Shown here: positions 1 through 64,000 of the stretch, in pieces
Layout: every line of letters begins with the position of its first letter
Position numbering within the stretch: position 1 is the first letter of the stretch
Source: Methylobacterium variabile
GTDB lineage: Bacteria; Pseudomonadota; Alphaproteobacteria; Rhizobiales; Beijerinckiaceae
Assembly: GCF_001043975.1 (NCBI RefSeq)
Contig: NZ_LABY01000047.1
Location: 1 to 64,000 of the forward strand
DNA length: 64,000 bases
Direction of reading: 5' to 3'
Program-made: the position numbers and the translations under genes
Notes under the pieces: generated by a model
Databases searched by the model: none
What the model was told of the DNA's origin: nothing
The model's input: only the letters and a program-made list of their open reading frames with translations

Positions 1-21
1 GATGCCAAGGCGCGAGGGTAT
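1..21 (+). repeat. Truncated end of dispersed long repeat (family A)
   Basis: The first bases match the last 20 bases of the family A element that occurs complete at 4796-4914, 11434-11551 and 25815-25932, with one change in the final hairpin arm. The rest of the element would lie before the window. Confidence 0.6.
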
Positions 22-22
22 A

Positions 23-480
23 ATAATGACTATCTCTGCCATTCCGCTCACGGCCGGGTGCACGCTGCCCAGTTCAAGGCGCAGACCTCATCTGCGCAAT
101 CTCTCGAACTGCCCGTGATGCAGCCGTAGTGACCCTGATGAGCGCAGGCGGCGCTTGGCGGAAAGGGGCTCGTCCCGCTTTCGACAACCGGCGCCGAAGC
201 CTCCTTGTTGAAAGGCAACTTCGGGTGGCTGGGACAGGTCGCTCAGCCGGCGACCTCGGGAGTCGCGAAACGTCTGTATGCCGGCAGGTGCCTTCAATCA
301 GTGCGGCTGGGGCGTCAGGCGGTTCCATGATCGGTCATGCGCGCGAGCCTCGACATTCGTTCCCTTACGCTGCGTGCGCGAGAACACATCGCGACAGTCA
401 GCGGTCACCTATATTCCAATCATCGCAACACAGGCAGGCACAGACGCCGGCCCACACAGCATCAGGAGCCAGCATACCAT
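23..480. other. No gene recognised upstream of the first small secreted protein
   Basis: Open frames cross this stretch on both strands, but none has a recognisable motif, a convincing start or a family resemblance. It presumably carries the promoter of the gene at 481; no clear -35/-10 pair was found. Confidence 0.4.
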
Positions 481-744
481 ATGAAGACCCGCATCGCTGC
501 CGTCGTCACCGCCCTCGTCCTTGGCGCCGCCCCGATCTCGTCCGCCATGGCATTCGGCCCCGTGTTCACCTCGTCCTCGCCCCGTGACGTCGAGACCACT
601 GGCTCGCTCGGCAGCCCGTTCGGCAACGGCACCCGGCCGTTCTACGGCGCCTGCCCGATGAGCTCGGCCTCGGAGGGCAACGCCAACCAGCAGAACTTCC
701 CGGTCAAGCAGTACGGCCAGACCTCGGGCGGGTACCGCTGCTGA
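481..744 (+). CDS. Small secreted hypothetical protein (87 aa)
   Basis: An 87-residue protein that begins with a clear Sec signal peptide: a basic N-terminus (MKTR), an Ala/Leu/Val-rich core and an SAMA-type cleavage site near residue 24. The mature part is short, polar and Ser/Gly/Asn-rich, with two cysteines, one in GACPMSS and one as the final residue, which could form a disulphide. The start at 481 was chosen because the signal peptide begins there and the upstream part of the frame looks noncoding. No enzymatic motif is visible. Similar short secreted proteins are common in Methylobacterium. Function unknown. Confidence 0.65.
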   Translation: MKTRIAAVVTALVLGAAPISSAMAFGPVFTSSSPRDVETTGSLGSPFGNGTRPFYGACPMSSASEGNANQQNFPVKQYGQTSGGYRC

Positions 745-755
745 GGGTGGTCGAG

Positions 756-866
756 ATGAGCGAGATGAAGCTTCTGCGCGCCGTGTCCTACGGCATGATC
801 GGTGTCCTGGCCGGCGGCCTCGCCATGACGGTCGTGGGCACCGCTAACGCCCTGATGGGCATGTGA
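756..866 (+). CDS. Very small single-pass membrane protein (36 aa)
   Basis: A 36-codon frame starting 11 bases after the upstream gene. After a short polar start (MSEMKLLR) it encodes one hydrophobic stretch of about 22 residues rich in Gly, Ala, Val and Met, long enough to span a membrane once or to act as a signal anchor. A strong hairpin with a T run follows at 879-902, so the two small genes probably form a two-gene transcript. No function can be assigned. The evidence is position, hydrophobicity and the following terminator only. Confidence 0.4.
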   Translation: MSEMKLLRAVSYGMIGVLAGGLAMTVVGTANALMGM

Positions 867-878
867 TAGAGGTAAGAG

Positions 879-902
879 GGGCTGCCCACGGGCGGCCCTT
901 TT
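879..902 (+). terminator. Intrinsic terminator after the small-protein pair
   Basis: An 8-bp stem (879-886 with 891-898, one G-T wobble) closes a 4-base loop and is followed at once by TTTT. It lies 12 bases after the stop at 866. Confidence 0.75.
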
Positions 903-1308
903 CCACGTTCCGAGGCGTCCTCCGCCGATCGGCCGCGCGTGTGTCCTTACCGCTCCCACGCTGCAGCAAGGTTCCGGCAACACCTCTTACGCCGTCATTC
1001 ACTGCGGTTCTTAGCCTGCGGTTCAAGTTTGTCCGGCATCCTGCCCTCATGATCTCGGGGCTGGGAGGCAGAACCCGGGGCAGCCAGGCAACGACCTGGA
1101 CGACAGAGCACCACGATACGGGAGATGGCCTCGTCCAGCCGGCAGCGACCGGCGGCGGGGCCTTCTTCGTTGAGCGGAGCGCCCCCATTTTGTTCCGCGA
1201 GCGACAACAATGCCTTCCGCACGACGCTGATTAACGCCTGCAGGCTGAAGGCCGATGATGTCTCCAAGAGGCGGCGAGGTGCTCGAACGCCGCGACTGGA
1301 GACGAGTG
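903..1308. other. No supported gene
   Basis: About 400 bases between a terminator and the hydrolase gene. Frames open on both strands have no recognisable motif. It probably holds the hydrolase promoter, but no clear promoter elements were found. Confidence 0.4.
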
Positions 1309-2274
1309 ATGAAACATCTTCTGCTTGCCCTGATGCTCACGACGGCGGGCACCGTCCTTCCCCCTCATGCCAAGGCGGACCAGGCTCTGGCCGTCGCCCA
1401 GGCGCCGCCTACGGTCCATTACCGCACCGCGACGGTCGACGGCGTGAAGGTCTTCTATCGCGAGGCCGGCCCCGCGGACGGACCGGTCGTGCTGCTCCTG
1501 CACGGCTTCCCGACCTCCTCGCACATGTTCCGCAACCTGATCCCGACGCTCGCCGACCGCTACCGCGTCATCGCGCCGGACTACCCCGGCTTCGGCCAGA
1601 GCGAAGCCCCCGACCACACCAGGTTCGCCTACACGTTCGGCCACTACGCCGACCTGGTGGACGGCCTGCTCGGCCAGCTCGGCGCCCAGTCCTACGCCAT
1701 GTACGTGATGGATTACGGGGCACCGGTCGGGTACCGGCTGGCGCTCAAGCACCCGGAGCGGGTGACCGGCCTGATCGTCCAGAACGGCAACGCGTACGAC
1801 GAGGGCCTGCGCGAGTTCTGGAACCCGATCAAGACCTACTGGGCGGACGGCTCGGCCAAGAGCCGCGAGGCGCTGTCAGGCCTGGTCACGCTCCCCACGA
1901 CGATCTTCCAGTACACCGACGGCGTGCGGGACGTCTCGCGGATCAGCCCGGACAACTGGGTTCACGACCAGGCCCTGCTCGACCGGCCGGGCAACAAGGA
2001 CATCCAGCTCGACCTGTTCTACGACTACCGCACGAACGTGCCGCTCTACCCGCAATTCCAGGCGTTCTTCCGCGAGCGCAAGCCGCCGACGCTGATCGCC
2101 TGGGGCAAGAACGACAAGATCTTCCCCGAGGAAGGGGCGCATCCCTACCTTCGCGACCTGCCCAACGCGGATCTGCACATCCTCGACACCGGCCACTTCG
2201 CGCTCGAGGACAAGCTGGACGAGATGGCGCCCCTCATCCGCAACTTCCTCGACAAGAAGGTGGCCAAGCGCTGA
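1309..2274 (+). CDS. Exported alpha/beta hydrolase, haloalkane dehalogenase/epoxide hydrolase-like
   Basis: A 321-residue alpha/beta-hydrolase fold enzyme with an N-terminal signal peptide (about residues 1-23, ending HAKA), so it probably acts in the periplasm. The oxyanion motif HGFP is at 65-68. The nucleophile-elbow position is VMDYGAP with Asp135 in place of the Ser of esterases, and the catalytic His is His296 in TGHFALED. An Asp nucleophile is typical of haloalkane dehalogenases, fluoroacetate dehalogenases and epoxide hydrolases, which hydrolyse through an ester intermediate. The start at 1309 (MKHLLL) begins the signal peptide; an upstream in-frame ATG at 1255 would put 18 polar residues before it. 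The substrate is unknown. Monocistronic, with a strong hairpin after it. Confidence 0.85.
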
Positions 2275-2301
2275 TCCTTCCGAGGGCCGAGGATAGGACA
2301 T

Positions 2302-2347
2302 GCGACACGGACCGCGTCCTCTCACAAGGGCGCGGTCCGTGTCGCTT
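2302..2347 (+). terminator. Long perfect hairpin after the hydrolase
   Basis: A 15-bp perfect inverted repeat (2302-2316 with 2331-2345) with a 14-base loop lies 27 bases after the hydrolase stop. The T run is weak (TT then CCG), so the structure could also stabilise mRNA. Confidence 0.6.
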
Positions 2348-2651
2348 CCGCTGCATCAGGGAGACCCTGCGAGCGGTGCCTCCGCCAGGAGGATCGGGCG
2401 ACAAGCCGGTGTCGGTCGAGAGGCTGAGCTCGCGCCCGGGCACGCAGCTCGACGGCGGGATCTTGACCTGCGCCCGGAACGAGGTGTGGTCAGTGTCCTT
2501 GATGGGCGCGCACGCGCATCCGCTCCATCACGGACATGGTCACGATGGTCGCGGCGCGGCTCAGGCCCACCAGTCCGAGGCGGTCGCCCCCAACTGCGGG
2601 TGATGGTCGACCCCGCGAGGCCCCACACCATGCTGTGCATGGACAGACGGT
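2348..2651. other. No supported gene
   Basis: A 300-base gap before the toxin-antitoxin pair. No gene, RNA or repeat was recognised beyond short palindromic words. Confidence 0.4.
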
Positions 2652-2687
2652 GTCAGTACGTATATACATAATCTGTATAGACGGAGG
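2652..2687 (+). promoter_or_regulatory. Candidate VapB operator and ribosome-binding site
   Basis: An imperfect palindrome at 2652-2682 has arms GTCnnTACnnAT and ATnnGTAnnGAC in an AT-rich patch unlike its surroundings. GGAGG at 2683-2687 is a good Shine-Dalgarno 6 bases before the GTG start of the antitoxin. VapB antitoxins usually repress their own operon from such palindromes. Confidence 0.5.
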
Positions 2688-2693
2688 CGCGCC

Positions 2694-2936
2694 GTGCTCA
2701 GCATCAGGGACGAGGAAGTCCGAACCCTCGCCGAGATCGTCATGAAGAAGTGCGGCGCACCCAACCTGACTGCCGCCATCAAGCTCGCCTTGCAGCACGA
2801 GATCAAGCGCGCCGATGAGGCCGTGCCCTTGATCGATCGCGTGGCCGCGATCCGCGCTGCCGCCTTGGCGAAGGCGGACCGGCCGCCTGCACCGCCTCTG
2901 AGCGAGGCCGAGCGCGACGCCCTCTGGACGCGCTGA
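2694..2936 (+). CDS. vapB: VapB-family antitoxin
   Basis: An 80-residue protein of the short VapB/PSK type. An N-terminal DNA-binding part (about residues 1-45, MLSIRDEEVRTLAEIV onwards) is followed by a flexible Ala/Pro-rich tail with the acidic SEAERDALW end that would wrap the toxin. The GTG start has a GGAGG ribosome-binding site 6 bases upstream. The gene ends one base before the toxin gene, the usual tight antitoxin-toxin order. It should neutralise the VapC nuclease and, with it, bind the palindrome at 2652-2682. The call rests on size, order and toxin identity more than on strong sequence motifs. Confidence 0.8.
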   Translation: MLSIRDEEVRTLAEIVMKKCGAPNLTAAIKLALQHEIKRADEAVPLIDRVAAIRAAALAKADRPPAPPLSEAERDALWTR

Positions 2937-2937
2937 C

Positions 2938-3339
2938 GTGTTCATCGACACGTCCGCCATCGTCGCCATCCTGGCCGACGAACCGGAGGCGGCAGCCTTC
3001 CTCGCCTGTATCGAGGCCGCCCAGCGCCGGGACACCGGGCCGCATGTCCGCCTGGAGGCAACGATCAACCTGGCGCGCATCCTCGGCCTTCCGGTCGCCG
3101 TCGCGCAGGAGATGTACGACACATTCCTGGCCGCGGCCGGGATCAGCGTCGTCTCGATCGGCGATGCCGTCGCCCGCCTCGCCGTCGATGCCTTCGACAC
3201 GTACGGCAAGGGGCGAGGCCATCCGGCGCAGCTCAATTTCGCCGACTGCCTGTCCTATGGCTGCGCTGCTTACCATCGGGTTCCGATCCTGTTCAAAGGC
3301 CGGGACTTCATCCACACGGACTTGACGGTCGCACTCTAG
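2938..3339 (+). CDS. vapC: VapC-family PIN-domain RNase toxin
   Basis: A 133-residue PIN-domain protein. The four acidic residues expected to hold the Mg or Mn ion are present: Asp4 (FIDTSA), Glu40, Asp103 (NFADCLSY) and Asp123 (FKGRDF). The length is normal for VapC, so the toxin looks intact. VapC toxins cleave tRNA or rRNA when their antitoxin is degraded. The GTG start lies one base after the antitoxin stop. A short GC hairpin (3338-3353) follows the stop but lacks a T run. Directly downstream is a decayed insertion sequence, which suggests a mobile or plastic location. Confidence 0.9.
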   Translation: MFIDTSAIVAILADEPEAAAFLACIEAAQRRDTGPHVRLEATINLARILGLPVAVAQEMYDTFLAAAGISVVSIGDAVARLAVDAFDTYGKGRGHPAQLNFADCLSYGCAAYHRVPILFKGRDFIHTDLTVAL

Positions 3340-3359
3340 CGGCATGCGCCGCTCCGCGA

Positions 3360-3655
3360 TCCTCAGGGGCTTGGTCCAGGTAGCCAGGGCTTGATCGCCG
3401 GCATGGGCATGATCGCGTTTCCGCCTCGGCGGAAGAGATGTTGCAGGTCGATGGGGCATCGGCAGCCCCCTGCAGATCGGCTCGATCTCGTGGACCGCTC
3501 GAGGCTCGTCGATGCAGGTGGTCATGGCCACGACCGGCGGTCGAGCCCGGCATGATCACAATACGCTGAGGCTTTGCGCAGGAATTCGTTGGCTTGGCGC
3601 AGTTCGCGGTTTTCATGCTCTCGCACCTTTGATCCGTGCGCGCGCGTTCGTCCCA
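3360..3655 (-). pseudogene. Decayed IS3-family transposase remnant (OrfA end and OrfB start)
   Basis: Read on the minus strand, the DNA encodes broken pieces of an IS3-type transposase. The OrfA end DERAR, then after a frameshift HENRELRQANEFLRKAS, is the classic leucine-zipper motif. In another frame, CIDEPRAVHEIEPICRGLP matches the start of OrfB. Frames change at least twice and the rest of OrfB, with its DDE catalytic core, is missing. No terminal inverted repeats were recognised. This is a dead remnant, not an active element. Confidence 0.6.
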
Positions 3656-3912
3656 CGCTCTGGTCACGCTCGGATGGAGGCACGAGAGTTCCTCAGCGCC
3701 TCACCCGAGCAGCCGATCCTGGCGGCCATCAACAGGATTGCCACCTATTGCGAGCCGTGCTTGCCCTCGTGGTCGCACATCATCCGCACCGCAAGAGCAA
3801 ACCGATGCGTTCACTTCATCCCATCTCCATTTTCCCAGGAATTGAGCTGTCAGGACCCGCAGGGCAATTCACGAGCCGGCACGGGGTGGCAACGAGCAGC
3901 CTCGATCCCTAT

Positions 3913-4125
3913 ATGGACGTCATGCAAGATACCGCTTCCACACCCTACACGATCGAGATCTCTCCCATCACCAAGCCGGGCGGCCAGTACCAGTGGGCCA
4001 TCCGCAAGAACGGCAAGCTCGTCGAGCGCTCCGACCGTCCGCACCCGACCGAGGCCAAGGCCGAGGCCAGCGCGCTCGCTGCCGTCGAGCGGAGCATGCA
4101 TTCCACCGTCGGTGGTCGCTGGTAG
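3913..4125 (+). CDS. Small hypothetical cytoplasmic protein (70 aa)
   Basis: A 70-residue protein starting at ATG 3913 (MDVMQDTAS). The region around ISPITKPGGQYQWAIRKN reads like a compact beta-rich domain, followed by a helix in which EAKAEASALAAVE recurs. Codon use is that of a real high-GC gene from about 3910 on, whereas the same frame further upstream looks noncoding, which supports this start. No signal peptide and no catalytic motif. Function unknown; short proteins of this style occur in Methylobacterium and relatives. Confidence 0.5.
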   Translation: MDVMQDTASTPYTIEISPITKPGGQYQWAIRKNGKLVERSDRPHPTEAKAEASALAAVERSMHSTVGGRW

Positions 4126-4190
4126 ACCGGCGCTGGAACGGTCGCATTCTCACGATCTTCTCTGACGCGAGACGCCGCGAGGAGAACACG

Positions 4191-4463
4191 ATGAATGACG
4201 ATCGCGTATGATCCTTCGAGAAAAGCCTCTGGGCCGGTGATGCCGGCCACTCTAGGGAACTCGTCGACGACGAGTGCCTGATGGTGCACCCGCAGCCGCC
4301 CTTCGTCATGAGCGGGACGCAAGCGATCGAGGCGGTGGCTCATGCGCCTCGATGGTCGAAGATCGAAATCTCTCAGGAGCAGATCACGACGTGCCGACAA
4401 GCTCAAATACCTTGTCAGATCTTGCGAATCTCCGGTGGGAATCCTGCCACCCAGTCTGCATGA
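4191..4463 (+). pseudogene. DUF4440/NTF2-like protein gene with an early in-frame stop
   Basis: A frame with a good ribosome-binding site (GAGGAG) and ATG at 4191 is interrupted at codon 7 by TGA (4209-4211) and then continues open to 4463. The part after the stop resembles small SnoaL/DUF4440-type proteins: FEKSLWAGDAGHSRELV, then DDECLMVHP, PPFVMSG and APRWSKIEI. Relatives continue through a full cone-shaped domain of about 120 residues; here the similarity fades after about residue 70. The gene therefore looks inactivated by a stop and probably 3' decay. A downstream alternative start cannot be excluded. Confidence 0.5.
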
Positions 4464-4795
4464 TTGCTTGAAAAGATTGCGGGCTCCGCGAGCGCGCGTC
4501 AGGCGCAGAACACGAGCGCTGCGGTTCAATCCGATCTTGTGAGAAGCGGCGGAGCCGGGCCGCGGCGCCGGGTAGTTGGCCACGCAGAAGCCGAGCGCAC
4601 CCTCCCAGATCTGCCGCACTGCCCGGGCCCTCCCCCCGCTTAGCACTCGGCTTCGAGGCGCTGGTGCTGGATGTCACCGCCTTCCACCCCGTTGCGGATC
4701 CTGTTCGTCGTGCTGTCGAGCGCGCCGGCCTACCAGCCGGTCATCCGTCGCGAACCGGCCCTCCACGGGTGACCGGGCCGTCCTATGTGCATCTC
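4464..4795. other. No supported gene
   Basis: A GC-rich stretch between a pseudogene and a family A repeat. Frames on both strands lack recognisable motifs; it may be eroded accessory DNA. Confidence 0.35.
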
Positions 4796-4914
4796 ATACC
4801 CTCGCGCCTTCGCATCGACACGTCGATGCGAAGGCGTCCGGCGCATCAGCGCCGGCGCCCGTTCGGGCTTGCCTTGCGCCTCCGAACGGGTCCGTTCGAA
4901 GGCGCGGCGGTATC
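4796..4914 (-). repeat. Dispersed long repeat, family A, copy 1 (inverted)
   Basis: A 119-base element nearly identical, in reverse orientation, to those at 11434-11551 and 25815-25932. It is made of three consecutive inverted repeats, so a transcript would fold into three GC-rich hairpins. It lies downstream of the IclR gene, which reads towards it. It is like a BIME/REP cluster. Confidence 0.85.
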
Positions 4915-4977
4915 ACAAAACTCCCGCTGCGATGCCGCTGCCACAGCATGCCACGACGATGGTCGGGAGTTTTGTGA
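4913..4977. repeat. 13-bp perfect inverted repeat with 39-base spacer
   Basis: The arm TCACAAAACTCCC (4913-4925) is exactly repeated in inverse at 4965-4977. It starts exactly at the edge of the family A repeat and lies 85 bases beyond the IclR stop codon. The arms resemble insertion-element ends around a 39-base core, or a long-loop terminator. No coding content. Confidence 0.6.
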
Positions 4978-5061
4978 GAGACACTATGATGTCCGGCCGA
5001 TCGCCCGGACGCCGTTCGGGCTCGTGACATGGCCGCAGGAAGCCATCGTCCGAGGGCCGTG

Positions 5062-5862
5062 TCACACCATCTGCGGCCCGAGAGTCGCGGCGACATCGCG
5101 CAGGACGGGAAGGAAGCACTCCAGCATGCGGTCCACCGCGACCCGATCGACGTTCGCCCCGGCATTCAGGGCACACACGATCCGCCCGTCATAGCGCCTC
5201 ACCGGCACCGCGAGGGAGCGGTAGCCGACCTCGGCCTCCTGATCGACGAGCGAGTAGCCCCGCTCGCGGTCGCGGCGGATGGCGTCCGCGAGCGCGGCGC
5301 GGTCGACCAGGGTCTGCGGCGTCAAAGGCTCAGGCCGGATGCGCTCCAGGAACGCGGCGAGGTCCGCATCGTCGAGGCCGCCGAGGAGGATCCGTCCCAT
5401 CGAGCTGCAATATGCCGGGATCCGGTAGCCGACATCCACGCCCACGCCGAGCAGGCGGGTCGGCCCGGCGCGGGCGATGAACACGATGTCGTCCCCATCC
5501 AGGATCGCGGCGGAGCAGGCCTCGTTGAGTTGCGCCGCGACCCGCTCGACCGCCTGCTGCAGCGTCGCGGACAGGCTGTTGGACGCCAGATAGGCGGTCG
5601 CCAGGGACAGGACCTTGGGCGTGAGCTGGAACAGCCGCCCGTCCGACCTCACGTAGCCGAGGCAGTCGAGGGTGAAGAGCGCCCGCCGGACCGTGGCCCG
5701 CGGGAGGTCCACCTCCCGGGCGACGTCGGCCAGCGTCATCAGGCGGCGCTCCGCACCGAAGGCCGAGATCACGCGCAACCCCCGCGCCAGGGCCTCGGAG
5801 AAGTCCGGGCCGTGCTCGTCGACAAGGCGCTGGTCTGTCTCGGAACGTCTGACGCGCGGCAT
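5062..5862 (-). CDS. IclR-family transcriptional regulator (PcaR/PobR-like)
   Basis: A 266-residue regulator. An N-terminal winged helix-turn-helix (about residues 15-80, containing SEALARGLRVISAF and MTLADVAREVDLPRATVRRA) is followed by an IclR effector-binding domain (about 95-260) with typical AYCSSMGRILL and GYSLVDQEAEVGYRSLAVPV stretches. It is closest in style to the PcaR/PcaU/PobR subgroup, which senses aromatic acids. The ATG at 5862 was chosen because the family begins just before the helix-turn-helix; the frame is open further upstream. It is divergent from the Rieske oxygenase gene with palindromes between, so it probably controls the 6108-11367 block. Confidence 0.85.
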   Translation of the reverse strand: MPRVRRSETDQRLVDEHGPDFSEALARGLRVISAFGAERRLMTLADVAREVDLPRATVRRALFTLDCLGYVRSDGRLFQLTPKVLSLATAYLASNSLSATLQQAVERVAAQLNEACSAAILDGDDIVFIARAGPTRLLGVGVDVGYRIPAYCSSMGRILLGGLDDADLAAFLERIRPEPLTPQTLVDRAALADAIRRDRERGYSLVDQEAEVGYRSLAVPVRRYDGRIVCALNAGANVDRVAVDRMLECFLPVLRDVAATLGPQMV

Positions 5863-6030
5863 GGAACGATCTCTGGTGCGGCACCCGGAGCGATGAGCCG
5901 GCCCCCTGTGCGTGCCCCCGCCCGGACTGGCAAGAGCCACGAGCGCGACCGCCTGCCCTCCGAAGGCGCTTGAGACGGGCTTCGTCTGCACACCGATCGT
6001 GCTTGCAACGCCTCCAGGCTGACTTACAAT

Positions 6031-6053
6031 CGAACATATGTTCGTTGAACGAA
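6031..6053. promoter_or_regulatory. Overlapping palindromes, candidate IclR operator
   Basis: A perfect 14-base palindrome CGAACATATGTTCG (6031-6044) overlaps a second perfect palindrome, TTCGTT-G-AACGAA (6041-6053). They lie in the 245-base divergent gap, 169 bases from the IclR start and 55 bases from the oxygenase start. The motif is AT-rich against its surroundings and suits an IclR dimer pair. Confidence 0.6.
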
Positions 6054-6107
6054 CGTTCCGACGCGCCCGGGCTCGAGCGAGCACAGGCTCGACGAAAGGC
6101 CGCCGCC

Positions 6108-7466
6108 ATGATGAGCCGTGAGCAGAACGACCACATCACCCGCAGCGGACCAGGGACGCCGCTCGGCACGCTGATGCGCCGCTACTGGCAGCCGGCCGCC
6201 CTCGTGGACGAGTTGCAGGGCGATCGACCGGTGGTGCCGGTGCGGCTGCTCGGCGAGAACTTCGTGCTGTTTCGCGACGAGGCCGGGCGGTACGGGCTTC
6301 TCGACCGCGACTGCCCGCATCGCGGCGCCGACCTCGCCTTCGGCCGGCGCGAGCATGGGGGCTTGCGCTGCGCCTTTCACGGCTGGCTGTTCGACGTGGA
6401 GGGGCGCTGCCTCGAGACGCCCGCCGAACCGGCGGGCAGCAAGCTGTGCCAGAACATCCGGCAGCGTGCCTATCCGGTGATCGAGCGCAGCGGCATCCTG
6501 TTCGCGTATCTGGGCGAGGGCAAGCCGCCGGCCTTTCCCGAACTCGACTGCTTCCTCGCGCCCGACGCCTACACCTTCGCGTTCAAGGGCCTGTTCGAGT
6601 GCAACTGGCTCCAGGCGCTCGAGGTCGGGATCGATCCCGCGCACGCCTCGTTCCTGCACCGCTTCTTCGAGGACGAGGACACCGCCGCGTCCTACGGCAA
6701 GCAGTTCCGCGCCGCCTCGGCGGACAGCGAGCTGCCGATGACGAAGATCCTGCGCGAGTACGACCGGCCGATCATCAACGTCGAGCGTACGGAATACGGC
6801 ATGCGGCTGATCGCCCTGCGCGAGATCGACGAGGCGCGCACGCATGTCCGCGTCACCAACCAGGTCTTCCCGCACGCCTTCGTCATCCCGATGTCGGCCG
6901 ACATGACGATCACCCAGTGGCACGTGCCCGTCGACGACGAGCATTGCTACTGGTACGCGATCTTCACGAGCTACTCGTCGCCGGTCGACAAGCAGCGAAT
7001 GCGCGACCAGCGCCTGGAACTGTACGAGCTTCCGGAGTACCGCTCGCGGAAGAACAGGACCAACGATTACGGGTTCGATCCGCACGAGCAGGCCCACGAG
7101 ACCTATACGGGGATGGGCCTCGACATCAACGTCCACGACCAGTGGGCCGTCGAGTCGATGGGGCCGATCCAGGACCGGACGCGCGAGCATCTCGGGCAGT
7201 CCGACAAGGCCATCATCCTCTACCGCCGGATCCTGCGCGAGCAGATCGACAAGGCCGCGACGGGGGATGCCCCGCTGATGGTGCTCGACGCGCGGCACGC
7301 AAAAAGCATCCAGGGTCCCGCGACGATGGACGGGATCGGCCCGTCGAAGGGATGGGAGACCTACTGGATGGACGTGGACGTGCGCCGCCGCCGCGGAGCT
7401 CCGTGGATGCCCACACTCCCCTCCGACGTCACCCCCGACGCAGCCCGCCGGACCGCGGCCGAGTAG
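6108..7466 (+). CDS. Rieske non-haem iron oxygenase, alpha subunit (phthalate dioxygenase-like)
   Basis: A 452-residue terminal oxygenase. The Rieske [2Fe-2S] ligands are Cys69-x-His71 (CPHRG) and Cys88-x2-His91 (CAFHGW). The mononuclear iron site is formed by Asp176, His179 and His184 in EVGIDPAHASFLH. Size and architecture match homo-oligomeric phthalate 4,5-dioxygenase-type oxygenases, which hydroxylate or demethylate aromatic or N-heterocyclic substrates using electrons from a separate reductase. No reductase or ferredoxin gene is present nearby, so electrons must come from elsewhere. Start ATG 6108 (a second ATG is at 6111). The neighbours (IclR, ligase, binding protein, amidohydrolase) suggest attack on an imported amine or amide; the substrate is inference. 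Confidence 0.88.
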   Translation: MMSREQNDHITRSGPGTPLGTLMRRYWQPAALVDELQGDRPVVPVRLLGENFVLFRDEAGRYGLLDRDCPHRGADLAFGRREHGGLRCAFHGWLFDVEGRCLETPAEPAGSKLCQNIRQRAYPVIERSGILFAYLGEGKPPAFPELDCFLAPDAYTFAFKGLFECNWLQALEVGIDPAHASFLHRFFEDEDTAASYGKQFRAASADSELPMTKILREYDRPIINVERTEYGMRLIALREIDEARTHVRVTNQVFPHAFVIPMSADMTITQWHVPVDDEHCYWYAIFTSYSSPVDKQRMRDQRLELYELPEYRSRKNRTNDYGFDPHEQAHETYTGMGLDINVHDQWAVESMGPIQDRTREHLGQSDKAIILYRRILREQIDKAATGDAPLMVLDARHAKSIQGPATMDGIGPSKGWETYWMDVDVRRRRGAPWMPTLPSDVTPDAARRTAAE

Positions 7467-7489
7467 CGCGACGCATCGATCGGCGGCTT

Positions 7490-7639
7490 TTGGCCCAAGG
7501 ACGCTTGGCCCAAGGACGCTTGGCCCAAGGACGCTTGGCCCGAGAACGCTTGGCCCGAGAACGCTTGGCCCGAGAACGCTTGGCCCGAGAACGCTTGGCC
7601 CGAGAACGCTTGGCTCGAGAAGGCTTGGCCGGAGGACGA
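7490..7639 (+). repeat. 15-bp tandem repeat array (10 units) between oxygenase and ligase
   Basis: Ten head-to-tail 15-base units run from 7490 to 7639. Three read TTGGCCCAAGGACGC, five read TTGGCCCGAGAACGC, and the last two are variants. The first type includes the dyad CTTGG-C-CCAAG. The array starts 24 bases after the oxygenase stop, and its last unit supplies the GGAGGA ribosome-binding site of the next gene. The unit length is five codons and the frames stay open, but no gene is known to use it. Confidence 0.9.
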
Positions 7640-7644
7640 GTGCG

Positions 7645-9081
7645 GTGACATTCGTACAGGATCATGGATTGTGGACCGCCGCACAGGCCGATGCGGCCCG
7701 CGAGGTGCGCGAGCGGTGCGATCCGGACAGGATCGACACCGTCCGCCTGTCCTTCCCGGACCAGCACGGGATCTTGCGGGGCAAGACCCTCGTCGTCTCC
7801 GAAGCCGTCAAGGCGCTCACCGGCGGGTGCGCGATCACCACGACGATGCTCGCCAAGGACACCTCGCACCGCACGGTTTTTCCGGTCTTCAGCGCCGGCG
7901 GCGGCTTCGGGATGCGGGAGATGGAGGGCGCCGCCGACGTGCTGATGGTGCCCGACCCCACGACGTTCCGGACCCTGCCCTGGGCGCCGCGGACCGGATG
8001 GCTGCTCTGCGACCTCTACTTCCGGGACGGCCGCCCCGTCCCGTTCGCCACACGGGGCCTCTACCGCTCCGTGCTGGAGAAACTGTCCGAGCGGTCGCTC
8101 GACTACGTCGCGGGCCTCGAGGTCGAGTTCCACGTCTTCAAGCTCGACGATCCGCGCATGGCGCCGGCCGATGCCGGGCAGCCCGGTGCGCCACCGAGCG
8201 TCAGCTTGATCTCGCACGGCTACCAGTACCTGACCGAACAGCGCTACGACCAGGTCGAGCCGGTCCTGGAGATCCTGCGCAAGGACATCCTCGCCCTCGG
8301 CCTGCCGCTGCGCTCGATCGAGGTCGAGTACGGGCCGAGCCAGTGCGAGTTCACCTTCCAGCCCACCGCCGGCGCGGTGCCGGCCGACCTGATGGTGCTG
8401 TTTCGCAGCGCGGTGAAGCAGATCTGCCGGCGCCACGGCTATCACGCCACGTTCATGTGCCGGCCCCGCATCCCGAACGTGGTCTCGTCGGGCTGGCACC
8501 TGCACCAGAGCTTGCGTGACGCGCGGACGGGGGCGAACGCCTTCGTTCCCACCGACGGGCCGGGTCCGCTCTCGGCGCTCGGCACGGGATTCCTGGGCGG
8601 CCTGCTGACCCATGCGCGGGCCTCGAGCGTCTTCACGACGCCGACCATCAACGGCTACAAGCGCTACCGTTCCTACTCGCTCGCGCCCGACCGCGCGGTC
8701 TGGGGGTGCGACAACCGCGGGGTGATGATCCGCGTGCTCGGCGGCCCGGGCGATCCGGCCACGCGGCTGGAGAACCGGGTCGGCGAGCCGGCGGCGAACC
8801 CCTACCTCTACATGGCCGCGCAGATCCTCGCCGGGCTCGACGGCGCCGACCGGCGCCTCGATCCCGGGCCGAGCGCCGACACGCCCTACGAGGCCGAGGC
8901 GGCCCTGCTGCCGACGTCGCTGCGGGAGGCGGTCTTCGCCCTGCGTGAGGACCCGTTCTTCCGCACCGCGCTCGGCGATTCGTTCGTCGACTACTACACG
9001 CATATCAAGAATGCCGAAATCGAGCGCTTCCAGGCAGAGGTCACCGAGTGGGAGCAGCGCGAGTACTTCGAGATCTTCTGA
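7645..9081 (+). CDS. Glutamine synthetase-family ligase (gamma-glutamylamide synthetase-like)
   Basis: A 478-residue protein of the glutamine synthetase type I fold, with an N-terminal beta-grasp part (to about 110, including DQHGILRGKTL) and the catalytic barrel after it. Metal and ATP-site motifs are visible: EVEFHVF, EYGPSQCEFTF, SGWHLHQSL, and the C-terminal NRVGEPAANPYLYMAA. It is more divergent than housekeeping GlnA and lacks the adenylylation-loop style. Relatives ligate glutamate to amines, for example IpuC for isopropylamine and TdnQ/AtdA1 in aniline oxidation, where the ligase works with a Rieske dioxygenase as here. Start GTG 7645 with GGAGGA 8 bases before it, inside the tandem array. 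The substrate is inferred to be an amine. Confidence 0.82.
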   Translation: MTFVQDHGLWTAAQADAAREVRERCDPDRIDTVRLSFPDQHGILRGKTLVVSEAVKALTGGCAITTTMLAKDTSHRTVFPVFSAGGGFGMREMEGAADVLMVPDPTTFRTLPWAPRTGWLLCDLYFRDGRPVPFATRGLYRSVLEKLSERSLDYVAGLEVEFHVFKLDDPRMAPADAGQPGAPPSVSLISHGYQYLTEQRYDQVEPVLEILRKDILALGLPLRSIEVEYGPSQCEFTFQPTAGAVPADLMVLFRSAVKQICRRHGYHATFMCRPRIPNVVSSGWHLHQSLRDARTGANAFVPTDGPGPLSALGTGFLGGLLTHARASSVFTTPTINGYKRYRSYSLAPDRAVWGCDNRGVMIRVLGGPGDPATRLENRVGEPAANPYLYMAAQILAGLDGADRRLDPGPSADTPYEAEAALLPTSLREAVFALREDPFFRTALGDSFVDYYTHIKNAEIERFQAEVTEWEQREYFEIF

Positions 9082-9107
9082 TCGAATCTGGCGGGGAGCC
9101 ACGAGAG

Positions 9108-10328
9108 ATGAAGCCTGGTCGCAGTTTCCGGTTCGTCGTTGCCCTGGCGCTGGCCTGCGCCGGACTGCCCGCCCGGAGCTGGGCGCTCGATCAGCCGGTC
9201 CGCATCGGGGTCCTGAGCGACATGAGCGGTCCGTTCTCGGACCAGGTCGGCGCCGGCTCCGTCGCCGCCGCGCGCCTCGCGCTCGAGGACTTCGCCAAGG
9301 AGAGCGGCGGCTTGAAGGTCGAGCTCCTCTCCGCCGACCACCAGAACAAGCCCGATATCGGCCTCGGCATCGCCCGGCGCTGGCTCGACCAGGAGAACGT
9401 CTCGGCGATCGTCGACCTGCCGAATTCCGGCGTCGCCCTCTCGGTCGCCAACCTCCTGCGCGAGCGCAACCGCGTCGCGCTCGCCTCGAGCGCGATGACG
9501 TCCGACCTGACGGGCAAGTTCTGCGCGCCCACGACCGTGCAATGGGTGTCGGATACCTGGGCGCAGGGCTCCGCGACGGCGCGGGCGCTGGCCGAGCGCG
9601 GCGCCAAGCAATGGTACTTCCTCACGGTCGACTACGCGCTCGGCCACGCCCTGGAGCGCGACGCCACGCGGGCGCTCGTCGAGTCCGGCGGCCGCTCGTC
9701 CGGCGGATCGCGGCTTCCCCTCGGCACCGGCGACTTCTCCTCGGCGCTGCTCACCGCCCAGAGCTCGGGCGCGCAGGTCCTGGCGCTTGCCAATACCGGC
9801 GCCGACATGATCAACGCGATCAAGCAGGCCGGCGAGTTCGGGCTGACGCCGAAGATGAAGGTCGCCGCCCTCTTCATCCAGCTGTCCGATACCCACTCCC
9901 TGGGCCTCGCGACGGCGCAGGGCCTGCAGCTCGTCTCCGCCTTCTACTGGGACCGCAACGACAGCACCCGCGCCTTCGGCGAGCGCTTCGCCGCCCTCAT
10001 GAACGGCCGGCGCCCGACCGAGGACCACGCGGGGGTGTACTCGGCGACGCTCGCCTACCTGCGTGCCGTGCGCGCCGCCGACACGGTCGAGGGCGACCGG
10101 GTCGTGGCGACGATGCGCAAGGCCCCCATCGAGGATTCCCTCTTCGGCACCGTGACGATCCGCCCGGACGGGCGCGCAGTCCACGACATGTACCTCTACG
10201 AGGTGAAGACGCCCTCGGAAAGCAAGCGGCCGTACGATTACTATAAGCACATCACCACGATCGCAGGAGATCAGGCATTCCGATCCATGAAGGATGGCGA
10301 ATGCCAGTTGAAGGACCCAAGAAAATAG
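9108..10328 (+). CDS. ABC transporter substrate-binding protein, Liv type
   Basis: A 406-residue type I periplasmic binding protein with a Sec signal peptide (about 1-26, cleavage after SWA). The mature protein begins with the family hallmark VRIGVLSDMSGPF and keeps the alternating two-lobe pattern. It sits between the ligase and the formamidase-type gene, 26 bases after the former, so it is probably part of the same operon and delivers the pathway substrate. No permease or ATPase adjoins it; the LivH/LivMG/LivF set on the other strand (11682-15043) could serve it. Branched-chain amino acids, amides, urea and aromatic acids are all known ligands of this family. Confidence 0.85.
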   Translation: MKPGRSFRFVVALALACAGLPARSWALDQPVRIGVLSDMSGPFSDQVGAGSVAAARLALEDFAKESGGLKVELLSADHQNKPDIGLGIARRWLDQENVSAIVDLPNSGVALSVANLLRERNRVALASSAMTSDLTGKFCAPTTVQWVSDTWAQGSATARALAERGAKQWYFLTVDYALGHALERDATRALVESGGRSSGGSRLPLGTGDFSSALLTAQSSGAQVLALANTGADMINAIKQAGEFGLTPKMKVAALFIQLSDTHSLGLATAQGLQLVSAFYWDRNDSTRAFGERFAALMNGRRPTEDHAGVYSATLAYLRAVRAADTVEGDRVVATMRKAPIEDSLFGTVTIRPDGRAVHDMYLYEVKTPSESKRPYDYYKHITTIAGDQAFRSMKDGECQLKDPRK

Positions 10329-10340
10329 GATCGTCCTGCG

Positions 10341-10370
10341 CCGGGAGCCGCGTCCCTCGACGCGGCCCGG
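10341..10370 (+). terminator. GC-rich hairpin between binding protein and acetamidase genes
   Basis: An 8-bp perfect stem (10347-10354 with 10359-10366) with a 4-base loop, extended by imperfect flanking pairs, begins 12 bases after the stop. There is no T run, so it may attenuate or protect the message rather than end it. Confidence 0.4.
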
Positions 10371-10428
10371 ACCGCGCGCGATGCGGCGGAGGTGCGATCC
10401 CGCGCCCGCCGATACCGGAGCCCAATGC

Positions 10429-11367
10429 ATGATGCACCGCCTGACCGCCTCGCCCGAGACCTGCCGCTGGGGCTACCTCGACGCAGGCGTGCCGCCGGTC
10501 CTCACGATCCGCAGCGGCGAGCGGGTCACGATCGAGACCGTCTCGGGCGGGCCCGACGCCCTGCCGCCGGAAGGGTTCCACGTGCCCCCGGAGCTGCGCG
10601 CGATCCACGCCGCCGAGGCGGGCATTCCTTTCGGCCCGCACATCCTGACCGGCCCGGTGGCGATCGAGGACGCGCGTCCCGGCGACGTGCTCGAGGTGCG
10701 GATCCTCGAGGTCGCCCTGCGCCAGGACTGGGGCTACAACCGCCACCGCCCCCTCGCCGGCACCCTGCCGGACGATTTCCCCGTCTACCACCACATGACG
10801 ATCCCCCTCGACCGGGAGCGCCTGACCGCCCGGATGCCCTGGGGGCTGGAACTGCCGCTCGCGCCCTTCTTCGGCGTGATGGGCGTCGCCCCGCCGCCGG
10901 CCTGGGGGCGCTGCACCTCGATCGTGCCGCGCAGCTTCGGCGGCAACCTCGACAACAAGGAGTTGGTCGCCGGCACCACCCTCTACCTGCCGGTCTTCGC
11001 CGAGGGCGCCCTGTTCTCCTGCGGCGACGGCCACGGCGCGCAAGGCGATGGCGAGGTCAACGTCACGGCGATCGAGACGGCGCTCTCCGGCGTGTTCGAG
11101 TTCGTGCTGCGCAAGGACCTGCGGCTGACCTCGCCGCAGGCCGAGACGCCGAGCCATGTCATCACGATGGGCCTCGATCCCGACCTCGACCGCTGCGCGG
11201 AGCGGGCGCTGCGGGAGATGATCGACCTCGTGGTCGCCCGCGTCGGCATCACCCGCGACGAGGCCTACGCCCTGTGCAGCATCGCCGCCGACCTGCGGGT
11301 GACCCAGACGGTCAACCAGCACAAGGGCGTGCATTGCATGCTGCGCAAGGATTTCCTGATTCGCTGA
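10429..11367 (+). CDS. Acetamidase/formamidase family amidohydrolase
   Basis: A 312-residue FmdA/AmdA-family protein. The family hallmarks are the FGGNLDNKEL stretch, the FSCGDGHGAQGDGEV motif in the middle, and a beta-rich fold throughout. These enzymes hydrolyse short amides such as formamide or acetamide to ammonia and the acid and have no relation to amidase-signature enzymes. The start was placed at ATG 10429 (8 bases after GGAG at 10417) with ATG 10432 as the alternative. It closes the block that begins with the Rieske oxygenase and would release ammonia from an amide product. A family A repeat follows it. Confidence 0.85.
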   Translation: MMHRLTASPETCRWGYLDAGVPPVLTIRSGERVTIETVSGGPDALPPEGFHVPPELRAIHAAEAGIPFGPHILTGPVAIEDARPGDVLEVRILEVALRQDWGYNRHRPLAGTLPDDFPVYHHMTIPLDRERLTARMPWGLELPLAPFFGVMGVAPPPAWGRCTSIVPRSFGGNLDNKELVAGTTLYLPVFAEGALFSCGDGHGAQGDGEVNVTAIETALSGVFEFVLRKDLRLTSPQAETPSHVITMGLDPDLDRCAERALREMIDLVVARVGITRDEAYALCSIAADLRVTQTVNQHKGVHCMLRKDFLIR

Positions 11368-11433
11368 CGGGGCGGCGAGTCAGTCTCGTCGTCGCGATCC
11401 GAGCGGCTGCGTCACGGTGCGGGACAGTCAATC

Positions 11434-11551
11434 ATACCGCCGCGCCTTCGAACGGACCCGTTCGGAGGCGCAAGGCAAGCCCGAACGGGCGCCGGCGCTG
11501 ATGCGCCGGACGCCTTCGCATCGACGTGTCGATGCGAAGGCGCGAGGGTAT
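11434..11551 (+). repeat. Dispersed long repeat, family A, copy 2
   Basis: A 118-base element almost identical to 25815-25932 and, inverted, to 4796-4914. It consists of three inverted repeats in series. It lies between the converging acetamidase gene and the livF gene of the opposite operon, where it could act as a bidirectional transcript-end structure. Confidence 0.85.
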
Positions 11552-11590
11552 CAGAGATTTTTCCGACCTCTGTCGCTCTCACACCCTCCT

Positions 11591-11628
11591 CGTCATCCCG
11601 GAGCCGCGGAGCGGAACCCGGGATGACG
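11591..11628. repeat. REP-like palindrome, family B
   Basis: The arms CGTCATCCCG and CGGGATGACG bracket a GC-rich centre. The motif recurs at 15246, 25963, 26073, 27733, 27832, 31329 and 45308, always between genes. Confidence 0.75.
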
Positions 11629-11681
11629 CAGGAGACGATTGGTATTCGTCTCAGATAGACAGCATCAATCGACCAACGAAG

Positions 11682-12422
11682 TCAGACGCTGAGGTGGCAA
11701 AGGATCCGCGCGCGCGCATCCCCGTCGACGCTCCCCTCGTCGTCGATCTCGCCGAGCTTGAGTGCGGCCCAGCGGTTCGCGACCCGGAGGGCGAAGTCGA
11801 GGTTCTGCTCGACGATCAGCAGGCTCGTGCCGTTCGCCGCCCGCTCGGCCTGGAGCGCGGCAGCGATGCGGTCGACGACGGAGGGCTGCAGGCCCTCGGA
11901 GATCTCGTCGATGAGGAGCAGGCGCGGGCGCAGCATCAGGGCGCGGGCGAGAATCAGCATCTTCTGCTCGCCGCCCGACAGCGTGCCGGCGCGCTGGGAC
12001 AGCCGGTCCCTCAGGAACGGGAAGTAGCCGAACACGCGCTCGAGCGCCCCCGGCAGGAGCCGGTCCGAGGCCAGCGCCAGGCGCAGGTTGTCGCGGATCG
12101 ACAGGTCCTGGAACAAAGGCTGCTCCTGGGGGGCGTAGCCGACGCCGAGGGCCACGAGCTTCGCGGGTGGAAGACCGGCGACGGAGCGCCCGTCGATCGC
12201 GACCGAGCCCGCCCGGAGAGCCACCAGTCCCAGGATCGTCTTCAGCAGCGTCGTCTTGCCCATGCCGTTCTTGCCGAGCAGCGCGACGCTCTCGCCCGGC
12301 CGGATCGCGAGCGACACGCCCTTCACGATCGAGACGGCGCCGTAGCCGCTCGACACGCCGCCGAGGACGAGGCTCGCGCCTCCTGCCGCGGACACGGCGT
12401 CAGCGGGTCCTGCGTTAATCAT
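11682..12422 (-). CDS. livF: ABC transporter ATP-binding protein LivF-like
   Basis: A 246-residue ATPase of the LivF/UrtE type. Walker A is GKNGMGKTT near residues 48-56, the ABC signature LSGGEQKML is in the middle, and Walker B is LLLIDEISEGLQP. The Met in Walker A and the LQP after Walker B are typical of the second ATPase of branched-chain amino acid, urea and amide transporters. It is the last gene of the minus-strand operon and overlaps the preceding permease-ATPase fusion by 8 bases. A family A repeat and a REP palindrome lie after it. Confidence 0.9.
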   Translation of the reverse strand: MINAGPADAVSAAGGASLVLGGVSSGYGAVSIVKGVSLAIRPGESVALLGKNGMGKTTLLKTILGLVALRAGSVAIDGRSVAGLPPAKLVALGVGYAPQEQPLFQDLSIRDNLRLALASDRLLPGALERVFGYFPFLRDRLSQRAGTLSGGEQKMLILARALMLRPRLLLIDEISEGLQPSVVDRIAAALQAERAANGTSLLIVEQNLDFALRVANRWAALKLGEIDDEGSVDGDARARILCHLSV

Positions 12423-14217
12423 GGCCGCCTCCCGCGTAGATGGTCCGCACCAGCTCGGAGCCGACGACCTCGTCGACCGTGCCGTCGAGCACCAGGCGGC
12501 CCTGGTGCAGCACCACGATGCGCGAGGAGATCTCGCGCACGAAGTCGAGGTCGTGCTCGACCAGCACCACCGCGATGCCGAGATCGGCGGTGAGGCCCTT
12601 GAGCACCGTGCCGATCGTGGTGCGCTCGGCCTTGGTCAGGCCGGCGGTGGGCTCGTCGAGCAGGATGAGCCGCGGCTCCAGGGCCACCACCATCGCGAGT
12701 TCGAGCGCCTGCTTCTGGCCGTGCGAGAGCAGGCGGGCGGGCTCGGCCAGCACGGCGTCGAGCCCGGTCATGCGCAGGATGTCGAGCACCGCCTGCGGCA
12801 GGGCGAGGGTCTCGGCCCGCGCGAGCGGGCTCAACCCCGCCCGGGAGGCGCGCGCGAGCCGCAGGCAATCGGCCACGGACAGGCTCTCGAACACGCTCGC
12901 GACCTGGAACTTGCGCCCGACGCCGAGGGCGACGATGCGGTTCGGCGTCAGGCCGGTGGTCGAGACGCCGCCGACCGCGATGGCGCCGCGGAACGGCTCC
13001 GTGCCGTCGCTCAGGCAGCGCATCAGCGTCGTCTTGCCGGCGCCGTTCGGCCCGACGAGGCTGACGAGCTCGCCCGCCCGGATGGTGACGTCGATGTTCT
13101 CCAGCACCGTCAGGCTGCCGTAGGACTTGGCGAGGCCGCGGACGGTGAGGAGCGGCGCCTCCGTCCGCTCTGCCGCGTGCGAGGGCTCGGCGCGGAGCCG
13201 CGGCGCGAAGGCCGGCCGCTGCCCGCGCGGCAGCGCCCCCCAGGCGCGGCGGGCGAGTTCCGCGAGGCCGCCCGGCAGCAGGATGATGATGGCGACGAAG
13301 GCCGTCCCGAGGAGGAGCTGCCAGAGGAAGGGCAGGTCGCCCGAGAGGTTCGCCGCGAGGTAGTCGATCGCGATCGTCCCGAGGACCGGCCCGATGAGCG
13401 TGCCGCGGCCGCCGAGGGCGACCCAGATCACCAGCTCGGTGCCGAACAGGAAGCCGGCATTCTCAGGCGCCACGACGCCTGAGGCGTTGGCGAACACGAA
13501 GCCGGCGAGGCCGGCCACGCCCGCCAGCGCCGCGGTGAGGCCGATCTGCAGGCGCCGGGGGTTGAGGCCGAGATAGGCGCAGCGCGCCTCGTTGTCCCGC
13601 AACGCCACGAGCATGCGCCCGGCATCCGAGCGCACGAGGATCCAGGCCGCCAGCGTGACCGCGACGAGGAGGAAGGCCGCGAGACGGAAGAAGCCCTCGA
13701 TCTCGAGCGGCAGCACGTCGAAGCCGACGAGGCCGCTGCTCGAGCCGGTCCGCTCGCCGCCGGAATAGATGCCCTGCGTCACCACGATCGGCACGACGAG
13801 GGAGATCACCGAGGCGTAGAGCGCCGTCGAGCGGTGGTAGAAGGACAGCCAGCCGACGGCGAGGCCGAGGAGAACGGGCGCCGCGACCGCGAGCAGGATG
13901 GCGGCCGCCATCCAGTGCGGCGCCCCGCCCTGGGCCGTCAGCAGCATCGCGGTCGCGTAGGCGCCGACCCCGAAGAACGCGGCCTGCCCGAAGGTCAGGA
14001 TGCCGGCAAAGCCCCACAGCAGGTCGACCGTGACGGCGAGCACCGCGTAGATCATCGAGCGGGTCAGCACGTTGACCGCGAAGGTGTCGAGGACGAGCGG
14101 CGCGACCCAGAGCGCCGCGGCGGCGAGGACGGTGACGACGAGGGGGGCCGCCCGGGCGAGGCGAGGCCGCCCGTCCGCTGCCGCGGCGAACGCGTCCGCG
14201 GGGATGGTCTCAGGCAC
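12415..14217 (-). CDS. ABC transporter permease-ATPase fusion (LivM-LivG)
   Basis: A 600-residue fusion of two components that are often separate. Residues about 25-330 are a LivM-type permease with many membrane segments and the conserved ALRDNEARCAYLGLN and LGGRGTLIGPVLG motifs. Residues about 350-600 are a LivG-type ATPase with Walker A GPNGAGKTT near 385-395, signature LSHGQKQALE, Walker B LILLDEPTAGL and the VEHDLDFV switch region. The linker is Ala/Arg/Pro-rich. It overlaps livH upstream and livF downstream by 8 bases each, so translation is coupled. It should move a short amide, nitrile-derived acid or amino acid into the cell together with LivH and LivF. Confidence 0.92.
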   Translation of the reverse strand: MPETIPADAFAAAADGRPRLARAAPLVVTVLAAAALWVAPLVLDTFAVNVLTRSMIYAVLAVTVDLLWGFAGILTFGQAAFFGVGAYATAMLLTAQGGAPHWMAAAILLAVAAPVLLGLAVGWLSFYHRSTALYASVISLVVPIVVTQGIYSGGERTGSSSGLVGFDVLPLEIEGFFRLAAFLLVAVTLAAWILVRSDAGRMLVALRDNEARCAYLGLNPRRLQIGLTAALAGVAGLAGFVFANASGVVAPENAGFLFGTELVIWVALGGRGTLIGPVLGTIAIDYLAANLSGDLPFLWQLLLGTAFVAIIILLPGGLAELARRAWGALPRGQRPAFAPRLRAEPSHAAERTEAPLLTVRGLAKSYGSLTVLENIDVTIRAGELVSLVGPNGAGKTTLMRCLSDGTEPFRGAIAVGGVSTTGLTPNRIVALGVGRKFQVASVFESLSVADCLRLARASRAGLSPLARAETLALPQAVLDILRMTGLDAVLAEPARLLSHGQKQALELAMVVALEPRLILLDEPTAGLTKAERTTIGTVLKGLTADLGIAVVLVEHDLDFVREISSRIVVLHQGRLVLDGTVDEVVGSELVRTIYAGGGHD

Positions 14218-15043
14218 GCGAGAATCCTTTCGGGCTGATGCGCAGCACGAGGGCGGCGAGCACCGCGACCGCGATGCCGCCGAGCACGGGGCTGACGAAG
14301 GTGCTCACCAGCACCTGCGCCGCCCCGAAGACGAGGCAGGCCGCCGCGAGGGCGAGGAACGACGTGTCGGCGACCATCACCAGCATGAAGGCGCCGATCA
14401 GCCAGCCGACGCCCATGGTGGGATCGACGCTGGTCAGCGGCGTGAGGAGCACGCCCGCCAGTGCCGCGAGCCCGGCGCCGATCATGAAGACCACGAGGCG
14501 CACGCGGGCCGTGTCGAGCCCCAGGCTGCGCGCCAGGGTCTCGTTCATGATCACCGCGCGGGCCGAGAGCCCCAGGCGCGTGCGCTCGATGACGAGCGCG
14601 AAGGCCGCCCCGACGACGAGCGCGGCGAGGAGCGCGACGAGGCGGTAGGCCGAGTAGCCGGTGCCGAAGACGTCGACGGTGCCGGACACGAGGTTCGGGG
14701 TGAGCTGAACGTCGCGCCCGAAGGCGAGGGTGATGAGCTGGCCGACGACGATGCCGAGCCCCCAGGTGGCCAGGATCGCGTCGAGGGGCCGGCGGTAGAG
14801 CGGGCGGATGATGAACAGCTCGGCCAGCCCGCCGAGCGCGGCGCCGACCGCGAAGGCGAGGGGCAGCGCAGCCCAGGGGTTCAGCCCGAGCTTCGCCGTC
14901 ACGACGGCGCAGTAGGCACCGACCGTGAGCCAAGCGCCGTGCGCGAAGTTGATGATCTTCAGCACGCCGAAGACCGCCAGGAGCCCGATCGCCACCACGA
15001 ACAGGATCGCGGCAGTCGTCAGGATGTCGAGGATGAGGAGCAT
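14210..15043 (-). CDS. livH: ABC transporter permease LivH-like
   Basis: A 277-residue inner-membrane permease of the LivH/UrtB family with about eight hydrophobic segments, including the family motif FGVLKIINFAHGAW near the N-terminus and RTRLGLSARAVIMNETLA in a cytoplasmic loop. The start at 15043 (MLLILDILTTA) was preferred because it begins directly with the first membrane helix; an in-frame ATG at 15085 would add 14 residues. It pairs with the LivM part of the downstream fusion. A 283-base gap with repeats separates it from the binding-protein gene upstream. Confidence 0.88.
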   Translation of the reverse strand: MLLILDILTTAAILFVVAIGLLAVFGVLKIINFAHGAWLTVGAYCAVVTAKLGLNPWAALPLAFAVGAALGGLAELFIIRPLYRRPLDAILATWGLGIVVGQLITLAFGRDVQLTPNLVSGTVDVFGTGYSAYRLVALLAALVVGAAFALVIERTRLGLSARAVIMNETLARSLGLDTARVRLVVFMIGAGLAALAGVLLTPLTSVDPTMGVGWLIGAFMLVMVADTSFLALAAACLVFGAAQVLVSTFVSPVLGGIAVAVLAALVLRISPKGFSRA

Positions 15044-15245
15044 CGTGCCTATCCGGGTGGGAGCGAACGGCTTGGCGCCGATCACGGGATCATCCGAAAT
15101 CCGCCCGATTGCTTCCGGCGGTCACTGCGTGATCGCCGTCGCAAGGCGGATTGCGGCTTCGCTCAAGCGTGCGGAGCCTCCGGCTCCACCGCGCGGGCTT
15201 CCGAGAGCCTGTTCGATGGGCCTGCGAAGATTTCATACCCTCCGC

Positions 15246-15281
15246 GTCATTCCGGGCTCCGCTACGCGCCCCCGGAATGAC
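15246..15281. repeat. REP-like palindrome, family B
   Basis: GTCATTCCGGG and CCCGGAATGAC arms around a GC core, inside the minus-strand operon between the binding-protein gene and livH. It could form an mRNA hairpin that sets different transcript levels on each side. Confidence 0.75.
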
Positions 15282-15326
15282 CATGAGGATGTCAAGGCTG
15301 TCGGGCGGATCAACCAGCCTTTGACA

Positions 15327-16481
15327 TCAATCCAGCTTCGGGCACTGCTCGCCCGGATCGACGTCCTTGAAGGTCCCGACGACCTTGACCGAGCCGTCGC
15401 CCTGGACCTGGCCGAGATGCATCGTCAGCGGCGCGTGGTGCTGCTTGCTCATGCCGATCGTGCCGCGCGGGCCGGTGGCGGTCACGGTCGGCAGGGCCGC
15501 CAGCACCTTGGCGGTCTCGGTGCCGCCGGCCTTCTCGACCGCGGCCTTGTAGAGGTAGATCGCCTCGTATTCGGGCACCGAGAGGTCGTTGGGCGTGCGG
15601 AGGCTTGAGCCGAACTTCTTCTCCATGGCGGCGAGGAACGCCTTGTTCTGCGGGCTGTCGATCCCGGTGACGTAGGAGGCCGAGAGGTAGATGCCCTCCG
15701 CGTCCGGGCCCATGCTCTTCGCCGTGCCCTCGTCGACCGCGAGGTTGGCGTAGGGCAGCGAGACGCCCGCGCCGCGCAGCTGCTTGGTCAGCGTGACGTT
15801 CGGGGCGCCGCCGGCGGTCGAGGTGACGAGCGCGTCGGGCTTGGCCTCCTTCAGCTTGGAGATGATCGCGGTCCAGTCGCTGCCGTCCATCGGCAGGTAC
15901 TCCTCGCCGACCACCTTGCCGCCGGTCTTCTCGACGTAGCTGCGCGTGAAGGCGAGCATGCCGCGGCCGAAGGCGTAGTCGCTGCCGATGAGGAAGTAGG
16001 TCTTGGCGCCCTTGCCCTTGAAGGCGTCGATCACCGGCGGCACCTGCTGCTCGGGCACCCAGCCGTTGACGAACAGGTTCTTGTTGCAGGAGCGGCCCTC
16101 GTAGAACGAGGTGTAGATGTAGGGCACGCGGCCCTTGGTGACCGCGGGCAGGCCGGCATTGCGGGCCGCGCTCGTCTCCATCGCGATGATGACGTCGACC
16201 TTCTTCTGGTAGATCAGCGAATCGAACGCCTTCTGGGCGCCGGCCGCACCCGAGGCGTCGTCCGCGACCTCGAGGGCGAGCTTGCGGCCGAGCACGCCGC
16301 CGGCGGCGTTGATCTCCTCGACCGCCAGCTCCGCCGCCTGCACGACGGAGGGCGCGACGACGCTGTTGGCTCCCGACAGGCCGACCGGGACGCCGATGAC
16401 GATGGGCTTCTCCGCCGCGAGGACCGGCGAGGCGGTGAGGACGAGGGCGGCGAGCGCGCCGACGAGGGGACGGTTCGACAT
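15327..16481 (-). CDS. ABC transporter substrate-binding protein (amide/urea or Liv type)
   Basis: A 384-residue type I binding protein with a Sec signal peptide (about 1-22, cleavage after VLA). It shows PIVIGVPVGLSGANS, AVEEINAAGGVLGRKL and YIYTSFYEGRSCN, the pattern of Liv/UrtA/AmiC-like ligand-binding folds. It follows the nitrilase-family gene by 30 bases and precedes LivH/LivMG/LivF, so it is the dedicated binder of this transporter. The neighbours suggest that it binds a nitrile, amide or related acid; the sequence alone does not fix the ligand. Confidence 0.9.
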   Translation of the reverse strand: MSNRPLVGALAALVLTASPVLAAEKPIVIGVPVGLSGANSVVAPSVVQAAELAVEEINAAGGVLGRKLALEVADDASGAAGAQKAFDSLIYQKKVDVIIAMETSAARNAGLPAVTKGRVPYIYTSFYEGRSCNKNLFVNGWVPEQQVPPVIDAFKGKGAKTYFLIGSDYAFGRGMLAFTRSYVEKTGGKVVGEEYLPMDGSDWTAIISKLKEAKPDALVTSTAGGAPNVTLTKQLRGAGVSLPYANLAVDEGTAKSMGPDAEGIYLSASYVTGIDSPQNKAFLAAMEKKFGSSLRTPNDLSVPEYEAIYLYKAAVEKAGGTETAKVLAALPTVTATGPRGTIGMSKQHHAPLTMHLGQVQGDGSVKVVGTFKDVDPGEQCPKLD

Positions 16482-16511
16482 GGTGCGGGCTTCTCCGGGA
16501 GGTGGGCGGCG

Positions 16512-17357
16512 TCAGGCGTAGAGGTCGGTGCGGCGGTCGCCGAGGACGGAGTTGAACTCGTTGAGGTCCTTCGTGCGCGCCTCGGCGAGGTCGATCACCG
16601 CCGAGACGGTCTCAGGGGCCTCGCGGCTCGCCGGGCCGGCGAGCGTCCAGCCCTTGGGGCCGATGATCAGGCTCTGGCCCTCGAAGGGCTGGCCGCGCTC
16701 GACGCCGACCCGGTCGGCGCAGGCGATGAAGATCCCGTTGGAATGGGCGGCCGCCCGGTGCAGCGTGTTGGCCATCGCGGCCTCGCCCGCGGGCTGGTTC
16801 GGCATCGGCACCCAGTTGGTGGGGATGCAGACGATCTCGGCGCCGCCGAGCGCGAGCTTCCGGAAGGTCTCGGGGAACCAGCCGTCGTAGCAGATCGCGA
16901 TGCCGACCTTGCCGAGCGCCGTCTCGAAGACCGGAAAGCCGAGGTCTCCCTTCCGGAAGAACAGGTTCTCCCGGTGCCAGAGATGCGCCTTGCGGTAGGT
17001 TCCGATGTAGCCGTCCGGACCGGTGATCAGGGCCGAATTGTAGAGGGCGTCCCCGGCCCGCTCGGCGATCCCCGCCACGATGTGGATCCCGAGCTCGGCC
17101 GCCAGCGCCCCCCAGGCGCGGGTCGTGGGGCCGTCCGGCACGGCTTCCGCGAGGGCGGACGCCTCCTCCGGCGTCTCGAACACGTAGCCGGTGCTGGCGA
17201 GCTCCGGCAGCACCACGAGCCGGCTGCCCTCCCGCGCCGCGGCGCGGACGAGCTCGGAGGCGCGGGCGAGATTCTTCGCGACCGCACCGAATTCCGGATC
17301 GAACTGGATGCAGGAGACCTTGAGAGCTGGACGAGCGGGATCGTTCGCTTGGATCAT
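16512..17357 (-). CDS. Nitrilase-superfamily carbon-nitrogen hydrolase
   Basis: A 281-residue enzyme with the complete Glu-Lys-Cys triad: Glu52 (LPELASTGY), Lys123 (TYRKAHLWHRE) and Cys157 (AICYDGWFPE). Length and motifs suit the aliphatic amidase/N-carbamoylase/nitrilase superfamily, which hydrolyses nitriles, amides or carbamoyl-amines through a thioester. The start at 17357 follows directly after a leader carrying an intrinsic terminator. It is preceded by amiC-amiR and followed by a binding protein and transporter, which resembles the AmiE position in the Pseudomonas amidase operon, although this is not a close AmiE relative by eye. Whether the substrate is an amide or a nitrile cannot be decided. 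Confidence 0.9.
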   Translation of the reverse strand: MIQANDPARPALKVSCIQFDPEFGAVAKNLARASELVRAAAREGSRLVVLPELASTGYVFETPEEASALAEAVPDGPTTRAWGALAAELGIHIVAGIAERAGDALYNSALITGPDGYIGTYRKAHLWHRENLFFRKGDLGFPVFETALGKVGIAICYDGWFPETFRKLALGGAEIVCIPTNWVPMPNQPAGEAAMANTLHRAAAHSNGIFIACADRVGVERGQPFEGQSLIIGPKGWTLAGPASREAPETVSAVIDLAEARTKDLNEFNSVLGDRRTDLYA

Positions 17358-17373
17358 GGTCGCTCCAAAACGC

Positions 17374-17415
17374 AAAAAGCCCCTGGACGCGGAAAGACTT
17401 CCGCAGACCAGAGGC
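17374..17415 (-). terminator. Leader terminator before the nitrilase gene, candidate ANTAR target
   Basis: Read on the minus strand, an 8-bp stem (17408-17415 with 17379-17386, one G-T pair) encloses a smaller hairpin and is followed by TTTTT (17378-17374). It ends 17 bases before the nitrilase start. A terminator inside an operon just after amiR is what AmiR-type antitermination requires. Confidence 0.75.
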
Positions 17416-17450
17416 TTCAAAGCCGGGATGTGATGCAGCACGGGGCTGCT

Positions 17451-17464
17451 GGGCAACCTTGCCC
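17451..17464 (-). promoter_or_regulatory. Candidate ANTAR-binding hexaloop hairpin
   Basis: On the minus strand GGGC-AAGGTT-GCCC forms a 4-bp stem with a six-base loop having A at position 1 and G at position 4, the two conserved bases of ANTAR hairpin loops. It lies 36 bases before the leader terminator. The second hairpin expected in ANTAR targets was not clearly identified. Confidence 0.4.
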
Positions 17465-17529
17465 GTCGCCCTACGATACGCAGGCAGGAGACGGCCGCAA
17501 GGCCATAAAGCGTGCAGGCCGTGCCCGGA

Positions 17530-18156
17530 TCAGGTCTTTTCCGCCAGCGCGATGCGCAGGCCGAGGCCGCTCATCGCCTCGTGCGCCGCCACCACGCTCT
17601 CGGCGACGCTGGCCATCGGCACCCGCGCGGCGGTGGCGCGATCGCGCAGCAGCCGGTAGGCGGCGTCCTCGTCGATGCGGTTGAGGTCGACGAGCAGGCG
17701 CACCGCCTTCTCGACGCTGCGGCGCCCCTTCATGGTCTCCTCGAGCCGGTTGATCTTGCTCGTCAGCCGGCCCTCGTAGCCGCGCCGGTAGCGGGCGAGG
17801 GCGAACTGGGTCAGCACCCCGCGCGGCCGCAGCGGCTTCGTCAGGACGCCGTGGGCGTTGACGTCGACGATGGCCTTCAGCGAGGTCGGGCTCTCGTAGG
17901 CCACGATGGCGACGACCGCCGGCTCGGTCTCATCGATGGCCGGCAGCAGGTGGCGGAACTCGGCGTCGTCGAGCTGGATGAACAGCGTGTCGATGTCCGG
18001 CGGCAGCGCCGCCGGGGGCGGCCAGGCCAGCGTGACCTCGCAGCCGAGGCGGCGGAGCTGGTCGACCAGCAGCGTGCCCTCCTCGTCGCGGCGATGGACG
18101 ACCAGCGCCCGGGCGCGCCGCAGGTCGTCCAGGATCTTGCGGGCCGGCGCGCTCAT
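17530..18156 (-). CDS. amiR: AmiR-like ANTAR-domain antiterminator
   Basis: A 208-residue regulator. Residues about 15-130 form a receiver-like domain without the usual phosphoacceptor Asp, as in AmiR. A helical linker (SKINRLEETMKGRRSVEKAV) leads into the ANTAR RNA-binding domain (about 150-205) with LNRIDEDAAYRLLRDRA. In Pseudomonas, AmiR is held inactive by AmiC and, once freed by an amide, binds leader RNA and prevents termination. The gene overlaps amiC by ATGA (18153-18156) and is followed by a leader with a terminator before the nitrilase gene, which supports the same mechanism here. Confidence 0.9.
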   Translation of the reverse strand: MSAPARKILDDLRRARALVVHRRDEEGTLLVDQLRRLGCEVTLAWPPPAALPPDIDTLFIQLDDAEFRHLLPAIDETEPAVVAIVAYESPTSLKAIVDVNAHGVLTKPLRPRGVLTQFALARYRRGYEGRLTSKINRLEETMKGRRSVEKAVRLLVDLNRIDEDAAYRLLRDRATAARVPMASVAESVVAAHEAMSGLGLRIALAEKT

Positions 18157-19307
18157 GCGGCGAAGCCTTCCTCGAGGGCGTTCAGCTCGAAGCGCGACCA
18201 GGCGAGGTAGGGGTCGGGCCGCACCGGCCGGCGGGCGCGCCAGACCAGGTCGAACTGCCCGTCGGCGCGCGCGACCCCGATGCCGGGCGTGAGCCAGATG
18301 TGGCGGGTGTCGCCGTCGAACGCGAGCTCGCCCTCCGGCGCGACGTAGCGCTGCCGCAGGGCCGCCGCGCTCAGGCGCTCGGCGTCGAGCGTGCCGGCCT
18401 CGGCCAGCGCGCGGGCGAAGAGGTGGACCTGCGCGTAGGCCGTCTCCGACCACATGCTGGTCGGCCGCTCCGGCCCGAACCGCGCCCGGAAGGCGGCGAC
18501 GAAGCGGCGGTTCTCGTCGTCCTCGAGGCTGCCGAAGTAGGGCGCCGCCAGCACGTGGCCGGTGCAGTGCTCGGGCCCGATCGCCCGGATCTGGCCCTCC
18601 GCCAGGGTGAGGCTCGCGATCGGGCAGCGGGTGCGGTCGATCCCGGCCGCCGCATAGGCGCGGTAGAGTCGCTCCGCGCCCCGCCCGACCACGGTGGAAA
18701 AGACGGCGTCCGGCGCGGCGCGGCGGATCTCGGCGACCATGCGCCCGTGGGCGTCCTCGTCCGCGTCGAGGGGGGCGTAGACCTCGCCCAGGATCGTGCC
18801 GCCCTTGCTCTCGATCAGGTCGCGCATGACCCGGTTCGACTCGCGCGGGTAGATGTAGTCCGAACCGACCATGAAGATCCGCGGGCCGTATTCCTGCAGC
18901 AGGAAGTCCGCCAGCGCGAAGACGTTCTGGTTCAGCGTGGCGCCGGTATAGACGACGTTCTCGGAATACTCGAACCCCTCGTAGATCGAGGGATACCAGA
19001 GCAGGCCGTTGTGGCGCTCCATGGTGGAGAGCACGGCCTTGCGGCTGGCCGAGAGCGAGCAGCCGAACACCACCTCGACCCCGTCCTCGGCGAGCATCCG
19101 CCGGGCGAGCCCGCGATAGGCGTCCATGTCGCCGGCCGGGTCGTAGCAGACGGGCTCGATCGCGCGCCCGAGCACGCCGCCGGCGGTGTTGATCTCCTCG
19201 ATCGCCAGCGCGGTGCCGAGGAAGTGCTCGGTCTCGGTGATGCCGCTCACCCCGCTGCGGGAGAACAGCACACCGACGCGCCACGTCGCATTGCTCGCGC
19301 CCACCAT
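18153..19307 (-). CDS. amiC: AmiC-like cytoplasmic amide sensor, negative regulator of AmiR
   Basis: A 384-residue periplasmic-binding-protein-fold protein with no signal peptide (MVGASNATWRVGVLFSRSG), so it stays in the cytoplasm, as AmiC does. It shows ALAIEEINTAGGVLGR, WYPSIYEGFEYSENV and FMVGSDYIYPRESNR, which match AmiC/UrtA-type ligand lobes. Ligand binding should release AmiR. It is the first gene of the minus-strand operon, overlaps amiR by 4 bases, and is divergent from the peptide-type binding protein and amidase operon at 19752. Confidence 0.92.
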   Translation of the reverse strand: MVGASNATWRVGVLFSRSGVSGITETEHFLGTALAIEEINTAGGVLGRAIEPVCYDPAGDMDAYRGLARRMLAEDGVEVVFGCSLSASRKAVLSTMERHNGLLWYPSIYEGFEYSENVVYTGATLNQNVFALADFLLQEYGPRIFMVGSDYIYPRESNRVMRDLIESKGGTILGEVYAPLDADEDAHGRMVAEIRRAAPDAVFSTVVGRGAERLYRAYAAAGIDRTRCPIASLTLAEGQIRAIGPEHCTGHVLAAPYFGSLEDDENRRFVAAFRARFGPERPTSMWSETAYAQVHLFARALAEAGTLDAERLSAAALRQRYVAPEGELAFDGDTRHIWLTPGIGVARADGQFDLVWRARRPVRPDPYLAWSRFELNALEEGFAA

Positions 19308-19751
19308 CCGTCACTCGTCGTTTCGTGCAGCGCCGATCTCCTAGCCGACGGACGGTGCGGCTGGGAAGCGAGCGCCGGCCGGGTGCGGCGAGGGACCTCG
19401 ACGCGCGGCACCGGACGGCCCGGCAGAAGCCGGCGCCTGTTCGCGCGCACCCGCCTCGGCGGGGCGCGCGGCTGAAGCCGCTGGACGACCCGTCTCCTGC
19501 GGGTCTGCTCGGAGACCGGCGCGACCAGGGAGGCCCGGATCCGTCCGTCACGCCTCGCTTCTCTCACACATCACAGCGAGGCGGCGGGCAGGAGGAGGCA
19601 GGAGCAAGAGACAACAATCCTCCGCCGCGCCGCCCTCCTGGCACGTGGGTTGCTGACCGGATCGCTCAAGTGACGACGAGCCGGCGGGGCGAACCCGGCC
19701 GGACGGGGGGAGCGCGAACGGGGCCGTCTCAGCAACGGGCGAGGACACGGC
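19308..19751. other. Divergent regulatory gap between amiC and the amidase operon
   Basis: A 444-base stretch between two divergent operons. It is GC-rich, with several self-complementary segments, including a GACGG/CCGTC stem shortly before 19752 and purine-rich GGAGGAGG-type runs near 19590. No small gene was recognised. It should hold both promoters and perhaps another leader, but no clear -10/-35 or ANTAR motif was found. Confidence 0.4.
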
Positions 19752-21365
19752 ATGAAGAAGCGCGAATTTCTCAAGCTCGGCGCCGCCGCCGGCCTCTCGC
19801 TCGGCCTCGGCCCGGTCGGAGAGGCGCGCGCCCAATCGCGGCCCGGGGTGCTGCGGGTCGCGATGACGGCGGCCGACATCCCGCTCACCACCGGGCAGCC
19901 GAGCCAGGGCGCAGAGGGCGTCCGTTTCATGGGCATCACGCTCTACGACGGCCTCACCCGGTGGGACCTCTCCCACGGCGACCGGGCGGCGCGCATCGTG
20001 CCGGGCCTCGCCGAGAGCTGGACGGTCGACCCGCAGGACAAGCGGGTCTGGACGTTCAGGCTCCGTCGCGGCGTGCGCTTCCACGACGGCTCGACCTTCA
20101 CCGCCGACGCGGTGGTGTGGAACCTCGACAAGCTCCTCAACAAGGCCGCGCCCCAGTTCGACCTGCCGCAGGCGACGCAGGGAAGCCTCTACACGGGCGG
20201 CATCGCGAGCTGGCGCAAGATCGACGAGAGCACCGTCGAGATCACCACGAAGGTCGTCGACGCGGTCCTGCCCTACTCGCTGGCGAGCGTGTTCATGTCG
20301 AGCCCGGCGCGCTGGGAAGAGATGGGCCGCGACTGGAACAAGGTGGCGCAGAAGCCCTCCGGCACCGGGCCGTGGCGGCTCGAGAGCGTCCGGGCGCGCG
20401 AGCGCGCCGAGCTCGTGCGCAACCCGGACCACTGGGACACGGCGCGGATCCCGAAATCCGAGCGCCTGGTGCTGATCCCGATGCCCGACGTCAACTCGCG
20501 CGTCGCCGCCCTGCTGTCGGGCCAGGTCGACTTCGTCGAGGCGCCGCCGCCCGACGCGATCCCGCGCCTGCGCCAGGCGAAGATGCAGATCGTCACCAAC
20601 GTCTACCCGCATATCTGGCCCTACATGCTCAGCTTCGAGGAAGGCTCGCCCTTCCTCGACGTGCGGGTGCGCCGAGCGGCCAACATGGCGATCGACCGCG
20701 AGGGGCTGGTGAGCCTGCTCGGCGGGCTCGCGGCACCCGCCAAGGGCATGATCGATCCAGGCCATCCCTGGTTCGGCAAGCCGACCCTCGACCTCGGCTA
20801 CAACCCCGACCGCGCCCGGGCCCTGCTCGCCGAGGCGGGCTTCGGCAAGGACAGGCCGGTCAGGGCGCGGATCATCATCTCGCCGTCCGGCTCGGGGCAG
20901 ATGCAGCCGCTGCCGATGAACGAGTTCATCAAGGAGAACCTGCAGGACGTCGGCATCACGGTCGAGTTCGAGGTGATGGACTGGGAGACCCTGCGCACCC
21001 GCCGCCGCCTCGGGGCCGCCGCGCCGGAGAACAAGGGCCGGCACGGCATCAACAACTCCTTCGCCTACTGGGACCCGGATATCGGCCTGATCGGCCCGGC
21101 AAGCCGGTTCATGAAGGATTCGGGGTTCAACTGGGGCGGCTACTACACTCCCAGGGCCGAGGCGCTCGCCAAGGCGGCCAAGCAGGAATTCGATCCGGAG
21201 GCGCAGAACGCGCTCCTGGGCAAGCTCCACGAAGTGGTGGTGGAGGACGCGATGTGGATCTTCGTCGTCCACGACCTCAACCCGCGGGCGCTCGCCCCCA
21301 ACGTCACGGGCTTCGTCCAGGCCCAGAGCTGGCTGCAGGACCTCACCCCCGTGGTGGTCGCGTGA
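19752..21365 (+). CDS. ABC transporter substrate-binding protein, peptide/nickel (SBP_bac_5) family
   Basis: A 537-residue large binding protein of the DppA/OppA type with an export signal (MKKREFLKLG, about 1-27, cleavage near ARA); the KREFLK start is a weak Tat-like variant. Family features are the RIVPGLAESW stretch, TFRLRRGVRFHDGSTFTADAV, and VRRAANMAIDRE in the second lobe. It is the first gene of an operon with three amidases (34 bases to the next). No matching permease or ATPase genes are nearby, so it is an orphan that borrows a distant transporter. The ligand may be a peptide-like or acyl-amide compound, judged only from context. Confidence 0.88.
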   Translation: MKKREFLKLGAAAGLSLGLGPVGEARAQSRPGVLRVAMTAADIPLTTGQPSQGAEGVRFMGITLYDGLTRWDLSHGDRAARIVPGLAESWTVDPQDKRVWTFRLRRGVRFHDGSTFTADAVVWNLDKLLNKAAPQFDLPQATQGSLYTGGIASWRKIDESTVEITTKVVDAVLPYSLASVFMSSPARWEEMGRDWNKVAQKPSGTGPWRLESVRARERAELVRNPDHWDTARIPKSERLVLIPMPDVNSRVAALLSGQVDFVEAPPPDAIPRLRQAKMQIVTNVYPHIWPYMLSFEEGSPFLDVRVRRAANMAIDREGLVSLLGGLAAPAKGMIDPGHPWFGKPTLDLGYNPDRARALLAEAGFGKDRPVRARIIISPSGSGQMQPLPMNEFIKENLQDVGITVEFEVMDWETLRTRRRLGAAAPENKGRHGINNSFAYWDPDIGLIGPASRFMKDSGFNWGGYYTPRAEALAKAAKQEFDPEAQNALLGKLHEVVVEDAMWIFVVHDLNPRALAPNVTGFVQAQSWLQDLTPVVVA

Positions 21366-21399
21366 GCGGCTCCCTCCCCTCCTCCCGGCAGGCCGCGTC

Positions 21400-22809
21400 A
21401 TGACCGAAGACCCCCTGTGGCGCCTCACCGTCGCCGAGGCCTCGCGGCGCGTGGCAGCGGGCGCGCTCTCGCCGGTCGACCTCGTCGAGGCGTTCCTCGA
21501 ACGGATCGCCGCGGTCGATGCCCGCATGCCGAGCTACGTGCACGTCGATGCCGAGGGCGCCCGCGCGGCGGCCCGGAGCGCGGCCGACGCCCTGGCCGCC
21601 GGCCGGCGGCGGGGGCCCCTGCACGGCCTGCCCTTCGCCGTGAAGGACAATTACGACGTCGCCGGCCTGCCGACGGTCGCCAACTCGCGGCTGCGCCTCG
21701 GCCACGTCGCGACCCGCGACGCCACCCTGGTGGCGCGGCTGAAGGCGGCCGGCGCGATCTGCCTCGGCAAGCTCTCGACCTGGGAGTACGGCACCGGCAA
21801 CGGCGGCGAGTACGGCGACACCGTCTTTCCCACCACCCGCAACCCCTGGGACCTCGCGCGCTTCGCCGGCGGCTCCTCGACGGGGGCGGGCGCCGCCGTC
21901 GCGGCCGGAACCGCGATGTTCGCCCTCGGCTCGGACACGACCGGCTCGGTGCGCCTGCCGGCGGCCGCCTGCGGGGTCGTCGGCGTCAAGGCGACGCCGG
22001 GGCGGGTCAGCCGCCACGGCCTCCTGCCGAACTGCTACTCCCTCGACATCCCCGGCCCGTTCACCTGGACGGTGGAGGATTCCGCGATCGTGCTCGGCGT
22101 GCTCGCCGGCTACGATCCCGCCGACCCGGTGACCGAGGACGTGCCGGTGCCGGACTATCCCCGGCGCCTCGCCGGGGGCGTGGGCGGCCTGCGCATCGCC
22201 GCCGTGACCGATCCGGGCCCCGGCTTCCCGGCCCCGGACGAGGCGATGGCGGCAGCCCTGCACGCCGGCCTCGACACCCTGCGCGGCCTTGGCGCGCAGG
22301 TGGTCGAGACGCGGCTGCCGGTGCCGGCGGAGGCGTGCTTCGCGCTCTCGCGCTTCATCGGCCCGCCAGAATCGGCCTCGATCCACGAAGCCGAGTACCG
22401 CACGGATTCCGCCCTGATGGGCACGGCCCTGCGCGACAAGATGCATGGCGGCACCCTGCAGCGGGCCGTCGACTACATCGCCGCCCAGCGCCAGCGCCGG
22501 GTCGTCGCGGAGGGCATCGACGGGCTCCTGTCCGGCTTCGATGCCCTCGTGACCTTCGGCACGTTCCGGGTCGCGCCGCGGCTCGACCGGCAGGACGAGA
22601 TGGTCGCCTTCACGGTCGAGACCGCGATGACGCCGTTCAACCTGTCGGGCCATCCGAGCCTCGTCCAGTGCACCGGCTTCACGCCGGCGGGGCTGCCGCT
22701 CTCCTGGCAGGTGGTCGGGCACCGCTTCGACGAGGCGACGATCCTGCGGGTCGCCGCCGCCTACGAGGCGGCGACGCCATGGCGCGAGAACAGGGCACCG
22801 GTCCGATGA
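21400..22809 (+). CDS. Amidase-signature family amidase (first of triad)
   Basis: A 469-residue amidase-signature enzyme with an intact Ser-cisSer-Lys triad: Lys82 (FAVKDNYD), the GGSSTGAG loop with Ser159/160, and nucleophile Ser183 in DTTGSVR. Such enzymes hydrolyse carboxamides to acid and ammonia and are usually cytoplasmic; no signal peptide is seen. It shares local patterns with the next gene (TWEYGTG, NPWDLARF, the end YEAxTPWR), so the two look like a tandem duplication that has diverged. It overlaps the next gene by ATGA. Substrate unknown. Confidence 0.92.
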   Translation: MTEDPLWRLTVAEASRRVAAGALSPVDLVEAFLERIAAVDARMPSYVHVDAEGARAAARSAADALAAGRRRGPLHGLPFAVKDNYDVAGLPTVANSRLRLGHVATRDATLVARLKAAGAICLGKLSTWEYGTGNGGEYGDTVFPTTRNPWDLARFAGGSSTGAGAAVAAGTAMFALGSDTTGSVRLPAAACGVVGVKATPGRVSRHGLLPNCYSLDIPGPFTWTVEDSAIVLGVLAGYDPADPVTEDVPVPDYPRRLAGGVGGLRIAAVTDPGPGFPAPDEAMAAALHAGLDTLRGLGAQVVETRLPVPAEACFALSRFIGPPESASIHEAEYRTDSALMGTALRDKMHGGTLQRAVDYIAAQRQRRVVAEGIDGLLSGFDALVTFGTFRVAPRLDRQDEMVAFTVETAMTPFNLSGHPSLVQCTGFTPAGLPLSWQVVGHRFDEATILRVAAAYEAATPWRENRAPVR

Positions 22810-24443
22810 GCGAGCTTCACACCCTCTCCGTCGCGGAGGCCGGCCGGCTGATCGGGGCGCGCCGCCTGTCGCCGGTCGCCCTCGTCGAGGCCGTGCTCGA
22901 CCGGATCGCGGCCGTCGACGACCGCCTGAACAGCTACATCCTGGTGCTCGCCGGGCGCGCCAGGGCGGCGGCGCGGGCCGCCGAGGCCGAGATCGCGGCC
23001 GGCGGCTGGCGCGGGCCCCTGCACGGCATCCCGTTCGGCATCAAGGACAATTACCACGTCGCCGACCTGCCCACGACCGGCGGCTCGCGCCTGATGCAGG
23101 ACAGCCTCCCTCAGGCGGAGACCGCCACGATCGTGGCCAGGCTCGAGCGGGCCGGCGCGATCCTGATGGGCAAGCTCAACACCTGGGAGTACGGCACCGG
23201 CGACGGCCAGGTCTACCACGACCTGCCCTGGCCGGTGGCCCGCAACCCCTGGGACCTCGCCCGCTTCACCGGCGGCTCCTCGACCGGGGCGGGCGCGGCG
23301 GTGGCCGCGGGCACCGCCCTCTTCGCGCTCGGCTCCGACACCGGTGGGTCGATCCGCCTGCCGGCCGCCGCCTGCGGCCTGCAGGGGCTCAAGCCGACCT
23401 TCGGGCGCAACAGCCGCGCCGCCTGCCTGCCGAACTGCTGGTCGCTCGATCACACCGGCGCCCTGACCTGGACCGTGGAGGACCAGGCGATCGTGCTCGG
23501 CGCCATCGCCGGGTTCGATCCCCGCGACCCATCGAGCGCGACCGCGCCCGTTCCCGATTACCGGAAGGGCCTGCATGAGGGCGTGCGCGGCCTGGTGATC
23601 GGGATCGTGCGGGATCTGGGACCGGCGGGCGACGCCGTCGACCCGGCGAACCGCGACGCCCTCGAGGACGCCGCCGCGCGTCTCGCGGAGGCCGGCGCGA
23701 TCGTCCGGGAGGTGGCGCTGCCGGCGCCGCTTTCGGCCTACCAGGCGGTGGCCTGGACCATCAACTGGGCCGAGTCCTTCTCGATCCACGAGCAGGACTT
23801 CCTCGCCCGGCGCGGCCTCATGGGCCGGGCCCTGCGGTCCAAGATGGCGACCGGCTTCTGCGTCCGGGCCGTCGACTACATCGCGGCCCTGCGCGAGCGG
23901 CGGCGGCTCGCGCTCGCGACCGACGCGCTGATGCGCTCGGTCGATGCCCTGCTCATGCCCGGCGCCTTCCACGTCGCGCCCAGCCTGCGCGAGCCCGGAA
24001 CCGTGCCGGCCTTCACCCGCGACACCGCCTGCCCGGTGTTCAACGTCACCGGCCATCCGGCTCTCTCGCTCTGCACCGGCTTCGACGCGGGCGGCCTGCC
24101 GCTCAACGCCCAGGTCGCCGGCCGCTACTTCGACGAGGCGACCGTGCTGCGAGTGGCACAGGCCTACGAGGCGACGACACCCTGGCGGGCCCGCAAGGCC
24201 GAGCCCGCCTCGCACCTCCCGGAGCCGATCATGCCCGACCCGACCCTGCCGCCCGTGCCGCCTGAGCTGCGCGCCGAGGCGGAGCGCTACGCCGCGCGCT
24301 ACGGCCTCGCCGGCCTGTCCCCTGCGGAGGTGGCGGAACTCGCCCTCCTCTTCGACAAGGCCGCGTCGGCCGGGCTCGCGATCCCGCGCCAGCCCGGCAA
24401 GGAGGACGAGCCCGCCCACGTCTTCCGGGTGCCCCTGCGATGA
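22806..24443 (+). CDS. Amidase-signature amidase with fused AtzG/GatC-like C-terminal tail
   Basis: A 545-residue protein. Residues 1-465 are an amidase-signature domain with Lys80, Ser158/159 (GGSSTGAG) and Ser182 (DTGGSIR). After the point where its neighbour stops (TPWR), it runs on for about 80 residues into a short domain, PPELRAEAERYAARYGL to the end EDEPAHVFRVP, which resembles the small AtzG/DUF4089 subunits that partner AtzE-type amidases. An internal ATG at 24231 with GGAG 6 bases before it could start that part separately. It overlaps both neighbours by ATGA. The fusion may be recent loss of a stop codon; a sequencing frameshift is unlikely because both parts keep frame. Confidence 0.88.
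   Translation: MSELHTLSVAEAGRLIGARRLSPVALVEAVLDRIAAVDDRLNSYILVLAGRARAAARAAEAEIAAGGWRGPLHGIPFGIKDNYHVADLPTTGGSRLMQDSLPQAETATIVARLERAGAILMGKLNTWEYGTGDGQVYHDLPWPVARNPWDLARFTGGSSTGAGAAVAAGTALFALGSDTGGSIRLPAAACGLQGLKPTFGRNSRAACLPNCWSLDHTGALTWTVEDQAIVLGAIAGFDPRDPSSATAPVPDYRKGLHEGVRGLVIGIVRDLGPAGDAVDPANRDALEDAAARLAEAGAIVREVALPAPLSAYQAVAWTINWAESFSIHEQDFLARRGLMGRALRSKMATGFCVRAVDYIAALRERRRLALATDALMRSVDALLMPGAFHVAPSLREPGTVPAFTRDTACPVFNVTGHPALSLCTGFDAGGLPLNAQVAGRYFDEATVLRVAQAYEATTPWRARKAEPASHLPEPIMPDPTLPPVPPELRAEAERYAARYGLAGLSPAEVAELALLFDKAASAGLAIPRQPGKEDEPAHVFRVPLR
24231..24443 (+). CDS. Possible internally started AtzG/GatC-like small subunit
   Basis: In frame inside the amidase gene above, ATG 24231 has GGAG at 24221-24224, 6 bases before it, and would give a 70-residue protein of the size of AtzG. 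It ends with EPAHVFR, similar to the end of AtzG-type proteins. The next gene is another amidase overlapping by ATGA, the gene order seen for atzG-atzE. Whether the internal start is used cannot be told from sequence. Confidence 0.35.
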   Translation: MPDPTLPPVPPELRAEAERYAARYGLAGLSPAEVAELALLFDKAASAGLAIPRQPGKEDEPAHVFRVPLR

Positions 24444-25744
24444 CGGAGCCCTGCTTCCTCACCGCCGCCGCGGCCTCGCGCGCGATCGCGGACGGCCGGC
24501 TGACGAGCGAGGCCCTGGTCCGCTCCTGCCTGGAGCGGATCGAGACCCGCGACGCCGCAGTCAAGGCCTGGCTGCACCTCGATCCCCGCGCCGCCATCGC
24601 GGCGGCCCGGGAGGTCGACAAGCGCCCGCGCATCAGCCGGCTGCACGGCCTGCCCTTCGGCGTGAAGGACATGATCGACACCGCCGACATGCCGACGACC
24701 CACAATTCCGCGAACTGGCAAGGACACCGTCCGGCCCGGGACGCGGCCTGCGTCGGCGTGGTGCGGGCGTTGGGCGCCGTGATCCTCGGCAAGACCGACA
24801 CGGTGGAGTTCGCCGCCGCCGGGCGCCGGGCGGCGACCCGCCACCCGATGAACCCGGCCCACAGCCCTGGCGGCTCGTCGTCCGGCTCCGGCGCGGCGGT
24901 GGGCGATGGCCAAGTCTCCCTCGCCTTCGGCACCCAGACCGGCGGCTCGCTCATCCGCCCGGCCTCGTTCAACGGCATCTACGCGCTCAAGCCCACCTGG
25001 GGCACGGTGAGCCGGGAGGGCGCGAAGATCTACGCCAACTCCCTCGACACGATCGGCTGGTACGGCCGCTCGGTCGAGGACCTCGTGCTGGTCGCCGAGG
25101 CCTTCCGGCTCGACGGGGTGGGGCACGAGCCGGCGCCCGCTCCGCGCGCGCTCCGGATCGGCCTGTGCCGGACGCCGTACTGGTCGCGGATCGAGCCTGG
25201 CGGCGAGAGGGCCTTCGCGCTTGCTGCCGAGCGGCTGACCCGGGCCGGTGTCGCGGTCGAGGATCTCGTCCTGCCGGATGCCTTCGGGGGGCTGTTCGAG
25301 GCGCAGGACACGATCATGTTCGGCGAGGGCCGGGCCGCCTTCCTCGACGAGCTCCTGATCCAGGGCGCGCGCCTCGGCCGGGACTTCGTCGACCGGGCCG
25401 AGAACGCCAAGGGCATCACCCCGGACCGGATGATCGCCGCCCACGACCTCGCGGCCGAGTGCCGGCGCGCCTTCTCGGCCCTGTTCGAGCGCGTCGACGC
25501 GGTGCTGGCGCCCGCCAGTCCCGGGGAAGCGCCGCACGGCCTGCAGAATACCGGCGACCACGTGTTCAACGCGATGTGGACGCTCCTGCACGGGCCGTGC
25601 CTGAGCATCCCTTGCACGCTGGGCCCGGGCGGGCTGCCGGTCGGCATCCAGCTCGTCGGCCCCCGCTACGCCGACGCGCGCCTGCTCTCGATCGCCGCAG
25701 CCCTTGCCCCGGTGATCGACGCGGAGACCGCCGCCCAGTCGTGA
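24440..25744 (+). CDS. Amidase-signature family amidase (third of triad), AtzE/GatA-like
   Basis: A 434-residue amidase-signature enzyme with Lys76 (FGVKDMID), the GGSSSGSG loop with Ser146/147 and nucleophile Ser170 in TGGSLIR. It is shorter and clearly different from the first two in the operon; the LHGLPFGVKDMIDTADMPT and HNSANW region recalls AtzE (1-carboxybiuret hydrolase) and other amidases that use a small GatC-like partner. It overlaps by ATGA the upstream gene that ends in such a small domain, so the tail may act as its partner. A family A repeat follows 70 bases after the stop. Confidence 0.9.
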   Translation: MTEPCFLTAAAASRAIADGRLTSEALVRSCLERIETRDAAVKAWLHLDPRAAIAAAREVDKRPRISRLHGLPFGVKDMIDTADMPTTHNSANWQGHRPARDAACVGVVRALGAVILGKTDTVEFAAAGRRAATRHPMNPAHSPGGSSSGSGAAVGDGQVSLAFGTQTGGSLIRPASFNGIYALKPTWGTVSREGAKIYANSLDTIGWYGRSVEDLVLVAEAFRLDGVGHEPAPAPRALRIGLCRTPYWSRIEPGGERAFALAAERLTRAGVAVEDLVLPDAFGGLFEAQDTIMFGEGRAAFLDELLIQGARLGRDFVDRAENAKGITPDRMIAAHDLAAECRRAFSALFERVDAVLAPASPGEAPHGLQNTGDHVFNAMWTLLHGPCLSIPCTLGPGGLPVGIQLVGPRYADARLLSIAAALAPVIDAETAAQS

Positions 25745-25814
25745 GCGGGCACCCGCCGAGACCGGGGCGCCTCGTACCGGCGCGTTCTCGCATCGACGCG
25801 TGGGAGCCTGTTTG

Positions 25815-25932
25815 ATACCGCCGCGCCTTCGAACGGACCCGTTCGGAGGCGCAAGGCAAGCCCGAACGGGCGCCGGCGCTGATGCGCCGGACGCCTTCGC
25901 ATCGACGTGTCGATGCGAAGGCGCGAGGGTAT
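25815..25932 (+). repeat. Dispersed long repeat, family A, copy 3
   Basis: A 118-base element of three serial inverted repeats, practically identical to copy 2 and to the reverse of copy 1. It lies 70 bases downstream of the amidase triad and is preceded by AGCCTGTTTGATACC, words that recur near other repeats in the window (for example around 26137 and 45384). Confidence 0.85.
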
Positions 25933-25962
25933 GATTGGCTTCTCTCGATCTCGACGTCACTG

Positions 25963-26112
25963 GTCATTCCGGGGCCGCGCAGCGGAGCCCGGCGTGCCTA
26001 AGGCACGCCCAGAGCCACTGATTGTTCAGGAAAGAGCGAATAGCGCGCCGCTTTATCCTACGGCAACTGCGTGTCTGGATTCCGGGTCCCGCTGCGCGGC
26101 CCTGGAATGACC
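25963..26112. repeat. Pair of family B REP-like palindromes with an intervening segment
   Basis: The left half GTCATTCCGGGGCCGCGC starts at 25963, and the right unit at 26073-26112 reads TGGATTCCGGG to CTGGAATGACC. Between them lies a perfect 9-1-9 hairpin GGCGTGCCT-A-AGGCACGCC (25991-26009). The layout resembles two REP units in inverted order, as in a BIME. Confidence 0.7.
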
Positions 26113-26451
26113 AGGAGGGTGTTCATACTGTCAAGCGAGTCAAACAGGCTCTGAGCGTCCGGCGCAAGCTCATATGAAATCCGCCTGATCTGTTCTGAAA
26201 TTCGTCAAGCGCGGGCTTCCGTCTTCCTGTCGGGAGAGGGATCTGCGCCGCTCCCTCTTCCCGGGCAGCCCTCCTGTCCCGCGAGGAGTGCGACGGTCGA
26301 CGTCCCGTGCTCCCGCGGCGGTGCGTCCGGCGCCGGGCGTGGCGCAGCCAGTCCAGTTTTTTGGTCAGCACAGGCAAGCGCCGGCCGTCTCGCGTCCTCT
26401 AGCCTCGGGTCGGCGGCAATGCCCCTCATGCTGCAAGGAGCCCGGACCCGA
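26113..26451. other. No supported gene; upstream region of the Urt/Fmd-like operon
   Basis: 340 bases without a convincing gene. AAGGAG at 26435-26440 is the ribosome-binding site of the following gene. No promoter elements could be assigned with confidence. Confidence 0.4.
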
Positions 26452-27693
26452 ATGGCCCTCTCGCGTCGTGACCTCCTCCGCACCGCGGCTGCCGTTCCGC
26501 TCTCCACCCTGGCGATGCCGGCCCTGCTCCGGTCCGCCCGCGGGGAGACGCCGATCCTCGTCGGCTCGCTGCACGACCAGTCCGGGCCGATCGCCGCCTC
26601 CGGCACGCCGATGGTCGAGAGCCTCAAGCTCGGGATCGCGGAGGTGAATGCCGCCGGCGGCCTCCTCGGCCGGCCGCTGCAGCTCGTGCATTACGACACC
26701 CAGTCCAACATCCAGATGTACTCGCAATACGCCCAGCAGCTCGCCGTGCGCGACAAGGTGGCAGTAGTGCATGGCGGCATCACCTCCGCCTCGCGCGAGG
26801 CGATCCGCCCGACCTTCAACCGGTTCCGCGTGCTGTACTTCTACAACGTGCTGTACGAGGGCGGGGTCTGCGACCGCAACACCTTCTGCACCGGCACCAC
26901 CCCGGCCCAGACCGTGGAGAAGCTGGTGCCCTACGCGATGACGAAGGGAGCCAAGCCGGCCAAGAAGGTCTACATCATCGCCGCCGACTACAATTACGGC
27001 CAGATCACAGCCAAGTGGATGCAGAAATACGTCAAGGACCAGGGCGGTGAGACGGTCGCGGTCGATTTCTTCCCCCTCGACGTGACGAATTTCGGGCCGA
27101 CGATCTCGAAGATCCAGTCGGTGAAGCCCGACCTTCTGCTCTCGGCGCTGGTCGGCGGCAACCACACCGCGTTCTACCGGCAATGGACCTCGGCCGGGAT
27201 GAAGGACCAGATCCCGATCGCCTCGACCACCTTCGGCCTCGTCAACGAGCCGACGACGCTCAACGCCGCCGAGAGCGACGGCATCCTCGGCGCCTACGGC
27301 TACTTCGAGGAACTGACGACCCCGGCGAGCACCGCCTACGTCGCCAAGCTGAAGAAGCAATCCCCCGGCATCCCCTACATCAGCGAGCTGGCGGCGGGGA
27401 CCTACGAGGGCTTCTATCTCTGGGTCGAGGGGGTGAAGAAGGCGGGCTCGATCGACCGGATGGCGGTGACCGAGGCGCTGGAGACCGGCCTGTCCTTCGA
27501 CGGGCCGACCGGCAAGGTCACGGTCGACCACGCCACCCACCACGTCACCCGCAACGCCTATCTGGCCGCGGTCAAGGACCGGAAATGGGCGGTGCGCGAG
27601 ACCTATCCCGACGCCAAGCCCCAGGACACCGCGGCGGTGTGCAACCTGATCAAGAACCCGCGCGACAACAAGCAGTACGAGATCTCGATCTAG
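26452..27693 (+). CDS. ABC transporter substrate-binding protein, urea/short-chain amide type
   Basis: A 413-residue binding protein with a twin-arginine signal (SRRDLLRTAA, residues 4-13), so it is probably exported folded. The mature part reads ILVGSLHDQSGPIAASG, EVNAAGGLLGRPLQLVHYD and YNVLYEGGVCD, the pattern of UrtA and FmdD-like proteins that bind urea or short amides. The start at 26452 puts the Tat motif at the usual place and has AAGGAG 11 bases upstream; in-frame ATGs at 26419 and 26428 also exist. It is the first gene of an ABC transporter operon that ends in a nitrile-pathway-type amidase, which suggests an amide ligand. Confidence 0.9.
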   Translation: MALSRRDLLRTAAAVPLSTLAMPALLRSARGETPILVGSLHDQSGPIAASGTPMVESLKLGIAEVNAAGGLLGRPLQLVHYDTQSNIQMYSQYAQQLAVRDKVAVVHGGITSASREAIRPTFNRFRVLYFYNVLYEGGVCDRNTFCTGTTPAQTVEKLVPYAMTKGAKPAKKVYIIAADYNYGQITAKWMQKYVKDQGGETVAVDFFPLDVTNFGPTISKIQSVKPDLLLSALVGGNHTAFYRQWTSAGMKDQIPIASTTFGLVNEPTTLNAAESDGILGAYGYFEELTTPASTAYVAKLKKQSPGIPYISELAAGTYEGFYLWVEGVKKAGSIDRMAVTEALETGLSFDGPTGKVTVDHATHHVTRNAYLAAVKDRKWAVRETYPDAKPQDTAAVCNLIKNPRDNKQYEISI

Positions 27694-27732
27694 AGATCGG
27701 GTCGATCAACTCGCGGTACTCATCCCCTCGGC

Positions 27733-27868
27733 GTCATTCCGGGGCCGCGAACCGGAGCCCGGAATCCAGACACGCAGGTCGGAAAGGATAGGACGGAACG
27801 CTGTCCGCCATGTTCTGAATCATCCGCGGTTCTGGATCCCGGGCTCCGCTTCGCGGCCCCGGGATGAC
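27733..27868. repeat. Two opposed family B REP-like palindromes
   Basis: Units at 27733-27769 (GTCATTCCGGGG to CCGGAATCC) and 27832-27868 (GGATCCCGGG to CCCCGGGATGAC) face each other across about 60 bases between the binding-protein gene and its permease gene. They could form mRNA hairpins that keep the binding-protein transcript more abundant. Confidence 0.75.
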
Positions 27869-27946
27869 GCGGAGGGTGGCAGGACCGGAAGGCCCATTCG
27901 ATTGAACGGCACGCGATAAACCCCCCTCCCCCGCCCGGATGACGCC

Positions 27947-28813
27947 ATGGATCTGTCACTCATCATCGCGCTCGACGTCGTGAACGGGGCATCCTCCCTG
28001 TTCCTGCTCTGCCTCGGCCTCGCGATCATCTTCGGGATGATGAAGATCATCAACCTCGCCCACGGCGAGTTCGTGATGCTGGGGGCCTACGCCACCGTGA
28101 TCTCGGCCAATGCCGGGCTCAACATCTGGATCGCGATGCTGGTGGTGGCGCCCCTGTCCGTCGGACTCGTCGGACTCGTGATCGAGCGCTGCCTGATCCG
28201 GTTCCTGTACGGGCGGCTGGTCGATTCGATGCTGGCGACCTGGGGTCTCAGCCTCTGCCTGATCGGCCTCGTCACCACGATCTTCGGCAACACCATCAAC
28301 GGCGTGCCGACGCCGCTCGGCGGGTTCCAGCTCGGGGCCTACCGGTCGAGCTGGTACACGATCTTCCTCCTCGCCATGGCCGTCCTGATGATGGCCCTCG
28401 TCTACGGCGTGCTCCGCTTCACCCGCTTCGGCCTCGTCGCCCGGGCGGTGATGCTGAACCCCGGAATGGCCGCGACGCTCGGGGTCAACCCGGCGAAGGT
28501 CTACATGGCGACCTTCGGCATCGGCGCCGCGGTCACGGGGCTCGCCGGCGGGCTCCTGGCGCCCGTCTCCGGCATCACCCCGGTGATGGGCACCGCCTTC
28601 GTCGCCAAGTGCTTCATCACCGTGGTCGGCGGCGGCGCGGCGATCATCTCGGGCACGCTCTCGGCGGCCGGGCTGTTCGGCTTCGTCAACCAGCTCGGCG
28701 CCTTCCTCACCACCCCGGTCTACGGCGAGGTGATCCTGTTCCTCTCCGCGATCCTGCTCATCCGCCTGCTGCCGCAGGGCATCTCCGGCCGCTTCTTCAA
28801 GGGGACGCTCTGA
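27947..28813 (+). CDS. ABC transporter permease, LivH/UrtB-like
   Basis: A 288-residue inner-membrane permease with about eight hydrophobic segments and the family motif FGMMKIINLAHGEFVMLGAY near residues 29-48. The loop RFTRFGLVARAVMLNPGMAATLGVN is typical of UrtB/LivH. It is followed without a gap by the second permease (stop 28813, start 28814). Together with that permease and the two ATPases it should move the ligand of the binding protein at 26452, by context urea or a short amide. Confidence 0.9.
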   Translation: MDLSLIIALDVVNGASSLFLLCLGLAIIFGMMKIINLAHGEFVMLGAYATVISANAGLNIWIAMLVVAPLSVGLVGLVIERCLIRFLYGRLVDSMLATWGLSLCLIGLVTTIFGNTINGVPTPLGGFQLGAYRSSWYTIFLLAMAVLMMALVYGVLRFTRFGLVARAVMLNPGMAATLGVNPAKVYMATFGIGAAVTGLAGGLLAPVSGITPVMGTAFVAKCFITVVGGGAAIISGTLSAAGLFGFVNQLGAFLTTPVYGEVILFLSAILLIRLLPQGISGRFFKGTL

Positions 28814-29857
28814 ATGCCCGCACCCCTGTCGCGCCTCCTCCAGGGCCTCGCCGTCCTGGGCGCCATCGCCCTGGTGGTCGTCCTGCCGACCTATCTCGAA
28901 CTCTTCACCCTGATGCAGATGACGCTGTTCGCCGCCATGGGCGTGCTGGCGCTCAGCCTCGGCTTCATCTGGGGCTTCGGCGGCATCCTGTCCTTCGGCC
29001 AGACCGCGTTCTTCGGGCTCGGCGGCTACACCTACGCGGTGGCGGCGATCAATTTCGGCGACTCGACCAACGCGATCCTGCTGGCGATCCTGTTTCCGGC
29101 CCTGTTCGCCGCGGCGCTCGGCTACTTCGTGTTCTACGGCCGGATCAGCGAGGTCTATCTCGGGGTCATCACGCTGACCGTCACGCTGATCCTGTTCAAC
29201 GTCGTCAACTCGACGGCGGGCGACGCCTACACGATCGGCCAGGCGCGGCTCGGCGGCTTCAACGGCATCCCCTCGGTGCCGACCTTCAACGCGCCCTACA
29301 CGCCGGACGCGGTGCTCACGCCCGAAGCCGGCTGGTGGGTCACCGGCGGCGCCTTGATCGCCGTCTACCTGCTGATGCGGCTGCTGCTCGCCAGTCCCTT
29401 CGGCCGCATCGCCGTGGCGGTGCGCGAGAACGAGACCCGCGCGGCGCTGCTGGGCTACGATCCGCGCCTCATCAAGCTCGGGGTGTTCATGGTCGGCGGC
29501 GCCGTCGCGGGGCTCGCCGGCGCGCTCTACGTCAACTGGGGCGCCTTCGTCGGCCCGACGATCTTCTCGCTGTCGCTCTCGGCCGAGATCATCATCTGGA
29601 TCACCGTCGGGGGCCTCGGCACCCTGATCGGCCCGGTCGTCGGCTGCGTCCTGATCCAGTTCCTCAACGCGAAGATCGGCTCGCAGCAGGCCTTCAATTC
29701 CAACCTGGTGCTCGGCGTCATCCTGGTCGGCTTCGTGCTGCTCCTGCCGAGGGGCATCGTGCCGACGCTCCGGGACGCGCTTGCCGGGCTCGGCCGCCGG
29801 ACGGGCCCTCGCCGGGCGCCCGCGTCCGCCCGGACCCAGATCGCGGGAGCCGAATGA
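28814..29857 (+). CDS. ABC transporter permease, LivM/UrtC-like
   Basis: A 347-residue permease of the LivM/UrtC family with roughly ten hydrophobic segments, the motif WGFGGILSFGQTAFFGLGGY near residues 53-72 and the cytoplasmic loop VRENETRAALLGYDPRLIKL. The ATG begins directly after the previous stop, and the stop at 29857 lies one base before the next start, so the five transporter genes are tightly packed. The end RRTGPRRAPASART is a basic tail in the cytoplasm. Confidence 0.9.
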   Translation: MPAPLSRLLQGLAVLGAIALVVVLPTYLELFTLMQMTLFAAMGVLALSLGFIWGFGGILSFGQTAFFGLGGYTYAVAAINFGDSTNAILLAILFPALFAAALGYFVFYGRISEVYLGVITLTVTLILFNVVNSTAGDAYTIGQARLGGFNGIPSVPTFNAPYTPDAVLTPEAGWWVTGGALIAVYLLMRLLLASPFGRIAVAVRENETRAALLGYDPRLIKLGVFMVGGAVAGLAGALYVNWGAFVGPTIFSLSLSAEIIIWITVGGLGTLIGPVVGCVLIQFLNAKIGSQQAFNSNLVLGVILVGFVLLLPRGIVPTLRDALAGLGRRTGPRRAPASARTQIAGAE

Positions 29858-29858
29858 C

Positions 29859-30587
29859 ATGGACCCCCTCGTCCCCCTCCTGAAGACCGAGCACCTGACG
29901 ATGCGCTTCGGCGGCGTCGTCGCCAACGACGACGTGAGCTTCACCCTCGGTGAGATGGAGCTGCGCTGCCTCATCGGCCCGAACGGCGCCGGCAAGAGCA
30001 CCTTCTTCAAGATGCTCACCGGGCAGCTCACCCCCACCTCCGGCACCATCGCGTTCCGCGGCCAACCGGTGACGGGCCTGCAGAGCCACCAGATCGCCCG
30101 GCTCGGCATCGGCATCAAGACGCAGGTGCCGAACGTGTTCAACGGGCTGTCGGTGCGCGAGAACATCTGGCTCTCGGCCCGCCGCAAGACGACGCCGAAA
30201 TTCACCAAGCCCCTGGTCGACGAGATCCTGGAGAAGATCCGGCTGACGCATCTGGCCGGCGCCACCGTCGGCCAGCTCTCGCACGGCCAGCGGCAATGGG
30301 TCGAGATCGGCACGGTGCTGGCCGGCGACCCCGAGCTGATCCTCCTCGACGAGCCCGCCGCCGGCATGACCGACGAGGAGACTCACCGCACCGCCGAGAT
30401 CATCCGCGAGATCAACCAGACCCGGGCGATCGTCGTCGTCGAGCACGACATGGCGTTCATCAAGATGATCGCCCGCACCGTCACGGTCTTCCACCAGGGC
30501 CGGATCATGATGGAGGACGGGATCGACGCCGTGCTGGCCGACCGGCGGGTGCGCGACGTCTATCTCGGCAAGAAGGTGGCAGCATGA
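29859..30587 (+). CDS. ABC transporter ATP-binding protein, LivG/UrtD-like
   Basis: A 242-residue ATPase: Walker A GPNGAGKST, signature LSHGQRQWVEIG, Walker B LILLDEPAAGMT, and VEHDMAFI after it. The AAGMT sequence and the ending VRDVYLGK are typical of UrtD. ATG 29859 was chosen because the family begins there and the preceding gene ends two bases upstream. It overlaps the next ATPase gene by ATGA. It powers transport with its partner at 30584. Confidence 0.92.
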   Translation: MDPLVPLLKTEHLTMRFGGVVANDDVSFTLGEMELRCLIGPNGAGKSTFFKMLTGQLTPTSGTIAFRGQPVTGLQSHQIARLGIGIKTQVPNVFNGLSVRENIWLSARRKTTPKFTKPLVDEILEKIRLTHLAGATVGQLSHGQRQWVEIGTVLAGDPELILLDEPAAGMTDEETHRTAEIIREINQTRAIVVVEHDMAFIKMIARTVTVFHQGRIMMEDGIDAVLADRRVRDVYLGKKVAA

Positions 30588-31285
30588 GCGCGCTTCTCGA
30601 CGTCGAAAACCTGCGGGCGAGCTACGGCCGGGTGCCGATCCTGATGGGCGTCGACTTCACGCTGGCGCCCGGGGAGTATCTCGGCATCCTCGGCCATAAC
30701 GGCATGGGCAAGACCACGCTGATGCGGACGCTGATGGGCCACCTGGCCGCGACCGCCGGCACGGTGCGCTTCTCGGGTGCCGACGTGACGCGGCTTCCCA
30801 TCCACCAGCGCGCCCGCCTGGGCCTCGGCCTGGTGCCGCAAGGCCGCGAGATCTTCTCCACGCTCAGCGTGCGCGAGAACCTGCGCATGGGACTCGCCAG
30901 CGCCCCCAGGGAGGATCCCCGCATCATCGACGACGTGCTCGCCGACTTCCCTCGCCTCGTGCGCCTGCTCGACCGGCGCGGCGGCGCCCTCTCGGGCGGC
31001 GAGCAGCAGTTGCTGGCGCTCGCCCGCTGCCTCTGCACCCGGCCGAAGCTCGTCCTCCTCGACGAGCCCACGGAGGGCATCCAGCCCTCGATCATCGAGG
31101 AGATCATCGAGACGCTGCTGGCGCTCAAGAAGCGCTGGGACCTGTCGATGATCATCGTCGAGCAGAACCTCGACTTCATCACCTCGCTGTCCGACCGGGT
31201 GCTCGGCATCCAGAAGGGCCGCATCACCGGCGAGGTCTCGCGCGAGGACCTGCTGGCGGGGCGGATCGGGATGGCGGCGGCATAA
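30584..31285 (+). CDS. ABC transporter ATP-binding protein, LivF/UrtE-like
   Basis: A 233-residue ATPase with Walker [10 protein letters not shown], signature [13 protein letters not shown], Walker [16 protein letters not shown] and VEQNLDFI. The GHNGMGKTT and EGIQPSI motifs are those of UrtE/LivF. Start ATG 30584 lies in the ATGA overlap with the previous ATPase. It is the last transporter gene; a family B palindrome lies in the 155-base gap before the amidase gene. Confidence 0.92.
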
Positions 31286-31328
31286 CCCTACTCTGTTCGA
31301 CTTTCTCAACGGCTCTCATACCCTCCAT

Positions 31329-31368
31329 GTCATCCCGGGGCTCGCCGCAGGCGAGAATCCGGGACGAC
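31329..31368. repeat. REP-like palindrome, family B
   Basis: GTCATCCCGGGGCTCGC and GGCGAGAATCCGGGACGAC form an imperfect inverted repeat between the transporter operon and the amidase gene. It may reduce read-through. Confidence 0.7.
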
Positions 31369-31440
31369 GCGGAGGAGCACGAACGCGAGCGTGAACTCTC
31401 GTCGCGCTCGACACCCCACCCACCACCGAGGAGACGCCCC

Positions 31441-32955
31441 ATGGCCATCACCCGCCCGAGCGCAGCCCAGGTCCGCGAACTCGCCGCCAGCCTGTACATG
31501 TCGATGTCCCACGAGGAGGCCGCCGCCTACCGGGCGCTGATGGACGCCTCGTTCGACGCCTACGACTTGATCGACGCCCTGCCGGACTTCATCCCCGAGG
31601 TGAAGTACCCCCGCACGCCCGGCACCCGGCCGAGCCCTGAGGAGAACCCGCTCGGCGCCTGGTACTGGAAGAGCACCGTGAAGGGCGCCGATACCGGCAA
31701 GCTCGCCGGCAAGACCGTGGCGCTCAAGGACAACGTGGCGCTCGCCGGCGTGCCGATGATGAACGGCGCCTCGACCCTCGAGGGCTTCGTGCCGGCCTCC
31801 GACGCCACCATCGTGACCCGGATGCTGGACGCGGGCGCCACCATCCTCGGCAAGGCGGTGTGCGAGCATTTCTGCCTCTCGGGCGGCAGCCACACCTCGG
31901 ATCCGGGGCCGGTCCACAACCCGCACCGGATGGGCTACTCGGCCGGCGGCTCGTCCTCGGGCAGCGGCGCGCTCGTGGCCGCCGGCGAGGTGGATCTCGC
32001 GATCGGCGGCGACCAGGGCGGGTCGATCCGCATCCCGGCCTCGTATTGCGGGATCTACGGCATGAAGCCGACCCATGGCCTCGTGCCCTATACCGGCGTG
32101 ATGCCGATCGAGACCACGATCGACCATACCGGCCCGATGACCGCGAGCGTCGCCGACAACGCCCTGCTGCTCGAGGTCCTGGCCGGTCCCGACGGGCTCG
32201 ACCCGCGCCAGGTCGCGCCGCAGGTCGCGGCCTACACGGAAGGGCTCAAGAAGGGCGCGAAGGGCCTCAAGATCGGCCTGCTGATGGAGGGCATCTCCGC
32301 CCCCGGGATGCAGGAGGCGGTGGCCGACAAGGTCCGGGCTGCTGCTGCCCGGTTCGAGGCCCTCGGCGCCACCGTCGAGGAGGTCTCGCTGCCGGCCTAC
32401 ACGATGGCGGCGGCGGTCTGGCAGCCGATCGGCCTCGAGGGCCTGACCCAGCAGATGATGCTCGGCAACGGCATGGGCTTCAACTGGAAGGGCGCCTACG
32501 ACGTCGGCCTGTTCGACGCCCATTCGGCCTGGCGCGACAAGGCCGACGACCTGTCCGAGACCCTCAAGATCTCGATGCTGATCGGCCAGTGGGGCCTGAC
32601 CCATTACCGCGGCCGCTACTACGCCAAGGCGCAGAACCTCGCCCGCAAGGTGCGGGCGGACTTCGCGGCGTGCTTCCAGACCTACGACCTGCTGCTGTGC
32701 CCGACCCTGCCCTGCACCGCCACCAAGCTGCCGGAGAAGGGCGCGCCGCTGGAGGAGATCGTCGCCCGGGCCTTCGAGATGGTCGCCTCGACCTCGCCGA
32801 TGGACGTGACCGGCAACCCCTCGATGTCGATCCCCTGCGGCCTCGTCGACGGCCTGCCGGTCGGGCTGATGCTGACGGCGAAGGACTGGAACGAGAGCGC
32901 GATCTACCAGGCCGCCGCCGCCTTCGAGGCCGCCGGCGACTGGAAGACATTCTGA
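31441..32955 (+). CDS. Amidase of the nitrile-degradation type (Rhodococcus AmdA-like)
   Basis: A 504-residue amidase-signature enzyme that closely follows the layout of the enantioselective amidases linked to nitrile hydratase in Rhodococcus. The triad is at the same positions as in the Rhodococcus N-771 enzyme: Lys96 ([17 protein letters not shown]), Ser171 (AGGSSSGSG) and Ser195 ([12 protein letters not shown]). The N-terminal helical domain (about 1-80, to ENPLGAWYW) is also characteristic and absent from the other amidases here. It hydrolyses amides such as propionamide, acrylamide or benzamide in relatives. No nitrile hydratase subunits are visible in the window. It follows the Urt/Fmd-like transporter and precedes an ABM protein by 7 bases. 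Confidence 0.93.
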
Positions 32956-32962
32956 GACGGCC

Positions 32963-33259
32963 ATGAAGACCATCAGCGCCATCCTTCGCGCCAGGTCCGG
33001 CGCGGAGGACACCTTGCGGGCCGCCCTCCTCGACGTGGCGGCCCACGTCGCCGCGAACGAGCCGGACACGGTCGGCTTCTTCGTCTCGCAGGATGAAGGC
33101 GACCCCACGCGCTTCACCACCTACGAGCGGTTCGCCGATGCGGCGGCGATGGACCGGCACAACGGCTCGGAGGCGGTGGCGCGGTTCTTCGCGACCGCCC
33201 AGCCGATCCTCGACGGCGAGGTCATCCTGGTGACCGCCGACGAGATCTCCGCACGATGA
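32963..33259 (+). CDS. ABM-domain protein (antibiotic biosynthesis monooxygenase/YgiN-like)
   Basis: A 98-residue protein with a single dimeric alpha/beta-barrel ABM domain: an N-terminal strand ISAILRAR, then EDTLRAALLDVAAHVAANEPDTVGFFV, then the FTTYERFADAAAMDRHN stretch. Members oxidise quinol-like or phenolic compounds without cofactors, or simply bind small molecules. It lies between an amidase and a GMC oxidoreductase in one operon (7-base gap upstream, ATGA overlap downstream), so it may deal with an oxidisable acid or alcohol part of the amide. The role is inference. Confidence 0.8.
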   Translation: MKTISAILRARSGAEDTLRAALLDVAAHVAANEPDTVGFFVSQDEGDPTRFTTYERFADAAAMDRHNGSEAVARFFATAQPILDGEVILVTADEISAR

Positions 33260-34827
33260 CCACCTACGACACCCTGATCGTGGGCGCCGGCAGCGCCGGC
33301 TGCGTGCTCGCCGGGCGGCTCAGCGCCGACCCGGCGCGCCGGGTGCTGCTGCTGGAATCCGGCGGCGAGCCGCCCCTCGGCGCCGTGATCCCGTCCGACT
33401 GGCCGAGCCTGTTCAACACCGGGGTCGACTGGGGCTTCCACACCGAGCCTCAAGCCGGCTGCCGCCACCGGCGGATCTTCTGGCCCCGCGGCCGGATGCT
33501 CGGCGGCTCCGGCTCGCTCAACGCCATGATCTACCTGCGCGGCCTGCCCTCGGACTACGACGGCTGGGAGGCGATGGGCTGCCCCGGCTGGGGCTGGCGC
33601 GACGTGCTGCCGGATTTCCTGGCCTCCGAGGACAACGCCCGCTTCGGCAACCACCCGCTGCACGGCACCGGCGGCCCGCTGCCGGTCGAGGATTGCCCCT
33701 ATCGCGACGAGGGCGAGACGCTCTGGCACGATGCCGCCGTGGCGGCCGGCCATCCGGCGAACCCGGATTTCAACGGCGGCAGCCAGGAGGGCGTCGGCTT
33801 CTTCCAGCTGACCACGAAGGGCGGCGAGCGCTTCGGCACCAAGCGGGCCTATCTCGATCCGGCGCGGGAGCGCTCGAACCTCGCGATCGAGACCGGCGTG
33901 CTCGTCACCCGGATCGTGGTTGAGCACGGCCGCGCCGTCGGCGTCGAGTACCTGCGCAACGGCCGGTCGGAGCGGGCGCGGGCCGGGCAGGTCGTGCTCG
34001 CGGCCGGTGCCATCGCCTCGCCGCACCTGCTGATGCTCTCCGGCATCGGCCCGGCGGACGCGCTGAGAGCCGTCGGGGTCGCGCCGGTGCACGACCTCCC
34101 CGGTGTCGGCCAGGATCTGCAGGACCATCCCGCCATCACCCTCGCCTTCGCGGCCAAGCGCCCGGTCGGCCTCGGCGCCCTGGACGCGGCCGGGAGCTTC
34201 GCCGCGTGGCAGGCGCACCGCAGCGGCCCGCGGACCTCGAACTGGGCCGCGGCCGGCGGCCACGTCGCCACGCGACACGGCATCGAACCCGACCTCCAGC
34301 TCTACGGCATCGCCGCCCCTCACCGCGATTACGGCCGCTTCCTCTATCCGGGCTCCGGCTTCACCCTGTTCGCGGTGCTGCAACGGCCGGAGAGCCGCGG
34401 CGAGATCCGCCTGCGCTCCGCCGACCCGATCATGGCGCCGGCGATCGACCCGCGCTACCTAGGTGACGAGGGCGACTGCGACCTCGCCACCCTGATCGAG
34501 GGGGTGCGGATCAACCGGGCCATCGCGGCGGCGGGCCCGCTCGCCGAGGTGATCGCCCACGAGCTCAGCCCCTCGGCCGAATGCCTGGACGACGAAGGCC
34601 TCGCCCGGCACGTGCGCGGCCACCTCGCCTCGCTCTACCACCCGTCGAGCACCTGCCGGATGGGCTCCGATCCCGGGGCCGTCGTCGACCCGCGCAGCTT
34701 CGAGGTGCACGGGCTGGACGGCCTGTTCGTCGCCGACGCCTCGGTGTTCCCGCGGATGATCTCGGCCAACCTCAACGCGACGGTGATCCTGGTGGCCGAG
34801 CGGGCGGCGGTCGCGCTGGCGGGCTGA
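33256..34827 (+). CDS. GMC-family FAD oxidoreductase (choline/alcohol dehydrogenase-like)
   Basis: A 523-residue glucose-methanol-choline oxidoreductase. The N-terminal FAD fold has VGAGSAGCVLAGRL (about 9-22) and LLLESGG, the first signature includes WPRGRMLGGSGSLNAMIYLRG, and the C-terminal catalytic region has HPSSTCRMGSDPGAVVDP with the conserved His and ends with ASVFPRMISANLNATVILVAERAA. These flavoenzymes oxidise alcohols to aldehydes. It overlaps the ABM gene by 4 bases and closes the operon that starts with the amide-type transporter. A hydroxylated product of the amidase is a possible substrate. Confidence 0.92.
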   Translation: MTTYDTLIVGAGSAGCVLAGRLSADPARRVLLLESGGEPPLGAVIPSDWPSLFNTGVDWGFHTEPQAGCRHRRIFWPRGRMLGGSGSLNAMIYLRGLPSDYDGWEAMGCPGWGWRDVLPDFLASEDNARFGNHPLHGTGGPLPVEDCPYRDEGETLWHDAAVAAGHPANPDFNGGSQEGVGFFQLTTKGGERFGTKRAYLDPARERSNLAIETGVLVTRIVVEHGRAVGVEYLRNGRSERARAGQVVLAAGAIASPHLLMLSGIGPADALRAVGVAPVHDLPGVGQDLQDHPAITLAFAAKRPVGLGALDAAGSFAAWQAHRSGPRTSNWAAAGGHVATRHGIEPDLQLYGIAAPHRDYGRFLYPGSGFTLFAVLQRPESRGEIRLRSADPIMAPAIDPRYLGDEGDCDLATLIEGVRINRAIAAAGPLAEVIAHELSPSAECLDDEGLARHVRGHLASLYHPSSTCRMGSDPGAVVDPRSFEVHGLDGLFVADASVFPRMISANLNATVILVAERAAVALAG

Positions 34828-34883
34828 GAGCCGCCGCATCGGGAAAGGCCCGTCTCCCGGGGCGCATCGCGCCCGACCGGCGC

Positions 34884-35885
34884 TCAGCCCGCCGCCGGCC
34901 GCAGTACCGATTTCGGCATGACCCCGTAGGTCTTCTTGAAGGCGCGGCTGAAATGCGAGAAGTCGCTGAAGCCGCACTGCATCGCCACCTGCCCGACGTT
35001 GCGGGCCCGTCCCTCCTCGAGCAGCCGGTGGGCCAGCGCCAGCCGCTGCTGCCACAGCCAGCGGATCGCCGTGGTGCCGTCGGCCGCGAAGGCGCGGCAG
35101 AGGGTGCGCAGGGACACGCCGAGGCGGTCCGCGACCGTCGTCAGGTCGAGGTCGGGTTCCTCGATATGGGCGAGCAGGAAGGTCTTGGCCTGGCGCACCA
35201 GGTCCTCGTCGGCGACCCGGCGTCCCGGCGCGGTCAGGCTCGCCTCCAGCGAGGCGGCGAGCAGCTCGAGGAACGAGATGCCGAGGCGCTGCGAGCAGCT
35301 CTCGCTGAGCGGTGCCTCGAGCTCGACGATGTCGGTCATGGTGTGGGCGATCATCGAGGCGAGCGGCTGGCCGGGCCGGATGACCCGGGCCGCGAGGTGC
35401 GGAAGATCCGGCAGGCGCGCCGCCATCTGCCGCCGCGCGATGCGCGCGATGATCATCCGGGTGTCCTGCTCGAACTCCCACAGGAAGGGGCGCGCCGAGT
35501 CGTAGATCACCAGGTCGCCGACGGACGGAAGGGCGCAGCGGTCGTCCTGCACCAGCCGGCCGGTGCCGGTCTTCATCAGAGCCACGAAGACGTCGTCGTC
35601 CGGCCTCTGCCGCAGGCAGGCGGCGTCGCGGCGGTTCGCCATCGGCGAGAACCGGATGTCGCAGACATTGACCTTGCCCAACGCCACCTTCCGCAGCCGC
35701 GCCGCGAAAGGCTGGCCGGGGATCCTCTGCACCGTTTCCGACGGGCTCAGATGGGCGCAGATCGCGTCGCGCCAGTAGGAGAAGCGGTACTTCTCGGCGA
35801 GCACGGTGGTGTCGAAGGTCGTGATCGGCGCGGGCGAAGGTTGCGGGGCGAAGGCCGATCGCGGCGAGGCGGTGAGCGATGCCAT
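34884..35885 (-). CDS. AraC-family regulator, FeaR-like
   Basis: A 333-residue regulator. The N-terminal AraC-binding-like domain (about 25-205, with RFSYWRDAICAHLSPSE) is typical of FeaR, which controls aromatic amine use in E. coli. The C-terminal double helix-turn-helix (about 228-330) includes VADRLGVSLRTLCRAF and the AraC signature VGQVAMQCGFSDFSHFSRAFKK. The start at 35885 begins just before the first domain. It is divergent from the amidase at 36061 with a 175-base gap and probably activates it. It converges with the GMC oxidoreductase gene, 56 bases apart, where a small GGGCGC/GCGCCC hairpin lies. Confidence 0.88.
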   Translation of the reverse strand: MASLTASPRSAFAPQPSPAPITTFDTTVLAEKYRFSYWRDAICAHLSPSETVQRIPGQPFAARLRKVALGKVNVCDIRFSPMANRRDAACLRQRPDDDVFVALMKTGTGRLVQDDRCALPSVGDLVIYDSARPFLWEFEQDTRMIIARIARRQMAARLPDLPHLAARVIRPGQPLASMIAHTMTDIVELEAPLSESCSQRLGISFLELLAASLEASLTAPGRRVADEDLVRQAKTFLLAHIEEPDLDLTTVADRLGVSLRTLCRAFAADGTTAIRWLWQQRLALAHRLLEEGRARNVGQVAMQCGFSDFSHFSRAFKKTYGVMPKSVLRPAAG

Positions 35886-36060
35886 GACTGTCCCTCCGGC
35901 GTTCGGCGGCGTCGACGAGGGCGCCGCGTCCGCACCCACGCAATACCGGTGCCAGCGCATTCCAGGTTCTGACAGCTCGGGCCAAGCCGAATGGCCCGTG
36001 GGAGCCAGACGAGCCAGCGCTCTGTTGACAGGATGCGACCGACCGAGAGGGAAACCGCCG

Positions 36061-37464
36061 ATGTCCGCGACCCTGCACGACGAGTCACTGGTCTTCATCG
36101 CCGAGGCGATCCGTCGGCGGCAGGTGAGCGCCGTCGAGGTCGCGACCGCGATGCTCGCCAGGATCGATGCCCTCGACGGCGAATACCGCAGCTACACCAC
36201 GGTGACGGCAGAGCACGCGCTCGCGGCCGCCGCGCGGGCGGACCGCGAGACTGCGCTGGGCATCAGCCGCGGGCCGCTGCACGGCGTGCCGCTCGGCATC
36301 AAGGACCTGTGCGACACGCGCTTCGCGCCGACCGGTGCCGGTACGACGATCCGTCGCGACACCGTGCCCGAGGCCGATGCCACCGTGGTCGAGCGGCTGG
36401 AGCAGGGCGGCGCGGTGATCCTCGGCAAGCTCGCGATGACCGAGGGCGCCTACACCAGCCATCATCCGGACAATCCGGGCCCGCTCAACCCCTGGGGCCG
36501 CGGCCACTGGCTCGGCTCATCCTCGACCGGCTCGGGCGCCGCCACCGCGGCGCGACTCTGCTACGGCTCGCTCGGCTCCGACACCGGCGGCTCGATCCGC
36601 TTTCCCTCCGCGACCTGCGGGCTGACCGGCATCAAGCCGACCTGGGGTCGGGTGAGCCGCCACGGCGTCTTCCCCCTGGCGGCCTCCCTCGATCATGTCG
36701 GCCCGATGGCCCGCAGCGCCGCCGACGCGGCGGCGATCCTCGGCGTCATCGCGGGAGCCGATCCGCGCGATCCGACCGCCGTGCCGGCGCCGGTCGACGA
36801 TTACCTCGGCACGATCAGCCGACCGATTCGCGGCGTCACGATCGGCATCGATCGGCGCTTCGTCACCGACGGCATCGATCCGGAGGTGATCGGCGCCCTC
36901 GACGAGACCGAAGCGGTCCTGCGCGCGTGCGGCGCACGCATCCGCGAGATCGACGTTCCGGCGAGCGGCGATCTCGTGCGCGGCTGGATCCCGTTCTGCT
37001 CGGTCGAAACGGCGCTCGCCCACCAGCAGACCTATCCGGCACGGGCGGCGGACTACGGCCCGGATCTCGCGGGGCTCATCGACCAGGGGCGGCGCGTCAC
37101 CGGGCCGGAGTTCGGCGCGATCTACCACGACCGGCTCGCCTTCTCGGGCGCCCTGACCACCCTCTTCGAGGAAGTCGACCTCCTGTTGGTGCCGACCATG
37201 CCGGTGCCGGTCCCGAGCCTCGCGCGAATGGGCGAGTACGGCCAGGATCCGGAGGTGCTGCTGCGCATCCTGCGCTTCACCGCGCCGTTCAACTTCTCCG
37301 GCAGCCCGACCATCACCCTGCCGGCGGGCATCGACGCCGCCGGCCTGCCCTTGAGCGTGCAGCTCGTCGGGCCCCATCTGTCGGAGGCCCTCCTGTGCCG
37401 TGCCGGCCACGCGATCCAGCAGGTCACGGATTGGCATACGCAGCGCCCGGCTGATCTGGCGTAG
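36061..37464 (+). CDS. Amidase-signature family amidase (AraC-linked)
   Basis: A 467-residue amidase with Lys81 (LGIKDLCDT), a cis-Ser loop that reads LGSSSTGSG instead of GGSS (Ser153-155) and nucleophile Ser178 in DTGGSIRFP. It is otherwise complete and resembles GatA-like bacterial amidases of broad amide range. The start at ATG 36061 was chosen from the family's N-terminus (SLVFIAEAIRRRQVSAVEV); the frame is open upstream. It stands alone and divergent from the FeaR-like regulator, which suggests induction by an amine or amide. An AT-rich gap follows. Confidence 0.9.
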   Translation: MSATLHDESLVFIAEAIRRRQVSAVEVATAMLARIDALDGEYRSYTTVTAEHALAAAARADRETALGISRGPLHGVPLGIKDLCDTRFAPTGAGTTIRRDTVPEADATVVERLEQGGAVILGKLAMTEGAYTSHHPDNPGPLNPWGRGHWLGSSSTGSGAATAARLCYGSLGSDTGGSIRFPSATCGLTGIKPTWGRVSRHGVFPLAASLDHVGPMARSAADAAAILGVIAGADPRDPTAVPAPVDDYLGTISRPIRGVTIGIDRRFVTDGIDPEVIGALDETEAVLRACGARIREIDVPASGDLVRGWIPFCSVETALAHQQTYPARAADYGPDLAGLIDQGRRVTGPEFGAIYHDRLAFSGALTTLFEEVDLLLVPTMPVPVPSLARMGEYGQDPEVLLRILRFTAPFNFSGSPTITLPAGIDAAGLPLSVQLVGPHLSEALLCRAGHAIQQVTDWHTQRPADLA

Positions 37465-37509
37465 TCGCATCGGCCGCCGGATTTCGACAAGCTGTGCAAG
37501 CCTCTTCTG

Positions 37510-37800
37510 CTTCTGGCAGGAATAATCAACGGCGAGTGCATTATTGTATGATTTTGTAGATGATTTATCTCAATTCAATTACTTGCAAAAAGATAAAAAT
37601 CTAATAGCGAATTTCCTCAAATATTCTTGCCATTTGACCTGTATATTTAGAAATATATCGCATAATATTATGCATCGCAACATGATCGTAGCGCGATCGA
37701 AATGCTTTGGGCGCAGCACATTGCCCTCAAAATATGGGTTTTCAATTAAATCTCGGATAAAAATCATCATAACTGTGCCGATATTCTTCCACGTCGGGCA
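37510..37800. other. AT-rich island without a supported gene
   Basis: About 290 bases with a base composition far from the GC-rich surroundings, full of short A and T runs. It contains the perfect palindrome GCATAATATTATGC (37660-37673). A 118-codon frame on the plus strand and an 86-codon frame on the minus strand are open but have no motif, and their codon use is unlike other genes here. It may be a foreign fragment or a nucleoid-protein target. Confidence 0.6.
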
Positions 37801-37932
37801 AGGTGGGCGCAACCGATACGCGGACCTGGGGACGCCCACAGCCCTCCGGATTCTCGCCGCCGCCCGTCACCGTCACATCCGGAGTGCGCTTGCGCAGTGA
37901 CGGGACCCCGCCCCGAAAAATTTTGCGAAAAC

Positions 37933-37957
37933 GGAACGACGTCCGATCATCCGCGTT
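37933..37957 (+). promoter_or_regulatory. EcfG (general stress sigma factor) promoter for hsp20
   Basis: GGAAC at 37933-37937 and CGTT at 37954-37957 are separated by 16 bases, the alphaproteobacterial EcfG/PhyR consensus. It lies about 100 bases before the hsp20 start, leaving room for the structured leader. Confidence 0.65.
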
Positions 37958-37991
37958 ACGCGCGTGCGAGGCCCGCATGGGCTCGCATGGT

Positions 37992-38055
37992 GGGCGCCGG
38001 ACGAGAGGTGTCTGGCGGCCCTCGTCATCACGTTGCTCGCAAGGAGGATGTGGTC
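37992..38055 (+). promoter_or_regulatory. ROSE-like RNA thermometer in the hsp20 leader
   Basis: An imperfect hairpin (37992-38002 with 38010-38021, one bulged G) is followed by CGTTGCTCGCAAGGAGGAT, in which TTGCT stands just before and can pair near the AAGGAGG ribosome-binding site. This matches the ROSE layout of rhizobial small heat-shock genes, where heating opens the site. Confidence 0.6.
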
Positions 38056-38538
38056 ATGAGGACCTACGACTTCGCGCCGCTCTATCGTTCCACGGTCGGC
38101 TTCGACCGCCTCTTCTCGATGCTCGACCAGGCCGCCCGGATCGAGCCGTCGACGCAGTGGCCGCCCTACGACATCGAGAAGGTGGCGGATGACGCCTACC
38201 GCATCACCATGGCGGTCGCCGGCTTCTCCCAGGACGAGATCGAGCTCACCCAGCACGACACCACGCTGCTCGTCACCGGGCAGAGGAAGGACAAGGACGG
38301 GGGGCACGAGTATCTGCACCGCGGCATCGCCGCGCGCGCGTTCCGTCAGACCTTCAACCTGGCCGACCACGTGACGGTCATCGGCGCATCCCTCGAGCAC
38401 GGTCTGCTGACCGTGGATCTCAAGCGTGAGGTGCCGGAGGCGTTGAAGCCCCGCCGCATCGCGATCGGCGGCGCCCAGGCGGCCATCGGGCAGGACAACG
38501 CGCCGGCCCAGGTCGAGGACCGCGCCAGGGTGGCCTGA
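38056..38538 (+). CDS. Small heat shock protein, Hsp20/IbpA family
   Basis: A 160-residue ATP-independent chaperone. The N-terminus (MRTYDFAPLYRSTVGFDRLFSML) is typical of class A rhizobial Hsp20 proteins. The alpha-crystallin domain covers about 35-128, with PYDIEKVADDAYRITMAVAGF, ELTQHDTTLLVTGQ and the ending GLLTVDLKREVPE. A short C-terminal tail has PRRIAI, the I-x-I anchor. It binds unfolding proteins under heat or other stress. An EcfG promoter and a ROSE-like leader lie upstream, so both general stress and temperature should control it. The next gene may share the transcript. Confidence 0.93.
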   Translation: MRTYDFAPLYRSTVGFDRLFSMLDQAARIEPSTQWPPYDIEKVADDAYRITMAVAGFSQDEIELTQHDTTLLVTGQRKDKDGGHEYLHRGIAARAFRQTFNLADHVTVIGASLEHGLLTVDLKREVPEALKPRRIAIGGAQAAIGQDNAPAQVEDRARVA

Positions 38539-38628
38539 GCCCCGCGACAGCGAATGGATGGTCCGGGGGAGCGCGCCCTCCCCGGCCCGTTCTCGTGGAA
38601 CGTCCCGCACCATCAGGGAGGATGACCC

Positions 38629-39117
38629 GTGTCGACGATGGAGACGCATCTCACCCATTCCGGTCTCATGAACCCGCCCGGCAGTCAGCCCGCGTCGTTC
38701 GAGGCATGGCAGGCGCTCGTGGCGCCCGGCGACGTGTTCCGGCACCCGCGTGAGGTTCTGGCGCACCCGCACCTGACCAGCGGGGAGAAGCGCGCAGTCC
38801 TCGCGTCGTGGGCCTCGGACGCCTGCGCCCTGGAGAACGCGCCGGGCCTGCGCTGCCTGGCCGGCTGCCGGGCCGAGCCTGTGTCGGTGGACACCGTGCT
38901 GGCGGTCCTGGCCCAGCTCGACCGCGAGGCCATCGCCGTCCCGGCGCGGCGGGAGCCGCCGCGCCAGCGGGCGCGCGGTCTCGCGAGCCTGCGCCGATAC
39001 GGCCGCCCCGGACGCCAGGACGATGACGACGATCCGCCGCCTTGCCCGGCCGCGGCGATGCCGCGCCCGCGAACGCCCCCGGGTGCCGCGGCGCTCGCCC
39101 TCCGCCTGCCGGCGTAG
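38629..39117 (+). CDS. Conserved hypothetical protein next to hsp20
   Basis: A 162-residue protein with a GTG start and GGGAGG ribosome-binding site. The central part, FRHPREVLAHPHLTSGEKRAVLASWASDACALENAPGL in pieces, is a recognisable short domain found in many Hyphomicrobiales proteins of unknown function, often near stress genes. The C-terminal half is low-complexity, rich in Arg, Pro and Ala with an acidic run (QDDDDD). No signal peptide or catalytic motif is visible. It starts 90 bases after hsp20; a GGGGAG/CTCCCC hairpin lies between. Function unknown. Confidence 0.65.
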   Translation: MSTMETHLTHSGLMNPPGSQPASFEAWQALVAPGDVFRHPREVLAHPHLTSGEKRAVLASWASDACALENAPGLRCLAGCRAEPVSVDTVLAVLAQLDREAIAVPARREPPRQRARGLASLRRYGRPGRQDDDDDPPPCPAAAMPRPRTPPGAAALALRLPA

Positions 39118-39367
39118 CGACGCCGCCGTGGAGCCCGTGCGTGGAGCCCGTGGCGGCAGTCGCGCGCCCTGCCCCGCCTCAGGAGGCGGGCCATGATGGG
39201 AATGTCGGCTCCGCGCGTGCCGCGTGACGGGAAGCACCGCCCGCCACGCGGCACGCCTTCGGGGATCCCCACGATGCGTCCTCGCGAGCGCTGACAAGGA
39301 TTTGGGGAGCCGCTACCGTGCCGGTCCGCCGGGGCCTGCCCCTCGCCACGGAGCCTCGACCGAGACC

Positions 39368-40891
39368 ATGACCGATAGCGCAACGAGCCAGCCGGCCGGC
39401 GAGGGCCCAAGGATCTCGACCGGCGTGCCGGGCCTGGACGACGTCCTGCGCGGGGGCCTGACGCCGAGCCGGCTCTACCTGCTGGAGGGCACGCCCGGGA
39501 CCGGCAAGACGACGCTGGCGCTGCAGTTCCTGCGGGACGGCCTCGCCCGGGGCGAGCGCACCCTCTACGTCACCTTGTCCGAGACCGCCGACGAGCTCCG
39601 GTCGGCGGCGGCGACGCACGGCTGGTCGCTCGACGGCATCGAGGTCTACGAGCTCGTCGACGATATGGGCCTCGACCCCGACAGCGAGCAGTCGATCCTG
39701 CACCCGTCCGAGGTCGAGCTCGGCGAGACCGTCAGGGAGGTCATCGCGCGGGTCGACGAGCTGAGGCCGGATCGCGTGGTGTTCGACAGCCTCTCCGAGC
39801 TGCGCCTGCTCGCCCAGAACCCGCTGCGCTACCGGCGCCAGATCCTCGCGCTGAAGAGGTTCTTCGCCAAGCGCGCCTGCACCGTGCTGATGCTCGACGA
39901 CAAGACCTCCGAGACCGGGGACGTGCAGCTCCACAGCATCGCCCACGGGGTCCTCTCCCTGGACCAGCTGGCGCGCGAGTACGGGTCGGAGCGGCGGCGG
40001 CTTCGCGTGGTGAAGATGCGCGGCATCAAGTTCCGCGGCGGCTACCACGATTTCGCCCTGGAGACCGGCGGCGTGCGGGTGTTCCCCCGCCTGGTCGCCG
40101 CCGAGCACCACGCGAGCTTCGACCCGAAGGGCAGGTCGACCGGCTCGGACGAGCTCGACATGCTCTTCGGCGGCGGCCTGGTGCCGGGAACCAACACGCT
40201 GCTCCTCGGCCCCTCCGGCGTCGGCAAGACCACGACCGCCATCCGGTGCATGCTGGCGGCACTGGAGCGCGGCGAACGCGCGACCTACTACCTGTTCGAC
40301 GAGGGCCTCGCGACCCTGCTGGCGCGCTCGTCACTGCTCGGCATGGACCTGGGATCCCACGTCGAGGCCGGCCGGCTGACCATCACGCAGATCGACCCCG
40401 CCGAGCTCTCGCCGGGCGAGTTCGCGACCCTGGTCAGGGAAGCCGTCGAGGAGCAGCGGTCCGCCTTCGTCGTCATCGACAGCCTGAACGCCTACCTGCA
40501 CGCGATGCCGGGCGAGCAGTATCTGCTGCTGCAGATGCACGAGCTCCTGAGCTACCTGAACCAGCAGGGCGTCACGACGATGCTGGTGCTGGGCCAGCAC
40601 GGTGTCGTCGGCGAGGTGCGCACCGACGTCGACCTGAGCTACCTCAGCGACTGCATCCTGCTGTTCCGCTTCTTCGAGGCCAAGGGGCAGGTGCGCACCG
40701 CGCTCTCCGTGGTGAAGAGCCGGGTCAATGCGCACGAGCGCACCATCCGGGAGCTGAGGCTGTCCGCGAGCGGGCTGCAGGTGGGCGAGTCCCTCGGCGA
40801 CTTCGAGGGCGTGCTCACGGGCCTGCCGTCCTACCGCGGCGAGGTGGCCATGCTGACGGGCCGGGCCCCGTCCGACGGCGGGGCCCGGTGA
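39368..40891 (+). CDS. KaiC-like double-domain RecA-fold ATPase
   Basis: A 507-residue protein with two KaiC domains. The first (about 15-245) has Walker A GTPGTGKTT (41-49), SETADEL and Walker B RVVFDSLSEL. The second (about 255-490) has Walker A GPSGVGKTT (281-289) and Walker B FVVIDSLNAY. It has the overall plan of cyanobacterial KaiC, but no KaiA or KaiB gene is nearby, and the C-terminal phosphorylation segment is not evident. Such proteins in non-cyanobacteria often work with histidine kinases in stress or light signalling. It overlaps the following hybrid kinase by GTGA, so the two are co-produced and probably act together. Confidence 0.9.
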   Translation: MTDSATSQPAGEGPRISTGVPGLDDVLRGGLTPSRLYLLEGTPGTGKTTLALQFLRDGLARGERTLYVTLSETADELRSAAATHGWSLDGIEVYELVDDMGLDPDSEQSILHPSEVELGETVREVIARVDELRPDRVVFDSLSELRLLAQNPLRYRRQILALKRFFAKRACTVLMLDDKTSETGDVQLHSIAHGVLSLDQLAREYGSERRRLRVVKMRGIKFRGGYHDFALETGGVRVFPRLVAAEHHASFDPKGRSTGSDELDMLFGGGLVPGTNTLLLGPSGVGKTTTAIRCMLAALERGERATYYLFDEGLATLLARSSLLGMDLGSHVEAGRLTITQIDPAELSPGEFATLVREAVEEQRSAFVVIDSLNAYLHAMPGEQYLLLQMHELLSYLNQQGVTTMLVLGQHGVVGEVRTDVDLSYLSDCILLFRFFEAKGQVRTALSVVKSRVNAHERTIRELRLSASGLQVGESLGDFEGVLTGLPSYRGEVAMLTGRAPSDGGAR

Positions 40892-42939
40892 CCGCGCCGG
40901 CCGACGAGGAGCGCGTCCTCATCCTGGCGCCGCGCGGGCGCGACGCCCAGGTCGCGGAACAGGTGCTCGACCGGGCAGGCACGCGCGCGGAGGCCTGTCC
41001 CGACATCTCGGGCTGGCTCGCCTGCCTCCAGGCCGGTGCGGGCGCCGCGCTGGTCACGGAGGAGGCGCTCGGCGAAGGCCGGACGGACGACCTGTTCGCC
41101 TGGCTCGACGCGCAGCCGCCCTGGTCCGACTTCCCCTTCATCGTGCTCGCGACGCGCCAGGCCGGGCGCCGCTCCGAGCCCGCGTCGCGCCTGCTCGCCC
41201 GGCTCGGGAACGTCGTCCTCCTGGAGCGCCCGGTGAACGCCGAGACGCTCGCCAGCGCCGCGGCGTCGGCGCTGCGGGCGCGCCGCCGCCAGTACCAGGC
41301 CCGGGAACACCTGCTGGAACGCGAGCGGGCCCAGGAGCAGCTCCGGCTCGCCAACGAGGACCTGGAGCGCCGGGTCGCCGAGCGCACCCGCGAGGTCGAG
41401 GCGGCGCACGAGACCCTCGCCTTCGCGCTCGACGCCGCCGGCTTGGCCTCGTGGGATCTCGATTACCGCACCGGCGCCTCGCGCCGCTCGCCCCGCTTCA
41501 ACGCCGTCTTCGGGTACGAGGGGACGGGACCGCGCTGGGACCGGGAGAGCTTCCTCGCCCACATCGTCGAGGAGGATCGCGAGACCGTCGAGCGCGCCTT
41601 CACGGCGACCCTCGAGACCGGCAAGCTCGACCTCGAGTGCCGCATCCGGCGCGCCGACGGGCAGGTGCGCTGGATCGCGCTGAGGGGGCAGATCAAGCAC
41701 GACGACGCCGGCCTGCCGCTGCGCATCGCCGGGATCCTGATGGACCGCACCGACCAGCGCCTCACCGAGGAGGCGCTGCGCCAAGCCCAGAAGATGGAGG
41801 CCATCGGGCAGCTGACCGGAGGCGTCGCCCACGACTTCAACAACCTGCTCACCGTCATCGTCGGCGGCCTCGACATGATGTTGCGCCGGCCCGAGCAGAT
41901 CGACCGGGTGAAGCGGCTGGCCGAGGCGGCGATGGGCGCCGCGCGGCGCGGCGAGCAGCTCACGCAGCAGCTCCTCGCCTTCTCGCGCCGGCAGATGCTG
42001 CGCCCGCAGACCCTCAACCCGAACCGCCTGCTGCTGGACTTCAAGCCGCTGGCCGAGCGTGCGGCGGGCGGGGCGGTCGAGCTCGTCTTCGACCTCGACC
42101 CGGCCTTGGACCCGATCCGCATCGACCCGGCGCAGTTCGAGGCGGCCGTGCTGAACCTCGTCGTCAACGCGCGCGACGCGATGGAGGGAGGCGACGGGCA
42201 CGCCCGCATCGCCGTCGCGAGCCGCAACGTCCGCCTCGGAACGGCCGCCGTCGCCGAGAAGGGGATCTCGCCCGGTCCGTACGTGGTCGTGTCGGTCAGC
42301 GACACCGGCAGCGGCATAGCGCCCGACAAGCTCCAGCGCGTGTTCGAGCCGTTCTTCACCACCAAGGAGGTCGGCAAGGGGACGGGGCTCGGATTGAGCC
42401 AGGTCTACGGCTTCACGCGCAGCGCCAACGGGTTCGCGCAGATCGAGTCCGAGCTCGGCCGGGGCACCACGGTCAGCCTCTACTTCCCGCGCTCCGCCGA
42501 CCCGGCCGGCGACGAGGCGGGGACCGGGCCGGCCGCGGCCCTGCCCCTGCGCCGGGCCGGCGCGGGCGAAACGGTCCTGCTGGTCGAGGACGACGAGCAG
42601 GTGCTCGCGATGGCGGTCGAGAGCCTGGAGGAGCTGAGCTACCGGGTCGTCGTCGCCCGCAACGCCGCCGAGGCGCTGGAGTACCTCAAGGGCGTGGAGC
42701 GCATCGACATCCTGTTCTCGGACGTGGTGATGCCGGGCGGCATGAACGGGTCGCAGCTCGCCGTCGAGGCGCAGAAGCTGAGGCCCGGCATCAAGGCTCT
42801 GCTCACCTCGGGCTACGTCGCGAACCTCGACGAGGGGCAGGTCATCGGACAGGGCGACCTTCCGGTGCTGAACAAGCCCTACCGCCGCGACGAGCTTGCC
42901 CGCTCGCTCCGCCTGGTTCTCGGCGGCGAGGGTCGCTGA
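40888..42939 (+). CDS. Hybrid histidine kinase with PAS domain, partner of the KaiC-like protein
   Basis: A 683-residue cytoplasmic kinase. In order: a receiver-like domain (about 8-125) lacking the usual phosphoacceptor Asp, a coiled coil (135-175), a PAS domain (178-290), HisKA with phosphorylatable His315 (GGVAHDFNNLL), an ATPase domain (about 415-535, VNARDAMEGG, DTGSGI, KGTGLGLSQVYGF), and a C-terminal receiver with Asp612 (FSDVVMPGG) and Lys663. No membrane segment is present. The GTG start at 40888 lies in the KaiC overlap. The HDFNN type of kinase is common in alphaproteobacterial light and stress sensors. The input signal is unknown; the KaiC-like ATPase is the likely partner. Confidence 0.9.
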   Translation: MTAPADEERVLILAPRGRDAQVAEQVLDRAGTRAEACPDISGWLACLQAGAGAALVTEEALGEGRTDDLFAWLDAQPPWSDFPFIVLATRQAGRRSEPASRLLARLGNVVLLERPVNAETLASAAASALRARRRQYQAREHLLERERAQEQLRLANEDLERRVAERTREVEAAHETLAFALDAAGLASWDLDYRTGASRRSPRFNAVFGYEGTGPRWDRESFLAHIVEEDRETVERAFTATLETGKLDLECRIRRADGQVRWIALRGQIKHDDAGLPLRIAGILMDRTDQRLTEEALRQAQKMEAIGQLTGGVAHDFNNLLTVIVGGLDMMLRRPEQIDRVKRLAEAAMGAARRGEQLTQQLLAFSRRQMLRPQTLNPNRLLLDFKPLAERAAGGAVELVFDLDPALDPIRIDPAQFEAAVLNLVVNARDAMEGGDGHARIAVASRNVRLGTAAVAEKGISPGPYVVVSVSDTGSGIAPDKLQRVFEPFFTTKEVGKGTGLGLSQVYGFTRSANGFAQIESELGRGTTVSLYFPRSADPAGDEAGTGPAAALPLRRAGAGETVLLVEDDEQVLAMAVESLEELSYRVVVARNAAEALEYLKGVERIDILFSDVVMPGGMNGSQLAVEAQKLRPGIKALLTSGYVANLDEGQVIGQGDLPVLNKPYRRDELARSLRLVLGGEGR

Positions 42940-43176
42940 CGCTCAATGGCGGTTCGGGCGGCGAGGCGCCGCGTGCTGCCGGCCACCACGTCCCGGTCGC
43001 GGGCGACGACCTGGCCGTGCGAGCCTCAGCTCTGCACGGTCAGGTGGAGGCCGTCCCGGGAAAGCGGGGCGGGCGTACCCATGCCCGATGCCGACCTGGA
43101 CGAGGCAGGTGGTGGGCCGTGCGTGCGTCCGCTCCGACCGGGAACCGCGGCGCGCTCCCCGGCACGCTTCCTCCCG

Positions 43177-44586
43177 TCAGAGGGTCGGGTGCAGGCCGCG
43201 GACCGGGCTCACGCCCTCCAGCAGCGAGGCGGCGTGCAGGATCGTCGACTCGGCCTGCCAACTGCCGACCAGCTGCACGTTGATGGGCAATCCCTCGCGG
43301 CTCGTCCCGAAGCGCATCGACAGACCCGGCAGGCCCGTCACGTTGAGGGGCACGGTCGCGCCCTGGAGGTAGGTCAGGTCCACGGTCTCTCCGTTGACGA
43401 CGAGTGCACGGATGCCGTGCTCGTGGGCCGGCACGGGCAGCACGGGGGTCAGGAGAACGTCGAAGTTCCGGAAATAGGCGGCGTAGCCGTCCCGGAGGCG
43501 CTCCGCCGCCTGCTCGGCCGCGACGTAGTCCGCCATGGAGGTGTCGGGCAGCGACAGCATGGTCCTGGCCATCTTGTAGAGCTCGTCGGCGCGGCGGCCC
43601 GCCGTCGCCTCCCGGAACGCCGGCTTCATCTCCATGACGTGGAGCTTGTTGAACACGTCGAGGGCGAAGTCGCGCTCCAGCGCCGGGATGCTCACCTGCT
43701 CGACGTGGATCCCCATGCCCCTGAAGGCTTCGGCCGCCGCCTGGACGGTCGCCGCAACCTCCGCGTCGATCGGGCCGAAGCCGGGACCGACCATCCAGCC
43801 GACGCGAAGCGCGCGGTCCGGCGCGACGCCTGCACCGGCGTCGAACGGGACGGTGCTGGTCGCGAACGCATCCTCACCGTCGGGGCCGGCGAGCTGCGAG
43901 AAGGCGAGCGCGAGGTCGCGGATGCTGCGCGCCATCGGGCCGACGTGCCAGAAGCGGCGCGGCGCCCGCGGCCAGATGCCGGTCATCGGCACACGCCCGT
44001 GGGTCGCCTTCAGCGAGACGATGCCGGTCTGCGCGGCCGGGCCGCGCACCGAGATGGCGAGGTCGGTGCCGAGGCCGAGCGGCGACATGCCGGCCGCGAT
44101 GGCCGCCGACTCGCCGCCGCTCGAACCGCCGGGCGTCCGGTCGAGGTTCCAGGGGTTGTTCGAGCGGCCGGAGAGCAGGTTGTCGCTCTCAAGCCAGTAG
44201 GAGAACTCGGGAAGGTTGGTCTTCGCGAGGAGGATGCCGCCGGCCTTCTTCATGCGCGCGACGCTTGTCGCGTCAGCGTCGGGCACGCGGCCCCTGAAGA
44301 TCGGCGAACCGCGCTGGGTCAACACGCCGGCGGTGTCGATGGAGTCCTTCACGGTGAACGGCACGCCGTGCAGGGGACCGAGCTCCTCGCCCGCCAGGAC
44401 GGCGGCTTCCGCCGCCTTCGCGGCGTCGAGCGCATTATCCGCGACGGTGACGATGGCGTTCACCTTGGGGTCCACGGCTTCGATCCGGTCGAGATGCGCC
44501 CTCACGACGTCCACGGGCGAGAGTTGCTTGGTGCGGATCAGCGCAGCCAGTCCGGTCGCATCCGAGAAGATGATGTCGTGGGTCAT
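43177..44586 (-). CDS. Amidase-signature family amidase with altered nucleophile loop
   Basis: A 469-residue amidase with Lys80 (FTVKDSIDT) and Ser155/156 (GGSSGGES). The nucleophile region reads GTDLAISVRGPAA: Ser179 is kept, but the two Gly of the usual DxGGSIR are Ala and Ile. The PEFSYWLESDN and NPWNLDRTPGGSSGGESAA pattern is shared by fungal-type and indoleacetamide-like amidases that keep this variant. It is divergent from a TetR gene, with a palindrome between, and stands alone on the minus strand, so it is probably repressed by that TetR. Activity is likely but the oxyanion loop differs from the other five. Confidence 0.9.
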   Translation of the reverse strand: MTHDIIFSDATGLAALIRTKQLSPVDVVRAHLDRIEAVDPKVNAIVTVADNALDAAKAAEAAVLAGEELGPLHGVPFTVKDSIDTAGVLTQRGSPIFRGRVPDADATSVARMKKAGGILLAKTNLPEFSYWLESDNLLSGRSNNPWNLDRTPGGSSGGESAAIAAGMSPLGLGTDLAISVRGPAAQTGIVSLKATHGRVPMTGIWPRAPRRFWHVGPMARSIRDLALAFSQLAGPDGEDAFATSTVPFDAGAGVAPDRALRVGWMVGPGFGPIDAEVAATVQAAAEAFRGMGIHVEQVSIPALERDFALDVFNKLHVMEMKPAFREATAGRRADELYKMARTMLSLPDTSMADYVAAEQAAERLRDGYAAYFRNFDVLLTPVLPVPAHEHGIRALVVNGETVDLTYLQGATVPLNVTGLPGLSMRFGTSREGLPINVQLVGSWQAESTILHAASLLEGVSPVRGLHPTL

Positions 44587-44654
44587 GGCACATTCCTACC
44601 TGTCGTTAGGCAGATTCGTCTTAGGCCTGGATTTCCGGGCCGTCAACCCCTAAC

Positions 44655-44669
44655 TAACGACCTATAGGT
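44655..44669. promoter_or_regulatory. Candidate TetR operator between amidase and TetR genes
   Basis: A perfect palindrome ACCTATAGGT (44660-44669) lies in an AT-richer patch containing two TAAC words, between the divergent amidase start (44586) and the TetR start (44696). Confidence 0.45.
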
Positions 44670-44695
44670 TGATTGGACTCGATGCGGAGGCTGGA

Positions 44696-45259
44696 GTGAG
44701 CGCGAATGCAAGGGAGGCGATCCTGGCCGCTGCCAGGAAGACCGCGCAGGCGCACGGCTACGGTGGGCTGAGCTACCGCGACCTCGCCGCCGATGTCGGC
44801 ATCAAGGCCGCGAGCATCTACCACCACTTCGCCAGCAAGGCCGATCTCGGTGCGGCCGTGGCCAGGCGCTACTGGGAGGACACGGCGGCCGAGCTGGACA
44901 CGATGCTGGCCGAGACCTCCGACCCGGTCCGCTGCCTGCACCTCTACCCCAACACCTTCCGCCGGTCGCTCGAGGACGGCAACAGGCTCTGCCTCTGCAG
45001 CTTCATGTCGGCGGAATACGCCAACCTGCCGGAGGTCGTGCAGCGGGAGACCCAGGGCTTCGCCGACGTCAACATCGCGTGGCTCGGCAAGGTGCTGGTC
45101 ATGGCCGGGATGGTAACGCCCGAGGAGAGCGAGGCGCGGGCGCGGGCCATCTTCGCCGCCGTGTCGGGTGCCCAGCTCTTTGCGAGAAGCCGCTCGGACA
45201 TCTCGCAGTTCGACACCCTGATCGAGAGCTACCGCGCCTCGGGCCTTCTGCCGGCATGA
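44696..45259 (+). CDS. TetR-family transcriptional regulator
   Basis: A 187-residue repressor. The N-terminal helix-turn-helix (about 8-55) includes LSYRDLAADVGIKAASIYHHF, a strong TetR match. The C-terminal ligand domain has two nearby cysteines (LCLCSFMSAEY), a pattern also seen in AcuR/NemR-like regulators that sense reactive compounds. The GTG at 44696 with GGAGG 5 bases upstream is the best start; a TTG at 44669 would overlap the palindrome. It is divergent from an amidase gene and probably controls it. Confidence 0.85.
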   Translation: MSANAREAILAAARKTAQAHGYGGLSYRDLAADVGIKAASIYHHFASKADLGAAVARRYWEDTAAELDTMLAETSDPVRCLHLYPNTFRRSLEDGNRLCLCSFMSAEYANLPEVVQRETQGFADVNIAWLGKVLVMAGMVTPEESEARARAIFAAVSGAQLFARSRSDISQFDTLIESYRASGLLPA

Positions 45260-45307
45260 AACCCCGGTATGAAAACTCAGAGCTGTTTGGTTTGCCGGAC
45301 AGTATGA

Positions 45308-45365
45308 ACACCCTCTTCGTCATTCCGGGGCCGCGCAGCAGAGCCCGGAAGGACGAAGAGGGTGT
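45308..45365. repeat. Extended family B palindrome after the TetR gene
   Basis: ACACCCTCTTCGTC and GACGAAGAGGGTGT form perfect 14-base outer arms around a family B core (TTCCGG, CCGGAA). It is the longest such repeat in the window and, together with the hairpin at 45393, separates two converging genes. Confidence 0.75.
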
Positions 45366-45392
45366 CAAATCCGTGGGATCCAATCAAACAGG

Positions 45393-45434
45393 CCCCAGGC
45401 ACGCTCGGCATCCAGCCGAGCGTGCCTGGGGTTT
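45393..45434. terminator. 17-bp perfect bidirectional terminator
   Basis: A perfect 17-bp stem (45393-45409 with 45415-45431) with a 5-base loop and TTT after it on the plus strand. It lies between the convergent TetR and DJ-1 genes and can serve both. Confidence 0.8.
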
Positions 45435-45461
45435 GTCTCCACCGTGCGCAGCTCGCGGGCG

Positions 45462-46145
45462 TCAGGCGCTCGCGAGGCGCTGGAGCAGGCGCTCGGCCGC
45501 CGGTCCCGACGAGGCCGGGTTCTGCCCGGTGATCAGCAAGCCGTCCGTGACCACGTACGGCTCCCAGTCACCGGCCTTCGAGAACTTGCCGCCGTTCCGC
45601 TTGAGCTCGTCCTCGACGAGGAAGGGGACCACCCGGGTGAGGCCCACGGCCTCCTCCTCGGTGTTCGTGAAGCCGGTGACGTCCCTGCCCTCGACGAGCG
45701 GCTTCCCGCCGGGTGCCGTCGCATGACGCAGGACGCCGGGGGCGTGGCAGACCAGGGTGACGGGCTTGCCGGCCGCGAGCGTCGTCTCGATCAGCCGTAC
45801 CGAGGCGGGATCCTCGGCCAGGTCCCAGAGGGGTCCGTGGCCCCCGGGATAGAACACGGCGTCGAAGCCGTCGTGGGTGAGCCCGTCGAGCCGGACCGTG
45901 TCCGCCAGGACAGCGTCGGCCTCGGCATCGGCCTCGAAGCGGCGGGTCAGGTCCGTCTGGAAGCCCGGCTCGCTGCTCTTGGGGTCGAGCGGCGGACGGC
46001 CGCCCTTGGGTGATGCGAGCACGACCTCGGCGCCCGCATCCTTGAACACGTAGTAGGGAGCGGCGAGTTCCTCCAGCCAGAAGCCGGTCTTCCGGCCGGT
46101 GTCACCAAGCGTGTCGTGGGAGGTCAGCACCATCAGGATCTTCAT
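45462..46145 (-). CDS. DJ-1/PfpI family protein (class I glutamine amidotransferase-like)
   Basis: A 227-residue protein of the HchA/YhbO-like branch. Cys133 sits in the nucleophile elbow LVCHAPG, Glu26 (FWLEELAAPY) is the expected partner, and YPGGHGPLWDL forms the oxyanion region. Family members detoxify methylglyoxal or repair glycated proteins, or act as chaperones or isonitrile hydratases. It is preceded by a small gene and a TetR gene that share an operator, so an electrophile-responsive role is plausible. The start is ATG 46145. Confidence 0.9.
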   Translation of the reverse strand: MKILMVLTSHDTLGDTGRKTGFWLEELAAPYYVFKDAGAEVVLASPKGGRPPLDPKSSEPGFQTDLTRRFEADAEADAVLADTVRLDGLTHDGFDAVFYPGGHGPLWDLAEDPASVRLIETTLAAGKPVTLVCHAPGVLRHATAPGGKPLVEGRDVTGFTNTEEEAVGLTRVVPFLVEDELKRNGGKFSKAGDWEPYVVTDGLLITGQNPASSGPAAERLLQRLASA

Positions 46146-46232
46146 CGTTGCTCTCCTTGGTGGAGGGGGAGTGAGTCGGTGGGTCGCCGGGGACGCCGTT
46201 CCGGGCGGTCCGCGCCTTCGTTCGCGAGCCGG

Positions 46233-46481
46233 TCAGTTGCGGTGGGATAACGCCCTGTCGGCGCTGCGCTCCGCGGTCTTCTCGCGCGCTTGCCGGACTT
46301 CGGTTCGTTCAAGCGCCGCGTAGGCACGGCGGATCTCCTGGGGCGCGGCCATGCGGACGGCGCCGATGACCTCCAGGGTGATGCGCTCGTCGGCCGAGGC
46401 CCCTGAGCCGCTGAACAGGGCGGCCCCGAGTTCGGCGAGCAGGAGGTAGGGGATGACACCGTGCGTGGGTTGGAAGGTCAT
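46233..46481 (-). CDS. Small hypothetical protein in the DJ-1 operon
   Basis: An 82-residue protein beginning MTFQPTHGVIPYLLLAELG, with GAGGAG ribosome-binding site upstream. A short hydrophobic stretch (about 9-25) is followed by a charged Arg/Glu-rich helix ending DRALSHRN. An EVIGAVRMAAPQEIRRAYAALE segment suggests a helical bundle. No family was recognised. It lies 87 bases upstream of the DJ-1 gene on the same strand and directly downstream of an operator at 46511-46524, so it is probably the first gene of that transcript. Confidence 0.55.
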   Translation of the reverse strand: MTFQPTHGVIPYLLLAELGAALFSGSGASADERITLEVIGAVRMAAPQEIRRAYAALERTEVRQAREKTAERSADRALSHRN

Positions 46482-46510
46482 GACCTCTTCTCCTCGTGAT
46501 TGCGTCTGAG

Positions 46511-46524
46511 TAGACCGGTCGTCT
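46511..46524 (-). promoter_or_regulatory. TetR operator upstream of the small protein/DJ-1 operon
   Basis: TAGACCGGTCGTCT, identical to 47192-47205 upstream of the TetR gene. It lies 30 bases before the small gene's start. The motif resembles the TAGACC-type boxes of NemR-like repressors. Confidence 0.75.
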
Positions 46525-46568
46525 CGAAAGACAGCGAACATGAGCGGGTGTCGCCCCGGCTGCCGCGG

Positions 46569-47171
46569 TCAGGCTGGTTGCAGGTTGAGGATGCGCCGCG
46601 TCGCGGCCATCGCGGCCTCGAACGGCGCATCGGTGCGTTCGATCTTCGCCATGAGGCTCGCGCCGAGCCACAGGTGATAGAGCGTCTCGGCGACCTCGCG
46701 CGGAGTGCCCTCGACCCGCAGCGAGCCGTCGCCGGCGCCCGCCTCGATGGCGCGGGCCACCCGGTCGATGATCCCGGCCGTCCCGGCCTTGAGCGCGAGG
46801 CGCATGGGTTCGGACAGGTCCGAGACCTCCGCCGCGAGCTTCACCGCGAGGCACTTGCGCTGGTAGTCGATGCTGCCCTGCGTCGCCTGCCACTTGCGCC
46901 AGTAGTTCATCAGGCGCTCGGCTTCGCTGAGGCCAGGCTCCGCGAGGGTCGCATCGATATCAGCCAGGTAATCCTCGAAGTAGCCCGTCAGCAACGCCTC
47001 GCCGAAGGCCTCCTTCGAGCCGAAATAGTGGTAGAACGAGCCCTTCGGGACCCCGGCCGCGGCCAGGATCTCATTGAGGCCGACGCCGGAGAAGCCCTTC
47101 GCGCCCACGATCCGGTGAGCGGTGTCGAGGATGCCCTGCCGGGTGTCGGTGTTGCCGCTCACGTGTGCCAT
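46569..47171 (-). CDS. TetR-family regulator (NemR/AcrR-like) of the DJ-1 operon
   Basis: A 200-residue repressor with a helix-turn-helix at about 10-55 (VGLNEILAAAGVPKGSFYHYFGSK, here in part) and a C-terminal domain with a cysteine in YQRKCLAVKLAAEVSD. The same region carries the redox or electrophile-sensing Cys in NemR-type regulators. Identical operators lie 20 bases before its own start (47192) and before the small gene (46511), which is strong evidence that it represses both itself and the DJ-1 transcript. Electrophiles such as methylglyoxal or quinones are the likely signals, by analogy. Confidence 0.88.
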   Translation of the reverse strand: MAHVSGNTDTRQGILDTAHRIVGAKGFSGVGLNEILAAAGVPKGSFYHYFGSKEAFGEALLTGYFEDYLADIDATLAEPGLSEAERLMNYWRKWQATQGSIDYQRKCLAVKLAAEVSDLSEPMRLALKAGTAGIIDRVARAIEAGAGDGSLRVEGTPREVAETLYHLWLGASLMAKIERTDAPFEAAMAATRRILNLQPA

Positions 47172-47191
47172 GACGCTGACATAGGCGCAAT

Positions 47192-47206
47192 TAGACCGGT
47201 CGTCTA
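47192..47206 (-). promoter_or_regulatory. TetR autoregulatory operator
   Basis: TAGAC-CGGTC-GTCTA is a perfect 5-5-5 palindrome 20 bases upstream of the TetR start, sharing 14 bases with the site at 46511. Confidence 0.75.
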
Positions 47207-47834
47207 GTGGTCGCTGGAATCATTCGTGCCGACCCGACGTTCCGTACCCGAGAGTGCGGGGCGAGCCGGTGCCCCGCCGCGGAAGCAGGTACCGGCGCGG
47301 TGGCGGTCCGCGCGAGCCCTGCTCTTGTCGCCCAGAGCGAGGTCCGCTCCTCGATTTCGGAGGGGCAGTCCCCGGAGCATCCCACCGACGCTTCGAGGAG
47401 CGGCATGCGGCGGATGCGCGGGCCGGTCGCGGCGAACACCGCGTCGACGGTGGCCGTGACCGGTCCACCTTCCGGGCCCGCCTGCCGCCAACCCAGGCCG
47501 CGGTCACGAGGTGCCGGACGGGGACACGGCTGACCGGCTCCCGCCACCCGGGACAGCCTGCGCCTGGGAGGTGCAAGGCGGCCCGGGTACGACGGGGATT
47601 GACCGGCGCCGGCCTCCTCTCCCTACAAGCCGCGAGAGAAGGACGCAGGCACCTTTCCGATCTTTGCGGGCAGCCCTGCATGGAAGATCACGCCAATCAG
47701 ACACCTTCGCATATCTCACCAACATGAACGTATGCACCCACGCATATCCGGTGACAATTTGCTTCTTATGTAAATTTATTACATCTGAATCAGGTGCCGC
47801 CCCTCGCAAACGGCCCTTGTTCGGAGATCATCAG
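47207..47834. other. No supported gene
   Basis: Over 600 bases with open frames on both strands but no recognisable motif or start. The last 100 bases become AT-richer and contain AACATGAACG and TTTATTACATC-like words, a likely promoter zone for the broken secreted-protein gene at 47835. Confidence 0.4.
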
Positions 47835-48448
47835 ATGTTTTACCGACTTGTCTTTGCCAGCATTGTCCTCGCCGCAGCCACTGGCAGCGTCCGTGCGCAG
47901 CAGACGCATACGATCGACGTGTGGCGCGCGCGGATCGAAGTCCTGAACCAAGGCTCCGGGGGCTTGTTCGGCGACGGTGCGCCGCTCCTGCGCGATGCGG
48001 ACGTTGCGACCGCCGCGACGAATCCCGGGGCTTCGGCAGCCCGGCCCTGGCGCACATCACTGCTGCCCGTCTGGACAGGCGTAGGCAGCGGCCTTGAACT
48101 CACGCCGGGAGCGTCCCGTGGTCGGAGCAACGCGAAAGACCGGCCCGCCCCTGATTCGACCGCTCGATTTACGCCACCGCCGACCTCGCCGAGCGAAGCC
48201 GGCTCCTTCATGGTGTCGCGCGGCTGGTGGATTCCGACCCGCTCTGGCGCGTGCCGACGCGCCTGCTCGACGATCCCGGGACGGCCCTCACGACCTTGGC
48301 CGCGTCCGTCGCAATCATCGCCGACACGCCGCCGACCGGCGGCACGGCGATCGCCGCGGACGGCACCGTGTTCGTCAGCGACACCGCAGCGCAGCGCGCC
48401 CGTCGTCAGGCCACCGACCGCTCGCTGATTCCAGCCGAACTGGGATGA
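47835..48448 (+). pseudogene. Frameshifted gene for a secreted protein, possibly MRJP/dopachrome tautomerase-like
   Basis: The frame from ATG 47835 begins with a clean signal peptide (MFYRLVFASIVLAAATGSVRA) and about 80 plausible residues, then loses sense. Another frame picks up from about 48150 with SIYATADLAERSRLL, LWRVPTRLLDDPG and AIAADGTVFVSDT, the pattern of the last blades of major-royal-jelly-type beta-propeller proteins. Most of the propeller (normally about 350 residues) is missing, so this is a decayed gene with an internal deletion and frameshift. The family assignment is tentative. Confidence 0.4.
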
Positions 48449-49057
48449 CCACGCAGTCCGCGTACCGTTCAACGATGCGCTCGACGCTACAATCGGACAT
48501 CGAAAAAGGAATGTACATCTCGTCAACGAGGGGGAGGATGATTCAATCCATCACCAGTCCGATACAGTCCACATTCATCCACGTGAAATGAGCAGAAATC
48601 ACCGATCCGTGACCCGCCCAGTTCCGTCCCCGACATGGGGCAGGCAGAAAATCACCGACAATATGTCATCGACTATGACAATTTCTACTCGGCTCTTCCA
48701 AATGAATAACACTTGATAGCATCTGGCGCTCCTTCTCGGAAACCCGCGTCCCGGATTGGCGCCTCATTGTGTCGAAAATCCAGAATATTCAAATCATCCG
48801 GAGCGTAATCGCTGTCGTATCCTGCAGTGACTAACGGTATGACAGAAGGTATCTGGAAGAAACGGGACGGGGAGAGACTGCCCGCTTGAGACTTACCTGA
48901 CACGGAAAGATGCTCTACAGCTAGACGGTGCGGCGGCGATCGGCCGAGCGTCTCGGCAGGGCTTGTCTCTTACCGAGGTGTCATCCGGCATTTCCATTTC
49001 CCCGCAGCGGATTCGGTTCACCAGGCTCGCGCCCGCATTACGGACTCGTAGGACAAA
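48449..49057. other. Moderately AT-rich gap, no supported gene
   Basis: About 600 bases upstream of the transporter-thioesterase gene. The stretch around 48590-48900 is AT-rich for this genome. No gene, RNA or repeat was recognised; it probably holds a promoter. Confidence 0.4.
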
Positions 49058-50866
49058 ATGCTGTCTCAATTCCTTCGCTCAGCGACTTGGGCGCCGACGA
49101 TCGCTCTGTCGTGGTTTTGGGGGCTCGGCTTCTTCTATGCGATCCATGTCACCCTGACATACGGCTGGCTCGGATTTGTGGCGTTCGCTGTGCCGAATGC
49201 CGTCGGTCTGGGCCTGTTCGGGTGGATCCTTGGTGCACCGGGGCGAAGCCCCGACAAGATCACGGCCACCATTCAGGGGCCTTACGCCGTCCTGTTCCTC
49301 GCCTGTCAGTTCCTCGCAGTTGCGATCACGATCTTCGGCTTCGCCGCCTATGCCTGGACACCCGTGTTCGGGCGCGAGACCGTGTTCGGCCTGATCGCGC
49401 TCGTCCTCGTGGCCTGCTCGATCGGCCATGCGCTGCCGCTTCGCAGCATCAGGACCCTGCACGGCATCGCCCTGATCCCCGCCGTGTGCGCAGGCCTCGT
49501 GGCGCTCGCAGGGGTGGCGACAGGGCTTGGCGGTTCGGGAGTTCCGATCTCGTCCTTCGACGCGCGCTTCTACGGCCTCGCGCTTCCCTCGCTGGTCGGC
49601 TTTCTGCTCGGCCCGTGGATGGACGTGCAGCAGTGGCAACGCGCGGTCGAGATCCAGCGGGCGGGCGCCTCCGTCCGGCTGGCCTACGCGACCGGAGCGA
49701 TCCTCTTCCTCGGCCTGCTGACGATCAACGCCCTGCTCGCTTCCGCCGCGGGCCTCGGTGAACCGGTCCTGTCGTCCGATGGCTTGCCGGGCGCGTACGC
49801 CGCCGTCGCGCAGGCGATCGCACGGGATCACCTGACCGGCGTGACGGTTGCCTTCCTGATCTGGACGGTCGTGGCGGCGGCCACCACGATCGACAGCTTC
49901 TATTGCGCGACGCGCTGGCTGATGATGGCCATCACGACGCGCAGCAACTCACCGCTCCTCGCCTTCGTGCCGGCAGCTCTGGTGTCGTCCCCGATCTGGA
50001 TCCTGCTCGCAGCCCTCGCGGCTGCGGTCGCTGCGAGCCAGCTCAATCTGTCGCTGATGTACTTGATGATGCCCTTCGCGACGATCCTCGTCGGAGGGGC
50101 GGCCTGCCTCGTCTGCGAGACGCTCGGGGCGTCCCGGCGCTACGACCCGGTCCTCAGCTACATGATCGGTCTGGTCGCCGGCCTGATATTCTTCACCGGC
50201 TACGTCGCACCGAACTGGCTGTTTCTGGCCATGGCGCCGCTCATCGGTCTCATCGGTGCGCTGCCGATGATCGCCGAACTGCTCGGATTGGGCGGCGAGC
50301 CGGCGACCCGTTTGCCGGTACCGGCCGACGAGCCTGCCGTGAAGACGGTGGTCGTCACCGTGTCCCGGGACGAGGCGATCGCTTCGCACGGATTCGATGG
50401 ACAATGGTTTGTCATGAACCTGATCCCGACCTACGACGACACCAACTCGGTCGGGAATGTCTATTTCGCGAATTACGTGCGCTGGGTAGGCAAAGCGCGA
50501 GAGCTGTTCTTCAACACGTGCATGCCCGATTTCGATCTGAAAGCGACCGATTTCTATGTGCTGACGAAAACGTTCCAGCATGATTTCCGGCGAGAGGCGG
50601 TCGAGTTCGAGCCCGTCTCGGTCCGCGTCCGCATCGCGAGCCACAACCGGAAATTCGTGACGCTGGCGCATGAAATCCACAGCGAAATCAACGGCCTGCT
50701 CGGTCGAGGCGAGCAGTCGCTGATGTTCGTGGATACGGTCCAGTATCGTCCGCTGGATATCCCGCGAACCATCATCGAAGGCTTTCTTCCCTACTGGCCC
50801 AAGTCTTCTCCACACGCGGCTTCGCCCGCGCCGGGTTCGTTGGAAGTCAAGAATCTCAGCGCCTAA
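49058..50866 (+). CDS. Membrane transporter-like protein fused to a hotdog thioesterase domain
   Basis: A 602-residue protein with two unlike halves. Residues about 10-425 are hydrophobic with roughly twelve membrane segments and the look of a sodium:solute symporter-type transporter (GPWMDVQQWQRAVEIQRAG, TIDSFYCATRWLMM). Residues about 445-590 are soluble and match the 4HBT/hotdog acyl-CoA thioesterase fold, with YDDTNSVGNVYFANYVRWVGKARELFF carrying the catalytic Asp-type motif, and RVRIASHNRKFVTLAHEIHSE. The thioesterase half would face the cytoplasm. Coupling transport to release of an acyl group is possible but not shown. The gene stands alone; the following GGDEF-EAL gene is on the other strand, 6 bases away. 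Confidence 0.8.
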   Translation: MLSQFLRSATWAPTIALSWFWGLGFFYAIHVTLTYGWLGFVAFAVPNAVGLGLFGWILGAPGRSPDKITATIQGPYAVLFLACQFLAVAITIFGFAAYAWTPVFGRETVFGLIALVLVACSIGHALPLRSIRTLHGIALIPAVCAGLVALAGVATGLGGSGVPISSFDARFYGLALPSLVGFLLGPWMDVQQWQRAVEIQRAGASVRLAYATGAILFLGLLTINALLASAAGLGEPVLSSDGLPGAYAAVAQAIARDHLTGVTVAFLIWTVVAAATTIDSFYCATRWLMMAITTRSNSPLLAFVPAALVSSPIWILLAALAAAVAASQLNLSLMYLMMPFATILVGGAACLVCETLGASRRYDPVLSYMIGLVAGLIFFTGYVAPNWLFLAMAPLIGLIGALPMIAELLGLGGEPATRLPVPADEPAVKTVVVTVSRDEAIASHGFDGQWFVMNLIPTYDDTNSVGNVYFANYVRWVGKARELFFNTCMPDFDLKATDFYVLTKTFQHDFRREAVEFEPVSVRVRIASHNRKFVTLAHEIHSEINGLLGRGEQSLMFVDTVQYRPLDIPRTIIEGFLPYWPKSSPHAASPAPGSLEVKNLSA

Positions 50867-50872
50867 GCTTCC

Positions 50873-53221
50873 TCAAGCCGCATGGATCTTCTCGTGCCGA
50901 AGTCCCTGTCTGCTTGCCAGGGCTTCGGCCTCCTTGGCCGGAACGGGTCTGCTGAACAGGTAGCCTTGAAGCTCGTGGCAGCCCAGGTTCAGGAGGCAAC
51001 GGCGCTGCGCCTCGGTCTCGACGCCTTCGGCGATCACCGTCATCTTGAGGCTCGTTGCCAGATCGATGATCGCGCGGACGATTGCTGCGCCGCTCTGTTC
51101 GTGCGGGAGGTCCTTGACGAAGCTCTGGTCGATCTTGATCTTGTTGAAGGCAAGGCGTCGAAGGTAGCTCAGGCTCGAGTAGCCGGTCCCGAAATCGTCC
51201 AGGGACAGGCTCACGCCCATCTCGCGCAGTTCGGCGAGCGTGGCCTTGATGGCGGGCGTCGCTTCAAGGAATACCGACTCCGTGATCTCCAGTTCGAGCC
51301 GCGGGGCGGCCAGGCCGCTGTCCCGCAGGGCGGAGCGGACCAGAAGCGGCAGATCCGAGTGGCGGAACTGGATCGGTGACAGGTTGACGGCGACGCTGAT
51401 GTCGCTCGGCCATTCGGTCGCGATCGTGCAGGCCTGCCGCAGGATCCACTCACCCATCGGTATGATGATGCCCGTTTCCTCGGCCAGCGGGATGAACTCG
51501 GCAGGCGAGACGAAGCCGCGCGTCGGATGGCGCCAGCGCACGAGGGTTTCGAAGCACACGACACGCCCGTCCGTCGTCACGATGGGCTGGAAGTGGAGGA
51601 GGAACTCGTTTCGGTCGAGGGCGCCCCTGAGATCGGTCGACAATGCGCGGCGTGCCTCGATCCGCTCGTCCATTTCGGCTTCATAGAAGCAGTATCCGCC
51701 GCGGCCCTCGCTCTTCGTCCGGTAGAGTGCGAGATCGGCTCGCCGCAGGATCTCCAAGGAACCGTTCTGCGGGGCGACGGCGATGCCGATGCTGACCCCT
51801 ATGCTCAAGCGCATGCTGTCGATGGCAAAAGGCGACGCGATCGCCTCGACGATGTCGCTGGCCAACACCGCGAGCGTATGGCGGTCCCGCGCCGCCCGTC
51901 CGGTCGCCAGAACCGCGAATTCGTCTCCGGCGAGGCGGGCGAGGTGCACGTCCGACGACGCGAAGGCCCGCAGGCGTTCGGCAACGGCCCGAAGCAGCCT
52001 GTCGCCGGCGGCATGCCCGAACGTGTCGTTCACGCTCTTGAACTCATCGAGATCGAGAGCGAGCACGGCGAAACTCTCGCTCGCTCCGAGCCGGTCGCGC
52101 GCGTTCTCCAGGAGCTTCTGGAACAGGACCCGATTCGGGAGGTCGGTCAACGAATCGTGCAGCGCGAGATAGGACAGGCGCTCCTCGGAGCGCCGCTTCT
52201 CTGTCACGTCGGACCCCACGCCGCGATACCCCGCGAAAGTGACGCCGTTGGTGAAGGTCGGCTTTCCACTCAACATCCACGTGCGCTGCTCGCCCGCGAT
52301 GGTGAGCGGCAGGATGAGGTTGCGGAAGGCGCGGCGCTCCGCGATGCAGGCCCACAGAACGGTACCCGGATGCCCATCGGGCTGAGCGACGGCAGGAAGC
52401 AGCAATCGTTCCAGGGGCAAGCCGAGGAGCTGGCGCTCCGACGAGCGGGCGACCTCGATCAGCCTGGTCGAAACATGCTGCAGGCGGAGATCGGCGTCCG
52501 TTTCCCAGAGCCAGTCGCTTGCATTCTCCTCGAACTCGTTGAGCAGCAGAGAGGTGAATTCCTGCTGGCGCTCCAGGTCGACCTGCGCAACGACACGCAT
52601 CTTCAGGAGGCGGCTGAGATGGAGGATCGTGAAGCAGATGAAGGCCGCATAGAACGTCAGAAGGATGGCGACGTACGTGTAGAACAGCTCTCCTGTCGCC
52701 GCCAAGCCGACGAAGGATCCGACGATGATGACGCTGGAGAAGCCGATGGCAACACGCGGCAGCACGGCCGCGCTCATGCCTGTCGCGATCAGGCCTGCAC
52801 AGCTGGAGGCGACGAGGAGACGGCCATGCGAATCGGCTCCGGCAAACAGCATGATCGGAATCGAGGCGAGGAGACAGCCATACGCATACGCGACCAGGAC
52901 GGCGAGGCGGACGAACGAGACGGGGACTTCACGCGGCTTGGGGCGCGACCGCCAGAGCCAGCATTGTTGCAGCACCACGACCGCCAGCGGCAGGATGGCG
53001 GCCTCCAGCCCGGCCAGGTAGGCGCGATTGGCGGGACTCCAGAACAGGTAGACGATGACCTGCACGACGCTGAGGCTGACGAGCACCGTGAAAGGAACGA
53101 GACGGAGAGCAACGTCGAGCTGCTCCACGCGCACCCGCTCCCCCAGGGTGGCGTCGAGGGCCTGGTTCTCGCGATCGGTGTCGATCAGGAACGAAATGAG
53201 CATCTCACGTAACACAGGCAC
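50873..53221 (-). CDS. Membrane-bound GGDEF-EAL cyclic-di-GMP protein with PAS domain
   Basis: A 782-residue signalling protein. An N-terminal membrane domain (about 30-210) has six or so helices, then a PAS-like domain (about 225-345), GGDEF (about 355-510) and EAL (about 525-770). The cyclase signature reads AGDEF, a common active variant. The phosphodiesterase signature reads ETL instead of EAL in FETLVRWRHP, with the other residues (LEITESV, DDFGTGYSSL, KIDQSFV, IAEGVET) intact. It could make or break cyclic-di-GMP and thereby control motility or biofilm. It is transcribed alone; its 5' gap is AT-rich. An in-frame ATG at 53203 is an alternative start. Confidence 0.92.
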   Translation of the reverse strand: MPVLREMLISFLIDTDRENQALDATLGERVRVEQLDVALRLVPFTVLVSLSVVQVIVYLFWSPANRAYLAGLEAAILPLAVVVLQQCWLWRSRPKPREVPVSFVRLAVLVAYAYGCLLASIPIMLFAGADSHGRLLVASSCAGLIATGMSAAVLPRVAIGFSSVIIVGSFVGLAATGELFYTYVAILLTFYAAFICFTILHLSRLLKMRVVAQVDLERQQEFTSLLLNEFEENASDWLWETDADLRLQHVSTRLIEVARSSERQLLGLPLERLLLPAVAQPDGHPGTVLWACIAERRAFRNLILPLTIAGEQRTWMLSGKPTFTNGVTFAGYRGVGSDVTEKRRSEERLSYLALHDSLTDLPNRVLFQKLLENARDRLGASESFAVLALDLDEFKSVNDTFGHAAGDRLLRAVAERLRAFASSDVHLARLAGDEFAVLATGRAARDRHTLAVLASDIVEAIASPFAIDSMRLSIGVSIGIAVAPQNGSLEILRRADLALYRTKSEGRGGYCFYEAEMDERIEARRALSTDLRGALDRNEFLLHFQPIVTTDGRVVCFETLVRWRHPTRGFVSPAEFIPLAEETGIIIPMGEWILRQACTIATEWPSDISVAVNLSPIQFRHSDLPLLVRSALRDSGLAAPRLELEITESVFLEATPAIKATLAELREMGVSLSLDDFGTGYSSLSYLRRLAFNKIKIDQSFVKDLPHEQSGAAIVRAIIDLATSLKMTVIAEGVETEAQRRCLLNLGCHELQGYLFSRPVPAKEAEALASRQGLRHEKIHAA

Positions 53222-53668
53222 CCCATGGCGAAAATATTTGATACCAGATCTGAACTCGCTATTTTATCAACGCTCCATCCATTCACATTTTTCAGTCGCA
53301 CAATGAACTTTCTGGATTAAATAATAGTTAATTCATTGCAGAACATTTGATATGTTCGGATTGCAATATATTATCTGCCAAAATATCGCTGCACATCCAT
53401 GTCTCCGGCATGACGTGTGTTGCACATCGCGGAAATGTCGCGGTCGTTCGATCCGGCTGGCCGCCGTGCTGGCATCCGGCTGATCATCGCGGTCGCGCCG
53501 ACACCGGCCTGCATGGCTGGATGCCGCCCTCGCGGCGGACCGGCCGCACCCGCCGCCACAGCGGCACGTCGCGCCGTGGGACCCCAGGCGGCCGACGAAC
53601 CGCGCAGCTTGCGTTAGCACCTGCAGCACGCACATAAGCCTGGGCGTAGAGATCCGGGAGGCGATTCG
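53222..53668. other. AT-rich divergent gap between the GGDEF-EAL and Crp genes
   Basis: A 447-base intergenic stretch whose first 180 bases are AT-rich, with many A and T runs. The second part is GC-rich and contains no supported gene. It should hold the promoters of both divergent genes. Confidence 0.5.
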
Positions 53669-54349
53669 ATGAGCGCGCCGCACGGGCTGGTCCGGCTCCT
53701 GGCCGCCAACGCGTTCTTCGCCGAGATGGGTGAGGAGGCGATCACGGCCATCGCTGGCCTTTGCCGGACGCGCAGCCTCGCGCGACACGAGACGCTGTTC
53801 CAGAAGGGCGATCCGGGCGACGCGCTCTACGCTCTGCGCCGCGGCCAGGTCCGCATCGCAACAGGCACCGCCGACGGGCGATCCGTGACGCTCAACCTCC
53901 TCGGGCCGGGCGACGTCTTCGGCGAGATCGCCCTCCTCGACGGCCACCCGCGCACGGCGGAGGCGATCGCGCTCGAAGCGACCGAGCTCTTCGTCATCGA
54001 GCGGCGGGACTTCCTCGGCCTCCTCACGCGCGACGCGGCGATGGCGATCCGGATCATCGGGTTCCTGTGCCAGCGACTGCGCTGGATGAGCGATCGGATG
54101 GAGGAGGCCACCCTGCTCCCCCTCGACACCCGGCTGGCGCGGCGCCTGGTCATGCTGTCCCAGGATTACGGTTCGGAGATCCAGGTGACGCAGCACGAAC
54201 TCGCCGCTTTCGTCGGCGCGGCGCGGGAGAGCGTCAACCGCGTCCTTCAGGGCTGGCGCCGCTCCGGTATCATTGATCTCGGCCGTTCGCGTGTGACCGT
54301 GAAGACCGCCCAGCGCCTGGCCGCGATCGGCGAGCAGCCGCGGATCTGA
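53669..54349 (+). CDS. Crp/Fnr-family transcriptional regulator, cAMP-binding type
   Basis: A 226-residue regulator. The cyclic-nucleotide-binding domain (about 10-120) has LLGPGDVFGEIALLDGHPRTAEA, keeping the FGE and RTA residues that hold the phosphate and ribose of cAMP. The dimer helix is followed by an HTH_Crp domain (about 150-220) with TQHELAAFVGAARESVNRVL. No Fnr cysteine cluster is present. GGGAGG is a good ribosome-binding site. It is the first gene of a three-gene unit with a FecR-domain protein and an adenylate cyclase, which would supply its ligand. Confidence 0.92.
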   Translation: MSAPHGLVRLLAANAFFAEMGEEAITAIAGLCRTRSLARHETLFQKGDPGDALYALRRGQVRIATGTADGRSVTLNLLGPGDVFGEIALLDGHPRTAEAIALEATELFVIERRDFLGLLTRDAAMAIRIIGFLCQRLRWMSDRMEEATLLPLDTRLARRLVMLSQDYGSEIQVTQHELAAFVGAARESVNRVLQGWRRSGIIDLGRSRVTVKTAQRLAAIGEQPRI

Positions 54350-54372
54350 GAGCAGCAGAAGGGGTTCACCGC

Positions 54373-54894
54373 ATGAGATTTTTCGCCTGCGCGGCGAGCG
54401 CCCTCGCCATGACCCTCGTCGCGGGAACGGCTCTGGCCCAGACGCGCTGCGCCGAGGAGACGCGGTTCGATCCGCCCTTGCGCGTCCTTCGCTGCACCGA
54501 TGGACTGGTGCTCGAGACCGAGCAGGGAAGCCGGCTGCAGCCGATCGACCGGAACGGCGACGGGCGTCTCGAGGGCGCCGAGCTCGGCGGCCGCGCCGTC
54601 CTCGTCACGCTGCCCCCGGGCCGGCGTGTCCAACGGGACGGCTTCCAGATCCTGACGCCCCACGCGATCGCCTCGGTGCGCGGCACCGTCTACGCCGTCG
54701 ACGTGACCGGCGACCGGACGTCGGTCTTCGTATCGCAGGGGCGCGTCGCCGTCGCGCGGCGGCGCGCCCCGGAGACATCGGTCACGCTCGGCGCGGGCGA
54801 AGGGGTCGACGTCGACGCGGATCAGGGCCCGCTCGAGGTGCGGCGCTGGCCGCAGGAGCGCGTCAGGGCCCTGCTCGAGCGCTTCGGGCGCTGA
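54373..54894 (+). CDS. Secreted FecR-domain protein
   Basis: A 173-residue exported protein with a signal peptide (about 1-22, cleavage after ALA). The mature part has a short EF-hand-like or dockerin-like loop, DRNGDGRLEGAEL, then a FecR-type beta domain (about 85-150) with ILTPHAIASVRGTVYAVDV and VFVSQGRVAVARR. Stand-alone periplasmic FecR proteins next to CHASE2 adenylate cyclases are frequent in alphaproteobacteria and probably feed signals to the CHASE2 sensor. It starts 23 bases after the Crp gene and ends 14 bases before the cyclase gene. Confidence 0.85.
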   Translation: MRFFACAASALAMTLVAGTALAQTRCAEETRFDPPLRVLRCTDGLVLETEQGSRLQPIDRNGDGRLEGAELGGRAVLVTLPPGRRVQRDGFQILTPHAIASVRGTVYAVDVTGDRTSVFVSQGRVAVARRRAPETSVTLGAGEGVDVDADQGPLEVRRWPQERVRALLERFGR

Positions 54895-54908
54895 CGGTCG
54901 TCGGTCCG

Positions 54909-56774
54909 ATGCCGACTGCCGAGACCAGACGGCGCCGCCGAAGCGACCGGCGCTTCGCGCTGGTCGCCCTTGCCGCCGTGCTCGGCTGGAGCGGCTGGCT
55001 CGTGCACCAGCACGTCACCGGGCGCGCGACGCCCCTCGACCGCGTCGAATCGGCCCTCACGGACCTGCGCCTGCGGCTGGCCGGACCGCGCCAACCACCC
55101 GCCGACGTCGTGATCGTCGCCATCGACGACGAGGCCGTTCGGCGCGAGGGAGGGTTTCCGGTCTCGCGCGCGGCGATGACGCGCCTGATCGAGACGATCG
55201 CGGCGGCACACCCGCGCACCCTCGCCGTCGACGTCCTGTTCCTGGAAGCCGGCCGCCAGCCGGAGGCGGACCGCGCGCTCGGCGCCGCTCTCGCCAAGGT
55301 GCCGGCGGTCCTGGCCGCGGCGGCCGTCTTCGGCGGCAGCACGAGCGAGGATGGCATCCCGGTCGCCGCCGCGCTGCACCGGCCGACCCCGGAGATCGGC
55401 CGCGCGGCGACGTCCGGCCTCGTCAATGTCTCCGAGGATGCCGCCGGTGTCCCGCGGCACCTCCCCCTCGTCGTGAGGACGGGCGAGGACGTCGCCGTGG
55501 CCTTCGTGCTGCGTGCGGCCGCCCTGGCGGCGCGGAGCGATCCGGTCGTCAGCCAGGATGCCGTGCGAATCGGGACCGCGACGATCCCGCTCGACCTCGG
55601 CCGCCACCTCCCTCTCCGTCCCTACGGGCCGCGGCGCACGATCCCGACGGTGAGCGCCGCCGCGCTCGTCGACGGAACGGTTCCGCTCTCCGACCTGACG
55701 AACCGCATCGTCGTGGTCGGCGTCACGGCGCTGGGCGGGAGCGACACCTTCGCCACGGCCTTCGATCCGGTCATGCCGGGCGTCGAGCTCCTGGCGACCG
55801 GCATCGCCCACCTGACGACAGGCGGTGGGCTGGTCCGCGATGCGGGCGTGCGGCGGCTCGACGCCGTCGCGGCCGTCGGCCTCGCCGCCGCGGCCGCGCT
55901 CCTGATTGCTCTGGCACCGCCCGGCCCGGCGATCCTCCTCGTGCTCCTCCTCCTGGCGGCGTGGCTGGCGGCCGGCGCCGTCGCGTTCGCCTGCGGCCTG
56001 TGGTGGAGCGCCGCCCTGCCGCTCGCGGCGGCCGGGATTCCGGCGCTGGCCTGCGCGGCCGCGCGACAGGCCCTCGACCGCCGCAGGGCCACGGCGCTGG
56101 CGCGGTCGGAAGCGGCGCTGCGCCGGCTGCAACCCGCCGCGCTGGCGGACCGCCTCGCCTGGGATCCGGCCTACTTGGCCGTGCCCATCGCCCGCGAGAT
56201 CCCGGTGCTGTTCATCGACCTCACCGGGTTCACCCGCCAGAGCGAGCGTCTCGGCCCGGGCCGCACCCGCGCGGTGCTCAAGTCGTTCCACGACCTCGTC
56301 GATGAAACGGCGGCCCGGCACGGAGGCCTCGTCGTCAACTTCATGGGCGACGGCGCCATGATCGTGTTCGGCGCGCTCGATCCTGATCCCGCCTCCGGCG
56401 CCCATGCGGTCGCGGCGGCGGAAGACCTCGTTGCCCGCACCGCCGACTGGATCGCGCGCGATCCCGAGCTGGCCGGCGCCGGGCGCGCCCTCGACGTGCG
56501 GATCGGCGCGCATTATGGGCCGGTGATCCTCTCGCGGCTCGGCAGCGACACCAACCAGCACATCACGGCGACGGGCGACACGGTCAACGTCGCGAGCCGC
56601 CTGCTCGCGGTGGCCTCGGAGGCGAGAGCCCGCCTCGCCGTCAGTGCCGACCTCCTGGCAGCAGCCGGCATCGACGCACCGGGCGACCGCTTCGACGTGC
56701 GGCAGGCGACGGCCATCCGCGGCCGCGCGCAGACCCTCGACGTGTGGTTGGGGCGCGGCCGGCGGCCGTCATAG
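54909..56774 (+). CDS. CHASE2-domain class III adenylate/guanylate cyclase
   Basis: A 621-residue membrane cyclase. After an N-terminal membrane helix (about 16-35) comes a periplasmic CHASE2 sensor (about 40-310, with VVIVAIDDEAVRREGGFPV), two or three membrane helices (about 315-395), and a class III cyclase domain (about 425-605). The metal-binding Asp437 lies in FIDLTGFT, a second in MGDGAM, and ATGDTVNVASRL is the transition-state region. It should make cAMP in response to a periplasmic signal; the FecR protein upstream may be the partner and the Crp protein the target. Confidence 0.93.
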   Translation: MPTAETRRRRRSDRRFALVALAAVLGWSGWLVHQHVTGRATPLDRVESALTDLRLRLAGPRQPPADVVIVAIDDEAVRREGGFPVSRAAMTRLIETIAAAHPRTLAVDVLFLEAGRQPEADRALGAALAKVPAVLAAAAVFGGSTSEDGIPVAAALHRPTPEIGRAATSGLVNVSEDAAGVPRHLPLVVRTGEDVAVAFVLRAAALAARSDPVVSQDAVRIGTATIPLDLGRHLPLRPYGPRRTIPTVSAAALVDGTVPLSDLTNRIVVVGVTALGGSDTFATAFDPVMPGVELLATGIAHLTTGGGLVRDAGVRRLDAVAAVGLAAAAALLIALAPPGPAILLVLLLLAAWLAAGAVAFACGLWWSAALPLAAAGIPALACAAARQALDRRRATALARSEAALRRLQPAALADRLAWDPAYLAVPIAREIPVLFIDLTGFTRQSERLGPGRTRAVLKSFHDLVDETAARHGGLVVNFMGDGAMIVFGALDPDPASGAHAVAAAEDLVARTADWIARDPELAGAGRALDVRIGAHYGPVILSRLGSDTNQHITATGDTVNVASRLLAVASEARARLAVSADLLAAAGIDAPGDRFDVRQATAIRGRAQTLDVWLGRGRRPS

Positions 56775-56878
56775 GAAGCCGGGGGATGCGAGGAGCCCCG
56801 AAGGCCTGTGTGACCTGGGTCACGGTCCGAGGGCGGGATCGGACCCAGAGTGGCGTCACCCCAACAGGGAGACGCACC

Positions 56879-57196
56879 ATGACGACGATCTCGACGAAGA
56901 TGATGATGGCGGCCGGCATCGTCCTGACGACGCTGGCCTGCACTACCGACCATGCGGAGGCCCGGGGATTCGGACGCGGCGGGTTCGGCCACCACGGCGG
57001 CTTCAGATACCACGGCGGTTTCAGGTCCCGTGGGTTTGGTGACTACGGGCGCTTCTACCGCCACGGCTACCGTCACCGCTTCGGAGGCCTGGGCTTCGGC
57101 TATCCCTCGGGCATCGGCATCCTGAGCGCCTATGACGGCGGCTGCCGCGTGGTCTTCAGTCCGGCACTCGGCGGTTACGCCCGGGTTTGCGGCTGA
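56879..57196 (+). CDS. Small secreted Gly/His/Arg-rich protein
   Basis: A 105-residue exported protein with a signal peptide (about 1-28, TDHAEA cleavage region). The mature part is built from repeated Gly-Phe/Tyr-His-Arg units (GRGGFGHHGGFRYHGGF and similar), followed by an ending with two cysteines (GGCRVVFSPALGGYARVCG) that could form a disulphide. The Gly/His-rich low-complexity part may bind metals or coat the cell; that is speculation. The start at 56879 begins the signal peptide. A strong hairpin (57284-57313) follows. Confidence 0.6.
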   Translation: MTTISTKMMMAAGIVLTTLACTTDHAEARGFGRGGFGHHGGFRYHGGFRSRGFGDYGRFYRHGYRHRFGGLGFGYPSGIGILSAYDGGCRVVFSPALGGYARVCG

Positions 57197-57283
57197 CCGC
57201 ACCCGCGCCTCAGCCTGGCCACAGCAACCTACCGCCGCCGTCGGTCTGCCGGTTCCGAGGCTCGGCGGCGCAACCTGACACGA

Positions 57284-57313
57284 GGGAGCGGCCGGCCTGA
57301 CCCGGCCGCTCCC
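57284..57313. terminator. 12-bp perfect hairpin between convergent genes
   Basis: GGGAGCGGCCGG (57284-57295) pairs exactly with 57302-57313 across a 6-base loop. No T run, but its position between the converging secreted-protein and SDR genes fits a transcript end. Confidence 0.6.
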
Positions 57314-57454
57314 GGCGTCCGGATGCCGAAGAGACCCGCCTCACGCCGGACGGTCCCGCGGCCACCTCCGAGCGGATCCGCCCGGGATGCGCATCTCGGC
57401 GGCCGTGCCCCGGCGATGCCAGGGCTCGCGCTCAGCTCAGCGAACCCGGACGGC

Positions 57455-58378
57455 TCAGCCGCCCGCCTCCCGATCCGCCGGGACCGCCTCCGGAGCCTCC
57501 GCCCGCCGGACCAGGGCGGGGTCGACGAACAGGTCCGGCGCCAGGGCCGTGTCGGGATCGACGCGGTAGGCCGCGAAGTCGCTCACGCCCTCGGCGCGAA
57601 GGACGTCCTCATCGATGAGGAACTGCCCCGTGAAGGTGGAGGCCGGCTTCAGGACGATCCGGTAGGCGGCCTCGGCCACGATGTCGGGCGTGCGGCTGGC
57701 CCGCATCATCGCGTCGCCGCCGAGCACGTTGCGGACCGCCGAGGTCGCGATCGTCGTGAGGGGCCAGAGCGCGTTCGCCGCGATGCCGCGACCGCGCAGC
57801 TCCGCGGCGAGGCCCAGCACGCAGAGAGACATGCCGTACTTCGCCATCGTGTAGGCGAGGTGCGGCGCGAACCAGTCCGGCCGCAGATCGAGCGGCGGGG
57901 ACAGCGTCAGGATGTGGGGATTGGCGCTCCGCTTGAGGTGGGGCAGGGCGAGCTTGCTGACGAGGAAGGTCGCGCGCGCGTTGACCTGATGCATAAGGTC
58001 GAAGCGCCTCATGTCGGTCGACGGCGTGTCGGTCAGCTGGATGGCGCTGGCGTTGTTGACCACGATGTCGATCCCGCCGAAGCGCTCCGCGGTCCGGGCC
58101 ATGGCCTCGGCCACCTGCGCCTCGTCGCGCACGTCGACGACGAGCGGCAGCGCCGCGCCGCCGGCCTGCCGGATCTCCTCGGCCGCGCTGTGGATCGTGC
58201 CGGGCAGCCGGGGATGGGGCGCGTCGGTCTTCGCCGCGACCGCGACGTTGGCGCCGTCGCGGGCCGCCCTGAGCGCGATCGCGAGCCCGATGCCCCGCGA
58301 CGCGCCGGTGATGAACAGGGTCTTGCCCCGCAGGGTCTCGCCGCGCAGGTCGCGCGTCCCGCCGTGTCCGTCGCTCAT
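57455..58378 (-). CDS. Short-chain dehydrogenase/reductase, AtuB/HSDL2-like
   Basis: A 307-residue Rossmann-fold oxidoreductase: nucleotide motif TGASRGIG (24-31), NNAS (108-111) and the catalytic set Ser160, Tyr176 and Lys180 (YTMAK). The pattern RGKTLFITGASRGIGLAIA and LTLSPPLDL is close to HSDL2 and the AtuB protein of the citronellol pathway. It oxidises a secondary alcohol or hydroxyacyl-CoA with NAD(P). It overlaps the TetR gene by ATGA and is divergent from the acyl-CoA carboxylase genes, which suggests one pathway under one regulator. Confidence 0.88.
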   Translation of the reverse strand: MSDGHGGTRDLRGETLRGKTLFITGASRGIGLAIALRAARDGANVAVAAKTDAPHPRLPGTIHSAAEEIRQAGGAALPLVVDVRDEAQVAEAMARTAERFGGIDIVVNNASAIQLTDTPSTDMRRFDLMHQVNARATFLVSKLALPHLKRSANPHILTLSPPLDLRPDWFAPHLAYTMAKYGMSLCVLGLAAELRGRGIAANALWPLTTIATSAVRNVLGGDAMMRASRTPDIVAEAAYRIVLKPASTFTGQFLIDEDVLRAEGVSDFAAYRVDPDTALAPDLFVDPALVRRAEAPEAVPADREAGG

Positions 58379-59019
58379 GCTCTCCTCCCGCCGATCGCTG
58401 TCCAGAACAGGGCAAAGAAACGATCGATCTTGTCCGGTCCGGCGGCGCGCCCCGCGCCCATGCCGCCGAGGCCCGCGTGCTCGATGCCGCCGAAGAACAG
58501 GTCGCGCGCCAGGCCGAGGTCGAGCCCGGGCGCGATCTCGCCGGCCTCAATCCCCTCGCGCAGCAGGTCCGTCAGCAGGCGCGTGTAGCGCCGGTTGAGG
58601 GCCTGGAGGTCGCCGGCCGGATAGTCGGGTGCGGCGCGCAGCTCCCGCACCAGCAGCCGGCCGATCGCCGCCTCCTCGGCGAACAGGCGGAACTGCCGGG
58701 CGGTGAACCAGCGCAGGCGCGCCTCGGTGCCGGACAGCTCCGCCAGGGCGGCCTCGATCTCCCCGATCAGCGCGCCGTACCACTCGCCGATCACCCGGGC
58801 GAGCAGATCCCGCTTCGTCGGGGCGTAGAGGTAGAGCGTCCCCTCCGCGACCCGCGCGCGCCGCGCGATCTCGGCCACCGAGGTGCCCTCGAAGCCCCGC
58901 TCCTCGAACACGGCGCGCGCGGCCGCGACGATGTCGACCTCGCGGTCGCGGTTGTGCACCAGGGCCCGGCGCCGGCCGGGGGGCCGGTTCCGGAGCGGAA
59001 TGGGGATCTCGTCATTCAT
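58375..59019 (-). CDS. TetR-family regulator of the acyl-CoA carboxylase cluster
   Basis: A 214-residue regulator with helix-turn-helix (about 25-70: VFEERGFEGTSVAEIARRARV then GTLYLYAPTKRDLL, in parts) and a C-terminal effector domain. The ATG at 59019 was chosen since the divergent promoter lies right upstream; the frame is open beyond it. It is co-transcribed with the SDR gene (ATGA overlap). The operator at 59060-59074 covers the -10 region of the opposite carboxylase promoter, so it probably represses both sides until an acyl-CoA intermediate appears. Confidence 0.88.
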   Translation of the reverse strand: MNDEIPIPLRNRPPGRRRALVHNRDREVDIVAAARAVFEERGFEGTSVAEIARRARVAEGTLYLYAPTKRDLLARVIGEWYGALIGEIEAALAELSGTEARLRWFTARQFRLFAEEAAIGRLLVRELRAAPDYPAGDLQALNRRYTRLLTDLLREGIEAGEIAPGLDLGLARDLFFGGIEHAGLGGMGAGRAAGPDKIDRFFALFWTAIGGRRA

Positions 59020-59030
59020 GATCCCGACAG

Positions 59031-59074
59031 TTGACAGGACCCGGCGCGCTGTCAAGATAATGAGCGACGCTCAT
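59031..59074 (+). promoter_or_regulatory. Divergent promoter with TetR operator
   Basis: TTGACA (59031-59036) and GATAAT (59056-59061) form a sigma70-like promoter, with a somewhat long 19-base spacer, reading into the carboxylase operon. A perfect palindrome ATGAGCG-A-CGCTCAT (59060-59074) overlaps the -10. TTGACAG also forms an inverted repeat with CTGTCAA (59049-59055), giving a possible -35 for the opposite direction. Confidence 0.65.
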
Positions 59075-59100
59075 AATGCGATGACCCAGGGAGAGAGACG

Positions 59101-60711
59101 ATGCCGCCGATCCTGTCCGGGGTGGATCCCGGCAGCCCGGAGGGCTGCGCCAACCGGGCGGCACACCTCGCCCTGATCGAGCGGATCCGTCTGCTGGAAG
59201 CGCGGGTCGCCGCCACCTCGGCGCGCGCCGAGACGCGGTTCAAGGCGCGCGGCCAGCTCCTGCCGCGGGAGCGGGTCGGCCTGCTCCTCGACGCCGAGGC
59301 GCCCTTCCTCGAACTGTCGCCGCTCTGCGGCCTCGGCCTGCACGAGGACGACGGCGAGGACGAGGTCTACGGCGGCGGCTGCATCGCCGGCATCGGCTTC
59401 GTGTCCGGCGCGCGCTGCGTGGTGCTGGCGAGCGATTCCGGCATCAAGGGCGGGGCGGTCCATCCTCTCGGGGTCGACAAGCAGCTGCGCGCCCAGGAGA
59501 TCGCGCTCCAGAACCGGCTGCCGCTGATCCAGCTCGTCGAGAGCGCCGGCGCCAACCTGCTGCTCCAGTCCGAGATGTTCGTGCGCGGCGGCGGCATCTT
59601 CGCCGGGCTGGCGCGGCTCTCGGCGGCGGGCGTGCCGGTGATCTCGGTGGTGCACGGCTCGAGCACGGCGGGGGGCGCCTACCAGACCGGGCTTGCCGAC
59701 TACGTCGTGATGGTGCGCGGCCGCTCGAAGGTCTTCCTCGCCGGGCCGCCGCTCCTGCGCGCCGCGACCGGCGAGATCGCGGACGACGAGGCGCTCGGCG
59801 GCGCCGAGCTGCACTGCGTCACCACCGGGCTCGGCGAGTACCTGGCCGAGGACGACCGGGACGCGCTGCGGATCGCCCGGGAGATCGTGGCGGCGATCGG
59901 CTGGGCGGCGGCCCCGGCCTCCCGCGCCGGGCCTGAGCCGCTGCACGACGCCGAGACGCTCCTCGCCGCGGTGCCGCCGGACCACCGCCGCCCCTACGAC
60001 GTGCGCGAGGTGCTGGCCTGCCTGGTCGACGGCTCGGACGTCCTCGACTTCAAGCCGCTCTACGGCCCGCACACGGTCTGCGCCCATGCGAGCGTCGCGG
60101 GCCACCGGGTCGGGATCCTCGGCAACAACGGACCGATCGACGCCGCCGGCGCGACGAAGGCGGCGCAGTTCATCCAGCTCTGCTGCCAGGCCGGACTGCC
60201 GCTCGTGTTCCTGCAGAACACCACCGGCTTCATGGTCGGCACCGAGGCCGAGGCGTCCGGCATCGTCAAGCACGGCTCGAAGATGATCCAGGCGGTCACC
60301 AACGCGACCGTGCCGAAGATCACGATCCAGATCGGCGGCTCGTTCGGCGCCGGGCATTACGGCATGTGCGGCCGGGCCTTCGGGCCGCGCTTCATCTTCG
60401 CCTGGCCGAACAGCCGCACCGCCGTGATGGGCGGCGAGCAGGCCGCCCGGGTGATGACGATCGTCGGCGAGGAGGCGGCCCGGGCCCGCGGGCGCGAGCC
60501 CGACGCGGCCCGCCTGGCGACGCAAGGGGCGGCGGTGAGCGCCGCCTACGACCGGGAGAGCACCGCGCTCTTCGCCACGGCCCGGCTGTGGGACGACGGC
60601 CTGATCGATCCCCGCGACACCCGCCGGGTCCTCGCCTTCTGCCTCGACACCTGCCGCGAGGCCGAGAGCCGGCGGCTCAACCCCAACACCTTCGGAGTGG
60701 CCCGGCCGTGA
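59101..60711 (+). CDS. Acyl-CoA carboxylase carboxyltransferase (beta) subunit, methylcrotonyl/geranyl-CoA type
   Basis: A 536-residue carboxyltransferase. The N half has VLASDSGIKGGAVHPLG, VESAGANLLLQSEMF and GSSTAGGAYQTGLADY; the C half has GILGNNGPIDAAGATKAAQFIQLC, LQNTTGFMVG and IGGSFGAGHYGMCGRAFGPRF. These are typical of the 3-methylcrotonyl-CoA/geranyl-CoA carboxylase branch rather than propionyl-CoA carboxylase. It transfers CO2 from biotin on the alpha subunit (61496) to a branched enoyl-CoA. The following hydratase starts in a GTGA overlap. Substrate choice between leucine-type and terpenoid-type acyl-CoA cannot be settled by eye. Confidence 0.92.
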   Translation: MPPILSGVDPGSPEGCANRAAHLALIERIRLLEARVAATSARAETRFKARGQLLPRERVGLLLDAEAPFLELSPLCGLGLHEDDGEDEVYGGGCIAGIGFVSGARCVVLASDSGIKGGAVHPLGVDKQLRAQEIALQNRLPLIQLVESAGANLLLQSEMFVRGGGIFAGLARLSAAGVPVISVVHGSSTAGGAYQTGLADYVVMVRGRSKVFLAGPPLLRAATGEIADDEALGGAELHCVTTGLGEYLAEDDRDALRIAREIVAAIGWAAAPASRAGPEPLHDAETLLAAVPPDHRRPYDVREVLACLVDGSDVLDFKPLYGPHTVCAHASVAGHRVGILGNNGPIDAAGATKAAQFIQLCCQAGLPLVFLQNTTGFMVGTEAEASGIVKHGSKMIQAVTNATVPKITIQIGGSFGAGHYGMCGRAFGPRFIFAWPNSRTAVMGGEQAARVMTIVGEEAARARGREPDAARLATQGAAVSAAYDRESTALFATARLWDDGLIDPRDTRRVLAFCLDTCREAESRRLNPNTFGVARP

Positions 60712-61493
60712 CCCTCACCCTCGAGCGCCAGGGCCCGCACCTGCGTGCCACCCTGGACGATCCCCCGACCCGCAACGCCCTCTCGGCCGCGATGGTGGAG
60801 GCCCTGCACGGGCTGCTCGCCGGGATCGAGGCCGACGCGACCCTGCGCTCGCTCACGCTGACGGGCGCGAACGGCAGCTTCTGCGCCGGCGCCGACCTGA
60901 AGGGCGCGTTGCCTGCGCTCGACGCGCCGCCCGGGCCGGACGATCCGGTGCGCGCGCTCAACCGGGCGGGCGGGCAGCTCTTCGCGCGGCTCGACGCCTG
61001 CCCGGTGCCGGTCGTCGCGGTGGTCGACGGCCCGGCGCTCGGCGGCGGCCTCGGTCTCGTCGCCTGCGCGGACCTCGTCGTCGCCACCCCCGCGGCGCGG
61101 TTCGGCCTGCCGGAAGCGGGTCTCGGCGTTCCGCCGGCCCAGATCGCGCCCTACCTGGTGGCCCGGCTCGGGCCGGCCCGGGCCCGGCGCCTCGCCCTGC
61201 TCGGCGAGCGCCTGGACGCCGAGGCCGGCCTCGCCATCGGCCTCGTCGACATGACCTGCGCGCCGGGCGAGGTCGAGGTGCGCCTCGCCGGGATCCTCGC
61301 CGGCATCGGGCGCGGCGCCCCTGGCGCCTTGCGCACGACGAAGCACCTGCTGCGGAGCGCGGCCTGGCCGCCCGGGGACGGCTTCGTCGAGGAGGCCGCC
61401 GCCCTCTTCGCCGCGGCCCTGCGCGGCCCGGAGGGCCGCGAGGGCGTCGCCGCCTTCGCGGCGCGGCGGAACCCCGCCTGGGTCGGAGGCTGA
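60708..61493 (+). CDS. Enoyl-CoA hydratase/isomerase family protein
   Basis: A 261-residue crotonase-fold enzyme with the oxyanion motifs FCAGADLKG and VDGPALGGGLGLVACADLVVA, and GLPEAGLGVPPAQIAPYL after it. By position between the beta and alpha carboxylase subunits it matches LiuC or AtuE, which hydrate the carboxylated product (3-methylglutaconyl-CoA or isohexenylglutaconyl-CoA). The usual catalytic Glu is present in PEAGLG. The GTG start at 60708 lies in a 4-base overlap with the carboxyltransferase gene, and the stop lies 2 bases before the next gene. Confidence 0.9.
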   Translation: MTLTLERQGPHLRATLDDPPTRNALSAAMVEALHGLLAGIEADATLRSLTLTGANGSFCAGADLKGALPALDAPPGPDDPVRALNRAGGQLFARLDACPVPVVAVVDGPALGGGLGLVACADLVVATPAARFGLPEAGLGVPPAQIAPYLVARLGPARARRLALLGERLDAEAGLAIGLVDMTCAPGEVEVRLAGILAGIGRGAPGALRTTKHLLRSAAWPPGDGFVEEAAALFAAALRGPEGREGVAAFAARRNPAWVGG

Positions 61494-61495
61494 CG

Positions 61496-63451
61496 ATGAC
61501 CTTCTCCACCCTCCTGATCGCCAACCGGGGCGAGATCGCCTGCCGGATCATCCGGACCGCCCGGGCCCAGGGCTACCGCACCGTTGCGGTCTACAGCACC
61601 GCGGACGCCGATGCCCGCCACGTGCGCGAGGCGGACATCGCGGTCCCGATCGGACCCGCGCCGGCCCGCGAGAGCTATCTCTGCGCCGAGGCGATCGTGG
61701 CGGCGGCGGTGCGCGCCGGGGCCGATGCGGTCCATCCCGGCTACGGCTTCCTGTCGGAGAACGCCGAGTTCGCCGAGGCCTGCGAGGCGGCCGGCCTCAC
61801 CTGGATCGGCCCGCCGCCCGCTTCGATCCGGGCGATGGGCGACAAGGCCTCCGCCAAGCGCCTGATGCGCGAGGCCGGGGTCCCCTGCGTGCCGGGCTAC
61901 GACGGGGAGGACGACCGCGACGCCACCCTGGCGGCCGAGGCCGAGGCGATCGGCTACCCGGTCATGGTCAAGGCCTCCGCCGGCGGGGGCGGGCGGGGCA
62001 TGCGCCTCGTCCACGCGGCCTCCGACCTGCCCGAGGCCCTGGCGGGAGCCCGGGCAGAGGCGCAGGCGGCCTTCGGCAGCGGGCGGCTCCTCCTGGAGCG
62101 CGCCGTGGTCGGGGCGCGGCACGTCGAGATCCAGGTCTTCGCCGACCGCCACGGCGCCGTGATCCATCTCGGCGAGCGGGACTGCTCGGTGCAGCGCCGT
62201 CACCAGAAGATCATCGAGGAGGCCCCCTCCCCGGCCGTCGACGCCGCCTTGCGGGCCCGCATGGGGGCCGCGGCCGTCCGGGCGGCGCAGGCCATCGGCT
62301 ATGTCGGGGCCGGCACGGTGGAGTTCCTGCTCGACCGCTCGGGGGACTTCTTCTTCCTCGAGATGAACACCCGTCTCCAGGTCGAGCATCCGGTCACCGA
62401 GATGGTCACGGGCCTCGATCTCGTCGCCCTGCAGCTCGACGCGGCGCAGGGGCTGCCCCTGCCCCTCGGGCAGGACGAGGTCCGCCTCGACGGCCACGCC
62501 ATCGAGGTCCGCCTCTATGCCGAGGACCCCGCGGCCGGCTTCCTGCCGCAGACCGGCCTCGTGCGGCTGTGGCGCCCGGCGCCGCCGGAGATGGCGCGGG
62601 TGGATCACGGCCTGCGCGAGGGGGCGGCGGTGACGCCGTACTACGACCCGATGCTCGCCAAGGTGATCGCCTGGGGGCGCGACCGCGAGGAGGCCCGCCG
62701 GCGCCTGATGCGGGCCGTCGAGGCCACGGTGGTGCTCGGCGTGACCACGAACAAGGCCTACCTGCTCGCCGCCCTCGACTGGCCCGACTTCGCGGCCGGC
62801 GCGTCAACGACGGACTCGGTCGCCGTCAACGCGGCGCGGGACGCGACCATGTCGGCCGGCGCCACGCCGGCCCTGGCCTGGGCGCTCGGCGCGGCGCTCC
62901 TGGCCGGCGGCGCACCCGGGACCGGGCCGGCCTGGCGAGCGACCTCCCTGTGCCTCGCCCGCGGCGAGGAGGAGGTGCGGGTCGGCCTCGCCCGCAGCGG
63001 CGAGGGCTGGCGGATCACCCTGCCGGGCGACCAGCCGGGGAGGCCGCACGAGATCGCGGTGCTCGCGTGGTCGGGCGGCCGGGTGTCCTACGCGGCGGAC
63101 GGCCTCCTGCGGCACGCCTTCGCGGAGAGATCCGGGGACCGGCTCGATCTCGACCTCGGCGGCGGCGGCCTCACGCTCCTCGACCGGACCCGCGCGCCGG
63201 CCGCGGAGCAGGGCGCGGCGCAGGGCGGCGCCGTGCGGGCGCCGATGAACGGCACCCTGACGGCCGTGTCCGTCGCCGCCGGCGACCGGGTCGAGCGCGG
63301 CCAGCTCCTCGCCACCATCGAGGCGATGAAGATGGAGATGCGCGTGGCCGCCCCCCTGTCCGGCACCGTCTCGGCCGTGCCGGCCCGCGCGGGCGCGGCG
63401 GTCGCCGCCCGGCAGGTCCTCGTCACCATCACCCCGGAGGCCACCCCGTGA
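61496..63451 (+). CDS. Acyl-CoA carboxylase biotin carboxylase/biotin carrier (alpha) subunit
   Basis: A 651-residue fusion of biotin carboxylase (about 1-450) and biotin carrier (about 580-651). Seen are LIANRGEIACRIIRTAR, the ATP-grasp loop KASAGGGGRGMR, EMNTRLQVEHPVTE, and the carrier motif EAMKM with the biotinylated Lys612. The middle region is the BT-type domain that docks on the beta subunit. It carboxylates biotin with ATP and bicarbonate. It lies 2 bases after the hydratase gene and overlaps the next gene by GTGA. Size and order match LiuD/AtuF/MccA. Confidence 0.94.
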   Translation: MTFSTLLIANRGEIACRIIRTARAQGYRTVAVYSTADADARHVREADIAVPIGPAPARESYLCAEAIVAAAVRAGADAVHPGYGFLSENAEFAEACEAAGLTWIGPPPASIRAMGDKASAKRLMREAGVPCVPGYDGEDDRDATLAAEAEAIGYPVMVKASAGGGGRGMRLVHAASDLPEALAGARAEAQAAFGSGRLLLERAVVGARHVEIQVFADRHGAVIHLGERDCSVQRRHQKIIEEAPSPAVDAALRARMGAAAVRAAQAIGYVGAGTVEFLLDRSGDFFFLEMNTRLQVEHPVTEMVTGLDLVALQLDAAQGLPLPLGQDEVRLDGHAIEVRLYAEDPAAGFLPQTGLVRLWRPAPPEMARVDHGLREGAAVTPYYDPMLAKVIAWGRDREEARRRLMRAVEATVVLGVTTNKAYLLAALDWPDFAAGASTTDSVAVNAARDATMSAGATPALAWALGAALLAGGAPGTGPAWRATSLCLARGEEEVRVGLARSGEGWRITLPGDQPGRPHEIAVLAWSGGRVSYAADGLLRHAFAERSGDRLDLDLGGGGLTLLDRTRAPAAEQGAAQGGAVRAPMNGTLTAVSVAAGDRVERGQLLATIEAMKMEMRVAAPLSGTVSAVPARAGAAVAARQVLVTITPEATP

Positions 63452-64000
63452 GCGACATGGCCAAAGCGATCATCACCTGCGCGCTGACCGGCGTGCTGAC
63501 CGACCCGCGCCAGCACCCGGTCCCGGTCACCCCCGAGGAGATGGCCCGGGAGGCCCGGCGCGCCTTCGACGAGGGCGCCGCGGTGATGCACGTCCACGTC
63601 CGCGACCAGGGTGCCGGCCGCGGCCACCTGCCGTCGTGGGACCCCGAGGTGGCGGGCGCCGTGGTGGCGGCGATCCGGGCCGCTTGTCCGGGCGTCGTCA
63701 TCAACCTGACGACGGGCGTCGTCGGCCCCGACATCGCGGGCCCGGCCGCCTGCCTGCGCGCCCTGCGGCCGGAGATCGCCGCCTGCAACGCCGGCAGCCT
63801 CAACTACCTCAAGGCGCGGCGCGAGGGCGGCTGGGCCTGGCCGCCGCTGCTGTTCGACAACCCGGCCGAGAAGGTCGCGGCCTTCCTCGCCGTGATGGCG
63901 GAATGCGGGGCGCAGCCCGAATGGGAGTGCTTCGACACCGGCATCGTGCGCTGCGTCGACCTCTATCGCCGGGCCGGGCTGCACCGGGGCCGGGCCCGCT
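63448..64000 (+). CDS. BKACE/DUF849 beta-keto acid cleavage enzyme (cut by window end)
   Basis: The first 184 residues of a BKACE (3-keto-5-aminohexanoate cleavage enzyme) family protein; the C-terminal third lies beyond the window. Metal-ligand motif MHVHVRD, the strand INLTTG, CNAGSLNY and ECFDTG are characteristic. These zinc enzymes condense a beta-keto acid with acetyl-CoA and split it into acetoacetate and a new acyl-CoA. The GTG start at 63448 overlaps the carboxylase alpha gene by GTGA. In Liu and Atu operons a HMG-CoA-lyase-type enzyme is usual in this place, so this cluster may handle its carboxylated product differently. Confidence 0.88.
   Translation, partial: MSDMAKAIITCALTGVLTDPRQHPVPVTPEEMAREARRAFDEGAAVMHVHVRDQGAGRGHLPSWDPEVAGAVVAAIRAACPGVVINLTTGVVGPDIAGPAACLRALRPEIAACNAGSLNYLKARREGGWAWPPLLFDNPAEKVAAFLAVMAECGAQPEWECFDTGIVRCVDLYRRAGLHRGRAR

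What the first reader, a model, noticed from the sequence alone, without database searches (positions are those of the whole stretch)
49058..50866. Multi-pass transporter fused to a hotdog acyl-CoA thioesterase
One uninterrupted 602-codon gene joins a symporter-like membrane domain to a complete 4HBT/hotdog domain (YDDTNSVGNVYFANYVRW motif). Thioesterases are normally separate soluble enzymes. A transporter that carries its own thioesterase on the cytoplasmic side could couple export or import of a carboxylic acid or polyketide-like chain to CoA or carrier release. I know of no described system of this form.
Basis: partly seen in the sequence, partly recalled or inferred. Interest (0 to 1): 0.7.

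Follow-up and report, generated by a model that had tools for sequence, protein, structure and literature searches.

The report
Transporter-thioesterase fusion paired with c-di-GMP enzyme
Some Methylobacterium-like bacteria make one membrane protein that joins a sodium-symporter-shaped transporter to an enzyme that probably cuts fatty or polyketide chains from their carrier, and in most of them it sits tail-to-tail with a gene for a signalling enzyme, which suggests an undescribed chemical-signal module.

Summary
Window 49058-50866 encodes one 602-aa protein: a membrane half of about 12 helices with the SLC5/SSS (LeuT) fold (best VIA-align Z 31.9, human CHT1) and a hotdog domain predicted to be cytoplasmic. 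It is no sequencing error: I count the fusion in 32 genomes or records, and the hotdog motif is present in all 31 whose DNA reaches it. Among solved structures the hotdog domain is closest to the ACP-polyene thioesterases of enediyne synthesis (CalE7, SgcE10, EspE7, DynE7), ahead of YbgC-type acyl-CoA thioesterases. The two proteins' distance matrices correlate at r = 0.96 (20 gene pairs). In two distant genomes the fusion lies instead beside an iterative type I polyketide synthase. My best reading, inferred: the hotdog half releases a carboxylic acid from an acyl carrier, the symporter-like half carries or binds it, and the partner turns that into a c-di-GMP change. This resembles the convergent RpfF/RpfR (DSF) pair but is built from unrelated parts. 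Enzyme activity, transport and signal are all untested.

The parts
49058..50866 (+). fused gene, 602 aa (SLC5-fold membrane domain + hotdog thioesterase domain)
49058..50293 (+). membrane domain, residues 1-412, about 12 predicted helices, SSS/SLC5 (LeuT) fold, N and C ends predicted inside
50294..50383 (+). linker, residues 413-442, 0-71% identity to relatives and of low model confidence
50384..50812 (+). hotdog thioesterase domain, residues 443-585 (73-97% identity to 22 relatives)
50432..50512 (+). active-site stretch, residues 459-485, with N463 and R481, shared with enediyne ACP-polyene thioesterases
50873..53221 (-). convergent partner gene, 782 aa: 6TM-PAS-GGDEF-EAL; 6 bp lie between its stop and that of the fused gene
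52523..53152 (-). partner: six-helix membrane region (residues about 24-233)
52208..52516 (-). partner: PAS-fold domain (residues about 236-338)
   Evidence: Pfam PAS_4 only below cut-off
51701..52165 (-). partner: GGDEF domain (motif AGDEF; AGDEF or SGDEF in all 20 partners compared)
50945..51634 (-). partner: EAL phosphodiesterase domain; the motif residues checked (E, N, E, DD, K, E, Q) kept in 20 of 20

Best explanation
Shown: one protein joins an SLC5-fold transporter-like domain to a hotdog domain of the enediyne ACP-polyene thioesterase type, and in most genomes that have it the gene is convergent and co-inherited with a 6TM-PAS-GGDEF-EAL gene. Inferred: the hotdog domain, held at the inner face of the membrane, hydrolyses an acyl chain from a carrier (fatty-acid-synthase ACP, or a PKS ACP where there is one) and releases a carboxylic acid. 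The membrane half then carries that acid across the membrane or binds it. The partner senses the acid or its flux through its 6TM/PAS input and changes c-di-GMP, mainly through its EAL domain. In working principle this is like RpfF/RpfR, a thioesterase signal synthase with a PAS-GGDEF-EAL receptor encoded convergently, but the synthase is of an unrelated fold and a transporter-like domain is fused to it.
For: Fusion conserved: 31 of 31 sequences that reach it carry the hotdog motif. Hotdog 73-97% identical to the window's, membrane half 40-86%. Active-site stretch as in CalE7, SgcE10, EspE7 and DynE7. SLC5 fold; C-terminus predicted cytoplasmic. Partner directly downstream and convergent in 21 of the 27 loci, plus G175; gap -33 to 295 bp. 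No other gene cluster lies within five predicted genes of the fusion in more than 3 loci. Distance matrices of the two proteins correlate at r = 0.96 over 20 gene pairs, and the starred groups of the two trees do not conflict with each other. In 199 family genomes the five with the strongest match to the partner's input region include four of the five that have the fusion. Partner EAL residues intact in 20 of 20. Published precedents: rpfF and rpfR are convergent, and RpfR is a PAS, GGDEF and EAL protein whose phosphodiesterase activity is modulated by the fatty acid that RpfF releases from ACP (PMC6361424, PMC4504480, passages). Loss of the thioesterase YbgC lowers c-di-GMP in Shewanella to about 30%, and its D15N form does not restore it (PMC5479800, abstract and passages).
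Against: Pairing is not obligatory. The fusion occurs without the adjacent partner in L012, L013 and L018 (their genomes have only 36-38% identical paralogues elsewhere), in L027 (no match on that megaplasmid; the chromosome was not searched), G111, G025 (both genes, on different contigs), G314 and G548. A 53% identical partner occurs without the fusion nearby in G088, and G088 had no fusion match. Partner-like proteins in a wider sense are common: 65 of 199 family genomes match at E up to 0.001, among them fusion-free genomes of the same genus at 38%. The partner's PAS region matches PAS/LOV domains in general in the rows seen. No ligand, transport or enzyme data exist. The membrane half has no SSF sequence match, so its substrate and sodium site cannot be read off. 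SSS proteins are described as uptake systems (abstract of PMC7918813), while a released signal would need export. r = 0.96 partly reflects shared species history.
Confidence: 0.35

Rival explanations
1. Product-release and export enzyme of a lipid or polyketide pathway. The hotdog domain off-loads chains from an iterative type I PKS or fatty-acid synthase, and the membrane half moves the product; c-di-GMP regulates it only loosely.
For: In L033/L034 (G314, G548) the fusion lies beside an iterative PKS, an alpha-oxoamine-synthase-like aminotransferase (class by my reading; Pfam says Aminotran_1_2), a short-chain reductase and, in L034, capsule and export genes. The closest solved hotdogs serve iterative PKSs. 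The window's genome has a PKS of this type next to such an aminotransferase on contig C180. Of 14 other genomes (13 named Methylobacterium/Methylorubrum, plus G175 of the window's genus) with the fusion, 13 have a PKS 71-86% identical over the first 1000 residues, G947 being the miss.
Against: In the window's genome the PKS is on another contig. The Methylocapsa genome, G111 and 7 of 9 Aurantimonadaceae with the fusion have only short ketosynthase or acyltransferase matches; the other two, G940 and G941, have 36-41% PKS matches and G025 a 56% fragment. Whether the PKS is simply universal in Methylobacterium was not tested (searches failed). The conserved neighbour is a c-di-GMP enzyme.
Confidence: 0.27
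2. Transceptor: the SLC5 domain acts as an input sensor (as in CbrA and other SLC5-kinase fusions) and ligand binding or transport switches the hotdog domain on or off.
For: SSS domains fused to signalling domains are established, and not always linked to histidine kinases (PMC7918813, passages). A variable, low-confidence linker joins the halves.
Against: No PAS or kinase domain in the protein by Pfam. Hotdog domains are, to my knowledge, enzymes or ligand binders, not usual outputs.
Confidence: 0.2
3. Acyl-CoA salvage or uptake: the protein imports a carboxylate and the hotdog domain prevents or reverses its thioesterification.
For: Acyl-CoA genes near some loci: an acyl-CoA dehydrogenase next to L012 (scanned), with the same gene cluster next to L013 and L018, and biotin-dependent carboxylase genes near the window and L087.
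Against: These neighbours are not conserved. The hotdog domain matches ACP enzymes better than acyl-CoA enzymes among solved structures.
Confidence: 0.1

Closest known systems
RpfF/RpfR (DSF) signalling pair of Burkholderia and Cronobacter
   Same: Thioesterase-type enzyme encoded convergently with a PAS-GGDEF-EAL protein (PMC6361424, PMC4504480; passages).
   Different: RpfF is of the crotonase superfamily without a transporter, and RpfR is soluble. Here the enzyme is a hotdog fused to an SLC5-fold domain and the partner has six membrane helices.
Enediyne ACP-polyene thioesterases (CalE7, SgcE10, DynE7, EspE7)
   Same: Hotdog fold and the TN.VGNVY..-Y..W.G..RE stretch; two distant relatives of the fusion lie beside an iterative PKS.
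   Different: Those were solved as separate proteins without a membrane domain; 25-29% identity in the Foldseek rows; here fused and usually not beside a PKS.
SSS/SLC5 symporters (CHT1, DUR3, SiaT, vSGLT)
   Same: Fold of the membrane half over nearly its whole length (Z 22-32).
   Different: 10-15% identity, no SSF profile match, about 12 helices (the best alignment begins at CHT1 residue 49), C-terminal enzyme.
SLC5-STAC sensor kinases (CbrA, CrbS/MxtR)
   Same: SLC5 domain fused to a cytoplasmic domain (PMC7918813, passages).
   Different: The output is a histidine kinase there, a hotdog domain here.
YbgC of Shewanella oneidensis
   Same: YbgC-type thioesterase that affects c-di-GMP (PMC5479800).
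   Different: A separate tol-pal-linked protein. Its D15N form fails, whereas our protein has Asn natively at what I take, from memory of the YbgC motif and without an alignment here, to be the same position.

Membership tests
SSS/SLC5 symporter family | LeuT-type fold of the family | tested here: met
   VIA-align Z 31.9 to CHT1 and 29.8 to DUR3 over about 390 residues; other LeuT-fold families in the list reach 24.7.
SSS/SLC5 symporter family | sequence match to the SSF profile | tested here: not met
   No SSF hit at E up to 10 in any of 23 members. PF00474 searched over the own genome finds three other genes, not this one. hhalign against those three: probability 0.3% (that profile is shallow).
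SSS/SLC5 symporter family | sodium site and substrate transport | not testable with these tools
   No residue-level superposition or assay available.
Enediyne ACP-polyene thioesterase | hotdog fold with the TN.VGN...RE stretch | tested here: met
   motif in 31 of 31 sequences.
Enediyne ACP-polyene thioesterase | works with an iterative type I PKS | tested here: inconclusive
   PKS adjacent in G314 and G548, elsewhere in the genome in 13 of 14 Methylobacterium-type genomes and the own one, only short matches in Methylocapsa, G111 and 7 of 9 Aurantimonadaceae.
Enediyne ACP-polyene thioesterase | separate protein without a membrane domain | tested here: not met
   Fused wherever the membrane half is found and the contig reaches the hotdog. 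One genome, G020, has a 31% identical hotdog-only match.
YbgC/FadM acyl-CoA thioesterase (TIGR00051, TIGR02799) | curated score cut-off | tested here: not met
   32.7 versus 68.7 and 32 versus 141.35 bits.
RpfF/RpfR module | convergent gene for a PAS-GGDEF-EAL protein | tested here: met
   22 of 32 genomes or records directly, window included; G951 (L009) across a contig break.
RpfF/RpfR module | synthase of the crotonase fold | tested here: not met
   The domain is a hotdog.
RpfF/RpfR module | cis-2 fatty acid signal sensed by the PAS domain | not testable with these tools
   Needs chemistry.
SLC5-STAC sensor kinase | histidine kinase domains after the SLC5 domain | tested here: not met
   Only hotdog families found at significance.

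The most novel reading that the evidence does not exclude
A further design of fatty-acid-type signalling to c-di-GMP: one protein both cuts the signal acid from its acyl carrier and carries it through the membrane, and its convergently encoded 6TM-PAS-GGDEF-EAL partner is the receptor. It is functionally parallel to RpfF/RpfR but made of unrelated parts, and it has the built-in exit route that a 2015 review calls unknown for DSF signals (PMC4504480, passages).
Probability: 0.27. Interest if true: 0.85.

Novelty: new variant of a known kind. Interest (0 to 1): 0.6.

Why it matters
If true, it would show convergent evolution of thioesterase-to-c-di-GMP signalling and supply a candidate transporter for a fatty-acid-type signal; [quoted passage not shown] Even without the signalling reading, a transporter-fold domain that was found fused to an ACP-type thioesterase domain wherever its contig allowed a check is, as far as my searches reach, an undescribed domain architecture. 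It gives a directly testable case of whether thioester cleavage can be coupled to membrane transport.

Tried and rejected
Sequencing error or two genes: rejected, because the fusion is in frame in the relatives. Chance ORF: rejected for the same reason. PKS as the general partner: rejected as general, because the Methylocapsa genome, G111 and 7 of 9 Aurantimonadaceae show only short matches; kept as a rival. A match to rhizobial rkpI was considered from memory; the paper search on rkpG/H/I listed nothing that I used, and no such sequence was compared. Viral contigs: no relative. Rfam, 46000-54000: none at gathering scores. Promoter and terminator scan: nothing convincing between the two genes. 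Sequence-level link to SSF: none. Composition as a sign of transfer: in the window the pair has GC3 0.82/0.83 against a median of 0.93 in 36 other predicted genes, but genes were picked partly by high GC3, and it is not general (17 of 27 loci in that direction, mean difference 0.02). Horizontal transfer of the pair: not claimed, since the unrooted trees can also be read without it; one unstarred fork of the partner tree (L019 with four others, 81/72) conflicts with a starred pair (L019, L021) of the other tree. RpfR and its PAS: not among the rows seen, which excludes nothing.

Full report
OBSERVATION. The ORF at 49058-50866 (+) is open for 602 codons. Pfam finds only 4HBT_2 (460-572, E 1.2e-11) and 4HBT. 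Scanning 23 members at E up to 10 finds 4HBT_2 and 4HBT in 23 of 23; the best family that is not a hotdog one reaches E 0.029 in one member.

THE FUSION IS REAL. A genome-contig scan gave 25 distinct loci with relatives, 47-86% identical, titled Methylobacterium, Methylorubrum, Methylocapsa, Aurantimonas, Aureimonas, Jiella and Fulvimarina. The M. extorquens AM1 megaplasmid carries a 45.5% identical copy. G532 and G027 are the genomes of L021 and L014 and are not counted again. With the window this makes 32 genomes or records. The hotdog motif stretch is present in 30 of 30 relatives examined and in the window; L023 ends before it. Within the family the gene is rare: 5 of 199 genomes, own included, have the full protein; a sixth match (G020) covers only the hotdog part at 31%. 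With the membrane half alone as profile, 5 of 397 order genomes and 2 of 398 phylum genomes match, own included in both, and the five genomes concerned all have the full fusion. The hotdog half is 73-97% identical to the window's across 22 relatives, the membrane half 40-86%, the linker 0-71%.

THE MEMBRANE HALF. AlphaFold2 (pLDDT 80.3, pTM 0.68) shows helices that I read as 12 membrane spans, and a low-confidence linker at 416-441. VIA-align ranks SLC5 structures first: CHT1 Z 31.9 (rmsd 3.7, 395 residues), DUR3 29.8, SGLT1 26.4, SiaT 25.4; other LeuT-fold families follow from 24.7 down. By sequence there is no SSF match: none at E up to 10 in 23 members, not among the three SSF genes found in the own genome, and no hhalign match to those three. 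Positive charges (13 inside, 3 outside, for the assumed topology) put both ends, hence the hotdog domain, in the cytoplasm.

THE HOTDOG HALF. Foldseek and HMMER both rank CalE7, SgcE10, EspE7 and DynE7 above YbgC and 4-hydroxybenzoyl-CoA thioesterases (in Foldseek YbgC chains are mixed in from rank 12). They share the TN.VGNVY...Y..W.G..RE stretch with our protein. One of these structures is listed as EspE7 mutant R35A, and in the alignment its Ala falls on the Arg of the RE pair, our R481. That this Asn and Arg serve catalysis is recalled; the CalE7 mechanism paper is not held. YbgC models score below cut-off.

THE PARTNER. In the window a 782-aa gene runs convergently, 6 bp away (50873-53221, minus). 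It has six long helices and a PAS fold (model pLDDT 83.5; PAS/LOV domains and DosP among the hits), then GGDEF and EAL. Of the 27 loci (L002 to L027 and the window), 21 have it as next gene downstream in the same convergent orientation, with a gap of -33 to 295 bp; L003's is cut by the end of the locus. G175 has it too, giving 22 of 32. In L009's genome (G951) the partner lies next to a 25-residue 3' remnant of the fused gene on another contig, and in L023's genome (G947) an 85.5% identical partner lies at a contig end. The other 8 lack it next door: L012, L013 and L018 (only 36-38% paralogues), L027 (no match on the megaplasmid; chromosome not searched), G111 and G025 (in G025 both genes, different contigs), and G314 and G548 (none). 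G088 has a 53% identical partner without a fused gene. In a wider sense such proteins are common: 65 of 199 family genomes match the partner's input region at E up to 0.001. The five best matches are in G000, G175, G027, G088 and G025, four of which have the fusion. No other gene cluster lies within five predicted genes of the fusion in more than 3 loci. Distances of the two proteins correlate at 0.96 over 20 gene pairs. The starred groups of the two trees do not conflict with each other; one unstarred fork of the partner tree (81/72) conflicts with a starred pair of the other. EAL motif residues are intact in 20 of 20; the GGDEF motif reads AGDEF or SGDEF.

THE OTHER CONTEXT. In G314 and G548 the fused gene is in a cluster with an iterative type I PKS (in L033: KS, AT, DH, ER, KR and carrier domains, and a methyltransferase match below cut-off), an aminotransferase that I read as alpha-oxoamine-synthase-like, and a short-chain reductase; L034 also has capsule and polysaccharide-export genes. 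The window's genome has such a PKS (42% identical) and aminotransferase (53%) on contig C180. Of 14 other genomes with the fusion (13 named Methylobacterium/Methylorubrum, and G175 of the window's genus), 13 have a PKS 71-86% identical over the first 1000 residues, G947 being the miss. The Methylocapsa genome, G111 and 7 of 9 Aurantimonadaceae show only short ketosynthase or acyltransferase matches; G940 and G941 have 36-41% PKS matches and G025 a 56% fragment. So such a PKS cannot be the general substrate source. Whether it is universal in Methylobacterium, with or without the fusion, was not tested (searches failed).

MECHANISM. Shown: domain content, predicted fold, topology by charge, conservation, pairing. 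Inferred: release of an acid from an acyl carrier, its binding or passage by the membrane half, and reading by the partner. [quoted passage not shown] passages). In Shewanella, loss of the thioesterase YbgC lowers c-di-GMP and the D15N form does not restore it (PMC5479800; abstract and passages). SSS domains fused to signalling domains are reviewed in PMC7918813 (passages), in whose main text the word thioesterase does not occur.

NOVELTY. Searches for such a fusion in print found none in what they listed (10 of 67 papers shown; 10 of 34; 1 of 1, unrelated); the library holds only open-licence papers. I rate it a new variant of a known kind, because its parts and the probable principle each have precedents.

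Noticed in passing
L043 (G000:C180), 1240-11947: Iterative type I PKS (2485 aa) followed by an aminotransferase read as alpha-oxoamine-synthase-like, with a formyltransferase-like and a short-chain reductase gene on the other strand; a similar PKS is in 13 of 14 Methylobacterium-type genomes searched. It recalls (from memory) the rhizobial rkp genes.
   Followed up: partly
window 48985-49060: A stretch just ahead of the fused gene is alike in four close relatives (L002, L003, L006, L024) and partly in two others (L004, L025), perhaps a promoter.
   Followed up: no
window 47172-49057: About 1.9 kb upstream of the fused gene with only doubtful short ORFs; no Rfam match.
   Followed up: partly
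window 49058-53221: The gene pair has GC3 of 0.82-0.83 against a median of 0.93 for 36 other predicted genes of the window; not general in relatives.
   Followed up: yes
window 53669-56774: Beside the pair lie a CRP-type regulator gene and a gene for a CHASE2 protein with an adenylate/guanylate cyclase domain.
   Followed up: no
L012, L013, L018: Here a gene of another cluster, in L012 a 653-aa protein with acyl-CoA dehydrogenase domains, takes the convergent position instead of the GGDEF-EAL gene.
   Followed up: partly
window 57455-63451; L087 2093-11972; L083: Biotin-dependent acyl-CoA carboxylase-like genes lie within about 10 kb of the pair, or of the lone partner in L083; probably chance.
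   Followed up: partly
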